Positions 1-64,000 of a stretch of 64,000 bases of DNA are shown piece by piece. This stretch comes from Sipunculus nudus (lineage: Eukaryota > Annelida > Sipuncula > Golfingiida > Sipunculidae): the NCBI GenBank assembly GCA_026874595.1, contig CM049318.1:25129956-25193955 (forward strand), in the 5' to 3' direction. Both the position numbers and the translations under genes were made by a program. The first letter of the stretch is position 1; each line of letters opens with the position of its first letter. The notes beneath the pieces were generated by a model. The model was not told the DNA's origin and did no database searches. It saw only the letters and a program-made list of their open reading frames with translations.

Positions 1-151
1 AAGTTGGGACAAACTGAGGAAAAATGACAAAACACAGTCCAAGTGTCTCTGATTACCATCTGACCAGAGGTCCGATTTTGCGCATCTTGAAAGATCCCAT
101 ACAAGGACTATTTCAAACAAGTCCATATATACATAGACCTTCATATCTGTG

Positions 152-183
<32 letters not shown>

Positions 184-625
184 TGAATGGACATTATGGT
201 CCATGTGGCATTGTGCGGAATGTAAATTCATTGTAGAACCTGTGGCAACAGATCTGTAGGATAGGTTCAGGGTTCTCAGCTGATATAACACACACACACG
301 TCAGCCTGTGTATCCTTTCCCAGAGAACAGCAAGGTGTAATGTTGTTTAGCCAGCATGAAAATGTGTTACATTTTTTATTGACCAAGTCAGTCAGGGCAT
401 CTCCTGATTGACAGGTGTTGTTGACCAGGTCATGCACACAGTCCCACCCGCTGTGTTTAAGTTGATGCTGTGATTGAGCCCAGTCCACTGTTTTTTAAAA
501 CTCCTGTACAGGAGTAAGCCTATGGTTTCAGTGCTGTATTGTGCCAGTAACTACCGGTAATTAATTTTAAAGAGGAGAAGCTATTTTTCATGTAGTTCAA
601 CATGCTTTGTAGGTGATTGGGCACC
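1..625 (+). repeat. Dispersed repeat family X, copy 1 (5' end cut by the window)
   Basis: Shares with copy 2 (34870-35965) the blocks ending GATTTTGCGCAT, AGACCTTCATAT / GGACCTTCATGT, TGTAGAACCTGT, the CCACTGTTTT-type block and TTCAACATGCT. Contains a (TA)n run at about 151-177. Type of element unknown. Confidence 0.65.
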
Positions 626-795
626 TTTAAAAGGAGATTTGAATTTACTACAAAAGGAATAATTGAATCAAAAGTATATAAATCACTTAAAGTTCCTCAC
701 AGTTCACAGCCTAATGGGACGCTGTAAAATAGATCCATTTTATATCATATGGCATGAGACAAAAATCATCCTATTCATTGTGTACAGTTATACTG

Positions 796-3700
796 TTTTT
801 TAGCTCAGCTGACTATAAGTCATCTGAGCTATAGTCATGGTCCATTGTCCGTCGTCCGTCTGTCTGTCTGTCTGGATGTCCGTCCGTAAGACTGGCACGT
901 TTCGACACCGTTGGACCTACGAATCTGAATTTCGGCATACAGTTAGATGTCCCCATAATCTCCTACCATGCCAAAAATTGGGTCAATAGGACTTCTTTCC
1001 TTTGAGATATTAAGGAAAAACCTCAATTTTTTATATGAAATCTATTTTCACACTTCAGGACTGCCTAATATCAAAACCACTCATCTGGTTTTCTTCATAT
1101 TTACCATAAATATTCCTCTATATAGTTCCTATGTACATGCCAGATATTAAGTCAGTATTATATAATTTAAAAAAGTTATTGGCCCAAACATAATGCACTT
1201 TGTAAAAAAATCAGGAAGATATTTTGTCACTTAAGACCCAAAGTGTTAAAGGTAGGGACTTTTTTCCAGTTATACAACTTTAATTGATCAAAATTTAATT
1301 GTATACAAAAAATTAGATCAAAATCTGTTAAAATTTTTTAAAAATTGGCAAAAAATATAAAATTGGTACCTTAAATTTTGCCCAACTTTGGCCATGGCAC
1401 GTTTTTTTCCTGTAAGTACTGTGGATTTAATTTTCACACCATGTATACATAAGGATTTAGTCTGTTAAAATCTGAAATTTGAAAATAGAAGCTGCAAAAT
1501 TAGGCTAGTTATTGAATTTTTTTGGAGGCTCTTGTTGTATTCCCTTACATTGTCAAGCAGTCCACTTTGATGACTGTAGGTCATTCAGTGCACATCTCTA
1601 TGCTCCCCAGGCTGTTGACATAATTTTAGATGTCCCCAAAATCTCCTACCATACCGAAAATTGGGTCATTAGGACTTTGTTCCTTCGAGATATTAAGGAA
1701 AAAAACTCTGTTTTCCATAAAAAAAAAAGCCATTGTTACACTTCAAGGCTGCCTAATATCAAAACCACTGATCTGTTTTTGATCGTATTTAGTATTCACA
1801 TTCTTTTATACATTTTCTATGAACATACCAAAAATTAGGTCAGTATTGGGTATTATTTTGAAGTTATGGGCCAAAACATAATGCAATTTTTTTAAAAATC
1901 AGGAAATATATTTACTCACATGAGAATTGCTGAACCTAGAGACCTTTTTTCAGGAATATAACTTTATTTAATCAAAATTCAATTGTTTACCCAAAATTAG
2001 ATCTGAATTTTGCAAATTTTTCAAGTTATTAGCATAAATAAAAAACAATACCTTAAATTTTGTCCAGCTTTGGCACTGTTGATTTAATTTTCCCAGCATA
2101 TATGCATAAGGATTTAATCTTTTAAAATCTGAAATTTCAAAAGAAATTGATTGGAATGAATAGCTTTTATTCATGTTTTCACACACCATGTCAAGTGTTG
2201 TTTACATCTAGCCCACCTAGTAGTACAGCCTTCACTTGCATTATGTAACCCACCCCAGGCAGCTTACCTTGGCCCAGCTTGGCCACTACTAGCAGGCTTC
2301 CCCTTGCCCTGCACTCATCCCCCCCCCCCCCAGCTGGTGCATAAACTAGATGAATGTTATAATTTTTCTGTATTTTATTTTATTCTTGGACATGCTACAT
2401 TTTAGATTTTGTATTGAACCACCAGGTTTACAATGATTAAAGTGTACATTTAATTGTGTCCACTAAGTGGTGTATTGCTGTGAAAGTCTGGATGTTCATG
2501 AGATAAGTAATTCCTTACTTCAGAAGAGTAAAAACTTCACCAGGTGTGAAATTGACTATTAATTCCAGTAATTAATTAAAACTGGGATAGTAATTAGCAC
2601 AATGATATTGTTTGTCCCTCATTCAACCAACAGTGTGTATACTATATTTGAAAAGATGTTTTATTTTGTCAAATTTACTTTTATTTTATTTTGGTGAATA
2701 AAATTAAGCATGTCCTGAAAACTCCAATATGCAAAACTTTTTAATAGTGATTCAAGGAATATTCTTGTAGATGCCATGTTGTGGCATTATTTTCTTTTAA
2801 AATCAGTTAAACTATTTATGATTAAAAAATAATATATGTGTATGCATAATATGACCCAATGTTTTTTACTCTGTATATATAATGATTGCAACTTTTGCAA
2901 CAATTCTAATATTTTAACTTATATTTTCAGGTTTTTTAATTAAAAATTTATAAACCTGTAAATAAAAAAATGATACAGATAAAAACTTCTTAATGGAAAA
3001 AGTGGATCTGCTTAAAAAAAATAGGATTATATATAAACTTAAATGCATTATTCTCTTGAAAGTGAAATAAAGGTATTAGTCCATTCTGTCCACTTGCCTG
3101 TCCATCTGTAAATTTTCGTATGCAACACAGTATCTCAAAACTTTTACTGTTTTCCTTCATGACAGTCTTGTCAGAGTATTAGTTTGCAATCATATATTTA
3201 GAACTTTACTATAACCAAGTAGGAGGGCCCCTTTCCTCTTAGCTTTTCATATTCTTATATAAATGAAAAACATTACAATAGAATATTTCTACATCCACCT
3301 TCGTGCTGCCCTCACTTTTCCCTTCTCCGAACCCCATCCCAAAGTCAGCCTCAGTAAGCAAGAACAAGATGAATCAGATATATTCATACTTTAATATTTT
3401 GTATAACTATTCGTCCATAGGTACCTTTGTACATGCCAGAAATTATGTCAATATTGTGTAATATGTAGACATAGTGGGCATCACAATAATGTACCTTGTC
3501 AAGACTAAAGAGATATTGTGTCATACAGTCACGTATTCATAAATCACTTCATCAGCATAGTTAATCATAACATCATATCTGTCAAATTGAACGCTTGCAG
3601 ACTACCATACACTTTAGATCCTTCAACAAATAGCCTTATCATCATTCTACTACTGCTTATTACTGCTGTCATTGCATTCATATTTGCTCAAATATATCAC

Positions 3701-3940
3701 AATTTTCAACCCCTCCTAAATAAATAAAAAATAAACCACTTTATTTGACTCTATTAATCCATCAGTCAGGTAATTTCATTTATCATTTACTCACATATTA
3801 CATTACATTCCTTTATAATAGCCCAACATGTACATGATATTCATAAGCTTTATCGACTCGATATAGTATCACAGTGGAGAAACATTTATAGTCCAATCAC
3901 GATCAGCTGAGCGCCGTGACCCATGGGTCCCTTGTTTTTT
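796..3940 (+). mobile_element. Hairpin-ended repeat family H, copy A (full length, about 3.1 kb)
   Basis: The 5' end is a near-palindrome AGCTCAG..TGACT/AGTCA..CTGAGCT at 801-829, followed by a GTCCGTCNGTCTGTC-type stretch. The 3' end holds the perfect palindrome GACCCATGGGTC at about 3918-3929 and then CCTTGTTTT. Internal blocks at 1049-1160 and 1738-1850 are direct repeats of each other. No transposase frame was found, so it looks non-autonomous. The family class is not settled. Confidence 0.7.
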
Positions 3941-3976
3941 CCCATGCATCTGAATTATGATTTGTTTGATTTCTAG

Positions 3977-4130
3977 GAAAATATCCCAGCTAACACTTCG
4001 TTTGGTGAGCTTGGAAGGAAGCGCAAATTGAAACGTAAAGTGACAGGCTCCAAAGTGCTCAAGGCCAGACTGAACAACTCACTCAACAGATCTCATGGAA
4101 GACTTATTAAGAAGATTAAGAACAGAAGCT
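3977..4130 (+). CDS. SGO1: Shugoshin exon (first visible): basic N-terminal segment
   Basis: The exon lies between a TTTCTAG acceptor and a GTGAGT donor and encodes 51 residues beginning ENIPANTSF. It is rich in Lys/Arg (GRKRKLKRKV) and leads straight into the coiled coil. It opens in phase 0 and ends in phase 1. No initiating Met lies in frame, so at least one upstream exon is expected; I could not identify it in 1-3976, which is mostly repeat. Confidence 0.75.
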
Positions 4131-4972
4131 GTGAGTATTATAACAAAAGTTTTTTTTTTTTCTTAGAGGTAACTTCCCTAGTAATGCTTGCATAGCTAAG
4201 TACTATTTTCCTCTGCAGAATTCAATTCAGGTTTCGGACTGTATGACATTGGCTTACACACAATAATATTGGTGCTAGCTGGCTCAGTGTACCATTCCTG
4301 CGGTTTCTGGGTGTGTCATCCCCATTGCTGGGTCATAACACCAAGGAATCCTTTGTGGGCTTGTTTTTGAGTGAAACACAGCTGTTGAGTACGGTCACCA
4401 CAGAAGCCAGTTGATTATATATTATACAAAAATTGCAAAGATTATTAGGTTACAAGATCAGAGATTAAGGGAATAACCATGTGGTTAAGGTGAAGTAAAG
4501 AATGAATCACAGGTTTCTCATTTGAACCTGGCAGTGTCTAAAGGACATAATGGTGACATCCTAATAGAATCACTCTTAATGTATTTAGCAACAGCTTTTA
4601 CAGTATTTTGGTCCAATCAGATGAGACCCTGTGCTGGAAGACAAAATGGTTTACCAGCCAAGAGCCACAGAGCTAATGTTGTTAATTTCGTTTTGAGGGA
4701 CAGCTCATCGCCCCGGCAACCGTTTGAACAGGCCATAGGCTCAGAGAGAATGGCCCCACACGTGGTTTCTAGGAGGAGCCTGATGCCTGTCGAGTGTTTG
4801 TTGCCTTGCATTTGATTGGCTGCTAGTCACATCAGCAGTTTTTTTCAGCAGACAAGCCACCTGGTGTTTAAGTGCATCATAAACGGTCAAAGCAGGCAGC
4901 GGGAAAATCAGTAGCTTCTTTAGATGCGCAAGATTTCCACTGCCTCGAGAGTGTACCTGCATGAGCGTATAA

Positions 4973-5014
<42 letters not shown>

Positions 5015-8000
5015 GTTGCCATCCATTTGATGGGTTGGCTAGAATACAGACTCAGATAGTGGGAAAATACGTTTATTGCACAGGTCACACAACTGTGTCT
5101 CCAACAAAGAGACGTTTAGATTCTGTAACAAACAATAACAATATTAAATAACATTGCACAAATGGTATACATGCATAATAGAAGTAATAATGTTATACTT
5201 AGGTTACATGATTTTCTATTAAACAATCTTTCAAAGAGTCATTGTATTCAGAATTCAATTAAGTCCATGACGCAATATGTTCATTGTTCTTTCATCAGTA
5301 CTCGTACATGAGTAAGCCTTAAGGCTTGAGGTTTAAATCCATAATAAAACTTATACAGAGACTAGATATTACAGTGCATAGCAATAGACTTAAAATAGAC
5401 TTATAATAATTTAATGGATATAACAATTTATTAAACTCACCCTGTATTAGGAATCTTTCCTTGGGTAATAGTAACTGTATCCAGCACATACAAGATCGTC
5501 ACTTGAATGTTTAACTAAGTAGCCAAGGTAAACATGTCACATGACCCAACCCGGCCTATGGGATCTAACCCGAATGATGTTAAGGTTTAAACACAATCTT
5601 GAACACCCTTTAGGTGGCAGTACCTTAGACCTTAATTAGTGTAATCAAGCATACCCAGATGGCAGTTCTGCCATTATATGAATATCATTACAACGGTAAC
5701 ATATATATAAATACAGATACAAATTTTCCTCTGCCTTCTGTTTATAATAAATGTATTCAAGACTTAGTGTTGGGACCTTTGATCAATTATTATTGATGAT
5801 TGGTCAGCTGATCTGATGATGGATCTTGCATTGGAATTATCAATTACAGAGTTTTTCAAAAAGGTTAGGCTCTATAATGATGGCAGGTACAGTTTCACTA
5901 TATACTTATGGCTGTAGATATAGTAGGAATGTATGCAGGTGTATATGTCAGTTGAGATAATTTACAGGTCTGTATATCTTAAGAAATATAATACTCAGAG
6001 GTCAGCCAATGAATATGATGGTTTATCATGAAATTGCAAGTGATTCCCAGCACTTTCTAAAGGCATCTTTTTCCATTAAGAGTGCCTTGTTTAGTTAAAT
6101 AACCATTTGTATGATCCAAGTATAATAAATATGTTTAAAAACTGGTTGCCAATATGCTGTCCAAGATCAAATCAAAGAAGCGACTGAGCACTATTCAAGA
6201 CCGTTCCATTAAGGCAGCATTGCTCAATACATTTTGCAAATATCTATAGACTCTTCATAATGAGGTTAACTATGTGTCTTTTATAATTGCAGTTAATGCC
6301 TCATTTACCAGCAAGACCCTGCGTAGCAATAACCAGGCTCTGGCCCGCAAGCTTCAGCAGACATTACAGGAACTTCAGCTGACTCAGCAGAAATATTGTG
6401 ACCTTCAGAGGGAGGTACAGGACTTACGTATACAGAACATACAGCTCCAACAGCAAAATGCTACCGTCAGCCAGGAGGAAGTGGAGGCAGAGGTCATGCG
6501 AAGGGTCAAGGTCAGTTTAAATGTTTACATGTACCTATATAGAATGTTTTTTACAGACAGAGTCATATATATACAGAAGGTTGTTTACTTACATGTACAG
6601 AACATTAGGGTCCAACAGCAAAATGAATGAGCTGTTAGCCAGCTGGCAGTGGATGCAGAGGTCATGCAAAGGGTCAAGGTCAGTAAAGGTCAGTTACAGA
6701 ATTTAAATGCAGCAGACTCATTAAGAAGAGGGAATGTTCATGTGAAAGTAAAGGTAGGTGATGGTCATTAGCAGAATGTGAATTTAAAAGATTCATTATC
6801 AGTAAGCATCTAGAGGCAGAGGTCAATCAAGGGGTCATGGTAGGTTATGTCAATTAAAACTGAATGTGAATATAGCAGATTTATTTTCATGTCAGGAAGT
6901 GAAGGGATAGGTCATCATTTAAATGATCAGTTTCAGCAAAGGTGTGGTAAAAGAGAATCTAAATTTAGAAAAGTGAGCAAATATAAAAAAGGAAAAGAAA
7001 TTCTTACCCAGGCACATCAAATAATTATTAACATTGCTACAATATATGTCAAATGATTGCTTTCTCAATAGTTAGTTCCAGAAGTATTAGCAATAAATCA
7101 CTTGGTGTATACAACTTACAAATTCCGTTGTTACAACAAAATTGATTCTATTTCATTGATTATTAAATGTAGTAAAACTGTGAACCTTGCATCCTTTCCA
7201 TGGTCAGACCATCAATTGATCTATTGTGCTTTTTTATTGGTTGATCTTTACTATTTAATACTTTTTGGCTTTGGATTCTGCTAACGACCACCTTTAGTGA
7301 CCACCAAAAGATGACAACTAATTGTTCAGGGCCCTAGTGTGTTCTGTTTTAGTCTTTATATAAGACCTTGCTTAGACATCCAACCCTAAAATGAGACCAC
7401 TTTATCGAAATCTCATAGGTGATCATAATTTTGCAGTTTTTCTGTAAATATAGTGGTTGCATAGTGGAGGTTTTGGCCCCCCTGTGGAACGCAGTGCATT
7501 AAGAAAGAGGTGCATGTTATAAACAGGTTTAAATACATGAAAAAGAGCCTGGTTTTGGATTCAACTTACCTGCTAGGAGTGTTCAGACTGGGTAACTTAG
7601 GTCCTGTTTGGGATGAGCCTTATTATTCTGTTTTTTTTTTTTTTTTTTTAACAGGAAACAAACCGTGAGATTCAGCAGGGACTGAATGAACTCAGCTTAA
7701 GCATGATGCACCCAGTTCAGCTCTTGGAGCGAGTGATACGTTTATGTGCTGGAGACAGACGAGCATCAAGTCTTGCCACTGGGCGACAGTCCTCTTATGG
7801 GAGAGGCTCCTCTGGGAGTCACGCAAGCAGGATTTCTGCCGGACGTAACAGTGGCAGTGCTTCTGACAGCTTTACAGAGGGGAATAAAGAACAACCTCAA
7901 GTGATCAACAGGTCAGTGTTACCATTCTTGTTTTAATTATTTTCCATTCCAGTACCCTTTCTGGTGAATCTTTGTATACTGTTCTTTTTGTTCAGGAGGG

Positions 8001-11000
8001 CTTTAATTTGTTTATGTTCGCGAATCGGAAATAACCACAATATTTCTGAAACCCTCAGGAATAAGAATCCACACTGACTGAGATGAACAATGGGGGATGA
8101 TTCATCTTGGCAAACAGAGTAGTTTTAAAACCTCTGGAAACATGGTATGATAATCTGCAACCTGATCCATGAATGTAGGTTATGGTATCAGAATAGGCCA
8201 ATATAAAAACATGCATTGATTATTGTAAAACATACAGTTATCACTGGAGATATATTGAATGACAGTGACAGTGTATTGGGGATTAATTCTTTAAAAAATT
8301 TTATAATAAATTCAAAAATACTGCTGATTTTAAAGGTTTGTGTGGGAACGCAAAAATGACACCCTTGTAAAACGTTAAATATTAAGCCTTTGAGAAAATT
8401 TCAGCCTTGCATTTATGAAGCTAACCACAGTATTCAAACTTTGTTTCACCGTGATAACATGTCAGAAATTTGATGGATTTTATTGAAATTCACTGAATGT
8501 TTAACATTAAAATTTCTCACCTGATTTAAATCCTTGGCAAAATCTGTGTATATGTAATGAGATCAGAGGTCATGAGGCTTTTATCGAGAGTATTATGTCC
8601 TCTTGTGATGCATTCAAATGAAAACATACTCTACATACTGACAAGTATATACTGTGAAATTCTTGACTCTTATTCATCAATTTTTTAGCTCAGCTGACTA
8701 TAAGTCATCTGAGCTATAGTCGTGGTCCATTGTCCGTCGTCCTTCCGTCTGTTCGTCCGCCTGTCTGTCCGGATGTCCGTCCGTAAGACTGGCACATTTT
8801 GACACCATTGGACCTACGAATCTGAAATTTGCCATACAGTTAGATGTCCCAAAAATCTCCTACCATGCCGAAAATTGGGTCAATAGGACTTCGTTCCTTC
8901 GAGGAAAAACCTCAATTTTTTATTAGAAATCTATTTTCACACTTCAGGACTGCCTAATATCAAATCCACTCATCTGGTTTTCTTCATATTTACCATAAAT
9001 ATCCCTTTATATAGTTCCTATGTACATGCCAGAAATTAAGTCAGTATTATTTAATTTTAAAAAGTTATGGAAAATCAGGAAAGATATTTGGTCACTTAAG
9101 ACCAAAAGTGTTAAAGGTAGTGACTTTTTTTCAGTAATACAACTTTAATTGATCAAAATTTATTTGTATACCAAAAATTAGATCAAAATCTGTTAAATGT
9201 TTTTAAATATTGGCAAAAATAAAAAATTGGTTCCTTAAATTTTGCCCAAATTTGATCATGGCAAGTTTTTTTCCTGTAAGTACTGTGGATTTAATTTTCA
9301 CAGCATGTTTTTGTTAGCATTTTGTCTGTTAACACCAAAAATTTGAAACCAGTTGATCAAAAACTGTAGATTTTATTCAAGTTTTTAAGCACCATGTCAC
9401 ATCAAGTTTACATCAAGCTAGTGTTATGCAGTTTGCTAGAGCTCAGCTCCCCAGCTTCAGCTCTAAGTTCCTTAAATTTAGCATACAGTTAGATGTCTCC
9501 AAAATCCCCTACCATGCCAAGAATTTTATCACTAGGACTCAATTCCTTCGAAATATTAATGAAAAACTTCATTTTCCATTAAAAACCCATTGTTACACTG
9601 TAAGACTGCCTAATATCAAAATCACTGATCTGACTTTGATCATATATAATATACATGTTTTTCTATACATTCGCTATGCACATGCCAGAAATGATGTCAG
9701 TATTGCGTAATTGTTTTAAGTTATGGGCCCAAACATAATGCACTTTTTAAAAAATCAAGAAATATATCTACTCCCTTAACCAGAGGATTGCTGATGCTAG
9801 AGATTTTTTGTCAGGGATGTAACATTATTTAATCAAGATTCAATTGAATACCAAAAATTAGTTCTGAATGTTTCAAATTTTATAAGTTATTAGTATAAAT
9901 ATAAAATTAGTACCTTAAATTTTGCCCAACTTTGACCATGGCACGTTTGTTTCCTGAGAGCACTGTTGATATAATTTTCATATCATGCACACATTTATTA
10001 ATAAGGATTTCATCTTTGAAGTTTAGAAAGCTGAAAGAAATTGGCCAAATATTGTAGCTTTTATTAATGTTTATATGAGACCATGTCAGACCCAGGCTTA
10101 ATCCAGCCCCTCTTCAGTCACCTGTATCTTGACCTTGTTGACCTTTCATCAGATTATGCATGCTTGAGCGAAGCATATACTGGGGCAGCCAGGCAGCTAA
10201 TGCCCAGCCACAGTTGATCCCGGTGTCCAACCCAACTCATCTAGTAGTTGTTTTGAAAAACAACATAACAATAAACAATAAATTAATAATTTTGTATTGG
10301 TTTTTTATAACAAATTAAAGAAAAATTAATAGAAAAGGAATTTGTTAGTTGATGAGTAACAGAAAATTAACTTGCAGTTACTGATGATGTAAGAATCTTG
10401 TATGGATGGATAGAATGTTAATGTCAATGTTATTCCAAATAACACCATGCAGTCACCTATGGTATTTTTCAGTGAAATTTTAATGATAAAAAAATAAATC
10501 ATATTATTCATTACTTATCATTAGGGATCATATGAAGGAAATTAATGATAGACAAAGATACAGTTGATAATATTTATCTAGTTTCCTTCTGTGTCTAGTG
10601 TGTAGATTGATGTAAAAGTAGTCCAAAGTGAATATATTACATTTATTTTTTTTTAATATAAATAAAAGCCATAAAACCAGGTACTTATGATCCTTATTTA
10701 AATTTGTGAATTTTGTATATTCTGTATTGCTTTCCTGTGGAAAAAAAGCTTGCATCAGGCACAATCATTGGTGCAAAAGAAACATTGTACATGTGCTGCC
10801 TAGTGGCCATACCATGTAACTTTACAAATAAAGAATTTTAAAGATTCCAACCTTTTTGTTAATCATTGTTTCTTCTGTCATGTCACTTCTCCTTGTTTTG
10901 GAATTGCACAAAGCCATGCATTATAGTAAAGGGTAACAAACACAACTGGACTGTGTTTAATCACAGAACCAAAACAACATTTAAAAAAGGTGAACTGGTA

Positions 11001-14000
11001 AATAATGAGTCAGTGGAAAACTTTAGTATACAGCCAAAATGAACCAACAGCTTGATAAATTGCACATCATAGAGCATATGTCTATGTATCTTTTAAAGGT
11101 TGACTGGTCGTCTTCCGAGCATGAATCAGTCCAGGCCGTCCAGTGAGGAGACAGCAGCAGCTTCTAGACAAAGCGCACCACTTGCCAACCTGTCAGTTAT
11201 AGAAGAACAGTCGTTTATCGAGGACATCCCCTTCACAAACACCAAATGTTCTGGGCGACCAGCTCTAGAAACAGGTAAGATTTTCTGTTATGCCACAAAA
11301 GCAGAGGGAAAGTCTTGCTCATTTAACAGTGCTGCCACTCTAGATACTTTCTAAAAAGTAACACATTTTTTTTCAGGCAAGACTTTCTTTTACAATTTTT
11401 CAGGGTTTTATTCTTTATCATACTTTTTTACCTAAAATCCGACATCATCTACCTAAACTAATTGAGTGCAGTAGAGATGTTCTGTCAACTTTTCATAATG
11501 CTGTCATTTCAATAGCCATAAAAAAAGTTGGAACTTTCATAGCAGGACCACTTATTGGAAAGTTTGATACACGCTGTTTGATTGGCTGATTGACAAGCTT
11601 AACCAAAGTATTGACGCAGAGCCCCTGAATTTTGCGTCTCTGGAATTTATTAATACTTCCTTGGCAGCTGTAAGCCTGGCCCTTCAGCAGAGATTTAAAA
11701 CAGACTGTTGCATATTTTTGATAAAGCACTATGTAAAAAGAATATTTGATATGTTGCCTGTTGAATCAATGTTGGCACTGTAATTCAGTGCTTGCCTGCC
11801 AGTAGGCTCCTGTCAGAACCCATTGAAAGCCAGCAAAATTTGCAGCAAATAGATGGTGCTTCTCTCCACAGCTTAAGGAGTGTAGCCAGATATACTACTG
11901 TTATTTTCATACAGCTTTTGAATCAGTGGTTAGTTCTTGAATTGGGCTACAAGCATATTAAAAAGTCCATCATTAAGGTCAGTCTCGAGAGTGCTTGAAT
12001 TGGCTCTCAGTAAATTAGGCCAGTTCATTTTTGTTTCTTCAAAGTTATACAATTTGTCATAATGTCAGAAAACACAGCCAGCACTGCAGCAAATGTAAAT
12101 TCAACAACTTCTTTGTGTTATTTCAGTACCAGAAGATGATGACGGAAAGGCTCATGGTAGATCCAGCCGTAGAACTGCAGGGCTATTAGAGCTTCCAGAG
12201 GCTCTCAAAGGGAACAACAGAAGAACATCCATGAAGGCCCTTAGAGTACCTGTTTCAAAATCACTGGCAGAGACCGATGTGACTGAAAATCAGTCTGATG
12301 CTGGTTCACAGATATCATCAGAGGCTCACCATAACAAAGAAGATTCTGCAGCTATAGAAAAGGATGATGTAATAAAATCGCATGGAGATAAAGAAATGGA
12401 CGCAGATGTGGATGATTTGCAAAGTAAAGATGATGAACAAGTAATGGATACAGAACCTGCCTGGGATGATGCACAGATCCCAGATGACTTAATGCACGAA
12501 CCAATTGAAGAGAAGAAAGTCCGGAAAAAGAAACTGACAAGAAAAGAGCGCATGAGGATGCATGGTGGTGGTGATGCTAGTGCAGATGTGGACGAAGATG
12601 TGAGCACAGAATTTCCAGATGAGACACGTGAAAAGAAGAGGAAGGGGAAAGCAAAGAAAAAGGAGAAAACGGAAAGTCAAGATGAAGATGTTTATAAAGA
12701 TCCACTTGATGATGTCATGGCTGATACTGAAGACGTTGATGATGTAGAAGAGGGAAATAAAAGGAAAAGTGCTGCCAAGGTTTCCCAAGAGAGTGAGGGA
12801 AGAAGAAGAACAAAAAGACTTACAGTAAGTCTTGATAAAAAGAAAAGTATAGGTTCAGAGGAGATTATAGCAGAATCTGATAAGACCGCAACAAGTTGTC
12901 AGCCAGAGGGGTCAGAAATCATAGAACAACATGTTGACAACTTGGTCACAAATGATATGATAACTCAAGACCAAGAGAAAAAAGTGAAAACCAAGAAAAA
13001 GGACTCAAACAAGGGAATAGGTAGAGGGAAAAGGAATTCCCGAATATCCAGATCAACACTAGGCATCACAGATACAGCTGAGTTTGGGGTTAATAAAGAA
13101 GTGTCTGATGTAGAGGTAGACCTGGACCAGTTTGTTCAAGAAGCACCAAGGGGGAAAGATAAAGAAACCAGTACGGCTGGAATCAAACGAAAGACTGCCA
13201 GATCTAGAAGGGGTACATTTGTCAAGGAGCAGAATGGGCAAGAGGATGATGGTCCCGCAGCTGCTGTCCTTGAGGTTAACACAGAAAATGAAAAACAACT
13301 GGCAGGTGGCGCCAGGCGTAAAAGTACCAGAACCAGGCGAGGGACCTTTCTGGTGGAAGAGACAGGAACTTCCAAGAATATGCTTGATATACAGAGTGAG
13401 GATCATTTAAAGCCAAGTGATGCTGTCAGGGCAGTTTCAACTGAATGCATATCAACCAAAGAAAAGGAAAAGTTGAAAAGTAATAGTGATAAGACAATAG
13501 GGTCCAGATCCAGAAGAGGTACATATGTTATGTCTAAACCAACCCAAGAACTTGATAATGGCAAAGAACAGGCTAAGGAAGAAAGAGAACATGTTGAAGA
13601 AAATATATCCCAAGGCAGTACTCATCGGGTGAACTCCAGTCAAGGTACTTATGTTTTGAAACAGCCAAACGACAATAAAACACCTCCAATTGCCTTATCA
13701 GAAATAACTGACAATGTAACGCAAAATACTAACTCATCACCTGTGAAAAAGGCATGTGCTGGAGACCATGTCAATATGGAGACCCAACCAAGTGCCTTAG
13801 ACAGTACCTGTTTAGATACTTTGGACATGGAGATGACGGAAGTGGTAAACTACAGCGCATTTGATGTTCAGGCAATGATGGAGAAGCTGAGGAAGACAGA
13901 AAAGGACAGCAAAGATGCTTCCAAAGAAACAAAGGTGTCCAAGGAGGATCAGCAAAAATCAAAAGATGCTGAAGCTGGTGATGGCAAGAAGCAAGCAGAA

Positions 14001-17000
14001 AATAAGAAAACCAAGCTGGATGTTGATGAGGGGAAAGATTCCAAAGAGAAAGGTGAAAAAGGTAAGGACAAGGCATCCTTGAAATCTACTGACAAGTTAG
14101 CAGCTGCTCAGAAAAGTCAAAGTAAAACCAGCTCTACAACCACTAATGGTGTCAGTAAAGCACCAAAAGGAAGGATACCTGTCCCTACAAGAACATTATC
14201 ATCGGACGAGGAGCCGGCCGGTGGAGCTGCCAAGTTTTCTGTGTTCTCCTCGAAGCCTGGCAGGCTGGTCTTCACAGTTGGTCGACCTGATCTTGCTCAG
14301 ATGATGAACAAGAAAACTAAAGTTAAATCTACTTTACCTAGACCTGTCTCTCGTTCTAAGCAAAGGACTAAAACTGCCGAGGTTCCAATTATGTTACAGT
14401 CTCCTGAGACAGGGCCCAAAGGCGTTTTTCAGTTCATAGGTACTCCACCAGGTGGAGCAGCTGAGGGCCAAAAGAATGTTTATGATTTATCTATGAATGA
14501 GTCTGCTGTGCAGCCAAATGTCAGGGAATTTAAAAAGAGATGTTCAATGGTAGTGGATGGAGTATTGACAGAGGAACAACCAGCTGTTGTAGAACAAGAA
14601 ACGTTGACGATGCCTGACTCAGAGGAGCTATCAGAGAGTCCACACGGCATCATGCTTGTCTTAGGTAATGGCCGGCGAACAAAGCCACGGGCTAGGAGCA
14701 AACAAGTATCATACGCAGAGAAGTTAGCACAGACAAAACTGACCACCCCAGCTCAGACTCCACAAGTCACTATTGCTCCTGAGGGGGCCCCTGATGTGTC
14801 TGGTACTCCCACTAAACCTGTTGTTACAGTTACAGAGGATGCTCCAGGTGTTAATGCAGAAACTCCAGTGATGGTGAGTGGATCATGTATTAACATGTAA
14901 TTTATGAAGCACAGTGGACCTATGAATAGTATTCAGCTGAAGAACATGTTCAATATTGTGAAACTCTGGATGAATTGAAATATTTACCTGCTTTATCTTT
15001 AAAATTAATGTGATTTCTTGCTGTGTGCATATTGAATAACTTAGTAATTCCTGCTAAGAAAGGTGTTTATAATGCCTCTGTGACGTGTGTATTACCCATT
15101 TTACCTATAAACTGTTTGTTAACACGGTGCATGTTGATAAACAGGAAAAACAAAAATGAAGGTGGTTGATTGCATATGTACAGAAGCTTAAAGGTCAGTA
15201 GATGCAAAAGGCCATTTGCAGAACTCTAGTTCTTCTGACTTGCTGCAAGGTGTCATTGTTGAATATCTTTGGATTAATTTGGCTGGAACCCAATTTGTTA
15301 TGAACAAATTTGCTGTGCAAATTGTACAGCCTGTGAACCATGGGATCAACATTTTCAGGCCGTTTTTATGAAAGGTTCAAAGGATTGCCTTTAGATAATT
15401 AATGTCAGGTATTGGAAAAGGCCCTTTAATATCAGTGATCATATAAGTAGTACTTAACAGTAACTAACAACTACAGAGTAAAGTTTATGCATAGTAAACA
15501 TACACAATCAAAATCTGCAGTGTTGACACATTTTCTAAAATAGTCAGTATGATATTATGTTTAAACAGACTGTATGCATGTCATCATCAGCCATTACAGG
15601 TCCATAAAAAATGTAATCTGTGGTATGTTTAGATTTATTTTTTTCCCAAGTTAAAGTGTTTCCATTGAAATCACTTGTTTCTTTTTTCAGTGTTTTGCCA
15701 GTTACAGTTTAGGTGCTAGGTTAAGTACAGTTAAAGAATCCCATATCCCTGTTGGTAGCTATTTAGCAGGTGATTTAACAGCCATTTAACAACATGTAAT
15801 CAGCATCAGGGTTTATTTTAACAGGATACAGGAGATAACCCAGAAGAGAATAAAGATGATGAGGTGACCACAGAAGTAAGGTCACCCACAGCTGCAGCGG
15901 AGAAAAAGGTATTCCATACACTCCATTCCACATTTAAAAGCTATAAGACACCAACAAGATACAACATTCCAGACAGGGTCTTTGAAATATGTAATTTATT
16001 AATTACATGCCATCAACTGCTTTCTATTTTCTGTGCTTTCTGTGCCTCAATTTCGCCATTATTTCTTTGAAAGTAAAATTCGGGACTGAAATAATATTAA
16101 GGCTGCTGCTGGCAAAATGTGAGAACTACTGACTACACCATGGAACCCCCAAAAGGCACACTCGTTGCTGATTGAAACACAACTGTTTGCACAAAGTTTA
16201 CCCATTAAGCCTGCAGAGCGCTAACCCTGAGAGGGGCCAAGGATGAAAAACTTACCGCTGTTTGGCTGAGATACAATCTCCAGGCTTTGAACCAGGATGA
16301 ATGGAAATCTTCAAAAAGAAAAAGAATATACTTGACAAGAATTATTCTAGAGTAATCTGTTTCAGATTTGGATACTGAGGCTTCCATGTTATATATAACA
16401 ATGTAAGTTTCCTGTCTTTGATTGGTTGTTCTTGCATTTTCAGAAAAGAAAGGAACGTCCATGGGAAGGCAAAGAGAAGGAAGCTGTCAACAGTGAAGAA
16501 AAACTGGAGGCACCAGCAGAGAAAAAGGTATGATAGCTAAACCATATGACAATCATCCATGTCAATCTGCTGATTTTAGCAGCAACCCTGCTTCTTGTAT
16601 CTACTTGCAACACCTCTGGGTTAAAAGTGGTGTCCATGTTATCAGTTTTATTGAAGATTTGTCATTTTCTGTTATAATTGATTAAATTGGTTTTGTTTTT
16701 TGCACAATCAATCACAAAAGATTATGTTTGTTCACACAAAGAAATCAAATTGACCAGAAATCATATTTTAATCCAGTGAGAGATATAAGAAAGACGGACA
16801 CAATTTTTCAAATTAGTGAACAACATAAAACTAAACTTTTGCATAGAACAACTGTCAACAACTTGGCAACTATCTTTACCTGTCGGATTGATGTACAAGT
16901 CACACTGATTTTACCATGTTAATATTGTAGGTATTGTTTTTTGTAAAAGAAATTGCATGGTAATATAGAAAGGACATAAATGAAAGATTAGTAATCATTT

Positions 17001-20000
17001 ATATGTTGTTTGTTTTCTTTCAGTCATTGAACATGATTTTACAACCCAATATTGATCACTAGTTAAAGTTCTTGCAAATATTATCAGTTATAGTTACAAT
17101 TACTAGGGTAAATTTCTGTTAAAGTTGCAGACTGTGTTTGCAAATATTTCAAATACAGTAACATGTTAGAGAAATATCAGTCATTTTCTGTTGCCTTCTA
17201 CTTTTTATTCAGAGTGATCATTTAGTCACCATCTAATTTTTGAGATACTATTATCCCATAGCTCCAAATGAATAAAACAGATGATTGTTCACATTAATGA
17301 TGTTCATATACTCTAAGCCTGCTTGGTAGAACAAGCGAGAGCAAGATGGACTGAACTTAAGTGCAAAATTGAGATGACTGAAAAGAGACAGTAAAGACTA
17401 GATGTAGGAATCAGTTGTAAAATCATACTAGAGGATTGAAAGTTTAAAAGTGACTAATGATTGATTAATAATTAATCATTTGATGTATCATCTATATTTC
17501 AGTGAAAAATCTCTAGAGAATTATACTTTTGTACATCATGCTGCAAGGTCTAGGTATTATCGGGGTTGTTGACGCTTATTTGTTGCACAAGGTTAATGGT
17601 GTCTGCTGTTTTGTGACCAGTCATTCTTATATCTCTGTAGGAATAAGAATATTTTAGCAGGATAATTTGACTTCTTTGGATGTGCTTATGTAATTGTTGG
17701 TGATCGATTATGCAAAAATGCAATCCATTTAATCAGTTATGAAAGTTAACAACCAACATCGATATAATTAATTAATTGGCACACCACTGGTCAAGACCAA
17801 AAAAATATTTTAATTAATTATTGAGTCTTATATTAGTGTCCATGTAACGTATTCAGATAACTCTAAAGATAAATTAAAAGAACTTTCTGGAAGTAGAGCC
17901 TTATCATCAGTGATAAATCATATAGCATATTAAAATCATCAGGTGCATTTGTAATAATTTTTGTGACTTTCATTTATTTCTTTAGTGACTTTTTTTTAAT
18001 GTAAATATATTTTATAGAAGAGAAAGGAGAAGCCAAGGGAGACAGCTGAAGATGTGGAAGCTCAGGAGGAAGTTGCTGAAGCAAGTGAAGATAGGAAGGT
18101 GAGGGACTGTATGCTGTTAAAAGTTCTAATGAGGACAAGCAAACCATATCAAAACTATATGATCATCATATAGCAACAGTCCTGAAAGAGATTCAGTTAA
18201 CAGGGCTCAAATGACTAATTGATCATTGGTAAACTCCAGTTCAGCTTTTGTTTTAGTTGACAGTGATAATTTAGAATTGACTAGTGTGACATTAGATTCC
18301 ACAATGGACAGACAGCTCAGCAAGTGGAGAATTATAACTGTTTTTGTTTTTCCTTGTTATTATTTACTCATAAATTCAAAGTAGGTACCGGTAGCATAGG
18401 TCAATTCTTCTACACCATGACGCCCTAAAAAAACATGAATATGCTTATATATAAGTACAGGAACAGAACAGTTTAATGACTGTAGGTGATTTGGGACACA
18501 CTTCCTCAGAACTTAATTACAATCCTGTGTTCATGCATATTCAATATTTTATCCTGAATTTTACCATCAACATGTTCATTTAACATTGTTAAAAGGGGTG
18601 AGTATAATCTGATTTTACTTTCAGTTACTTTTTCGTTATTGGACAATGTACCTGTCATTCAAAACATTGCAAACACCTGCTGATAAATGCTTTCTAATGA
18701 CATTTCAATGTATGACATAACCTTACAGAAATGATCATTTATTTTTCACTATTTAGAAACAAAAAGACAAGTCACTTGGTGCAAAAGAAAAAGAACCTAT
18801 GGATCATGAGAAACGATGTGAGGTACCAGCAGAGAAAAAGGTATGAAAGCAGAAACCGGGCTGCCACTTCATATATTTATCAAACTATGCTGGAAGTTTT
18901 AGGTGAAAATTGATAGTTTCACTTTGATTGCAATGATATCTAGGATATACCAGTCTTTCTTTTATAGCAAGGGTCTGAATTTGAAAAATAGTCAAATTTT
19001 ATCAAGGAAAAATAACTTAAGGGTAATTTTCTTTCATTGTTAGTCCATTCTGTCCACTTACCTGTCCATCTGTAAATTTTTCATATGCATCACAGTATCT
19101 CAAACTTTTCTTGAAGAAAGTAGGAGGGCCCCTCTTCCTCTTAGGTTCTCATATGCATATATAAATGAAAAACATTACAATAGAATATTTTGCATTTGCA
19201 AAAATTTCAAACTTCAGCTGAGCGCTGTGACCCATGGGTCCCTTGTTCTTTCACTAAGATTATATTATTTGTCAGAAAATAACTTAAAAAAAGTTTCTCA
19301 CTGATCTCCATCATTTCCATTCCAGGGCACCAGCATAATGTTTGATAATTAACAGGCTCTGCTTCTAGATTATTTAATGTGGCACTGCCCATGAATGTAT
19401 CTTATTCAGCACATAAATTAGATTCAAAGGAAAGATTTGCTTGGTATTTTGCAAAGGTAGGATAAGAGAGCATATGTTGCTGTCACAGTCCTATCCCACC
19501 AGACTTTGGGAATTTGTTGTAAAATCTTGGTTTTCCCAATTGGGAATTAGAAAGCAACTTTTCAAAATTTGTGTCAAATTCAAATTCTTTAAGAAACTTG
19601 GAAACCAAACATTTTGAAACATGTGTTAATCTGACTTTATAGTTGTAATTACATTTTATCCATTTTAACCTAAGTCACAAAAGGTTAGGACAAGGGAGAT
19701 TGTATGAATGTATACATGCATGTTTGCATATATATATGTGTGAACCTGTTGCTCAGAAACTACAGTGCTGTCATTGTCACCTGAAAATACCTCAAAAGAT
19801 CAGCCCCAATGATATCCCAGTCTTCCTAGAAGGTTATCTGGATCCAAAATCCTCATACTAGTATTCAAAAGGTAAAAAAAGCAGGGTGCGAAATAACACC
19901 TTTCTTCCTGTCTCAGGTAAACACGTGCACAGAAAAGCATTTTTCATTTTGCTAGAAAGATGAACACCTAGATGTTTTCTACATTAGTAGTTGATAGGTA

Positions 20001-23000
20001 GTAACAAACATGAATAGAAAAACAAAACATTTTACAGGTGGTGTTCCACCAACTCCCTATATTTTCCAAAAAAGATGGTCTGTAGTTTCTTTTATTTTCT
20101 GACATCTCCTTTATTTTTCCCTGCATAATCGTGTTTCTGATATAACAGTTTTACTGTTTTAACCATTCAGTTCTTTTGCATGCTAGAATGCATGTAGAAT
20201 GGGATGTTAGATGGCAGACTCAGGTTTACACTTAGCGAAGTGTGACTGAAAGTCCGATATAATGGAAGGATGCATCTTAAGCGGAGAGGCAAACCTGAAA
20301 AGAGTATAAATGTTTAGTTTACTCTGCACTCCCCAAATGGCAGTAAAGTGAGGGTCTTCAGTTTTGACTGAATTTTTTTATTGATAAATATCTTTTTGTA
20401 GAAGAAAAGGGAGAAATCCAGGGAAACAACGGAGGCTGTTGAAACTCATGAGGAGCCATCTGATGCAGCTGAGGAGAAAACGGTAATCTATGGTTGGCCT
20501 ATAAAGATCTAGCTATGTGAATGGATACTCCTGGTAGTCCACTGCTGGTGTAATTAAAACTTTTGTATCTTAATCAGTTGTTGTAATTGATATATATCTG
20601 GTGCTTTATTATAGCAACAGTGTGATATTCTTCTTTTTTTTTTATTTAGAGTGTCTGTGATGAAATTTTGTAAGTACATTTCCACCAAATCCTTCCAGGT
20701 GCTACCAACTAGTATAGATTTTATGTGTATCATACAGAATTCTAGTAAGAATACAGTACTTAGTAAAATTTTGCATTCTGTTATTTGGATATCTGCTATC
20801 TTTCTTGACATTAAAAACCAAGGGTTATATATGTGTGGAAACCCACTGAGTGAGCAATGAGTGCAAATATTTGGTCATTGTGGCCCAACAACTTTTAGAT
20901 GCCCTTCTTAACAGACCTTTTCCATGAGCATGCGCACTGCAAGTAACTGTCATCTACTTGGATTGGTCCTTTGAACCCTAATTGAGAGCTCTGATAAATT
21001 AAAACAGACAAGTCACAAACACAGACAGGACCCCAACCTAGAGTGATAAGACAAGATTCTTTAGCTTTCATCATTTCAGATATGGCAATTGGCCTCTTTT
21101 TCGTTGATATAACACACCCCAAATGTTAGATTTTTTTATTTGCTACTTTCAGATGTTTCTAGTGTGATTGAAAAGGTGTATTGTGTATTCACACCCAGTG
21201 CCCATGTTCAGATATTCCATTGTCACTCTTGGGGACATTTATCTCATGTTAAAATTTTAATAGGAATTTCTGGATGAATATTCAAGCCAAATAGCCTCAT
21301 GACCTTACCGACTGGCTGTATGTTTTTCAAATGCCTGCGCAAAGTACTTGGCAGCCTACAGTTAAAACCCAATGTATCCAATTAATAAAAAAATGAATTA
21401 TTTAGAAAATAGTAAATAAAAGTCTCACTGTTTTCCAGAAGAGAAAGGAAAAGCAGCAGGAAATCAAAGCCAAAGGAAATGTGAATCACCTTGACATATG
21501 TGAAGCACCTGTGGAGAAAAAGGTGAGACTGTTTTGTCAATAACACTTTTAACAGGGCTTCCGACAACTCCATAATATATACATGTATATCCTATATTTT
21601 TATATGAAAGAAATATCTCTTACAGTTTCTTATATTTTCCAGCATTTATGCCTTATCTACTATAGTCAGTCATGCATGGTTCACTGCACATTTATATTTT
21701 CAATGTAACTTAATATTGCATAATTATTGTTATATACCCAGTAGACTATTATTTGAAAACATTCAGCTCTTATGTAAAACTGTGCATTTAAGTGTTGCAG
21801 TCATATATATACAGTTATCTGGACCATTTTTAGCTCAGCTGACTATAAGTCATCTGCGCTATAGTTGTGGTCCATTGTCTGTCGTCTGTCCGTCCGTCCG
21901 TCCGTCTGTAGGTGTGACACATTTTGAAACCGTAAGACCTAGGAATTTCAAATTCAGCATAATGTTAGATGTCCCCAAGATCTCCTACCAAGCTGAAAAC
22001 TGGGTCTTTGCGACTTTGTTCCTTTGAGAAATTGAGGAAAAACCTCAATTTTTTATTTTAAAAAATCTTCACTCTTCAGGACTGCCTAATATCAAAACCA
22101 CTCATTTGTTTTTCCTGATATTTACCATAAATATTCCTCTATATAGTTCCTATGTACATGCCAGATATTAAGTCTGTTAAGTATTAAATTATTTTAGTTA
22201 TTAGCATAAAAAATAAAATCAGTACCTTAAATTTTGCCCAACTTTGACCATGGCACGTTTCTTTCCTGTAAGTACCTTTGATTTAATTTTCAAAGCATGT
22301 AAACATGAATATTTAATTTGTTTATACCTAAAATTTGAAAATATAAGCTTGAAAATTAAGTTAGTTATTGATTTTTTTCTTGAGGCTCTATTGTAGTCAT
22401 TTCCTTTGATGACAGATTACAGATGCAGGGTCTCACTCCAGATCACTGGAAGTCAGCTATGCCCAGGTTTCTGATTTGTTATAGTCGCTGGGGGAGATCC
22501 CCTGCTGTGACAGGTGTACAGTTATTCTCATATCACCATCCCAATCAACCCCCCCCCCCCCCCCCCCACAAACCCAACCCACCAAGTGTTACGCAGTAAT
22601 TGTTATTGTTTTTACTGTATCTCCTTAATTGTAATGTTCTTTCTACTTGATATGCAAAAATATTCCTTGGAAAAGTAATTCAAGGTGTAATCCAGAAGAT
22701 GCAATGTTGTTTAATGTAGCATTTTTAAAGAAATCAGTTTTCTTTTAAATGATTTTAACAAATATAATTGAACCCGTTAGTATGCTTAAATTTATAAAAT
22801 ATGAAGCACATTATGGATAAATAAAGACACAATTAAAAATTGTGAAATTTAAATCAAGTATTATTTTCAGATATTTATTGTTTTGCATATTTAAAAGATA
22901 TATTTTTGTGGTAAAAAATCAATAATCATTTGTATGCATGATGTGGTGTTATCTGACAAGATTGAGATTTATGATGATGCAATTGAGAATTATGAATCAA

Positions 23001-26000
23001 CTTTTATATTCAGATATATATGTTATATTGGAAATGTATAGACTTATATATATAAGTTTAATATATAAACTTAAATTTTTAAAAAAATTGATGTGATAAA
23101 AAATGAGGATTTAATACAAATATTTGTTCATTATTTTCCTGAATCAGCAGAATTTGAGATCAAGCTTTGTTTGCCCTGTTTTATGTTGTTAATTAGTTAT
23201 ATTTCAACTGTTAACATTTCATAAAAAAAAATACATAAATATTTAATAATATATATTATACAAAATAATAGATTCAATTGAACAAATGTGTAAACTACTT
23301 AAATGTCAACAGTTAATCAAAAAGCCAACTAATGATCATGGTAATAGTACAGATAATTTGTTCACAAACTGCTCACATGCTTCAGTTTCAACATTAGGAA
23401 ACACATGGTCAGGTCAAAAAATATTATTTGCAACAATTTCTTGCTCATCAATACAAACCAATCATATAAACCAACCATGGCCTTTATTACCTCTTCCTCT
23501 TACACTTTATCGCCATTTGATATTATTTTAGATTTTTACATTCAAGGTCAATTTCAGCTGAGCACAGTGACCCATGGGTCCCTTGTTTAAAAATAGACAA
23601 TTAATTGCTGCTGATAGTCATGGTAAGTGACTCAGCAAAACTCAGTGGTGCAGTGATTTATTTTACCTATATTTCTGGCTGAGAATTGTATATTCCTATA
23701 CAAGTATTTAGCCCTCAAGTGCTCATATAAAAAAAAATCTTAACTCGCAGTCATATCAAATTTGATAAAATGTGACTAACATTAGACCAAAAGCACTTGA
23801 GGATATTACTTTTATGAATATTGTATATTGTGCATTACTCTATTGTATTGACAAGTCTTGTGCTATTGTTATTATGATGGTTGTTCTCATTTGGTCATTT
23901 TTTTTTTTTTAGAAAAAGAAAGAAAAGGCAAAAGAGAGCACAGGAGACCTTGTTAAACCCTCAGAGGATCAATCAGTGACATCAAAGGACAAAAAAGTAT
24001 GTCATGGTTACAGGGCGCTTGCAGTTTAATTTGATTCCAGGGCATTGAGTATCCTTCAAAATATCACTCCTTCTGAACATCTTCAAAGGCCTTGAATTTC
24101 ATAGTCAAGAATGACTTTCATTTCACTCAGTTTGATACAAACTTTATGTGCATGTTATAAGCTGTGTGTGTGTGTGCAGGGCTGCCATATTGTTCTTTTT
24201 AAAGATTTACTTATAATTATGCTAATTTTTTGTCATCCTCTTTTTTCACCATTACATTTCCCCTCTCTTTTTCAGTGATAGAGTTTCTACATATACTATT
24301 TCTCTCATGCTATAACTGTCTATTTAGTACAACATGGGACACTTCAAATTTTAAAAATGTCCTTAATTTCAGGCAGGGTCAGGTCCTTTTTTAGCGAACC
24401 TGTGAGCTTATGCGATGGTGTGGCGTCGTCCGTCGTCTGTACTTTAACCTATAGTATCTTGAAAAAGGCAAGAGTTAGCATCACGAAATTTTATGCAAAA
24501 AATTAGTCTTCAAAAAAACTCTATCAGATTTTGCTTATTTTTTGGCTAATTGCATTTTCTTAGATTTTATAGGGAAAAAGCTAAAAAAGCTTTAAAAATC
24601 TTCTTCTCTGAAACTGTTCAGCCAAAATGATTCCTAGAACAATCTCTCTCAAGTTTGTTCGAGTGGTTTAAGTTCGGTGATTTTTGGCCAAGTTACAGGG
24701 AGTTGAACTTAGTCATCTGTCCAAAAAAGCATACTAAAATTACAATCTCAGAAATGGCTGGAGCTATCATCACCAAATTTTATGCCAATGTTGGTCACAT
24801 GAGTCATATCTGAAATTGAGGTATTGGTGGCGCCACCTGCATTGGCCTTTTTTGTACGGGGGTCATCAGTGCCCCTATCATACTGACTGCTACAAAAAAC
24901 TTCTTCTCTGAAACCATATGGCCAAATTGTTTAATATCACACAGAAATGATCCTAGGGTAGTGCTTTCTGAAATTTGTTCAAATGGTCTCAGTACAGTGA
25001 CTTTTGGCTGAGTTATGGGAAGCTGAATTAAGTCATATGCCATAACAGCCCATTTTAGCTCAGTGGCTACAAAGAACTTCTCAATAACTACTTCGCCAAA
25101 TTCTTAAATCTCACACATAAATTATCCTTAGATGTTGATTATTCAAGTTTGTTCAAATGGTTTTGGTTCAGTAAATTTTGGCTGAGTTATGGGAAGCTTA
25201 ACTTAACCATTTTGCTGTATTTTCCCATATGAGTTATAAACCTGCAAAACTTTTTTTGACTGACGCCACTGAGGCAAATTTGTTTAATATTTTACAAGAA
25301 TGATCCTCTGAATAATTCTTATAATAAGTGTCTTTTATGGTTCCAAAGAATGAATTTTGGCTGAATTATAAAGATTGAATTGAGTCATTTTACCATATAT
25401 GTTAGCTGTGTGAAGCAGATACATCTAGCCTTGCACCAGTTTATCAGCAGCCATTACATAATGCCTCTAGACATTTAGATTTCAGGTTATCTATGGTTAA
25501 TATTGACAAGAATGTTTTTTAAAAGCTTTTAAAAGATGTAGATTTATGCTAAATAAATGCTGTGTTTACAATCACAGGTATACAGCTCTCTGTGGGTATA
25601 TAAGGACGGCTGTACATGGATTATAAATAATTGGTATCCATACTCAACTTTATTCAAGATTTTGCCATCAGTGAGATGTATCTGTATTATAATTTTGCAT
25701 TCAGTATGCATCTGTAGTATTTTTAGAGAACCTGTGAGCTAATGCGATGGTTTTGCATCGTCATCATTAACCCATACTATTTCGAAAACAACTATTGCTG
25801 GTATCATGAAAGTTAATGCAAAAAAAAATTAGCCATCTGTAAAAAACTCTGCATTTTCTTAGATTTTACAGAGAAAAAGCTAAAAAAACCTTTAAAAATC
25901 TTCTCCTCCAAAATAGTCAAGCCAAATTGTTCAATATTTCACAGAAATAATCTTTTATACCATCTCTCTCAAGTTTGTTCGAATGGTTCAAGTTTGGTGA

Positions 26001-29000
26001 ATTTTGGCCGAGTTACAGGAAGTTAAACTTAGCTAACTGTCCAAAAAAGCATACTAAAATGGCAATCTCAGAAACGGCTGGAGCTATCATCACCAAATTT
26101 TATGCTATCTGCATTTACTTAGTTTTTATAGGGAAAAAGCTGAAAAACCTTTAAAAGTCTTCTTCTTGTAAACGGTCCAGCCAAATTATTACAAAATATT
26201 ACAAAAATGATCCCAGAGGCAAGCCCTTTCAAGTTTGTTCAAATGGTTTGCATTTGATGAATTAAAGTGGTGTTACACAAATTTGAACAGTCATTTGGCC
26301 AATTAAGCATACTGATATAGTAATCTCAGAAATGACAGAAGCTAGCACTACCAAGTATTGTGTAAGTGTTGTTCACATGACTCATATTTGAAGTTACAGA
26401 TTTTGTGGTGCCATCTACATTGACCTGTTTTTTATTAGCAAAAACCTCGTAATTTTAGCCTCTTTCAGCATAAATTGTTTATGATGAAACTGTCAAGTTG
26501 AATCGTTCAATTTTTCAAAAGAATTATCCTAGGACATGGTTCTTTCAATCATATCAGAAAAGCTTAAGTTGGTCTTATGGCCATTATTATGTCTATTTCA
26601 AACTGAGGACTGCAAAACTGTTCTTCTACAAAATTATTGATTCAATTATAACTTCTGTAACATTGCAAAAAAAATTATTCTTAGGTGGCCTTTGTTCAAG
26701 TTTACTTGAATTATTTTTGGCAGAATTATTGGACCTTTAACAATGAAAGAACTGCATCTTTTGTTATTTAAGATATTTTGATAATAAGTTTATGAATATG
26801 TCAGTTTTAAAAAAATGCATTTTAGCCAAAGTCTTTCAGTATGTGTAAACAGATTGACCAACAGACCAAGATTGTGTTAGTATCTTTTAATAGGTTGAGA
26901 AACTGCTAACTGTTTCTGATTTGGCAACAGATCAAAAGTTCATTCAGTGCCGTTAGATATAGGTCAAGAGTTCAGTCTGCAGCCAAGCACAAGGCATGTG
27001 ATCACCTCATGGGTAACATTTGAACACCTCATGGCTACCATGTGATCACCTCATGGGTGTCATGCCCCTCAGGGCTGCATGTGGACAACCAACTGTGTCA
27101 GATTATTCAACAGGTCAAAGGTTCACTCAGTGCAGCCAGGTACAGGTCGAAAGTTCACTCAGTCTAGCCAGGTGCAGGTCATAAGTTCACTTAGTGCAGT
27201 AGCCTGAGCCAGCTAGCAAATTTGTCACAGTTCACTCAGGGCAACTGCCTTTCTCACCTAAGCCTGGTCAGCCCCATGTATCAGACTGAGTGTAAGTTTG
27301 ATGTATTGGCCTAATATTATGACCAGTCTATGTGTCTTTGATGGCTTTCTCGTTCACAAGACAGGTGTCGCCACCTACAATGACTTTTGCACAGTGTATG
27401 TGCCTGCTTATTTGAACAGAGGAATTTGATATATCAGCCTGAAATTGGGCATATGTATATATCTCTGATAGTTTTGTTGTATACAAGACTGGTGGTGCCA
27501 GCTACAATCACTTTTGTGTTGTGTCCACCCATGCCAGAATTTCAGCAGTGATGTTTGTGTAATTGTTTCTTATTCAAAATGTTTAGTACTTGCATTGTTC
27601 ATGTACATGAGAAGTAATGGTCCAGCATTGAAGCATTATACCTGGTGTATTTCCTAATGCACAGGTTCGCACTAGGCCTGTAGGCCTTGTTGCAATTTAT
27701 GAAGCACATCTTTTTTCAGTATATCATTAAAAGAAATGGAGATTATTTGCTGATTATATGCTCTTTTCACTCCTATATTCAGAAAAGGCCACACTTTTTT
27801 TTAGAACACTATTTCTCCTTCTTTTTTAGACATTTTCCTATGGCAGGCATATAAGACATTTTAACATTATATATCATGGCATGTGTAAGACATCATTATA
27901 TATTGTAGCACACAAAAGGGAAAGGAAAGAGGAAGACTGTAAGTAATGTGAAGGTAGTTGTTGAGGCAGCTCAGGAGGATGGGCATGACCAGGTGGACAT
28001 GGAAGAGGCGCCACCTGGCAGTAAAAACCTATCACCAATACCCAAAAGTCATGTCAACCAGCAGTTGTCATCGGCATCTGTTGAGAAAGACAGAGGAAAA
28101 ACAAGCACTGACAACTTATCTGAACCACAAAGGTTTGTAGTCATACTATTATCGAATCTGTAATGAGCAGTACTGTGGTTATCTTCATATTTGTTCGGTT
28201 ATTAGAGATCAGGTTTTGGAATAGGCCTTTAAATATCATCATATATTTCTGATACTGCATTACTAAATTATCACCAATTGTCTACAATATTGTCTGGTAA
28301 AACCTTTGATACACCCCAAGTAAGCAAGGGCCAAACACTAGCTCCTGTGGTCTTTGAGTAGAGCATAAGGCTCAAAGCCAGGAGATTGTGTCAAATCCCA
28401 GCAGAGGTGGTGAGATTAATCACGGTTGCCCCCTCCCAGAGAGAGCACTCTGCAGGCAAAAAGGGGAGTCTGTGCCCAACAGTTGTGGTTCACTTACAAA
28501 CAAGTGCACCTTTAGGGGGATCCTCTGGGTATGACCAATCAATTGGGATGACACACACCCAGGACCTGTAGGAGTGGTAAAACAAGCCTGGGTGATGCCA
28601 GGATTATTGTGTGTAAGCCCCTGTCATGTATCCCAAAACCAGAATGGAATCCTGCAGATTTACATAGTGCTAAGTTAAGCAAGCATTAAAAAAAAGAGGC
28701 GGTTACCTCCATCCTTAAAAAAAAAATTAAATAAAAAAAGCAAGGGCTAAACTCACACAGACAGATTCCATCTGATTATTTAATCCATATAAAAATTGTA
28801 AAGCATACTTATTGAAGGATGGAAGTGATTACCTCAAGTGATGGAAAAATTCTTTTTGAAGATACTTTGTATTTATAAATTTTTTGTTATTTAGTGCATT
28901 GGAGGAAGATCAGCCTCGACGACGACGACGAGGAGCTGTTATATCATATAAAGAACCAAAACTTGGCGCGTAAGTGTGATTTTGATAATAAAACTTCATG

Positions 29001-29681
29001 CCAGTCTGAATAAGTTTGCAAACAAGAGTTCGTTTGTTGTTGAAAATTCTTGATTAAAAATTACTAAATTTTCAGTTTGAAGGTCAAGTGCCTGAAAAGT
29101 TAATGAAGCTTTAGAAATAAATCCGAAATAAAATAAAAATTATTTTAATTTTAAAATTAGATATATCTGCAACATATTGAAGAATTTATATTTATAACCA
29201 TAAAATGTTCAGCAGCTTTTATAACTTGTATATTTATTGATTTAGAAATTAACATAAAATGTTTTATATATATATATAATTTTTTTTTTAATATTAACTA
29301 AGGACAACCCATTCTATAATTCTCAGAATGTAAATGCTCAGTGTCAGGAAGTTATAAAGTTTTCTGATGTATTTTGTAAAAAAATCCTGTAAAGATTCAT
29401 GAAACTTGGAAGAATGTTAATTCTTTCAAATTATATGAACTTTTCATAAATGTGCAACTGAAAGAAAAAGTGAAGGTAAATTATTTGTATTGTGACTGGT
29501 TTTAACACACTTCCCAAACCTTTGACCATAATTTTATTCTCCCATTAGAAGTGATTATCCTTGATTATTCGTTAATCTTTTGTTATCTAGGAAGCTCCGT
29601 CGAGGCGACCCAGGCACCACTTCCATTTATAATAAAGATGATAACAGCAAGAAAAGAAAATCTGGCAGAGATGACAGCTGA
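3977..29681 (+). CDS. SGO1: Shugoshin (centromeric cohesin protector), 5'-incomplete
   Basis: Shugoshins recruit PP2A to centromeres and shield cohesin from premature removal in mitosis and meiosis. Fifteen coding exons join in one frame: 3977-4130, 6293-6510, 7655-7911, 11099-11274, 12127-14873, 15825-15908, 16444-16527, 18018-18098, 18757-18840, 20402-20482, 21439-21522, 23913-23996, 27909-28132, 28895-28969, 29591-29681. They total 4524 nt, or 1507 residues plus TGA. Residues about 52-124 form a Leu/Gln-rich coiled coil placed as in the SGO N-terminal domain. Residues 1461-1482 carry the SGO C-terminal motif: a run of Arg, then V-x-S-Y-K-E-P-K-L and K-L-R-R. The middle is long, charged and low in complexity, as is usual for the family. 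The first visible exon opens in phase 0 without a usable start, so the initiator exon is missing. The SGO1 versus SGO2 name is uncertain; an invertebrate single-copy shugoshin is the likeliest reading. Confidence 0.88.
4290..4405 (-). mobile_element. tRNA-derived SINE, body fragment
   Basis: GGGTGTGTCATCCCCATTGC TGGGTCATA matches the body of the SINE at 43500-43755. The tRNA-like head is not recognisable. Confidence 0.5.
5014..5701 (-). mobile_element. Possible solo LTR in a (TA)n tract
   Basis: Begins TGTTGCC and ends GGTAACA, the TG..CA ends of an LTR, with (TA)n on both sides. Read on the minus strand, an AATAAA lies about 55 nt from the end. A target duplication cannot be judged inside the microsatellite. 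No internal retroelement genes were seen. Confidence 0.4.
6293..6510 (+). CDS. SGO1: Shugoshin exon 2: coiled-coil domain
   Basis: Encodes visible residues about 52-124, including SNNQALARKLQQTLQELQL and further Leu/Gln heptads. In known shugoshins this parallel coiled coil dimerises and binds the PP2A-B56 holoenzyme. Acceptor is ATTGCAG and donor is GTCAGT. Degenerate copies of its 3' end lie just downstream (see the repeat at 6598-6845). Confidence 0.85.
6598..6845 (+). repeat. Degenerate tandem copies of the 3' end of shugoshin exon 2
   Basis: The exon sequence GGCAGAGGTCATGCGAAGGG TCAAGGTCAG near 6484-6515 recurs at about 6652-6684 and again, weaker, at 6813-6845. The spacing is 161-168 bp. 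Copy 2 also keeps CCAACAGCAAAATG. Stops break any frame, so these are non-coding relics. Confidence 0.65.
7265..7500 (+). repeat. Dispersed repeat of the 'gaccacctttagtgaccacc' type
   Basis: Contains CTAACGACCACCTTTAGTGA and GAGACCACTTTATCG. Similar gaccac/gtggtc sequence occurs at 32595-32756, 49198-49361 and 62459-62604. Element class not determined. Confidence 0.35.
7655..7911 (+). CDS. SGO1: Shugoshin exon 3: end of coiled coil and Ser/Gly/Arg-rich linker
   Basis: Begins ETNREIQQGLNELSLSMM, which completes the helical region, then turns into an Arg/Ser/Gly-rich low-complexity linker (GRGSSGSHASRISAGRNSGS). The acceptor follows a very long T tract (7632-7649). The exon ends in phase 2 at GTCAGT. 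Confidence 0.82.
8685..10260 (+). mobile_element. Hairpin-ended repeat family H, copy B (no recognised 3' end)
   Basis: The same palindromic 5' end and GTCCGTC stretch as copy A, with the same two internal repeated blocks (8931-9060 and 9594-9740). The GACCCATGGGTC end was not found, so the right boundary is approximate. Confidence 0.65.
10261..11098. other. Shugoshin intron 3, distal part
   Basis: AT-rich intron sequence with short frames only. I see no gene or clear repeat here. Confidence 0.5.
11099..11274 (+). CDS. SGO1: Shugoshin exon 4, with an LxxIxE-type motif
   Basis: Opens in phase 2 after TTTTAAAG and ends in phase 1 at GTAAGA. Encodes a Ser/Ala-rich stretch and then NLSVIEEQSFIEDIPF. 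LSVIEE (11190-11207, visible residues 241-246) fits the L-x-x-I-x-E pattern bound by PP2A-B56 regulatory subunits. That suits a shugoshin, but the binding role here is inference. Confidence 0.8.
12127..14873 (+). CDS. SGO1: Shugoshin central giant exon (Lys/Glu-rich, Arg-Arg-Gly-Thr repeats, destruction-box motif)
   Basis: A 2747-nt exon encodes visible residues 269-1184. It starts VPEDDDGKAHGRSSRRTAG and runs through acidic/Lys-rich stretches. It holds recurring basic motifs of the type R-x-R-R-G-T-F/Y-V (near 13200, 13330, 13510; a weaker one near 13640) and a very Lys/Asp/Glu-rich part at 13880-14080. RPDLAQMMN at 14283-14309 matches the R-x-x-L-x-x-x-x-N destruction box. Acceptor is TTATTTCAG; donor GTGAGT follows ATG in phase 0. 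Past the donor the frame reads a few intron codons to a TAA at 14898, which I treat as read-through into the intron. Confidence 0.85.
15119..15425 (+). repeat. Dispersed repeat family Y, copy 1
   Basis: Aligns by eye to 47040-47340 in the same direction: GATAAACAGGAAAAAC, GATTGCATAT, GCAAAAGGCCATTTGCA, CTGACTTGCTG, CTCAAAGGATT-type block and GGCCCTTTAA. It lies in the intron after the giant shugoshin exon. Confidence 0.55.
15825..23996 (+). CDS. SGO1: Shugoshin array of seven 81/84-nt exons
   Basis: Seven small phase 0-0 exons: 15825-15908 (28 codons), 16444-16527 (28), 18018-18098 (27), 18757-18840 (28), 20402-20482 (27), 21439-21522 (28), 23913-23996 (28). From the second on, each starts with a Lys/Arg cluster such as KRKEK, KQKDK or KKREK right after the acceptor. 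Most end in a basic pair, as in PAEKK, before the donor. A 28-codon type (ending PAEKK or PVEKK) alternates with a 27-codon type (KRKEKPRETAEDVEAQEE; KKREKSRETTEAVETHEE). This looks like repeated duplication of an exon pair encoding a charged linker. Exons this short are easily missed, but their shared size, phase and ends support each other. Confidence 0.78.
16136..16296 (-). mobile_element. tRNA-derived SINE fragment
   Basis: Shares TTAAGCCTGCAGAGCGCTAA, GATGAAAAACTTACC and GGCTGAGATACAATCTCC with the SINE at 43500-43755. The tRNA-like head, on the minus strand, is partly kept. Confidence 0.55.
16528..18017. other. Shugoshin intron between array exons
   Basis: AT-rich sequence without a recognised exon or repeat. 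A further 27-codon array exon would be expected near here if the exon-pair pattern were perfect; I did not find one. Confidence 0.4.
19042..19248 (+). mobile_element. Hairpin-ended repeat family H, 3'-end fragment D
   Basis: Matches 3077-3290 of copy A (TAGTCCATTCTGTCCACTT, GTAGGAGGGCCCCT, AACATTACAATAGAATATTT) and then jumps to the GACCCATGGGTCCCTTGTT end. It is an internally shortened copy. Confidence 0.65.
21827..23588 (+). mobile_element. Hairpin-ended repeat family H, copy C (about 1.8 kb)
   Basis: Has both ends: TTTTAGCTCAGCTGACTATA at 21827 and GACCCATGGGTCCCTTGTTT at 23569-23588. Only one of the two internal repeated blocks is present (22073-22180). A C-run lies at 22551-22567. Confidence 0.7.
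24393..26800 (+). repeat. Array of degenerate 'gtgagcttatgcgatgg' repeat units
   Basis: Two heads (GAACCTGTGAGCTTATGCGA at about 24398 and GAACCTGTGAGCTAATGCGA at about 25728) are followed by units of about 150-200 bp. Each unit has a variant of CTTCTTCTCTGAAAC, GCCAAATTGTT, AGAAATGATCC, CAAGTTTGTTCAAATGGTT and TTTTGGCTGAGTTA. At least seven units are visible. This resembles a repeat common in bivalve genomes. Confidence 0.65.
26930..27240 (+). repeat. Short tandem repeats ('caggtcaaaggttcactcagtgcag')
   Basis: Units of about 40-45 bp at 27108-27205, with TTCACTCAGTGCAGCCAGG recurring. Before them are three copies of a CATGTGATCACCTCATGG unit (about 26995-27060). Confidence 0.6.
27909..28132 (+). 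CDS. SGO1: Shugoshin exon 13
   Basis: Follows TATTGTAG and opens HTKGKGKRKTVSNVK, again with a basic cluster at the exon start. It continues through an acidic and Ser-rich stretch to LSEPQ and ends in phase 2 at GTTTGT. This start keeps the frame; the AAAG a few bases further in would give an early stop. Confidence 0.72.
28341..28695 (+). mobile_element. tRNA-derived SINE, near full length
   Basis: The head GCTCCTGTGGTCTTTGAGTA followed by GAGCATAAGG looks like a decayed A box, and GTGTCAAATCCC like a B box. The body includes GAGAGCACTCTGCAGGC. Read in reverse, its later part matches the CCATTGCTGGGTCATA core of the other copies. It ends before an A-rich stretch. Confidence 0.65.
28895..28969 (+). 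CDS. SGO1: Shugoshin exon 14: core of the SGO C-terminal motif
   Basis: Encodes ALEEDQPRRRRRGAVISYKE followed by PKLGA. Five consecutive Arg codons (CGA CGA CGA CGA CGA) precede the V-x-S-Y-K-E-P-x-L core, the diagnostic C-terminal box that in studied shugoshins binds histone H2A phosphorylated by Bub1. Phase 2 in, phase 2 out. Confidence 0.9.
29591..29681 (+). CDS. SGO1: Shugoshin last coding exon
   Basis: Completes the SGO box with KLRRGDPGTT and ends SGRDDS-stop. TGA is at 29679-29681, and a GTAAGT donor follows at 29684, so an intron probably interrupts the 3' UTR. The stop sits only about 2 nt before that donor, too close for it to be expected to trigger nonsense-mediated decay. Confidence 0.82.
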
Positions 29682-29829
29682 GAGTAAGTGTTTCCATATC
29701 CATGTAATGGTGAATTATGTCTTCAGTCACATGGGTGGGGGGATTTATAGTGAATGGTCTATCATTGTCATCTGTGTCATTTCTTGGGAACACAATCCCT
29801 TTTGAATCCCCGATGGTTTTTTCATGAAA

Positions 29830-30720
29830 TTTGATATTCCAATTGTTTCTATCAATATCTCAGTGAGTTAAAAAATGGTGACCTTGACCTTCATCTCCAT
29901 GGTCAAACAAGCCCAAATAAATTAATATTGTGAACCCCATAATTTTGATGTATTGCATGTTTTTTTCCTCAAGTTTAATTCACAAGTTTATTCAACCAAG
30001 TCCTTGGATGAGTTAACTGGTTAACTTGACTTTCATCTTCAAGGTTAAATAAGCTGGAAAAAAATATTTGTGAACCCCATAAGTATTCATATTTTTCCTC
30101 AAATTTGATAACCATGTGGTTTCACCAAAGATCTTTGATATTTTTGAAAACTGGTGACCTAGACCTTCATCTTCAGGTTTCAATTAGCCAAAATAGAAAT
30201 ATACTGTGAATCCCCTAAATTTTGAAGTATTCATGTTTCCTCAAATTTGATACACAAATGGTTTCACCAAAGTTCCTTGATGAGGTCGAAGAAGGGTGAC
30301 CATGACTTTTACCTTCAAGGTCAAATCAGCCAAATAAGAAATTTTTATGAGTGCTTTAACATTAGAACCTTTTAGTATTTTTCTGTGAAATTTGACATTT
30401 CAGTTGTTTCTTCCACTATCTTGGAGGAAAGAAAACTAGGAGTTTGACTTGTATCTTCAGGGTCAAATCAACAGAAATAATTTTTTTGTGAGTCCTTACC
30501 TAAACCACACAGTATTTTGTTGTGAAATTTGATATGTCCGTTGTTTCAACCAAAAGTTTAGAAGAGTTCACAAACTGGAGATCTTGCCCTTTATCTTAAA
30601 TTTCAAATGTTCAGAAACCTTGGATTTTTGTGAGCCCCATAACTTATGAGGTACTACATATTATTTCTCTAGTTTAATACACCAAATATTTCAACCAAAT
30701 GCATGGAGAGTTAAAAAACA
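29830..30720 (+). repeat. Degenerate tandem array of 'accttcatcttcaaggtcaaat' units
   Basis: About seven units of 110-130 bp carry versions of GTGACC(T)TGACCTTCATCTTC, AAGGTCAAAT(A/C)AGCC, GTGAACCCCATAA, CTCAAATTTGATA and TGGTTTCACCAAAG. It lies in the intron that splits the shugoshin 3' UTR. A related unit is at 62990-63205. Confidence 0.65.
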
Positions 30721-31154
30721 AAGGCTTTTCTCCCTTTGTACTTGTTTTTTAAGGTAAAATCTGTTGAAATGTATGATTTATTTTGACACATTAATTTTTG
30801 AGTACCATAGTGAATATTTTTTTTTCTCAAATTTTGGGATAAGGGACCCACAGGATGATGAGAAAAAACCTCTTCTAGTTGTTTTTTTTTTTTTTTTTTT
30901 AATTTTATACCTTGAATTGTGGAGCAGGATCTTCTTGCATGATTTCATACTCTTCTTTATTAAAATTTAGAATGGTAGCACTTTAATTAGCAGTTTACAT
31001 GCTTCACTCCTCAAGCAGTGGTTGCACACAGCAGTCATTCCAGATCTCCTTTGTTATAACCCCTGCTTTGTATAACAAGATTTCCATGGGTTTCACCACC
31101 CAGACTTTTACAAAGCAAATACCAATTAGACCAACTAGGGGCATGGTATAACAT

Positions 31155-31285
31155 TGTGCATCCAGCTCCAAGTTTTAAACCTGCAACACCCTGCTCATAT
31201 TGCTCTTCACTGGTTCTGGCACAGTGCCAAGAAGCAGACCAATGGGAGTGGGGTGTTGCAGGTTAAACTTGGAGCTGGATGCACA
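31155..31285. repeat. 131-bp foldback repeat with arms of about 36 bp
   Basis: TGTGCATCCAGCTCCAAGTT at 31155 onward to CCTGCAACACCC (31191) is the reverse complement of 31251-31285, with only a small indel. The inner part also pairs partly around GGCACAGTGCC. It is either a small foldback element or a hairpin RNA. Confidence 0.75.
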
Positions 31286-31529
31286 CAAAACATTGAAGCT
31301 GTGGGATCCAAAGAAATCTTTGTTGATCACATAAATTTCCAGGCCCACCCGACCTCATTGTTCCAAGGAAAATTTGCCATTTTCAAACTAGGTTTTTAGT
31401 TCACAAAGATATTGCTAAAGATAAATTGAAATTTTGTAAAAATGATATTTGAATAGTTGACAAAGTGTTATTGCATGCTACAGTAATCAAGTGTTATTAT
31501 ATGTTTTTATTTGGTTTTTTTTTTTTTAG

Positions 31530-32300
31530 AAAATGAGAAGAAGCAAACAGCTGTTTTGAGAGTACAACCAAACACATCAGGATGTGTCACAAACCACCAT
31601 CATTCATCATCATTATCATTATCGTCATCACACAAAAAAGTACATTTTACTTGCACTGTACAGTGTCTGTATATAATTTATGCTATAAACATATTGTGCC
31701 TGTAGAATCTCTTTGAATTAGGTCAACCAAGCTATTGAAACTTATTAGTGCCTCTGTCTATATCTTGTATTTCTGTAAGGGAAACATGAGTTCCTGTACT
31801 CTGCATTGTATTATTTTACTTGGTCTAACAGGAATATTAAATTTGAATGTATAAAACATGCTTTATTATTTTGCTTATGTATAATATGTATGAGAATATT
31901 GTGTAGTTTGATCTCATGGAGTTGAGATGGCTTATATTGATGACCAGAATATTCTTTGGTTAACAAATGCTTTATTTGCCGATATTTCCTCATTGGTCAG
32001 GAATATTATGACATAAAGCAGGAGAAGAATTAGGTAATTTACTTTGGTGCTACATTTGATTTTAATAATAGCGTACTTAGTGTTAATAAATGCAATCTAA
32101 ATCTTAAACTGTGGCATACAACCTTACAGTTTCTTAAATTTCATGATTAAATGTATTTTGAATCGGACTACTTGAAAGGCATAAGCATTGCTTGATTGGA
32201 TGATTAAATGTTTCCCTGGATAGTAATGTTGATGTTAAGATATTGTGTAATACAAAGTTTGAAATAAGCCTGGAGAAGTTCATATTGCAATAAAGCATTT
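31530..32300 (+). other. SGO1: Probable shugoshin 3' UTR exon
   Basis: A T-rich tract and TTTTTTTAG end at 31529, followed by AAAATGAGAAG. No long coding frame follows. AATAAA-type signals occur at 32085-32090 and 32289-32294. The boundaries are inferred from the donor after the stop codon and from these signals. Confidence 0.4.
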
Positions 32301-33028
32301 GTTATATTTTGGTTTATGTATATATACAGTGGTTTGATATACTGCTTGAAGGCTCATACAAGACATGCATTAAGCACGTTGAAAATTAGACATTAGTATT
32401 GGCCTTACCATAATTACAAGGGATACACTCCTTCAATTTAAAAATAGAATGTATTGGGACCAAATATTAACATATTTTCCATATTTAAGAAAAGTCAGAA
32501 AATCACATATAGCTATCATATGTAAACCAGAATAAGGCCACCTTGAAATGTTATTGAAATTAAGCATACATATGACCAGGTTTATGAAAATTTGAGTATC
32601 TGTTTGTAGGCAACAGGATCCTGATAAAGTGGTTGCATTTTTGAGGTGGTCTAAGCATGGTCTGGACTAGAATTGGGACTAGGAAAAAGTGGTCATTATT
32701 CTGAGGTGGCTGTTGTGCCAAGGTGATCGTTAGGTGAGGTTTCACTGTATTCAATACATTAACATAAATTTATGTGGACACCATAGTTTGGACTGCTTTT
32801 ATGCACACGGTCATATGGGATCTATTGTGTCACTATAGTTATGAAAGTTGTATTCAGTTTGAAATGGATTACTTAGGAACTGGCCTGAGATGTTACCTGT
32901 ACAATTCTTTTAAAAAATAACAGTGATTGTTCTTTATGATATAGCCACATGTGCCTTTGTTCTAAATAATTTATAGAATGTCAAAAAATGGTAATTGTAT
33001 CATCAGATGTTTTTGGTACTTGTGTATG

Positions 33029-33088
<60 letters not shown>

Positions 33089-34869
33089 GAAATGTTATAC
33101 ACAGAAAATAGCATAGCTATTCATACATCTATATATATTTACATTCTATGTTCCAAATGTAAATAATGATTATGTAAGAAATCTCATAGATTCAGCCAGT
33201 ATCATTGGTAATCATTAATTTAAAAAGAAACTAGGCTCCTGCTCTGTCTCTGCCAATGTTTTAGGTACTTGATATATATATCATTGACATTTTAACACTT
33301 GCAATGTTATGTATCTAAGAATCCCATGTCTTTTTGGTCATCACTGCCATGTAGGAGCTCAGAACAGATTTTTAATACTTGTATAGCTTTTTCTTAACGT
33401 TTGTATTGAACTTAGGTACAGTTTGAGCATATACATAGTTGTTACTAAGTGAGGAAATGAATGTTTCAACTCGTACTACTATTAACAAATAACATTTTTG
33501 AAGACAAATACCTTTCATATATTTTGTTTTGCTGGTAAATATTACATTTTAATATTCACTTGAATCTTTGGTATTGTTGCTGTTTGATGCATGTTCCAGT
33601 GTGACTCCTGTATCTATTCCTCAATAGAAATTATGACATGTTTATAATGCTATAATACATAATATAATTACAAAGTATAATTGGAAATGGACTGCACCTT
33701 GTAATGTTTATAAGATTTGATCGTGTAGCTTATTGTCTTTAAAGTGCTGGGGAATGACCATTTCAAATTCAAGACGTGAAATGTTTAAGTAAAAAAAGGG
33801 TTTTGTACAAGTGGCTTGAACCTTGTGTGTAAATGACCAGAAAAACAAACAGGAGTTGAACATACAAATGAGGTCAGGTTCAGCGAACCAAAAATATTTG
33901 TATGTTAAATCAATCTACTGGCCGGTGTATTGTCTCTATACATTACATTTTCAATCATGCATATTCATGAATAGCTCAGGACCATTAATTACAATCTGTA
34001 TGCTTGTCTGTTTCATCAAAGTTGTTTAAGCAGATTTACCATCAGCAGTGAACGACTTAAATTGTCGCATTTATCAGTTGTAACGTGTTAATTTATTTTG
34101 TTCTGAAAATACAAAAAAGAGTCCCAGAATGTCCTGGAATTTTGTAAGCCTTTATGTCCATAAATCCTATGGTGTATGAACCATTTCTAGAATTCGATTC
34201 TTTATCCTTCAGTAAACGATTAAAACTGCCAAAATTCTTCATAATATGTCTTGACATGTAAATTCCGCTGTCTGTTCATGTTATTTGGTCCAAGAGCCTG
34301 TGGATCAGGGTTTTTTTGTTTGTCACGGAAGAGACAGGTTGGAATAAGCGTTTAAAAGTAATTTTTTTAACACAGATGTTTCCATTCATTGATAGGCTAT
34401 ACATTTATCATGTTCAGTTGTATCATTTAGAGTAATAAAGAGTACCGGCATTGAGAATCTTCTTACATCTCAGGACACTTTCAGCGAGAATTTTAACCGT
34501 GGTTATTTTACTGGTTTTCTCTAAATCTGATTTAATTTCCAACCTTGTAACCGCTGTATTGTGTTCCTCTGTAAAAACTTGTATATTACAATGATTCTGT
34601 TTTAAATAAATATGCATGAAAGTACAGACTTTGGTTAATAATTATTTCCACGTGTTTATTGCTAAATGCAGGGATTCAGTATGCTGAAACACCGTTGAAT
34701 AAAAATCTTAAAAACCATGCAAATCCTTGAAGGTGCTTGAATTTTGATAATTAAAAAAAAATGTTAGAAACGACTAAATATTTAAAGGGATATAATCAGG
34801 CGTAATATTAAGCCTATTCTTTCAAAATTATCATGTAACTTGTGCTTTATTCTAAATTTTCCAGGCACA
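32301..34869. other. Intergenic region after shugoshin
   Basis: AT-rich, with a (TA)n(GA)n microsatellite at about 33029-33086 and a gtggtc-type repeat at 32595-32756. No exon chain with coding character was seen. Confidence 0.5.
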
Positions 34870-35965
34870 CGGTCTCAGTAACCTTCCTTTGAGCTGTTTC
34901 ACACATGGTTAGTGTTAGTAAACAGTCCACCTGTTTACAATAATAAGGTCACGTGACCATAGGTTCGATTTTGCGCATGCGAGGCAGATTCCCAAACAAA
35001 GAGTAGTGCAAATTAGTCCATACATGGACCTTCATGTCCTCTGGTAAATCTCTGCTGGAAGGATATTATGGTCAAATGTAATTTTTTTGTAGAACCTGTC
35101 ATAACAGATTTGTACATTAGGTCCAGGGGCCTCAGCGGAAATGACCTGGTTGCTCAGGTCGTGTATCGGGTCCCAGGCGTAAGTCCCCACAGCATTCGAT
35201 CTTTCATCCAGCGGGGGCATGTATTTTTTTGGGGGGCCAAGGCCCAAGTCAGTCAGGGCTTCTGATTGACAGGTGTTGTACCCAGCATTTTCCACACTGA
35301 AGGTGTATCTATGAACATCAAGGACGCAGCTCCTGCAGACACTCGTGCGCTCATCACGCTTTCACGCCAGAATCAATGGACTATATATAGAGCATGCATT
35401 TACTACAGTAATGCCAAATATAACAGTTATAAAGAATAGTATTGTCTTTATTGTTTGAAATTTCGTAAAACCTGGGTCCTACATTGCTCGATATCAGTGA
35501 CGTGGCGGTGTAAATGTATACAAACAATACCATGTGCCACCGGTTTTAAGCACGCGTTTGGTAAATGGGCGCGATTCTTGGGTGACCATGTGACGTCCGG
35601 GTCCATGTGGCCCGCCATGGTTGTATATAGTAGTTGCCCAACAACTTCGGTCAATGTCAGTCAAAGCCACTTAAGTACCGTTCCGGGTGAACAAGCGGCT
35701 ACAGGGGCCTATCATTGTTTCAATAGATCTTGACCTTGTGCGGAGGTTAGTGGTCCTGTCGATGCATCCGGGCCCAAGCGTTGTGTTTATGTTGACTCCT
35801 GTGATCGCGCCCGGTCCACCGTTTTAAACACTCGTGTACAGAAGTAATGCAACAGTTTCTGGGCAATATTTTCTCAGGTACCAGTTTATATCAAGGAAAA
35901 TGGGCTATTTTTCGTGTTAATTCAACATGCTATATAGATGATTAGGCTTTTCAATGTTTTAGTGA
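34870..35965 (+). repeat. Dispersed repeat family X, copy 2
   Basis: Homologous blocks to copy 1 and, in reverse, to copy 3: ACGGTCTCAGTAACC, GTAAACAG...TGTTTACAATAATAAG, CACGTGACC and TTCAACATGCT. The middle (about 35100-35780) has extra sequence. Short frames inside it look fortuitous. Confidence 0.6.
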
Positions 35966-38350
35966 TACCATGAAACTCGCCTTTGTGATATAACCAGTTT
36001 GTCGAAAGGTAAAAGTAATAGAATGCTGCCCCAAGGGTTATCGGACGTTTGGTCAGTAAAACAGCGCTGTGCATTCGACAGTCCTGGAAAAAAACCCTGC
36101 CACAGCCTAGGCTATACTTTAGAATCTTGACAATATTTTACAAATTATATGAGAATACATAAATAAACATACTTTTTATAATAAACCAATATTAAAATTA
36201 AGGGTAGTTTGAAAGTATGGACAGACAAGATTACCTAGAGGTTACTCAAATGGCATGCTTAGTTAATATATTGGCGCGAAATATTCATGCCATGGCGTGC
36301 AATTAAGTGGTGAATTCGAGGAATGTCTTGAAATTGAAAAAAAAAATTCAAAAAGGTTTGCGGTACAATTAAAAGAGATGACTGGGGGAAGTAAACATAT
36401 GCCTACTTGATTAAAATATTACCTAGCGTCAATAGTTCGGGGGTGATTTTTCCGTATGAACTGGAATGGCGTTTTTTAGTGGCAGGATAATTTTGCTCAT
36501 AAACATTCAAATTGACTTTATAAAATGTCATGTAATTTCGCAGTAGTTTAAATTCACTGTATAATCAAAGGCGTTTCCGATCCTAAATCTGCCACGGTTG
36601 GGATTTAAATCGCTTTAGTATTTCAGCTTATCCACTTTATCTCTGCACTGCAGGTACACAACACTGCTCAGAAACCGATCTTATGTGCGACGGTAAAAAG
36701 TTACAGGACGTAGCTTACCGAACGCACTCATTCATGTGGAATTTCATGTTTTTAAATTATTTCTCAGAACGGTTTTGCAAAAAGTAATGTGAGCGATGAT
36801 AGGGGATGATTACCAGCGATGCACGCCCAGTACACCTGTGATAGTCTGTGACTTTGATAGTCTCATTCCGCATTTAAATCATGCATTTGAGTATTCGTTG
36901 GAAAGGTTAATTACGTCCTCAAGAGGATATTTTTCTTCCATGAATGAAGGTATCATAGTAAAATAAGATAAGGCTAAAAAAATAAAAGGTATGGTTCTCA
37001 GGCACCGCACGCGTCAATGGAGAATTATCTTTTTTTATTTTTCTTGGCCTAATGGTTCATTGTTAAAGCAAATTTACACAATTTACTCGGGATGTGTTAA
37101 TTTATAAATTACCATATGTTCAGACTGACCAAGACTGATAAGTTACCTGACCAAGATGTGAAATGGACCACTTTTGTAATCCTGAAGCAATTAAATAATT
37201 CCCTAAGGGCGATAACTAAGTCTATGATAATTATCTGATTGCCTTTACGGTTTTACCTAAAAAATATCTGTATGAAGACTTGTGCTTGCATGTCAGACAG
37301 CAAGGTGAGTGCTTTTACATTACAATTTGAAATCAATTATACCGACTGTCCTTGAATGGATGGATAGATGAACGCCTTCGGGTGGTATAATACTTATCAC
37401 TGAATGATTACATTAGGCCGAGGGGTAACTGCGTTTGTTTTCCTGTAAGAGAAAATGAGGGGAAGCACAATACCCCTAAGCGCTATAGGTTAGGTATTAC
37501 ACATATGTCCAGGAGTATTGACCGTTGTCCGTAGTAACCGGAATATACCACGGAAACATTAAATGGCTCCGCGCGCGATCGATACATCTTTGTTGAAACA
37601 ATACCTCAGTTTTTATTGCTAATGGATATGTCCCGGTCAGTCGAATACGCGGATCAGATGGTCTCTAATGTCTATTTGTCTGGCTTCTGTAACACTATAT
37701 CCCCTATTTCCTCAGCCCCGTCCCAGCCAAGTCCTTTGTGAACACGTTAACAGAATTTCTCTTTGTTATATTGTGATACCAGAAAACCAAAGAGTCATTT
37801 ACCTTTTGTGACTGGTTTATCGATGAGTATGTAATGCGATACTTGGTTTACCTGTGACTTTCTATACCCATATGGTCAAGCCTACGTCTGTTAAATAGAT
37901 ATAGACAGAGAAATCACGGGTTGCTGAAAAGGAGGATTATATATATATTTTGTGCCATGACTAGTTCATCTGTGAAGAAAATTAAAACAACTGATCTTAA
38001 TTCTAGCGTAGTCTCTTACACAGACACACGGTGGCGCTCCGCAACCCCCAGCCTGTGGCAGAGGCTAAATTCTAGCGTTTATTTGTTTTATGTAAATGGA
38101 TGGGATACGTAAGAAGTGTTGACATATCGGTATATCCAAATATCTTATATTACCGACAGACTGAAATCTATAAGAAATCAAGTTTTGATAATGGGAATAT
38201 CATATACAGTGGTTCAAGGACATGAAAGCACACTGGCAAATTGAAATATTTGCTCAGATTTAAAAAAGAATAATATACTCTGAAATTTGAATCACAAGTA
38301 ACGTGCGCATGTTTCTCAAGCTTATAGAGATAACGAAAGGGAGGATAACC
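35966..38350. other. Intergenic region before the lectin/mucin gene
   Basis: No coding frames or repeats I could place. The lectin/mucin promoter presumably lies in its 3' part, but no reliable TATA or initiator was identified. Confidence 0.45.
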
Positions 38351-38441
38351 ATGGCAACGGACAGTTGCTCCGTCCTTGGCCTCCTGGTTCTTATGCTGCA
38401 GCTAGGCAAACAAGGAGCAACTGCTACCAACATAACAGCAG
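38351..38441 (+). CDS. Lectin/mucin gene exon 1: signal peptide
   Basis: Encodes MATDSCSVLGLLVLMLQLGK and then QGATATNITA. There is a short polar start, a Leu/Val-rich core and small residues near a plausible cleavage site. Donor is GTAAAA, phase 1. Confidence 0.75.
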
Positions 38442-41400
38442 GTAAAACTGAAAATGAAGGAGATAATCTTCCTAAATTGTTTTACAGAATTTCCAAATGT
38501 TTTATTCGAGTTAATACGCCTTTACGTATCCTTGGAAGTTATTGATTAAAGGCAGTATTAAGTACCGGTACCCTTAGACTATGTTTTGGCTATGTTATAA
38601 ACCATATAATAGAGCTCTAACTGGGTCTCCGGTTTCGGCTACTTGCAGAGTAATTAATGTTTAGGATATTTTCATTAAGTCACGAAATGGTCTTATAATT
38701 TGCTTTTGGATTTTAACAATAGTTTTTATCAAATCTTATTTTTCAAAATTATAAACTCATTTCGAGGTCAGAGATAAATAATGCGTGCAAAACTATGGCC
38801 AAATTGGTTTTCCCTTCGAGGTCATGGAGTGTTTTTGAAACATGACGATATCATAGATTTGATACTTTTGATAGTGTACGAATATTGTTACAATACTTTA
38901 TTTTTTTTAAAGTGACACGGTATAGATGTCTGACCCTTACGACGATAGCATAACGGGCTTTTTTTATAAATGGAAAAGACATAACTTTGTATTAAATTTC
39001 ACTGTATACGATATATATGTCCTGGCTTTCAACACCGTCCAAATCACGGTCATTTGACACTCAGTTTAAATACTGGACAAATCACGAAGAAAACAACTTA
39101 TTATATTCTTACTATTTGAGCAGCGGGTACAACACAAAATATATTGATTGCACACATGTTATAAGAACTGTATGCAACATTAATCATATAATTTAATTAA
39201 TATATTAATTTACAAATATTCACATCCTATAAAACATAAAAGCCAGGAGTAGGGCCAATAGTCAGTTTCTTATACCTAAGTCTGTGTCTGGCTGTATGTA
39301 AATTTAACGTAGGCACAGGAAGAATGCTTCGGGAAATATTTGTCAAATTTCAGAAATCACAGTCAAAAGCTTATTATTAATACGTCTTCACATTTTAGGA
39401 CAGACATGTTTTGTCTTTCTGCATAATCACACATTCCTGTGACCATTTAGCATGTTCTCCTAATATTCATCATTGATTCCTGGGGCGGATATATGTGGGG
39501 TAAGGGTGTTTAACCCCGCCCCCTTCCTTTGTTTGTGATGTTTCCCTTATTTTTTACGACAAACCCCATTCAGGACGTTCTTAAGCAACAAAAACGTCAC
39601 AGCTGAAGGAATGCTTAATTATTAAGTTAGAAGAAAAGAGATGAACATGGGAAACAATAAGTCAAGTTTGATTGAAGCAACTCCAGTGCACATTTTGATA
39701 TATGATTTTAGATTTTATACTAATAATCTTTTGATTTCTGGACTCCTGACACACCTGTGTTACAGAGTCGTGGTGTTAATTAAAGTATATTGTTACAGTT
39801 CATGTCGATTTGCATTTCATGCTAACTGTGAATTATTTTATATTCAAATAGATTATTTACTTGCGGGCTAAGTGACACATTACTGACACAGTGTCACAGG
39901 GCTTCTAAGTTGCTTCCATTACTTAAATTACTTTCACCTCTTTTCACTTATACATTGTATTAAGTAGGTATATGACACCACGACAATTTAACATAATAAA
40001 AAAGAAACGGTTTACAGCACAACTGCCGCCAAAATGCCATATAACCAATCTGTTAAATAATTTCGGACACAACACCTGTTTTTTATCAGCTGTCCAAAGA
40101 TCACATTTGTCACCGTGCAGTTATTGATACACCGCTTATGTATTCTCATTGTTGGAAATTAGCGGTCTTGTTTTGTGAATATGAGCATAATAATAATAAT
40201 TATTATTATTATTATTCACCGCATGACATCTTCATGCAATATTTACAACATGTGACCAAAAAAAAATCATTTTTTTTGTGTAGTTACCCTGTTTAAATAA
40301 TATATTGAGTAAAATTTATATATTTTCTTGTTTCAGATGGCTTGAAGTATACTTTACTTTTTGGGAGAGAGTTAAGCTTCCCTTATATCAAACCGAAAAG
40401 GCAGTTGTATGATTTCCACATGCTTTTTGGCTTTCAAGTGTGCAACACTCAACCTGTAACTAACCCCGATCGCTGGTTGAACATACATCTGTCAGAAACT
40501 GCAGAGACAACGTTGGGAAGTTATAACTTAATGGTCTCCGAGAGTTACACTAAGCTTTCCAAATATGAAATTTTTGCCGAAGAGCCAATACCGTACCACG
40601 AGTCAGGGTTATTCGACTGTGCTTGGCAGTTTTATTTAAACGTCACGGTCAACGGACATGAAGTTTACACGTCCGTCTTGCACGGACACATGCGCGTCGA
40701 CGTGTCGATGAACTGCTCGAACAGCTGTAACCCGATCAAGTTTGTCACAATCAAATTACAGGATGCCCAGCATTCCACAGCTCATGTGGAGATTTTTCCA
40801 GATAAAGGTAATATAATTTCATTTACTCCGTATATATAAAAAATCCCCCCAATGTTACCAGTAAAGTACATCTTACATTGTATTTATGTTTTACCTAAGC
40901 TATCCGAATGATAGACTGACCTAAAATAATGAGGTCGCAAATTTTTCAATATTCCATTATCTCCTAACTGACTGGCGGAGTTGTTTAAAAATAAAACTTA
41001 TACGGCATTCACTGAAAACTGTAGATTGGAGAAAAATTAAAAGTGGCGCTTGGCATCTATTGAGTTACACTTCCGCTGTCCGGCTTCATACATATATCCA
41101 TAAATGCCTCCATTCATACACATACATTCACTAAGACACAATAACAGCCCAGTGAATGAAGGGAGGTAGGAAAATAACACCACTAACACGAACTTAATTT
41201 TAGTTTACAAAAATGCTGTTGGTCCAGATGTTATTGATAATAAACATTTCTTGAAATAAAACCTTTAGTTTAAACTTTTGCGACTTTCTTGAGATACCTT
41301 TTTCAAGATTGGCTTTAATTTTGTTTTATGATTGCATTGCCGAATAAAAAAATGTAACTTGAGGAAAATTTGAGTGGCACCTGAAATGTTTATAGCAATT

Positions 41401-43257
41401 AAACCTGAGATGTCCGAGTTCCTATAAAGTTCAACATAGTTTTCTCACCATACTGACGAATCTTTTTATGATCGACCTATAATATTGCTACTTCTGTCAT
41501 TTTCTTTCCAACATTAAATTAGCTCATTCATAATAGATATGAATTTAAAACTGCTTTACGATTTTAAACATTTCACTTTTAAGTTATGAAATTATGAATA
41601 TCAAATTATATTCTCGATGCACAAAATGATTAGGTTAAGAATGTTATATACTAATTTCGGTGAAGAATTTTGAGAAAAAAGATCAGAAAATTATAATTTG
41701 TGACATTGACATGTCCGGGTTCATTACATACAACAACGTTACTTTCTTAATCTAGCTCTCCCCTGCCCTGCTTACTTCACACACTTCCCGGAACTTGGCT
41801 CGTGCTATAAACTACCGCCCTCTGGTTTTGAGAACATCAACGCCAGTAACGCTAAAGAGACATGCAACGACCAAGGGGGATACCCGATACTCCTTCAGAC
41901 ACCGATGGAAATGTCAATCGTCAACGCCACATTAGGTACGTTATAAAGGTGCTATAATTTGCCACTACATTTATTACTTTTTGTTATGAGTTCATTTTGG
42001 TTGAATTTAAACTTTTTTTTTGCGAAACTACCATGGCTTACATGTAGGGTGATTGTCTGTTTCACCTGTTTCATACATTGTTTTGGTTCTGTGTTGATAA
42101 ATGCAATCCAGGTTTTATTTTTCAATTATAGAAAGACCGCTAGGGTAAGGTACAAAATAGCGCATGCGCAAAAACTTACCATCAACCAAAGATGAATGAT
42201 GTATATGTCATGAATTACAAATTAATGAGATATTTTTTACTGTTGTTGGCCGCCATTATCCTTTAATTCATTATATGTTATTGCAGGACGTTATGTTTAT
42301 GTTATTATTCACGCCACTGGTTGCGGCTTGTACAAGTTTATTTCTACTATATATAGGCATGAAAAACTGGATTTAGAACGAAATCTTGCCAGATACGATC
42401 ATATGTCCATAAAAAAACTGTGAATGTTATTTATACCTAAAAGGCCTAGTAAATGATGGAAACCTTTTAAACCAGAGTAGGACGTTGGGGAAAAAGGTTT
42501 TTTTTTCAAATAACAGTTTTATCCGAAACCCTTTTCCAGAAACCCCTTTTTTTTTTAAAAAAAAATCATAAAGTTTTTTACCGTGAAGAAACCATAAAGT
42601 ATACACTTATTCAAATCTGGTAAAGTACGTTTTTCTGATGGTATTCATATTTTTTACATTTTCATTTATTTTATGATGATATTTTAACATTTATATTCCT
42701 TTAAATTTTAAGAATGTCTCTATTTTAAGCACCCAGTAGCAGTAAGCCATTTTCAGTGGACTATTATTAAACTACATGACAAAATCTAAAAAAAAAACGT
42801 AATTTTATTTTTTCTCTACTGTGTGTCTTCTAGTTGAAAAATGAAAGTTCAATTTAACGATATTGTCTTTTCATAATGTCCGTTAATGTCCGAATATCCC
42901 TTAATTGAAATATAAAGTCAGCTTCTATATGCATATCAGTGGCTCCTACCCAGGAGGTGTACTGGACGGGAGGGAGGATTGTCAGTAACGGAGCGAATGT
43001 TGCCGCCACGTGGGTCGCCGTAAATGAAACCATTGATCCAGACCTTTGGGATGCAGCCGACACCTGGCCTGTAACAGCAGGTGACTGTGTACAGGTAGAC
43101 GCTGGAGGGCTGAAGTCTAGAGGCTGCAGCAGCAAGGCACAGCTGATGTGTGAACAGCAACCGAAAATCACGTGTGGCACCCTCAGCTGCTTAGATCCTA
43201 CGTCTGAAAGTAAGAATTAATGATGACGTAAGCAATTATCATACTTACTGTTAATAT

Positions 43258-43294
<37 letters not shown>

Positions 43295-46200
43295 TATATA
43301 TATAAATGTGTAGGTGTCTGATATGTTTGTGCTTGGCTTCACTGGCTAATATATATTTATTTTGAGATAACCGCCTCCATTGTTTTAAATGCTAGCTTAA
43401 TTAAGTATATGTACATCTGCAGAATTCCATTCCGATATGAGACTCCGTGACAGAACAGTGTCACACGCTTCCTCTGATTTTATATTCTGGTGTTAACCAG
43501 GCACTGTGACTCCTGCACCTGAGGGCACTGGGTGTGTAATCGTCGCCATTGCTGGGTCATACTGGTGAGGGACCCCTAAAGGCGCAATCGTTTGTGAGTG
43601 TATCTCGGCCGTTGGGCATGAACTTCCCATTTAGCCTGCAGAGTGCTCACCCTTGGTGGAGGCCGACCGTGAAAAACCTCACCTCCTCGGCTGAGATTCA
43701 AACTCACGATCTCCCGACTTTGACACTTGTACTCTACCTCTGAGCCACAGAAGCCGCTCAGTGGCTTGTATACGATTTATTTTATTACTTTGGGATTCAG
43801 TATCCGACAATAATTTTGCAATTTGGGCGTGGTAAAAGAAAAAAATATTCCGCTCTAAACTTTGCCGATACACGTTCGCTTGCCGCCACAATTACGCTAT
43901 ATTCTCGTGAGAACATTCCGGCTGCATCCCTACATCCTTATCGGACCCTGACAGGTTTATTTCTCCCATCCCTTGTCTGTAATAAACCATATTCTGTACC
44001 ACGCTATTTTCCCTTGCAGACTCGCGGATTCCTGCCTGTCCAGCCTCGGCCAGCGCCTCTAATTACGTCTTGGGTTCTTGTTACTTCATAAACACCACAG
44101 CTGTGACCATGGACGAGGCGGCTCTGTTCTGTAACTCCACTCACGGGGCACATTTACTTGAGGTAGAATCCGTCGAAGAATTTAGGTACATCTATCATCT
44201 ACTGCAGGAACAAGGTGAGTAAAATAATATTTAAGAGGCCAATAAGAGGAATGTTTCTCAAGCCCCTTTTACAAAAATCATTGCGGGTGGGCTATTTTAT
44301 TTTACCTTTTTTCGACATAAATTGATAGGGGACAATATGATAATAAAAGAATTGTTTCAAATTTTATTATATAGATATATGTCAAAGCGTCTTGAGCTCA
44401 AAATCGGTAAATTTCTACTGAAAATCGAACTAAGATTTAAAACTGTAAAACGAGGGATTACGGTTGAGTGCCTGAGAAACCAATTTATTGGCCTGATGAT
44501 TTCTTTTTATAAAGTTTACGTCCATGGCGTATTGATTGCAGTGTTTATTTAATTGGATGGACGTGTGTTCATGTCTGATATGTTATGATCGACGTTCTCT
44601 GTGTTTATTAGATAGGCTTATTTATGCACAACTCGCAGAACACTCGCACTGGTCATGGAATAAACAGATTCACCGACTCCCAATGCTAAAGATTCAGTTT
44701 GAACAAAAACGTATAATTATCCAGATTACCTCAAAACTTTAATGGTCCATTAGTTGTTACCCTACTCTCCAACTAATTCCAGCTAACCCAATTCAAAACC
44801 TAACGGTTTTGTTCATTAGTTGTTACCCTGACACCAAACCCAATTCAAACTTACATGGTTGTCCTTAAGCTGTTACCCTAACCCTCAAACTAATTCCACC
44901 TAACCCCATTCAAATCTTGAATGGTTTGTCCATTATCTGTTACTCTAACCCCCAACTAAATCAACCTAACCCCATTCATAATTGATTTAGATAAACAAAT
45001 TCTAACAAAGCAAATAAGAAAAAAACAACTAACCAAACAATGACGATAAGAACAATATATTTCCCGGCGGAAATATAACAATATGCAACAGTGGATCAGA
45101 ATAAAGGGTCCAGGGCCTGTGGATCCCGACCCTTTTCAGCCAATTAAAACCTTTTTAGGGGTTCAAACTGGATCCTCCTCCTTCTTCGTACCTGAGGACC
45201 TTTTTCAGGTTATCTAATCAGATCTTCCCGGTTAAGACCCCAAAATACCTGACTCCACCACTGATTTATCTAACTTCACAGAATGTCTTTGTACCTTCAG
45301 CATTTGGGCCTGGATTTTGGAATGGCGCAAAGGCGAGCGCTGCCGGCTACTCTTGGGAAGATGGTACTCTTCTATACAGGGACGGATGGACATCTGCCAA
45401 CCCTTTAAGCGGACAACTTTGCGTCGCTTATGTGGATAATCGTGGTAAGACTGGTGTAAATCCACAGACTATAGGCCACTGGTACGAAACAGAATGCATT
45501 GAACCACATGGAGTTATCTGTGAAAAGGAAATGGTGCATGACTGCATGAACGGCGGAACCTGTGTCTGCGCATGCCGAGGGTCAATCACGTGTCACAAGT
45601 GTTTATGCGGACCTGGCTTTACAGGGGAAAAATGCGAAAGTGAGTAAATAAATAGTCGGTAACGCCAAAGAACTATGACCATTTTTTATTGATGATGATT
45701 CATTTGAATTACATTAACACATGTAGTTATTATTTGTTTTTATCACATTCTCAGGAAGACAAGCAACGGGTTTAATTATATTTATATTTATATTTTATAA
45801 ACAATAGTTTTTTGCTCTTGACAGAAAATGAACAAAGCTTTGTAACTTTAAAAGGGACTAACGAGGCAACACAATCAAAATGTAATTGGCAATTTTCAGT
45901 ATAATCAATAAAATTTAGAGACAATTTTATTTGAGAAAACATTTTTTTGGCATTGGAATAATAGAACAGCCAGACATGTTAAGGTCTATTTGACGCTAAG
46001 GCCTCCACTACATAAAATGTATACTGTGTGTGATTGGCTTCATAATAGCGTAGTTAAAGCTGCTCATTCGCTTTCCTTTGGAAAGGAATTTATGTGATTT
46101 CCGGCTTCCACTGTGCATACATTAATGATCTAAGGGTAATTTTGGTTTGGAAAAGTTCTTAAAACATCTTCGTGAAGGATGTATTGTTACGGAACCTAAT

Positions 46201-48799
46201 ATAAACAGATAACGTATGCGTGATGAACACAAATTCTGTAACGGAGATAAAAAAATCAGATTCTGTAACACTAGGAAGCGTGAAATGTCGAGGGGAATGA
46301 ATAAAGAAGTCAGTGGTTTTAAAGAAATAACTATAATTTATTCTTTAAACAACCCTAACAATACAATACTTAAAAATAATCAATACAACTATACAGTACA
46401 ACAGCGGTATAACAACAAATCAATACAATCACACAGAAAAAAATAATCAATGTGCACAGTACCTGGATACTAACACCGTCACAACGATAAGTTCTTTAAA
46501 TGTATACTCTCGCAGAATGACAGTCCAGTGTAAAGCTCTTGTAACTATCCAGAAAGTAAACTTAAGTCGAAATGCATAAAATCCAGGAGAAAGTCTTAGA
46601 AAATCTATAATTGCCGCACTCGTCGGATAAGGTCCTAGAAACTGACACACGCTTCTGCGTCCGCTGGAATCTTCTCTGCTGCTCTCTCTCTCGGCTCTAA
46701 AACACATCCCCTTCATACACTCTTCACCCCAAGCCGAGAATTTTCCAATTATCGAACAGTCTAAGAATAATACATTATACACGGTCAGCACGCGTCACAG
46801 GAATCCTCTAGAAAAACATCGCCGTGTCTCTACACACCATTGTGTACACTTGAGCTCGCCCCAAACTAGCATGTTAACAAGAGTTCAACCAGTACGGATT
46901 AAACCGAGAAAATAACAAGCGGCCAGGCAAGAAAGCCCCACAACACGAGAGCCACGCTCGTGTCACACAATAAAAAGAGAACCTGTAACAGTATAAAAAT
47001 GTTTATCAACAACATGTTTGTAAACACAACAACGTTAACAAACGGGAAAAACATGTAAACCTAGGTGGTATTGCATATATGCGGAGGTAGAAATGTCACT
47101 TGTTGCAAAACGCCATTTGCATGCAAAGCTCTGGCTTATCTGACTTGCTGTCAGATACCCTAGTTGAATTTGTTTTAATTATTTTGGCAGGCGCCCACTC
47201 AATTTAAACACGTTGATATAAACAAAATAAACAGTCCGTGTGCGGTGTTATCCACGTTTTCTGGTCTTTTTAAATAAAAACTCCAAAGGATTACATTTAG
47301 TTTATAAAGGTCAGATAGGTAATTTGGCCCCTTTAAATGTTCACAATTTATTTTTTTTTCTCGAGGGTCTAATTATTGCGATATCATCAAACAGGAATCC
47401 ACACGGAGTATATTAGTATGCTTTAAGTTTAGGTAAAATTAGGGAGGCAGTAGGGAAGTGAAAAAGGTGCGATGTGCCATTAGAATCGTGTTTGTCGTTT
47501 CTTAGTGATAGTTTTATCAATGTTGACTTCGTATATGTGACTGTAGGCTTTGGGATGTTTATTGGCGTAAGTCACAATGGACAAGGCCGGAATCTGAGTT
47601 GCCCATTTGAGATAAAATAAGTATGAGACGTAAGATTTATAACAGTAATTGAAATATACAGTAAAATACTTTAATATACAGCAATTAAATTAGAGCAAGC
47701 AACAAAGTCGGAACACTAAATGATTCTTGTGAAAATCTCAGGTAAATATGACCCGCAATTGCACACGTTAAAGTAACAGACAAAAACAAGGGAAGTACGC
47801 TGGTACCAAGTCTCTGGACAAGACCGCCGTCTATTTAAGGCCGGCGGTTATGACGATGTGGTGACACGGCCAATAATTATGACAGGCGACTATTTAATAC
47901 CCGGCGTCCGATCAAGAAAGTACGGTATGAAATGTCTTCGATCCGGGCAGGAGAAGGACGGAACATTTTCCCTTTGATTTACTTTTAATATTAAGCCAGC
48001 CACAGTGCATATATGTCTATTTGTATTTATCTAAAGTGTTGTGCTGTTTAAGGTTTTATTAACGAATTCATATAAACTGAATTCATAAAAAGTGATTCAT
48101 GATTGAAACTGTCATTATTACAACAATTTGTGTTAACAATTAGATGTATTCTGAATAATAGTTTCAAATATTTACTGTTTAACCATTTAAATTTTTACAG
48201 GACAGGATCGGTCGTCTCTTCTCCCATGCCCAGATGGTTTTACTTTTCTTCAAAATACCAGCTCTTGTGTGATGGTGTCGGCAGCACCGTTGTCATGGAG
48301 CAAAGCACGTGACGCCTGCGTTGCCTTGAACGCAAGCCTCGTTACCATAGAGAGCAGCACAAAAAATGCAGATGTTGTTGCTTACCTAGAAGCTACAATT
48401 AATGAAGGTATCTAATCCGGTTCATTTGTATTTATCTAAACACATCCTTTGACTTCAAGATAGATAATTTATCTTAAAATAGTTTCATTAAAACCATCAA
48501 AATAAGTTGAGCAGAATACATGTTTATATTTTTTAACTACTGTGTTTATTTGTTTGTTATATATATTTTTATAAAAATATTAATTTTTCTAGATCTTGTA
48601 GAAAATACAGAAGATGTCCACAAGACGTTCGGTTAAAGGCACATTTCTTTCAGTTGAAGAAAGTTCATATATATATATATATTTATAAGTGGTATAGCCG
48701 TGTTAGTCTGTAGTTGAAGCGAAAGTTAAGATTGGAAAGCTCGTGTGTTAATAAACTATAGTGAGTCTATCTAAAAGGCGTCACTGTTTATCTTAACTT

Positions 48800-48860
<61 letters not shown>

Positions 48861-49370
48861 GGCCAATTCGGGATTCGAACCCATATCATATTGCCGTTAC
48901 CGCAGGGTACCATGCCCCCCCCCCCCAACCAGCTTTGCCTGTAATATTTAGAAAAACTTTCGAAACACTAAATATCTGCTAAGAAAATTAGAGTATAAAA
49001 GTAATTTTAAAAATATGACAATATCAGTTATTTTATCAATAAGTTCCATAAAATAAATGTAAGTTTTTTCTCAAATTGTCATGGGATAACTAAGAAACTG
49101 ATGATAATGAATCATTCCTTTTAAAAAAAGATTAATAAATAATCTTTTCTCTTGTTTTGAGTCTTAAAATATGAAAAGGATATTGAAGTTCCAGATACAG
49201 TAAAACCTTACAATAATGACCGACATTGGGACCTAGATAAAGTTGTCGCATTTGTAAGGTTGTCGTTTAAGTGATGACCTTATAAAGAGCGAAAACGAAA
49301 CGGGACCCATAAACGGCGGTCATTGTTTCGAGTTGGTCGCGAAAGCGAGGTAGTCGTTAGGGAATGTATA

Positions 49371-49425
<55 letters not shown>

Positions 49426-52400
49426 GTGCAGTCATTTAATTGCCAGCGGATATCCCCACGCCCGTATATCCTGGCTACGTCTCTGTATTTATCCTTATTC
49501 AGGATTAGTATGGACTGGCGGCTACGTGAATCAGGAACAAGTGATCTGGCAGGGCTCTGGATCTCCTGTCACCTACACAAACTGGGCCACGGGGGAACCG
49601 TCAAGCAATTCCTATTGTATATCAGTCAACACTGTGTCCAAAACCTGGAGTGGAGGCAGATGTGGTGTTACATTAAAATATCTGTGTGAGGTTCAGCCCA
49701 ATAACGGTAAGTTTGTCTGGCTGTCACCTTGCGTCAACAATACCATTTACTTTTCGGAAAATTCTTCCAAATAAACATATGTGAACAGAATTTGAATTGC
49801 AATCAAGCTATAATTTGCACCTTCGCGGACTCGGGATTCCATCGTATTCTCTGCCCCTAAGGGTCAAATCGAGTTTCCGCAGATAGCTTCGCGCCTTGGC
49901 ACTGTCCTCGAAGTGTCATCTTGTCAAACGCTGAGTATTTCATTCCTTTCTAGCCCATGCCTGGTTAAGGTTGTTGGTAGGCCATGGGTTACGAGGTCCG
50001 TGATGCTCTCAGTAATCTTGAGAAAAAAAAATAACTTTCTTTATCCAATCTAAGAAAGTAGAACATTTTAAAAAATATATCATTGATAAAAGACTGTTTA
50101 TACATTTATAATATTTAATATTTTTACAATATTATGGTATTGTTAATAACCCTAAACATATAGTTTTTAAGTCTCTGTAAAGTCAATGCAGTGACTGCTT
50201 CTTTCTAACTTTCATGATGTGTTGCACATTTGTCAATAATGTTGTCATAAGCTGTACCTCTAACAGTGCTCATGCTCAGATATTATTTTTGTTTTATTTT
50301 TATCGTTTTAAACTAAATAAATTAATGGAAATGTAAGTTAGACCCCCCCTCGACCCGTCCCCATCCCCGGCCCTATATGTGAGGCCCTGGGGCTACAGTC
50401 CGCTATTTTCATATGTAAACCCGACGATTAGGCTTTATCCGCCGCCTTCATTAAAGGGCCCAATCACCTATAAAGCATGTTGAAAATACACGAAATATAG
50501 CTTCTTCCCTTAAAATAAATATATGTACCTGCCAAAATATTGCCCTGAAACCGTTTACTTTCTCCTGTAAACAAATGTTAAAAACAGTGGACCGGGCACT
50601 ATGAAAGGTGTCATCATAAACACAGCGCGTGGGGCCGTGTGCATCGCTGAGCCAAAACACGTGTCAGTCAGAAGATAACCCGGTCTGACTTGGCAAAAAA
50701 AAATGTAATACATGTTTGTGCTGGCTGAAACACAATGTGTTGCCCCTCTTAATCTGACCTCCGGTCACGCGGCCTTGTTATGATAAACAGAGTGTGTTTA
50801 CCAAAACACAGAGCCATAACATGGTGTTAAACAGCCTTATGCGAAGAAATGAGACCGTGTGTTGGGGTGGTTTTGCTGGGAAACATTTGTGTAAAGCAAA
50901 ACTGAACTGATAATGTGAAAGAATAGCCATAATTTAGCTCCTGATTATGTCCCTTTAATGCATCGTAAGGACCGCAATCCGTTCGTTGCTAGACGGATGT
51001 CAAAAGGGCCTTTTAATAATGCCATCAACGCAAATTTTAAAATACATTAAAATACCAACCGTATTTGGTTTCCGTGACAGGCTACCCGCTTATGGGATAT
51101 TCCATGTCATTTCATTATTCTATTTCTAATGAAAATTTGAAAGACACATTTAATATTCTGTAAAATTGGCATTACAGAAGCAGGCGCGAACTCTCTTTAC
51201 TTTTTTCGTCAATACCGTATGACTGTCATAGGCAATGAAATGTCCGCTGGTGAGCTTCTTTTCTGTTTTCAGGAAGAAGTGTGCAATTTAAATTGAAATT
51301 AAAATTGGAAAAAGTTAAACTATTATAGAAACTGCAATCTGCATGAAACGAAAAGAATATATACGAATAATATATATTGTTTCGTGGACTATTTATATAT
51401 GTTCATAATAGTTGAGGCCACATCAAACACATTAATGTTCTATGGATTCTGGAATCAATACATATGATGCGATTTTTGTCTTGTTTGTTTACCGATGGAG
51501 ACACACTATGTGGGATTTTGCAAGCAAAAAATATCTCCTGTTCTTGAAAAGGTGTATAGTAAATATTCAAATGATCCATTTCCCACATCTTTAAGAATTA
51601 TTTTAAGCCATAGCACGTATAAGCAACATTACCAAAAACGTGGTCTTCATTTGCAAAACAAAAATAATCCCAAAAAAATGGGAGCGGCGAATCCGTAGAA
51701 CAATATTTATTTGTATGGATTAAGTTTATAAATTCATTCTATTTATCTTTACTTTAAAGCAAACGTTCCAGTGACCACAACCGAAGTGGCAATGCAGACA
51801 GCAACAGGGTCCCTCAGTTTCGAACTGACAAATGGTACTTCAGTGCAGACAGCAACAGGGTCCCTCCGTTCTGAACTGACAAATGGTACTTCAGTGCAGA
51901 CTGCAACAGAGTCCCTCCGTTCTGAACTGACAAATGGTACTTCAGTGCAGACAGCAACAGAGTCCCTCCGTTCTGAACTGACAAATGGTACTTCAGTGCA
52001 GACAGCAACAGAGTCCCTCAGTTTCGAACTGACAAATGCTACTTCAGCGCAGACAGCAACAGAGTCCCTCCGTTCTGAAATGACAAATGGTACTTCAGTG
52101 CAGACAGCAACAGAGTCCCTCCGTTCTGAACTGACAAATGGTTCCTCAGTGCAGACAGCAACAGAGTCCCTCCGTTCTGAACTGACAAATGGTACTTCAG
52201 TGCAGACAGCAACAGAGTCCCTCCGTTCTGAACTGACAAATGGTACTTCAGTGCAGACCACAGCAGAGTCCCTCGCTTCTGAAGTGACGCCCGGTGCCTC
52301 AGCGCAGACAGTAACAGAGCCCCTCACTACTGAACTGACAACCAATGACTTGGCGCAGGCAACCAATGGGCCTCTCACATCTGAACTGATGACTGGTGCT

Positions 52401-52838
52401 GGACAGGAAGGTTTGGGCAGTTATGATAATGCGAGTAGTATAGCCACACAGCCCGCTATGAATACGACCGGTCACCGCACCATGACGACCCTTTCCCAGA
52501 CCTCAAGCGGAACACGAGAAGGAGATGTTGGCGGGAACGGTTGGACGGAAACCGGAAGTACAGCGCAGCCGACACAGTCAACGATGGTAAGATCACCAAG
52601 TGCAGTTGGCCCAGTAACTCCGACGGATAAAATAGCGGATATGGAGACGTACAAACAGCCTCCGGCGGAAGCTGCTGGGGCTGAATGGATTGGTGCTTCC
52701 GGTCTGGTACTTCTAGTGGTGTTTATCATAGTGCTTGTTTCCTTGGATTCACGAGTCATCGTCATGCACGTTGCTATGGGTTACCAGAACATCAAAGTAG
52801 GCTGTTCTTCAATTCGTACATACATTAAAAAGAAATAG
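38351..52838 (+). CDS. Transmembrane mucin-like receptor with three C-type lectin domains and an EGF-like module
   Basis: Nine exons: 38351-38441, 40337-40807, 41756-41935, 42940-43209, 44020-44214, 45301-45639, 48201-48407, 49503-49706, 51760-52838. They sum to 3036 nt (1011 residues plus TAG), and every junction is phase 1. Order: signal peptide (residues 1-25), unknown domain (31-187), CTLD1 (188-337), CTLD2 (338-480), Cys-rich EGF-like module (483-514), CTLD3 (516-652), twelve 17-residue Thr/Ser repeats (665-868), Ser/Thr-rich stalk, transmembrane helix (964-981), 30-residue cytoplasmic tail. None of the lectin domains shows EPN, QPD or WND, so classical calcium-dependent sugar binding is doubtful. 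The ATG at 38351 is chosen for its AACCATGG context and the hydrophobic stretch after it; in-frame ATGs at 38303 and 38309 would put a charged leader in front. A cell-surface recognition role is inferred from the architecture. Confidence 0.85.
40337..40807 (+). CDS. Lectin/mucin gene exon 2: N-terminal domain of unknown type
   Basis: A 471-nt exon encodes residues 31-187 as one 1-1 module. It contains paired cysteines and N-glycosylation sequons (LNVTV, MNCSN) and reads like a secreted beta-rich domain, for example FGFQVCNTQPVTNPDRWLNI. I do not recognise the family. Confidence 0.75.
41756..43209 (+). CDS. Lectin/mucin gene exons 3-4: C-type lectin domain 1
   Basis: Exon 41756-41935 gives LPCPAYFTHFPELGSCYKLP and the ETCNDQGGYPILLQTPMEM helix region. 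Exon 42940-43209 gives VYWTGG, TWVAVNE, then DCVQVDAG and LMCEQQ. The CTLD cysteine pattern is present. The usual EPN/QPD loop is replaced by IDPDLWDAAD, and no WND is seen. Confidence 0.8.
43259..43310. repeat. (TA)n microsatellite in lectin/mucin intron 4
   Basis: An almost pure TA run, slightly interrupted (TATATAAATATATATATATA). Confidence 0.9.
43500..43755 (-). mobile_element. tRNA-derived SINE with clear A and B boxes
   Basis: Read on the minus strand, it starts GGCTTCTGTGGCTCAGAGGT followed by AGAGTAC (A box) and has GAGTTTGAATCTC (B box). Next come GAGCACTCTGCAGGC and the core TATGACCCAGCAATGG. It is the best-preserved head of the four copies in the window. Confidence 0.75.
44020..45639 (+). 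CDS. Lectin/mucin gene exons 5-6: C-type lectin domain 2 plus EGF-like module
   Basis: Exon 44020-44214 encodes the first CTLD half (YVLGSCYFINTTAVTMDEAA, FCNSTHGAHLLEVESVEEF). Exon 45301-45639 encodes GFWNGAKASAAGYSWEDG, LCVAYVDN and VICEKE. It then gives an eight-cysteine EGF-like segment at 45543-45638 (CMNGGTC, CLCGPGFTGEKC). Fusing CTLD and EGF in one exon is a feature of this gene. Confidence 0.82.
44740..44990 (+). repeat. Tandem repeat of about 65 bp, four copies
   Basis: Units share CCATTAGTTGTTACCCT, CCAACTAATTCCA.CTAACCC and ATTCAAA. Copies start near 44751, 44816, 44865 and 44930. Lies in lectin/mucin intron 5. Confidence 0.7.
46185..46990 (-). mobile_element. Solo LTR with 4-bp target duplication
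   Basis: 806 bp starting TGTTACGG and ending CTGTAACA, bounded on both sides by GTAT (46181-46184 and 46991-46994). TG..CA ends plus a 4-bp duplication fit an LTR retrotransposon remnant. On the minus strand a polyadenylation-type AATAAA lies near the end. No internal genes. Lies in lectin/mucin intron 6. Confidence 0.6.
47040..47340 (+). repeat. Dispersed repeat family Y, copy 2
   Basis: Partner of 15119-15425, with blocks GCAAAACGCCATTTGCA, TCTGACTTGCTG, CTCCAAAGGATTAC and GGCCCCTTTAAA. Confidence 0.55.
48201..49706 (+). CDS. Lectin/mucin gene exons 7-8: C-type lectin domain 3
   Basis: Exon 48201-48407 encodes LPCPDGFTFLQNTSSCVMVS and WSKARDACVALNASLVTIES. Exon 49503-49706 encodes LVWTGGYVNQEQVIW, TYTNWATGEPSSNSYC and GRCGVTLKYLCE. 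The motif positions read EPS and WSGGRC in place of EPN and WND. The intron splits this domain at the same place as in CTLD1 and CTLD2. Confidence 0.82.
48688..48802. repeat. Repeat terminus with 13-bp inverted repeat
   Basis: GTGGTATAGCCGTGTTAGTC followed by TGTAGTTGAAGCGAAAG. CGAAAGTTAAGAT (48720-48732) is inverted at 48790-48802. The TAGCCGTGTTAGTCTGTA tail recalls sequence I associate with Penelope-like elements; this is from memory and weak. Confidence 0.4.
48803..48905 (-). repeat. (TA)n microsatellite followed by a tRNA-like B-box fragment
   Basis: TA run to about 48859. Then, on the minus strand, GATATGGGTTCGAATCCCGA carries a perfect T-arm-like B box. The rest does not fold into a full tRNA. 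Confidence 0.45.
49198..49361 (-). repeat. Dispersed repeat 'acagtaaaacctt...gtcgttaggg'
   Basis: ACAGTAAAACCTTACAATAA, GACCGACATTGGGACC and GTAGTCGTTAGGG resemble the repeat at 32595-32756 read in reverse. Class unknown. Confidence 0.4.
49374..49424. repeat. (TA)n microsatellite 78 bp before lectin/mucin exon 8
   Basis: An uninterrupted TA run of about 50 bp. Confidence 0.9.
50450..50870 (-). repeat. Dispersed repeat family X, copy 3 (inverted)
   Basis: Reverse complement of blocks in copies 1 and 2: AAAGCATGTTGAA, AACAGTGGACCGGGC, CCGGTCACGCGGCCTTGTTA and GAGACCGTG. Lies in lectin/mucin intron 8. Confidence 0.6.
51760..52838 (+). CDS. Lectin/mucin gene exon 9: mucin repeats, transmembrane helix, tail
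   Basis: Terminal exon of 1079 nt. It encodes NVPVTTTEVAM, twelve 17-residue repeats, a Ser/Thr/Gly/Pro-rich stalk, the hydrophobic helix GASGLVLLVVFIIVLVSL (52692-52745) and a tail ending SIRTYIKKK-stop. A GTAGGC at 52797 inside the tail could be an alternative donor giving a different cytoplasmic end. An AATAAA signal lies at about 52970. Confidence 0.8.
51795..52406 (+). repeat. 51-bp coding minisatellite, 12 copies (17-residue mucin repeat)
   Basis: Unit protein QTATESLRSELTNGTSV. Nine copies (51795-52253) are nearly identical and the last three are diverged. Most intact units keep an N-G-T, N-G-S or N-A-T sequon and several Thr/Ser residues, suggesting a heavily glycosylated stalk. The high identity points to recent expansion or homogenisation, and copy number probably varies between individuals. 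Confidence 0.93.
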
Positions 52839-53059
52839 AGCAAAATGAAAGCTACTGATTACTTTTAAGAATTTTTATATGTTATTTGTTGTGATGTTTT
52901 TGGTTTTTGTGTTACTTACGGACAAAGCCAATTTCGCTCATTTGTTCATATTTGTCATTACCTGAAAATAATAAATACTTTATTTTGATCATATGTCTAC
53001 CTTAATGAATAACTGTATGAACATAAATTAATGCATTCGAATTATGTATCATATTTTCA

Positions 53060-53290
53060 AAATTGACCTTTTCCGCCTCAACAGCGCCACCTATCGAATA
53101 AGACTGAGTGCTCGGGTCCTTAATCTTAACTAGAAGCATAAGGTAGACACTTTACTTTGAGATAAACAACTTATCTGGTCTATTATCTATCTGGTCTATA
53201 ATTATCTATCTGTTTAAGATAAAGGACCCGAGCACCCAGTGTCTGTAATATCCGGCAGATGGCGCTATTGAGGTGGAAAAGGTTCAAAAT
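53060..53290. repeat. Long imperfect inverted repeat (arms about 70 bp) after the lectin/mucin gene
   Basis: Left arm 53064-53133 (GACCTTTTCCGCCTCAACAG, GTGCTCGGGTCCTTAATCTT) pairs with right arm 53213-53286 (AAGATAAAGGACCCGAGCAC, GAGGTGGAAAAGGTTC). The loop is about 80 bp. It looks like a foldback or MITE copy; a related AGTGCCATCTATCGGAAA fragment is near 54283. Confidence 0.75.
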
Positions 53291-54455
53291 AAGGTATATA
53301 TCCACCTTATCTCTCACGGCGAGGTTCCCGTCGGAGACTCTTGTTTGACTTGACATAATACGTAATACTGGCTCCTTTGACCCGAGCACTGCACACGATT
53401 ATTTACGCGCAGTGCGCATGCTCTTGCATTTTTTCTATTGCTACTTTTAATGCTGTATCTGCACTGTAATGTAAATGATGCGTGGTCTTACTGGTACGCT
53501 TCACTGATTGGCTTTGCTAGCACACAGCTGAATTGTAAATAATAAAGTAAAATCCATTATGATGATTATTTATGTCACATTCACCTGAAAAAAACGCATA
53601 TAGTCGGCCATGATATCGAATATTGGAAATTGCATCTCTGTTATGACAGAACAATGTGTATGGTATGCTAAATTTCAGCGTCACAAAAATTTGTTTCTTA
53701 ACCAGTGCGTTTTTATTTTTATTGAAGAGATGGTAAGCAGATATTTGTTATTTACGCTGATATTTATTATATATTCGTGTTTTGTGATTGGATTTTGGTT
53801 TTTGGCATTTTTATCAATAATAAATAGTGTTTTACCTCTAAGTGTTCATACTTTTATATTATCTTTGTATTTTTATACCTTTTAGTTCAAATGCTTAGAA
53901 TGATATGCTTTTATTTAGTCTTCTGGAATCAAATTATTTCCAATAAAAGATGTAGTTCTGCATTCTGCAAGTTCAGCAAGTTTAGCTGACCAGTACCTTG
54001 TATGTTGTAACTTGACAAACTGGGGGAGAAAGATTAGTTTACAAAATACGAGGCGGACGGCCTTAATCCATTCGTTATTTTCAAGGACAGCAATACCACG
54101 AAATCCAGGGACCCAGCCATTTTTCAAAATACTTTCAATTAAAAAGTGTCCAGGATTAAAAGGTTTTAATTAACATTCCATGGCACCAACTTTGAACACT
54201 ATCTTCCGTGCAGGGTTTACGTCCCCATATCGGACTTTTTTTTTTCATTTCCCATAAATCGTGAGGTATTTGGCTACCGCAGTGCCATCTATCGGAAATG
54301 ACGAAAGTGTATCTTAACTCGGCTGAATGCTGTATGGTGATTGTTGAACATGGCCTCGCTCACGTTGTGTGTTTGTGTGCATGCGTATGTGTGTTTCGGT
54401 TGGGACGGGACCAGATACATTGGTGGATAATTCAGCATGTGGCTATCAATATACG

Positions 54456-54640
54456 AATATGAATGACCTTGACACCTTTTCAAGATCACAGTTGCGATCA
54501 TGCTAAAATGATGTTAACACAATAACTGGAAAGCACTTGATGGACACAGTCACCAGATTTACAGCATTGATACACCTTATGAAAGGCTCGGTCAAGTCTG
54601 AATATTTTAATGACTTTTCACGTCTCTGTCTGGCCAATAA
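54456..54640 (+). repeat. Dispersed 'gaccttgac' repeat, left copy
   Basis: GAATATGAATGACCTTGACA ... TTTTCAAGATCACAGTTGCG ... GGTCAAGTCTGAA matches 55888-56080. Confidence 0.65.
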
Positions 54641-54689
54641 GACTGTAGTGATGATTTTTAAAAACTTGTTAAATACATAGAAAGGTCTC

Positions 54690-55887
54690 CCATATGCTTT
54701 GGCACACTCCTGATATTCATGTGAAATAAAGAGACTATAGCTCGAACAGAACTTAAGGACGTTACTTGTGGTGTCCCTCCAGGTTCAATATTGGGACCTT
54801 TGCTCTTTTTGTTATAACGTTTATGGTATGGTTAATATTTCAACTATATTGTTTCCAATATCATTTGCATATTATACATATATATTTGTCAATGGAAAAA
54901 GCTAAACTGACATAGCAAACATTTTAAATAATGAATTATCTAAATTGGTTGTATGGCTTATTGTAAATAAGTTATCTTTGAATATTGATAAAACACACGT
55001 CATGGAATTTAAGAAATCTTAAAAAATTGCTGGAGTTAAAAGGAAACATTAAATATTTACAATCAATATCCCACTATAACAAGTATCAAAAACTAGATTT
55101 TCAGGTGTTATTTTGGATGATAAATTAAACTGAAATGATCAGATTAAGATGTTACGAAATAAAATTCCTATAGTATTAGGAGGTATATGTAAAGCTCGTA
55201 AAGTGAGACCTAATGCTTGCATGGTTTCATTGTATAATTGTTTAACATTTCCATACCCTATATATTGTAATGAAGTTTCGGGATCTGCTAAAAGCACGAT
55301 CTTGATATGTTAATTAAACATCATAAAAGAGCTGTAAGAATAATCATTTCAGCACCTTATCGAGCACAATCTGATATATCATTTCAGCCATTGAATATTC
55401 TTGAGTTACCAAAGATTTATGCTCTGTGTTCTTCTTTACATGTTAAATTTTAACAAAGTTCTCCTATCGTCCATTTTAAATAATTTATTTTCAGGATATA
55501 CTAATGTTTATAATACCAAACAATGTAAACATCTAAATGTACTAGTCAGCAAAGGCACAGCAATGTACAGAACTATCCGTTTTAAAGGTGTTAATTTATA
55601 GAACACTTACAGAACAATATTTGACAAAACCATGTCTATATCTACGTCTTTAAGAAAAATGTTTAACAGTATAAAATGTCTCGCAATATATTTTCCATTT
55701 ACTGCACAATATTTCCTGTTTGCTCTGATTAATAAATGTACTGTAATTAGTAAAGGGGCGTGTACCTCTTTAAGGTCGAGCCCCCTTTTATCGATGGCAT
55801 AAAATGTATATTTTTTGGTGAAATATCAGAATGTTTTGAAGTATGTTTCTACTTGTATTATGCCATTGTCAATAAAGTTCAAGTTAA
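54690..55887 (+). pseudogene. Dead non-LTR retrotransposon (LINE) reverse-transcriptase fragment
   Basis: Around 54765-54812 the translation reads TCGVPPGSILGPLLFLL, a reverse-transcriptase motif. Broken frames follow with NKLSLNIDKTHVMEFKKS, FSGVILDDKLN and LNILELPKIYALCSSL. Several stops and frameshifts show it is inactive. The 3' end AATAAAGTTCAAGTTAAAG at about 55870-55888 suggests the natural LINE tail. It probably belongs to a Jockey/CR1-like clade. Confidence 0.75.
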
Positions 55888-56080
55888 AGAAAATATGGAT
55901 GACCTTGACCCATTTTTCAGGGTCACAGTGGTGATAATGATATTAACGCAATAACTTGAAAAAAAATTGAGGTATGGTCACCAAACTTTCAGCATTCATA
56001 CACCTCATAAAGGGCAAGGTCAAGTCTGAATGTGGGTGACCTTGATGCAATTTTCAAGGTCACAGAGGCAATCTTGGTCG
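55888..56080 (+). repeat. Dispersed 'gaccttgac' repeat, right copy
   Basis: GGATGACCTTGACCCATTTT ... AGGGTCACAGTGGTGATAAT ... GGCAAGGTCAAGTCTGAATG. It pairs with the copy at 54456, so the LINE fragment sits between two copies. Confidence 0.65.
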
Positions 56081-56486
56081 GCCTAGATTACAAAATATCC
56101 CTTGAATTGATATCAAAATAGTCTCAAAGGATTAATCCTTATAATTATCTTTATAAAAACTAAAGATCAACTGCACATCTAAATTATTCTGTTAACTGTT
56201 GTCCGTTTATACATGCTGTATATGCACTTTGGCGGCCCCAAATGACATCAACCTCAAGCGCAGTGCATATATGGACGGTTATAGATAAAATTCTGTGTGG
56301 AGACAGGAGAATGATACGCCTCGGGTATATATATCATACAAGGTGGCTACACATGCAGTGTGAACTACGAACTCTGACCTTTCGCCACCTCCGTATTTTT
56401 ATGTAGCTCCACACCAGGGAGAGAGGCTGTGTGTGGGTGTGTATCTAGAAGCCAAAATCCGCGGACATTAACTGTCAGGCGTCAAT

Positions 56487-56527
56487 ATGTCAGCCAGTGA
56501 GAAAGGAAAGATTGCTGTAATTGGCAG
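56487..56527 (+). CDS. CRYL1: CRYL1-like exon 1 (start codon)
   Basis: ATG in the context GTCAATATGT opens a 41-nt coding part ending in phase 2 at GTGAGA. It supplies the first strand of the NAD-binding fold, IAVIG. No in-frame start with better context was seen just upstream. Confidence 0.8.
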
Positions 56528-58518
56528 GTGAGAGAACACGTGTATTCAGTTATTAACCATGCAGGCGCAGACCTACACGTAACATACGTAATAAACAACA
56601 CCACACGGTCAGTCACGGTGCCCAACCTGAACCCTTGTGAATGTATGGACATTTGCAGTCAAAGATGATACTGTTATTTCTGCCGATTTATTTACTGGGG
56701 AAAAAAGTGCAATGTACTATATCAGAACACCCATGTCTATGTTAAAATTAGTTATTCAGGTTTTCCAGAGCATTAGTCTATCTCGGGTGATAATTATTGT
56801 GGTATAATACTAAATATCAGGATACGAATCCGAGACGTAAAAAGGGGAGGGTCCAACACATGAAGACAAATAAGTAAGCCTTAGCAAAACGATCATCTGG
56901 TCTGGAAATTCGGGAGGGGAGGTTTGGTCTAAAGATTGGGTTAAAACCCCAAAAAAGTTTGTTGTGGCGTCAAAGTATCACGAGGGGTTGGGGGAGGGGG
57001 GGGGGGGGAGGGGGGGGGGGGGTTGTGCAGACCCCCTGGACCCCTAGAGCTAATCTGGATCCGCTACTGCATTTAAATTACAATAATATTGTAGCAACAC
57101 ATTATCAATGCATGCTATATTGTCAATATAGCATGCATTGATAATTATCTGCTCTTCAAATAGAAATACTGGTCGTGCTATTAGAGAGTTTCATAGGCCC
57201 CAGGCCAAGCTGCGTCTTTGTTAGAATACCACATTGCCCGTACCATACAAACATATTGATGTAGTTGTTATAGTTCATATTGATCAGATGCTAGTCATTT
57301 TTATCACAACGATCACCAGACATCTTTAGTGTATCAGTCACGAGTCATGGATTTTATCATTGAGGTTGATAATAACACTAAGGCCTACACATATGTACAT
57401 ATCCATTCGTGTGCATATAGGTTTGTTAATCATCATACGTGGCTTACTTTCCAGGCGAACATTATGATGTTACATATTTTGCCTCGGAAGTTAAAGGCTA
57501 GCTATTAACATTGATCCTAGGTGTGTTAACCTCTCAAACTGACAATTCTTGCAATAGACACGTACCAGAAGGTATGCTACATCAGGATAATTACACAACA
57601 CACACACACAACCAAAGAACAAATTTTCTCTATTCACCAACATGTGTACAGCAGTATACGAACCCGTCTGTATTTTCGAAATACACAAAAAATATCTATA
57701 ACTGGAACTATACATAAATAACATGCTGGAGTCAGTATAAAAGAACAGGGCGCATATATAAGAACATGCCTGTCATTTATGTATGTATATGTGTGTGCGT
57801 GTGTTTTCATTGCAAAGATGCCTCTTTATAAACCATATGTAACAACAATAGGGCACACCATTACACGTGAACACGGGGACATTAACATTTTATACACTAG
57901 TGCATATCTTAAATGCAATCCAACTGCCAGTGAGATCTATATATCAGTGACTTCGCTGCCGCTCTGTATCAGATTTAAACTTTCGCGTATCATATGTTAA
58001 CGACTGACTGAGCCTGGTAAGATGAAGTGATGAGTGTCACTCCCATCGATTTAATTGCCAAGTTTTTGATGAAGTTACCTACTTAAGAGGTAATATTTAG
58101 AAACAATGTTTTCTATTTCAATGAACTTATTAGCAAAAATAAAAATGATTTTTTACATCTTAAAATGACTGTGTGAAATAGCAATAAAATGTTATTTTGG
58201 TTTAATGAACAATAAAATGTTCATATATCAAATAAAATTGACATTAATGCATAGAGAACGGCCATCTAAAAATTATTTAATTTTATTAAACATGTTATTT
58301 CTTCTCGACGCACACTCTGGAAAAAAGTCTCATGTTTGTTTTCTTGAAATTACTATTCGGTTTTATTGACATATTGAATATATTTATAATGCAATTATCT
58401 AAAGTTCCAATCAGCTCAATACTATTTTCCTTTGGGCCCTGTATGCCAATTCATATTTATCATACCTTTCTTCAATGGAAGAGAATATTAAATTATATAT
58501 ATACATATATATATATAT

Positions 58519-58574
<56 letters not shown>

Positions 58575-61500
58575 GTATTGGAGTAATTATATACAGTGTT
58601 TACTTATTTTATTTATGTATAATTCAGCGGCCTGATTGGCCGAAGTTGGGCCATGGTCTTTGTGAGCGGTGGGTACTCGGTCACACTTTACGACATCGAA
58701 GAAAAGCAGACGACAGACGCCAAGATCCAAATACGGCAACAGCTGGACCAATTGGAAAAAGATGGTTTCTTGCGCGGTAAAACGTCGACGTCAGAACAGT
58801 TCTCACTGGTGTCCGTGTCTAACGACCTGTCTGAGACTGTTACCGGGGCAACGTATATTCAAGTATGTGGTTACATTTCAAGCTAACATATTCTGAAATA
58901 CATTATAACACGATACAACACATTTGTCTGTAGAGGATTTTTAGTATAGATTTGGCACTGGCCGAGTCTATTTTATGACTGGAAACTTTTTTTTAGCATA
59001 GCTTGCCAATTAAAATACGAGATATTGTGGGTTGTTAACGGGCTCTCGATCCTTGTCGACACTCACAACTCTATATACAATGACGTCAACCACAGGAAAA
59101 TCCAGTGACTAAAAAAGGACCTCAGGATAAGCTTAGCACGACTGACATTTTATCAGACTAAAATATTCGGGAAAGAGTATTACAGAAAATAAAAGTGGAA
59201 TTTCTAGATTCGAGTACAGTACAGTCCATAACATCACAGTTGCACCAGCCAATTATACCTGCGGGGCCCTGGCCAAGTCTCTGTTCTGGGTACAATCCTC
59301 CAGTAACATTTGAGGTCGTGGAACACGTTGACTTGGCCTACAAGGCTTGACTAAGAATATTGCACCTTAATGTTTTGTAAAGATTTTACATGAAAAGTAA
59401 ATTGCCATGATTGACTTTATATTCATTGTCACGATAAAATGTGATCTAATACGAGACATACCTACAGACACCAACCATTATTCCACACGTTCAAGCGAAA
59501 TCAGTAACTGTATCTTTCCTAAACCTGGAATCGAATCCTTTAAGGTTGCTTCATTATATGCAGGCAGCGACCTCTGGAATGCCCTACCCTCTCAACATCA
59601 AGTGCATGCCTCCCAAATTTACATGGTTTAAAAAAGTATCGTGTTCAGGTAGGGGTGAAACGGGTACAAAGTTTTGGATTCGAGTACCCAATAGGCATTA
59701 CCCGACTCGGACTCGAGTACTTGTTACCATGGAAACGCTGTAAAGATAAAACGGACATATGTTTACCGATTCAAAACATGCATAAATTTGACTTCGTGAC
59801 GGCTTAACTTTATCCCAACTGGTTTCTTTGTAGCAAAATGAACGAAATGTTATAACAAGACCTCTGTTAATTAGACTAGTATGTGTTAAGAGCCCTAGGC
59901 CAGGCTAGGATAATGAATAAATAGGCATACGGACTGCCCGTAAATTTGCAGATATATTCAGACATGCATGTACATAATCGAGTACTCGGTAAGTATTTCC
60001 CGGACTCGAGTACTCGTGTACTCCTTTCAGCCTTATGTTCATACCTCACCAGTCTTGCCGTGGTATCTTAGCTTCTTTTACTGTGCAAAGTTATTTTATC
60101 TGGCTTAGTCGTCTGCTTGTCGCTATCTTATCCCTCTTAGTACCGAAATGTACATGATAACCTAATGATTTTAAACTATAATCTATCATTTAGTATTAGT
60201 TTGCCAGTCTTATTTATCATTTATATTTATTGTTACTTGTATATTTATTTATTGTCATGTTTATGATAAATTTCTTGTATTTTGTACCCTGCTTACAACA
60301 GAAGTGTTCTTCTGGTGCAGGCTACCCCCTGCGGGATGTTGTAATAAATACGTATACCTCAACAGGAGTGCGTACCAGAGATAAAGGACCTGAAAGAGAA
60401 AGTGTTCAAGCAGTTAGGAGACTTGGCAACAGATGGCGTTGTCCTCGCCAGCTCCAGCAGCGCCATGCCCGCCTCCACGTTCACCGAATCCATGGCGAGG
60501 AAAGAACAGGCATTGATTTGTCATCCGGTGAGCGCCTTATGTATCTACATTTACAGTGCATTTTCTTATTATCATGTTATGAATAATTTTTTGTCTGAAG
60601 TTGTAGCTAACTGAAACTATTGTATAAACGTTATTTTGAAGGTAACAGCCTAAGAGAAGTCCGTTTTTCTTAGATTTTTTGGTATGGTATTCCCGGAGTT
60701 GATATATATCTAAAAGAATGTGAAAATCCTTTGTAGCAATGTTTGTGGGTAAATTGGAAATTGACCAGACTCTGATAAAAAGTTCGACATTTCGATATTT
60801 TACACCTTATTGGTCAGAGGAAATTCGTTGAAACATTTAGTATTCACACCGGTAAACATGATATGATCTTTCACAGTTAATTGAAATATTTGTAAACCCA
60901 GGACAATAATATTAATAGGAAAATAAATAAAGATGTTTGCAAGTTGTCTGTTGGGCCCTGGCCAATACGTGTTCAGCTGTCAACATTTTAACCCTTCAAA
61001 AAATGTGTAAATTTCCCTCCACGGTAATATTTGTAAGATAACTCTATAGAAATCTGTATATAAATCTGACTCCACGATAAATCTACAAACTTTGTTTGCT
61101 TCCATTTATTCGGCCCATATTCCAAGGTTCATTCGTGCATAAGCGACTGTAAATCCGGTTCATGTTTCGGATTCACAACATCTAATCGATTGTGCCCTGA
61201 AAATTCATGATATTCCGTTTTTTAAAGATTGCTTAAGTTATATTGTGAAAAATCACACACACGGACTGGGATAAACGCAAACCCTTCCTGGTGGAGCCAA
61301 CGAATAATTTACAGTAACCTATGGGTCGTTTTGGTCCATTTTCCTCTGTAATGTTTAATGGGATAAAAACAGCAGGAGACGCGATGCTTTTCGTAGATTA
61401 TTCGATTTTCAAGATGTGTTTTCGTTGAGAAAGACTCGGTCGCTCACCCTCTGCCCCCCCCCCCCCCCCATTAAAACCGTCCCCGTATTTCTATCATTCA

Positions 61501-64000
61501 GGTGAATCCTCCATATTTTGTGCCGGCCGTGGAAGTAGTTCCGGCCCCGTGGACTGCACCAGAAATTGTTGAGAAAGCCCAGAAAATACTCCGCGAGGTC
61601 GGCCAGGTTCCGGTCCTGGTGAAGAAAGAAGTGCCAGCTTTCATCATCCCCCGGATACAGAACGCGATCATCCAGGAGTCCCTAAAACTGGTTCTGGTGA
61701 GTGGACAGTGCTATTTTTCACAGAGGCCCTCTCCCTTCCGTTTTCGACCTAAACTACCCCAGATTGGGATGTTACTGCCTGAATTTTTTTTTACACGGAG
61801 GGGTATCCCCCTTCCATACCCTCCCCCATGCGCCGCCCCACCTGTTTAAAATCTGGTATCCACCCCTGCTTTAAAAAAAGCGTCGCTAGAAATACCATAA
61901 ATTCTGAATTTGCATATTTTTCGTCTAACTATAGGTCTTATATGCAGTATTACGTATAAGATTAATGCGGTGAGAAAATTGACTCTTCACTTCAATTTGG
62001 TAAAATAATTAACAAACAATCGCACGTGGAGAGGTAGTGTTTATCAATCTGTTAGTGGTAATCAGAAACTGGATATGTGGTGCGTACCATGGCTTACTGA
62101 CTGTAAGCCGGTCCATCACAGACCGTTCTTTAAAAGAGGCATAAAAAGTCCGTGTTTGATAACGTGGCACAGTTTTACTATACTACTAAATGGTGATATG
62201 AAATGGTTTTCACATAGACTTTGCCTTTTTAGCGACTAATTTAGCAAAAGGCAAAACCTTGATCAATGTAATGATCATTAAAATCCCACGCCCACTCCGT
62301 ATCAAAGTCAGCAATATTATATACCAGAGTTTTGATTACCTCGAGACAAAAAAAAAAGAAATAAAAAATAAAAAAGAAATAAATAAAAATATAAAAATAA
62401 ATATTGGACCCACACTCAATATTTCAAGGGAGAACCTTTGAAATACAAGAAAACCTGTGTAATTAGACCACCAATGGGAATGACCAAAACAGTTTTAATT
62501 CACATAGGGTCTAATTAGACAAGTTTTAATTATTGTGAATGTTATCGGTTCACTCAAGGGTGGTCTTATTAGACAGGTGGTTTTTAGACAGGTTCCACTG
62601 TACATACATGATATAGATAGCAATGGTATTAATAATCCTATGTTTGACAGGATGACGTCATCAGCGTGGAGGACGTTGACAAGGTGATGTCCTGCGGGCT
62701 TGGTATGCGCTATGCTTTCATGGGACCATGTGAGACGATTCACCTTAACGCCGATGGTATGGAAGATTCGTGCTCCCATGAACAAGGCTCTGGTAGCTTC
62801 GCTTTCAGAGACCTTGCTTTATCAAGCCGCTCTAGCGTGTATTTTAACGAAGAGTGCACGTGATGTGGCAGAAATCCAACGTCCCAAATGTAAACAGTAC
62901 ATAATAATCAAAACTGCACACACCGTCTGAACAAGAACACCTGCACCAGGAAAGGCATCAGTTTGAAGTGCTGTGTCCTATATCTTCAAACTAGACACAC
63001 AAATTGCTTCCAACAAGATCTTGGACATGTTTGAAAACTTGTGTCGTTGACCCGATCATCAAGGAAAATCTGTGGATATACAGGATTTTTCTTAACCCCA
63101 TAACTATTGAGTAACTGCATTTTTATCTTCAAATTTGATACACGAATTAATTCCACCAACTTGTCGGGCAAGATAAAAACAAAATGTGATCTTGACCTTG
63201 GTATCTCTTGCCTTGTAATGTGTCAATATGTGTTTTAATTTATCAATCTGTTTTCTTACGTCATTTGCCGATACGTATGAGAAACCTGAAATCGGCGAAA
63301 ACTGATAACACGCATGTATATATCATTGGTATTATTCATATAACATGAATTCAATACATCCTTGTGATAGTGCTTTGCCGTATGGAAGCGTTTATAATTA
63401 ATATAAGATCAGTTACTTTGACTTCATCCAGTTTGTACCACAGTGCCATTTCAATAGGACAGGGTTAGCACTTTTCATACTCTTCTAGACTGGCTCAGGT
63501 GATGCAATGGTTAAAACATAATTCCTACCACTAACAGAGCCATCAAACTTACTTTGCTGTGTCGCAAAGCTAAGAACAGGTACTGCCACCTCGCGGCAAA
63601 ATATATAAATATAGTACGGCTCTCTAGCCGACTGTTTCATCATTCAGTGATAAGAGCTGGTACACGAATTACGTCTATCGGTACATGGAACACGTTTTAT
63701 TTAAGGAAGTTTAGTAGTAAACGTAAATACTAAATCCATTGCAGGGATAATACTCTTCGGGTACTGATCTCGATCATTTTATTACCCTGTGTAATGATAT
63801 TTGCAAGCCACATACGTTTCATGTGAATAACGATTTTAGACAATTATGATGTGTATATGTTATTACCTTTACCTATACATTTATCTATCTATATATACAG
63901 ATGATGCCGAGTTTATATTTATATATTTATAGGTGTGAACAGCTACGTCGAGCGTTACGGTGAAATGATCTACGACATATCATCAGAGTCAGGACCGCCC
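56487..64000 (+). CDS. CRYL1: Lambda-crystallin / L-gulonate 3-dehydrogenase-like enzyme, 3'-incomplete
   Basis: Exons 56487-56527, 58628-58862, 60366-60527, 61502-61696, 62651-62756 and 63933-64000+ join in frame for 269 codons. The start [20 protein letters not shown] carries the Rossmann G-x-G-x-x-G (Gly13, Gly15, Gly18), split by intron 1. Next come YDIEEKQ, the ECVPE segment, [26 protein letters not shown] (family His145 and Glu157) and [19 protein letters not shown]. The family is 3-hydroxyacyl-CoA dehydrogenase-like; CRYL1 oxidises L-gulonate with NAD in the glucuronate-xylulose pathway of the cytosol. The usual F-x-x-N-R segment reads FIIPRIQ, so the catalytic Asn is Pro196. About 50 C-terminal residues are expected beyond the window. 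Confidence 0.87.
56990..57024 (+). repeat. G-run tract (potential G-quadruplex)
   Basis: Long G runs broken by single A and TT bases, followed by TTGTGCAG. Lies in CRYL1-like intron 1. Confidence 0.85.
57101..57145. repeat. Perfect hairpin with 22-bp arms and 1-nt loop
   Basis: 57101-57122 is the exact reverse complement of 57124-57145; the centre is CTATATTG-T-CAATATAG. Confidence 0.9.
58494..58575. repeat. (TA)n(CA)n microsatellite before CRYL1-like exon 2
   Basis: TA runs flank a CACACACACACA core, ending about 50 nt before the exon. Confidence 0.9.
58628..58862 (+). CDS. CRYL1: CRYL1-like exon 2: NAD-binding domain
   Basis: Begins after AATTCAG with [20 protein letters not shown] and ends at TYIQ before GTATGT. 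A long TA/CA microsatellite lies 50 nt upstream. Confidence 0.87.
59407..60290 (+). pseudogene. LINE 3' ORF tail fragment, split by a hAT-like insertion
   Basis: Translation near 59480-59630 reads [20 protein letters not shown] then [19 protein letters not shown], the C-terminal tail typical of LINE reverse-transcriptase proteins. It is interrupted at 59650-60035 and resumes CLTSL-like sequence after 60044. Non-functional. Lies in CRYL1-like intron 2. Confidence 0.65.
59650..60035. mobile_element. 386-bp non-autonomous hAT-like element
   Basis: The left end TAGGGGTGAAACGGGTAC matches, inverted, the right end (TAAGGCTGAAAGGAGTAC read in reverse). TAGGGGTGAAA is close to the Ac/Ds-type terminus. 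It is flanked by TGTTCAGG (59642-59649) and TGTTCATA (60036-60043), an 8-bp duplication with six matches. CGAGTACTCG palindromes recur inside. No transposase. Confidence 0.7.
60366..60527 (+). CDS. CRYL1: CRYL1-like exon 3
   Basis: Encodes [20 protein letters not shown] through [13 protein letters not shown] to LICHP. It holds the serine-rich active-site loop and the catalytic histidine. Phase 0-0, donor GTGAGC. Confidence 0.87.
61457..61470. repeat. Poly-C run 32 nt before CRYL1-like exon 4
   Basis: About fourteen C in a row, close to the acceptor at 61501. Confidence 0.85.
61502..61696 (+). CDS. CRYL1: CRYL1-like exon 4, with Asn-to-Pro at the active site
   Basis: Encodes [20 protein letters not shown] to ESLKLVL. 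CCC at 61649-61651 gives Pro in FIIPRIQ where relatives have Asn (FVLNRLQ in vertebrate CRYL1, from memory). The surrounding residues are well kept. Confidence 0.87.
62459..62604 (-). repeat. Dispersed 'attagacaggt' repeat ending gttccactgtac
   Basis: Short units AATTAGACCACC, CTAATTAGACAAG, TTATTAGACAGGTGG and TAGACAGGTTCCACTGTAC. The end resembles other gtggtc-type repeats in the window. Confidence 0.45.
62651..62756 (+). CDS. CRYL1: CRYL1-like exon 5
   Basis: Encodes [20 protein letters not shown] and [15 protein letters not shown], the start of the helical C-terminal domain. Ends in phase 1 at GTATGG. Confidence 0.87.
62985..63205 (+). repeat. Single unit related to the array at 29830-30720
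   Basis: AACCCCATAACTATTGAGTA, CTTCAAATTTGATACACGAA, TTCCACCAA and GTGATCTTGACCTTGG follow the same order as the array units. Lies in CRYL1-like intron 5. Confidence 0.6.
63933..64000 (+). CDS. CRYL1: CRYL1-like exon 6, cut by the window end
   Basis: Follows TTTATAG and encodes [20 protein letters not shown] then GPP. It agrees in frame with exon 5 and with the family's C-terminal domain. Confidence 0.8.

Follow-up and report, generated by a model that had tools for sequence, protein, structure and literature searches.

How did a row of seven very small exons come to lie in the gene of a shugoshin, and what kind of protein segment would such a row produce? We addressed this question in a 64,000-nucleotide stretch of the Sipunculus nudus genome, referred to below as the window. 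The best reading, to which we assign a probability of about 0.72, is an old expansion of an exon pair, A plus B, within a shugoshin gene, by which a disordered, charge-patterned spacer would have been placed in front of the SGO box.

The shugoshin gene and its seven small exons

The gene model, which lies on the forward strand, joins exons including all seven exons of the array into one open reading frame with a stop codon at 29681. With the probable first coding exon (6154–6235, MLSKIKSKKRL...), which is proposed because of its in-frame join to the next exon, the predicted protein comprises 1483 residues, of which residues 1161–1354 are encoded by the array; the SGO box starts at residue 1437. 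What appears to be the first coding intron (6236–6292, 57 nt) is of the GC-AG type, and no frame-keeping GT donor was noticed by eye. The following exon encodes an N-terminal coiled-coil-like segment (6293–6510) and is succeeded by two exons at 7655–7911 and 11099–11274 and by a large central exon (12127–14873) with repeats of the type RSRRGT(F/Y) and one FQF...TP sequence. Downstream of the array, the model contains an exon beginning with HTKGKGKRK (E8, 27909–28132), an exon encoding the initial portion of the SGO box (RRRRRGAVISYKEPKLGA; 28895–28969), and the last coding exon (29591–29681), in which the box ends (KLRRGDP...) and the stop codon lies.

When joined, the last exons match the Pfam family Shugoshin_C (PF07557) with an E-value of 6.8e-9 and 35.8 bits (cut-off 23.3); judged by this C-terminal SGO box, the gene is a shugoshin. 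The box is common to this gene and vertebrate SGO1 and SGO2, and its continuation KLRRGDP is of the SGO1 type, being also found in the human SGOL1 sequence in a table of PMC5134366. A query of the PDB with the SGO box gave no match. The six-frame search of the genome with Shugoshin_C had no match here and likewise none in any of 14 control genomes and is hence uninformative; the match is probably missing here because an intron splits the box. The segment at 6293–6510 occupies the position expected for the shugoshin coiled coil. It matched no Pfam family above the cut-off, phmmer detected no shugoshin chain for it in the PDB up to an E-value of 1, and its similarity to the human SGO1 chain 3fga_D was not significant (shuffle p 0.11).

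No Pfam family was found for the large central exon up to an E-value of 1. The exon encodes the spaced motifs RSRRGTF, RTRRGTF, and RSRRGTY and the related SSQGTY (residues 603, 646, 705, and 749; window positions 13190–13670), and these motifs resemble a series of basic, Aurora-type phosphorylation sites. The pattern [FY]xF occurs once in the protein, as FQF at residue 1012 in the sequence FQFIGTPP (window positions 14420–14450), which is a single match to a very short pattern. The sequence resembles the combination of a YxF-type motif for cohesin binding and a TP site close by that is described for vertebrate SGO1 (PMC10279526).

The initial annotation had described seven exons of 84, 84, 81, 84, 81, 84, and 84 nt, all of phase 0-0, and these are present at 15825–23996 with a frame that is open across the junctions. 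The first, E1 (15825–15908, 28 codons), has an acidic start and an unclear kinship to the two types that were distinguished among the others. E2 (16444–16527), E4 (18757–18840), and E6 (21439–21522) belong to type A and have 28 codons each. E3 (18018–18098) and E5 (20402–20482) belong to type B and have 27 codons, and E7 (23913–23996) is of type B by sequence, yet has 28 codons. All seven are symmetric, and the claim that any of them could be lost or gained without a change of frame was borne out. Other parts of the description needed amendment. A start rich in Lys and Arg is seen in E2–E7, but not in E1; a basic pair does stand at the end of most modules, with E5, which ends in KT, as the exception; and the alternation of 28 and 27 codons holds as an alternation of types from E2 to E7, whereas the length of E7 departs from it and E1 is no clear member of either type.

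The coding capacity of the array was assessed with a codon score for which the large exon and non-coding sequence served as training sets. The scores in frame were 26.0, 25.8, 35.7, 21.5, 36.0, 12.3, and 20.2 for E1 to E7, and both other frames scored lower in all seven exons. As pseudo-exons, 35 open segments between AG and GT with a length of 81 or 84 nt were drawn from stretches regarded as non-coding; their mean score was −13.1 and their maximum 4.3, which was exceeded by every array exon. Background and null overlapped in this first test. A second one drew them from separate stretches and was also run with the two exchanged; here, the lowest array exon scored 13.5 and the top pseudo-exon −0.9 (n = 20) or 5.1 (n = 13). 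By this measure, the seven array exons score as coding. Their donor sites match the consensus MAG|GTRAGT at six (E1, E5), seven (E2, E4, E7), or eight (E3, E6) of nine positions.

The array appears to be confined to this place. Profiles built from E2–E7 themselves revealed no further module among 2895 ORF pieces of the window, the three stray matches having E-values of 0.46 or higher. An eighth module in the exon at 27909–28132 was ruled out, since its highest Z to any module was 1.34. When the genome of the animal itself (1,426,538,692 bases, 153 contigs) was searched with the array and the start of the next exon, all eight matches, a count to be taken as a lower bound, were the eight exons of the gene under study, and neither a second array nor an intronless copy was detected up to an E-value of 1.

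Origin and age of the array

Their sequences indicate that E2–E7 are related by descent. They alternate between type A (E2, E4, E6) and type B (E3, E5, E7), resulting in the order ABABAB. The separation of A from B received a FastTree support of 0.988 and was recovered in 1956 of 1999 bootstraps (column resampling). Among the 10 possible divisions of the six exons into three and three, it ranks first by protein Z, nucleotide Z, and protein identity; by simple nucleotide identity, it was not recovered (rank 5 of 10). The charge autocorrelation of the array reaches 0.71 at a lag of 55 residues versus 0.36 at a lag of 28, and the peak for the shuffled array over lags 20–69 was 0.41 (5000 shuffles). 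The period of 55 residues corresponds exactly to A plus B. The order of the exons and the charge period therefore point to an exon pair as the amplified unit, in agreement with the earlier proposal. On this reading, an ancient unit of two exons, an A exon of 28 codons and a B exon of 27 (28 in its last copy), would have been copied in tandem behind the leader E1, and the copied unit may have been either A-intron-B or B-intron-A. Because all borders are of phase 0, each duplication would have added residues without breaking the frame.

The introns do not contribute to this conclusion. Their alignment had been suggested as evidence for paired duplication, but only two of 28 intron pairs showed z values of at least 4.0 (30 shuffles each), and both are otherwise explained. 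The similarity between i4 and i6 (z 4.0) falls on the end of a dispersed repeat that occurs three times in the window (also at 3904), and that between i6 and i7 (z 5.2) lies in AT-rich stretches (77% and 69% AT). Intron similarity was thus ruled out as proof of pair duplication. Six intron pairs would be expected to be alike after paired duplication. For the introns following A exons, their z values were 2.0 (i2-i4), 0.1, and 4.0 (i4-i6, the repeat), and for those preceding A exons 0.2, 0.7, and −1.2. The alignment of exon flanks covered 21 exon pairs, two sides, and two lengths (84 comparisons, with the best eight considered per list) and gave nothing that was counted as a signal; the lowest p-value, 0.011 without correction, belonged to the 40 nt upstream of E3 and E5, a pair of the same type. 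The initial annotation had named a lack of similarity in introns and exons alike as an argument against its proposal, and such a lack was found in the introns, but not in the exons.

The introns are 1490, 1561, and 2390 nt long after A exons and 535, 658, and 956 nt long before them. This alternation was set aside as evidence for pairs, because i2 contains inverted arms and i4 and i6 contain dispersed repeats; one dispersed-repeat match is found in i1, too. The inverted arms in the intron between E2 and E3 (16626–16803 and 17611–17788, approximately 178 nt, 70% alike) are perhaps an old transposon. Pieces of dispersed repeats, partly located in the shugoshin introns, were identified at 3903–3941, 19214–19252, and 23550–23588 and, as another set, at 783–1168, 8682–9056, and 21810–22194 (79–95% alike over both sets).

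The silence of the introns favors an account without a pairwise unit, according to which exons were duplicated singly and the two types resulted from later divergence or gene conversion. Two departures from perfect periodicity, namely E1 and the unexpected length of E7, are in line with it. However, one-by-one tandem copying would usually leave the most closely related exons as neighbors, and both the ABABAB order and the charge period of 55 residues argue against such a course, which we consider decidedly unlikely.

For the expansion of an exon pair, a considerable age is indicated. The six within-type pairs have dN values of 0.30–0.47 (NG86), and dS is 1.31–3.18 for four of them and not computable for two; synonymous sites between copies of the same type are near or at saturation. 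Within-type differences amount to 50, 58, and 93 at the first, second, and third codon position. Among sites occupied by purines in both copies, A/G differences were counted at 19 of 124, 22 of 99, and 40 of 100 sites at these positions, in pairs that share exons and are therefore not independent. The excess of A/G differences at third positions suggests conservation of the amino acids, beyond what a purine-rich composition entails. Taken together, the unlike introns, the synonymous sites at or close to saturation, and the seeming constraint on amino acids make it probable that the duplications are old.

The encoded spacer and its possible use

Read through, the array encodes 194 residues with a charged fraction of 0.55 and a net charge per residue of −0.01. 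In all six modules from E2 to E7, the first 12 residues are net positive, and the residues after them are net negative until the last four. The end of one module and the start cluster of the next one form a basic patch at most exon junctions; the sequences read there are AEKK|KRKER, AEKK|KRKEK, EDRK|KQKDK, AEKK|KKREK, EEKT|KRKEK, and VEKK|KKKEK. The AAG at exon ends also fits the donor consensus, and part of the Lys pattern of the modules may stem from splicing. We infer that all seven exons are constitutively spliced and that the array is disordered. It would then serve as a flexible polyampholyte spacer that leads from the central part of the protein to the histone-reading SGO box and sets the reach, and it might add weak multivalent electrostatic contacts to nucleic acid or chromatin. 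An extension of this idea, which we regard as speculative and rather improbable, is an adjustable ruler: by means of zero to three A-B units, a single gene could alter the distance from the PP2A/cohesin part to the box as well as the electrostatic grip, for example, between mitosis and meiosis.

A spacer tuned by splicing, with long and short shugoshins arising because the number of included modules varies among tissues or stages of the germ line in the manner of the titin rheostat, is somewhat easier to envisage, although still unlikely. Any of the seven phase 0-0 exons could be skipped in frame, E1 and E5 have weaker donors (six of nine positions of the consensus versus seven to eight in the others), and the splicing of titin PEVK is a precedent; on the other hand, exon symmetry is already expected from exon duplication alone. 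Purine-rich sequences favor exon inclusion by acting as splicing enhancers, and the purine content of the array (74%) would promote inclusion as well. That content might also mean that the Lys/Glu composition is no feature of the protein and results as a by-product from purine-rich signals for the splicing of such small exons. The other coding exons have 61% purine, in the large exon only 6% of windows of 84 nt attain the level of the array, and the AAG exon ends match the donor consensus. Nevertheless, A/G changes affect 40 of 100 third positions compared to 41 of 223 first and second positions, which argues for amino-acid constraint and renders a mere by-product very unlikely. Mutually exclusive exons, with each transcript taking one A and one B exon or one exon of the group, are highly improbable, because two interleaved types, a charged sequence with few hydrophobic residues, and basic patches rebuilt at the junctions suggest an additive use.

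Comparison with known systems

The proposed spacer derived from an exon pair has its nearest known construction in titin PEVK, where many exons likewise encode one charged disordered region and one motif corresponds to one exon. The PPAK motifs of PEVK have 26–28 residues (PMC9100103); the region has 113 annotated exons in humans and underwent exon duplication, and in mammals some of its blocks are present twice or three times as a result of duplication or triplication (PMC6469411). In contrast to this proline-rich muscle spring, the array has six clear copies, contains 10 prolines in its 194 residues, and is part of a centromere protein. It may work like titin PEVK without being a member of it, and no sequence kinship is claimed. 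In tandem exon duplications, exons are copied in place within one gene, and such duplications are often linked to mutually exclusive exons (PMC9013439). In the array, a pair of exons was copied, and an additive use of the copies seems likely; mutually exclusive use would fit it poorly.

Shugoshins have little in common beyond their ends (PMC5134366), and the region beyond the coiled coil is predicted to be unstructured (PMC9253516). The literature searched does not describe an exon array for vertebrate SGO1 or SGO2, and the words "exon," "repeat," and "mollusc" are absent from the available text of the 2016 survey of 32 shugoshins (PMC5134366). A limited search of open-access literature, in which sources were partly accessible, found no shugoshin with a comparable exon array.

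The exon-pair expansion appears to be real and is probably old; its mechanism is ordinary, and its location in a shugoshin is unusual. The lengthening of the middle parts of shugoshins is rarely visible, but here its steps are legible from the exons themselves: a pair that leaves the frame intact was duplicated, and the resulting copies seem to have been kept under amino-acid constraint. The array thereby permits a direct test of whether the length or the charge pattern of a shugoshin linker matters.

Elsewhere in the window, two C-type-lectin-like stretches were found at 42909–43220 (E 0.029) and 45159–45647 (E 0.005), both below the Pfam cut-offs, and one of them has an EGF-like end (E 0.72, below the cut-off, too). 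A 51-nt tandem repeat at 51793–52341 (10.8 copies, 90% matches) is located inside an open frame (51732–52838), which encodes a Thr/Ser-rich repeat of 17 residues followed by a hydrophobic segment.
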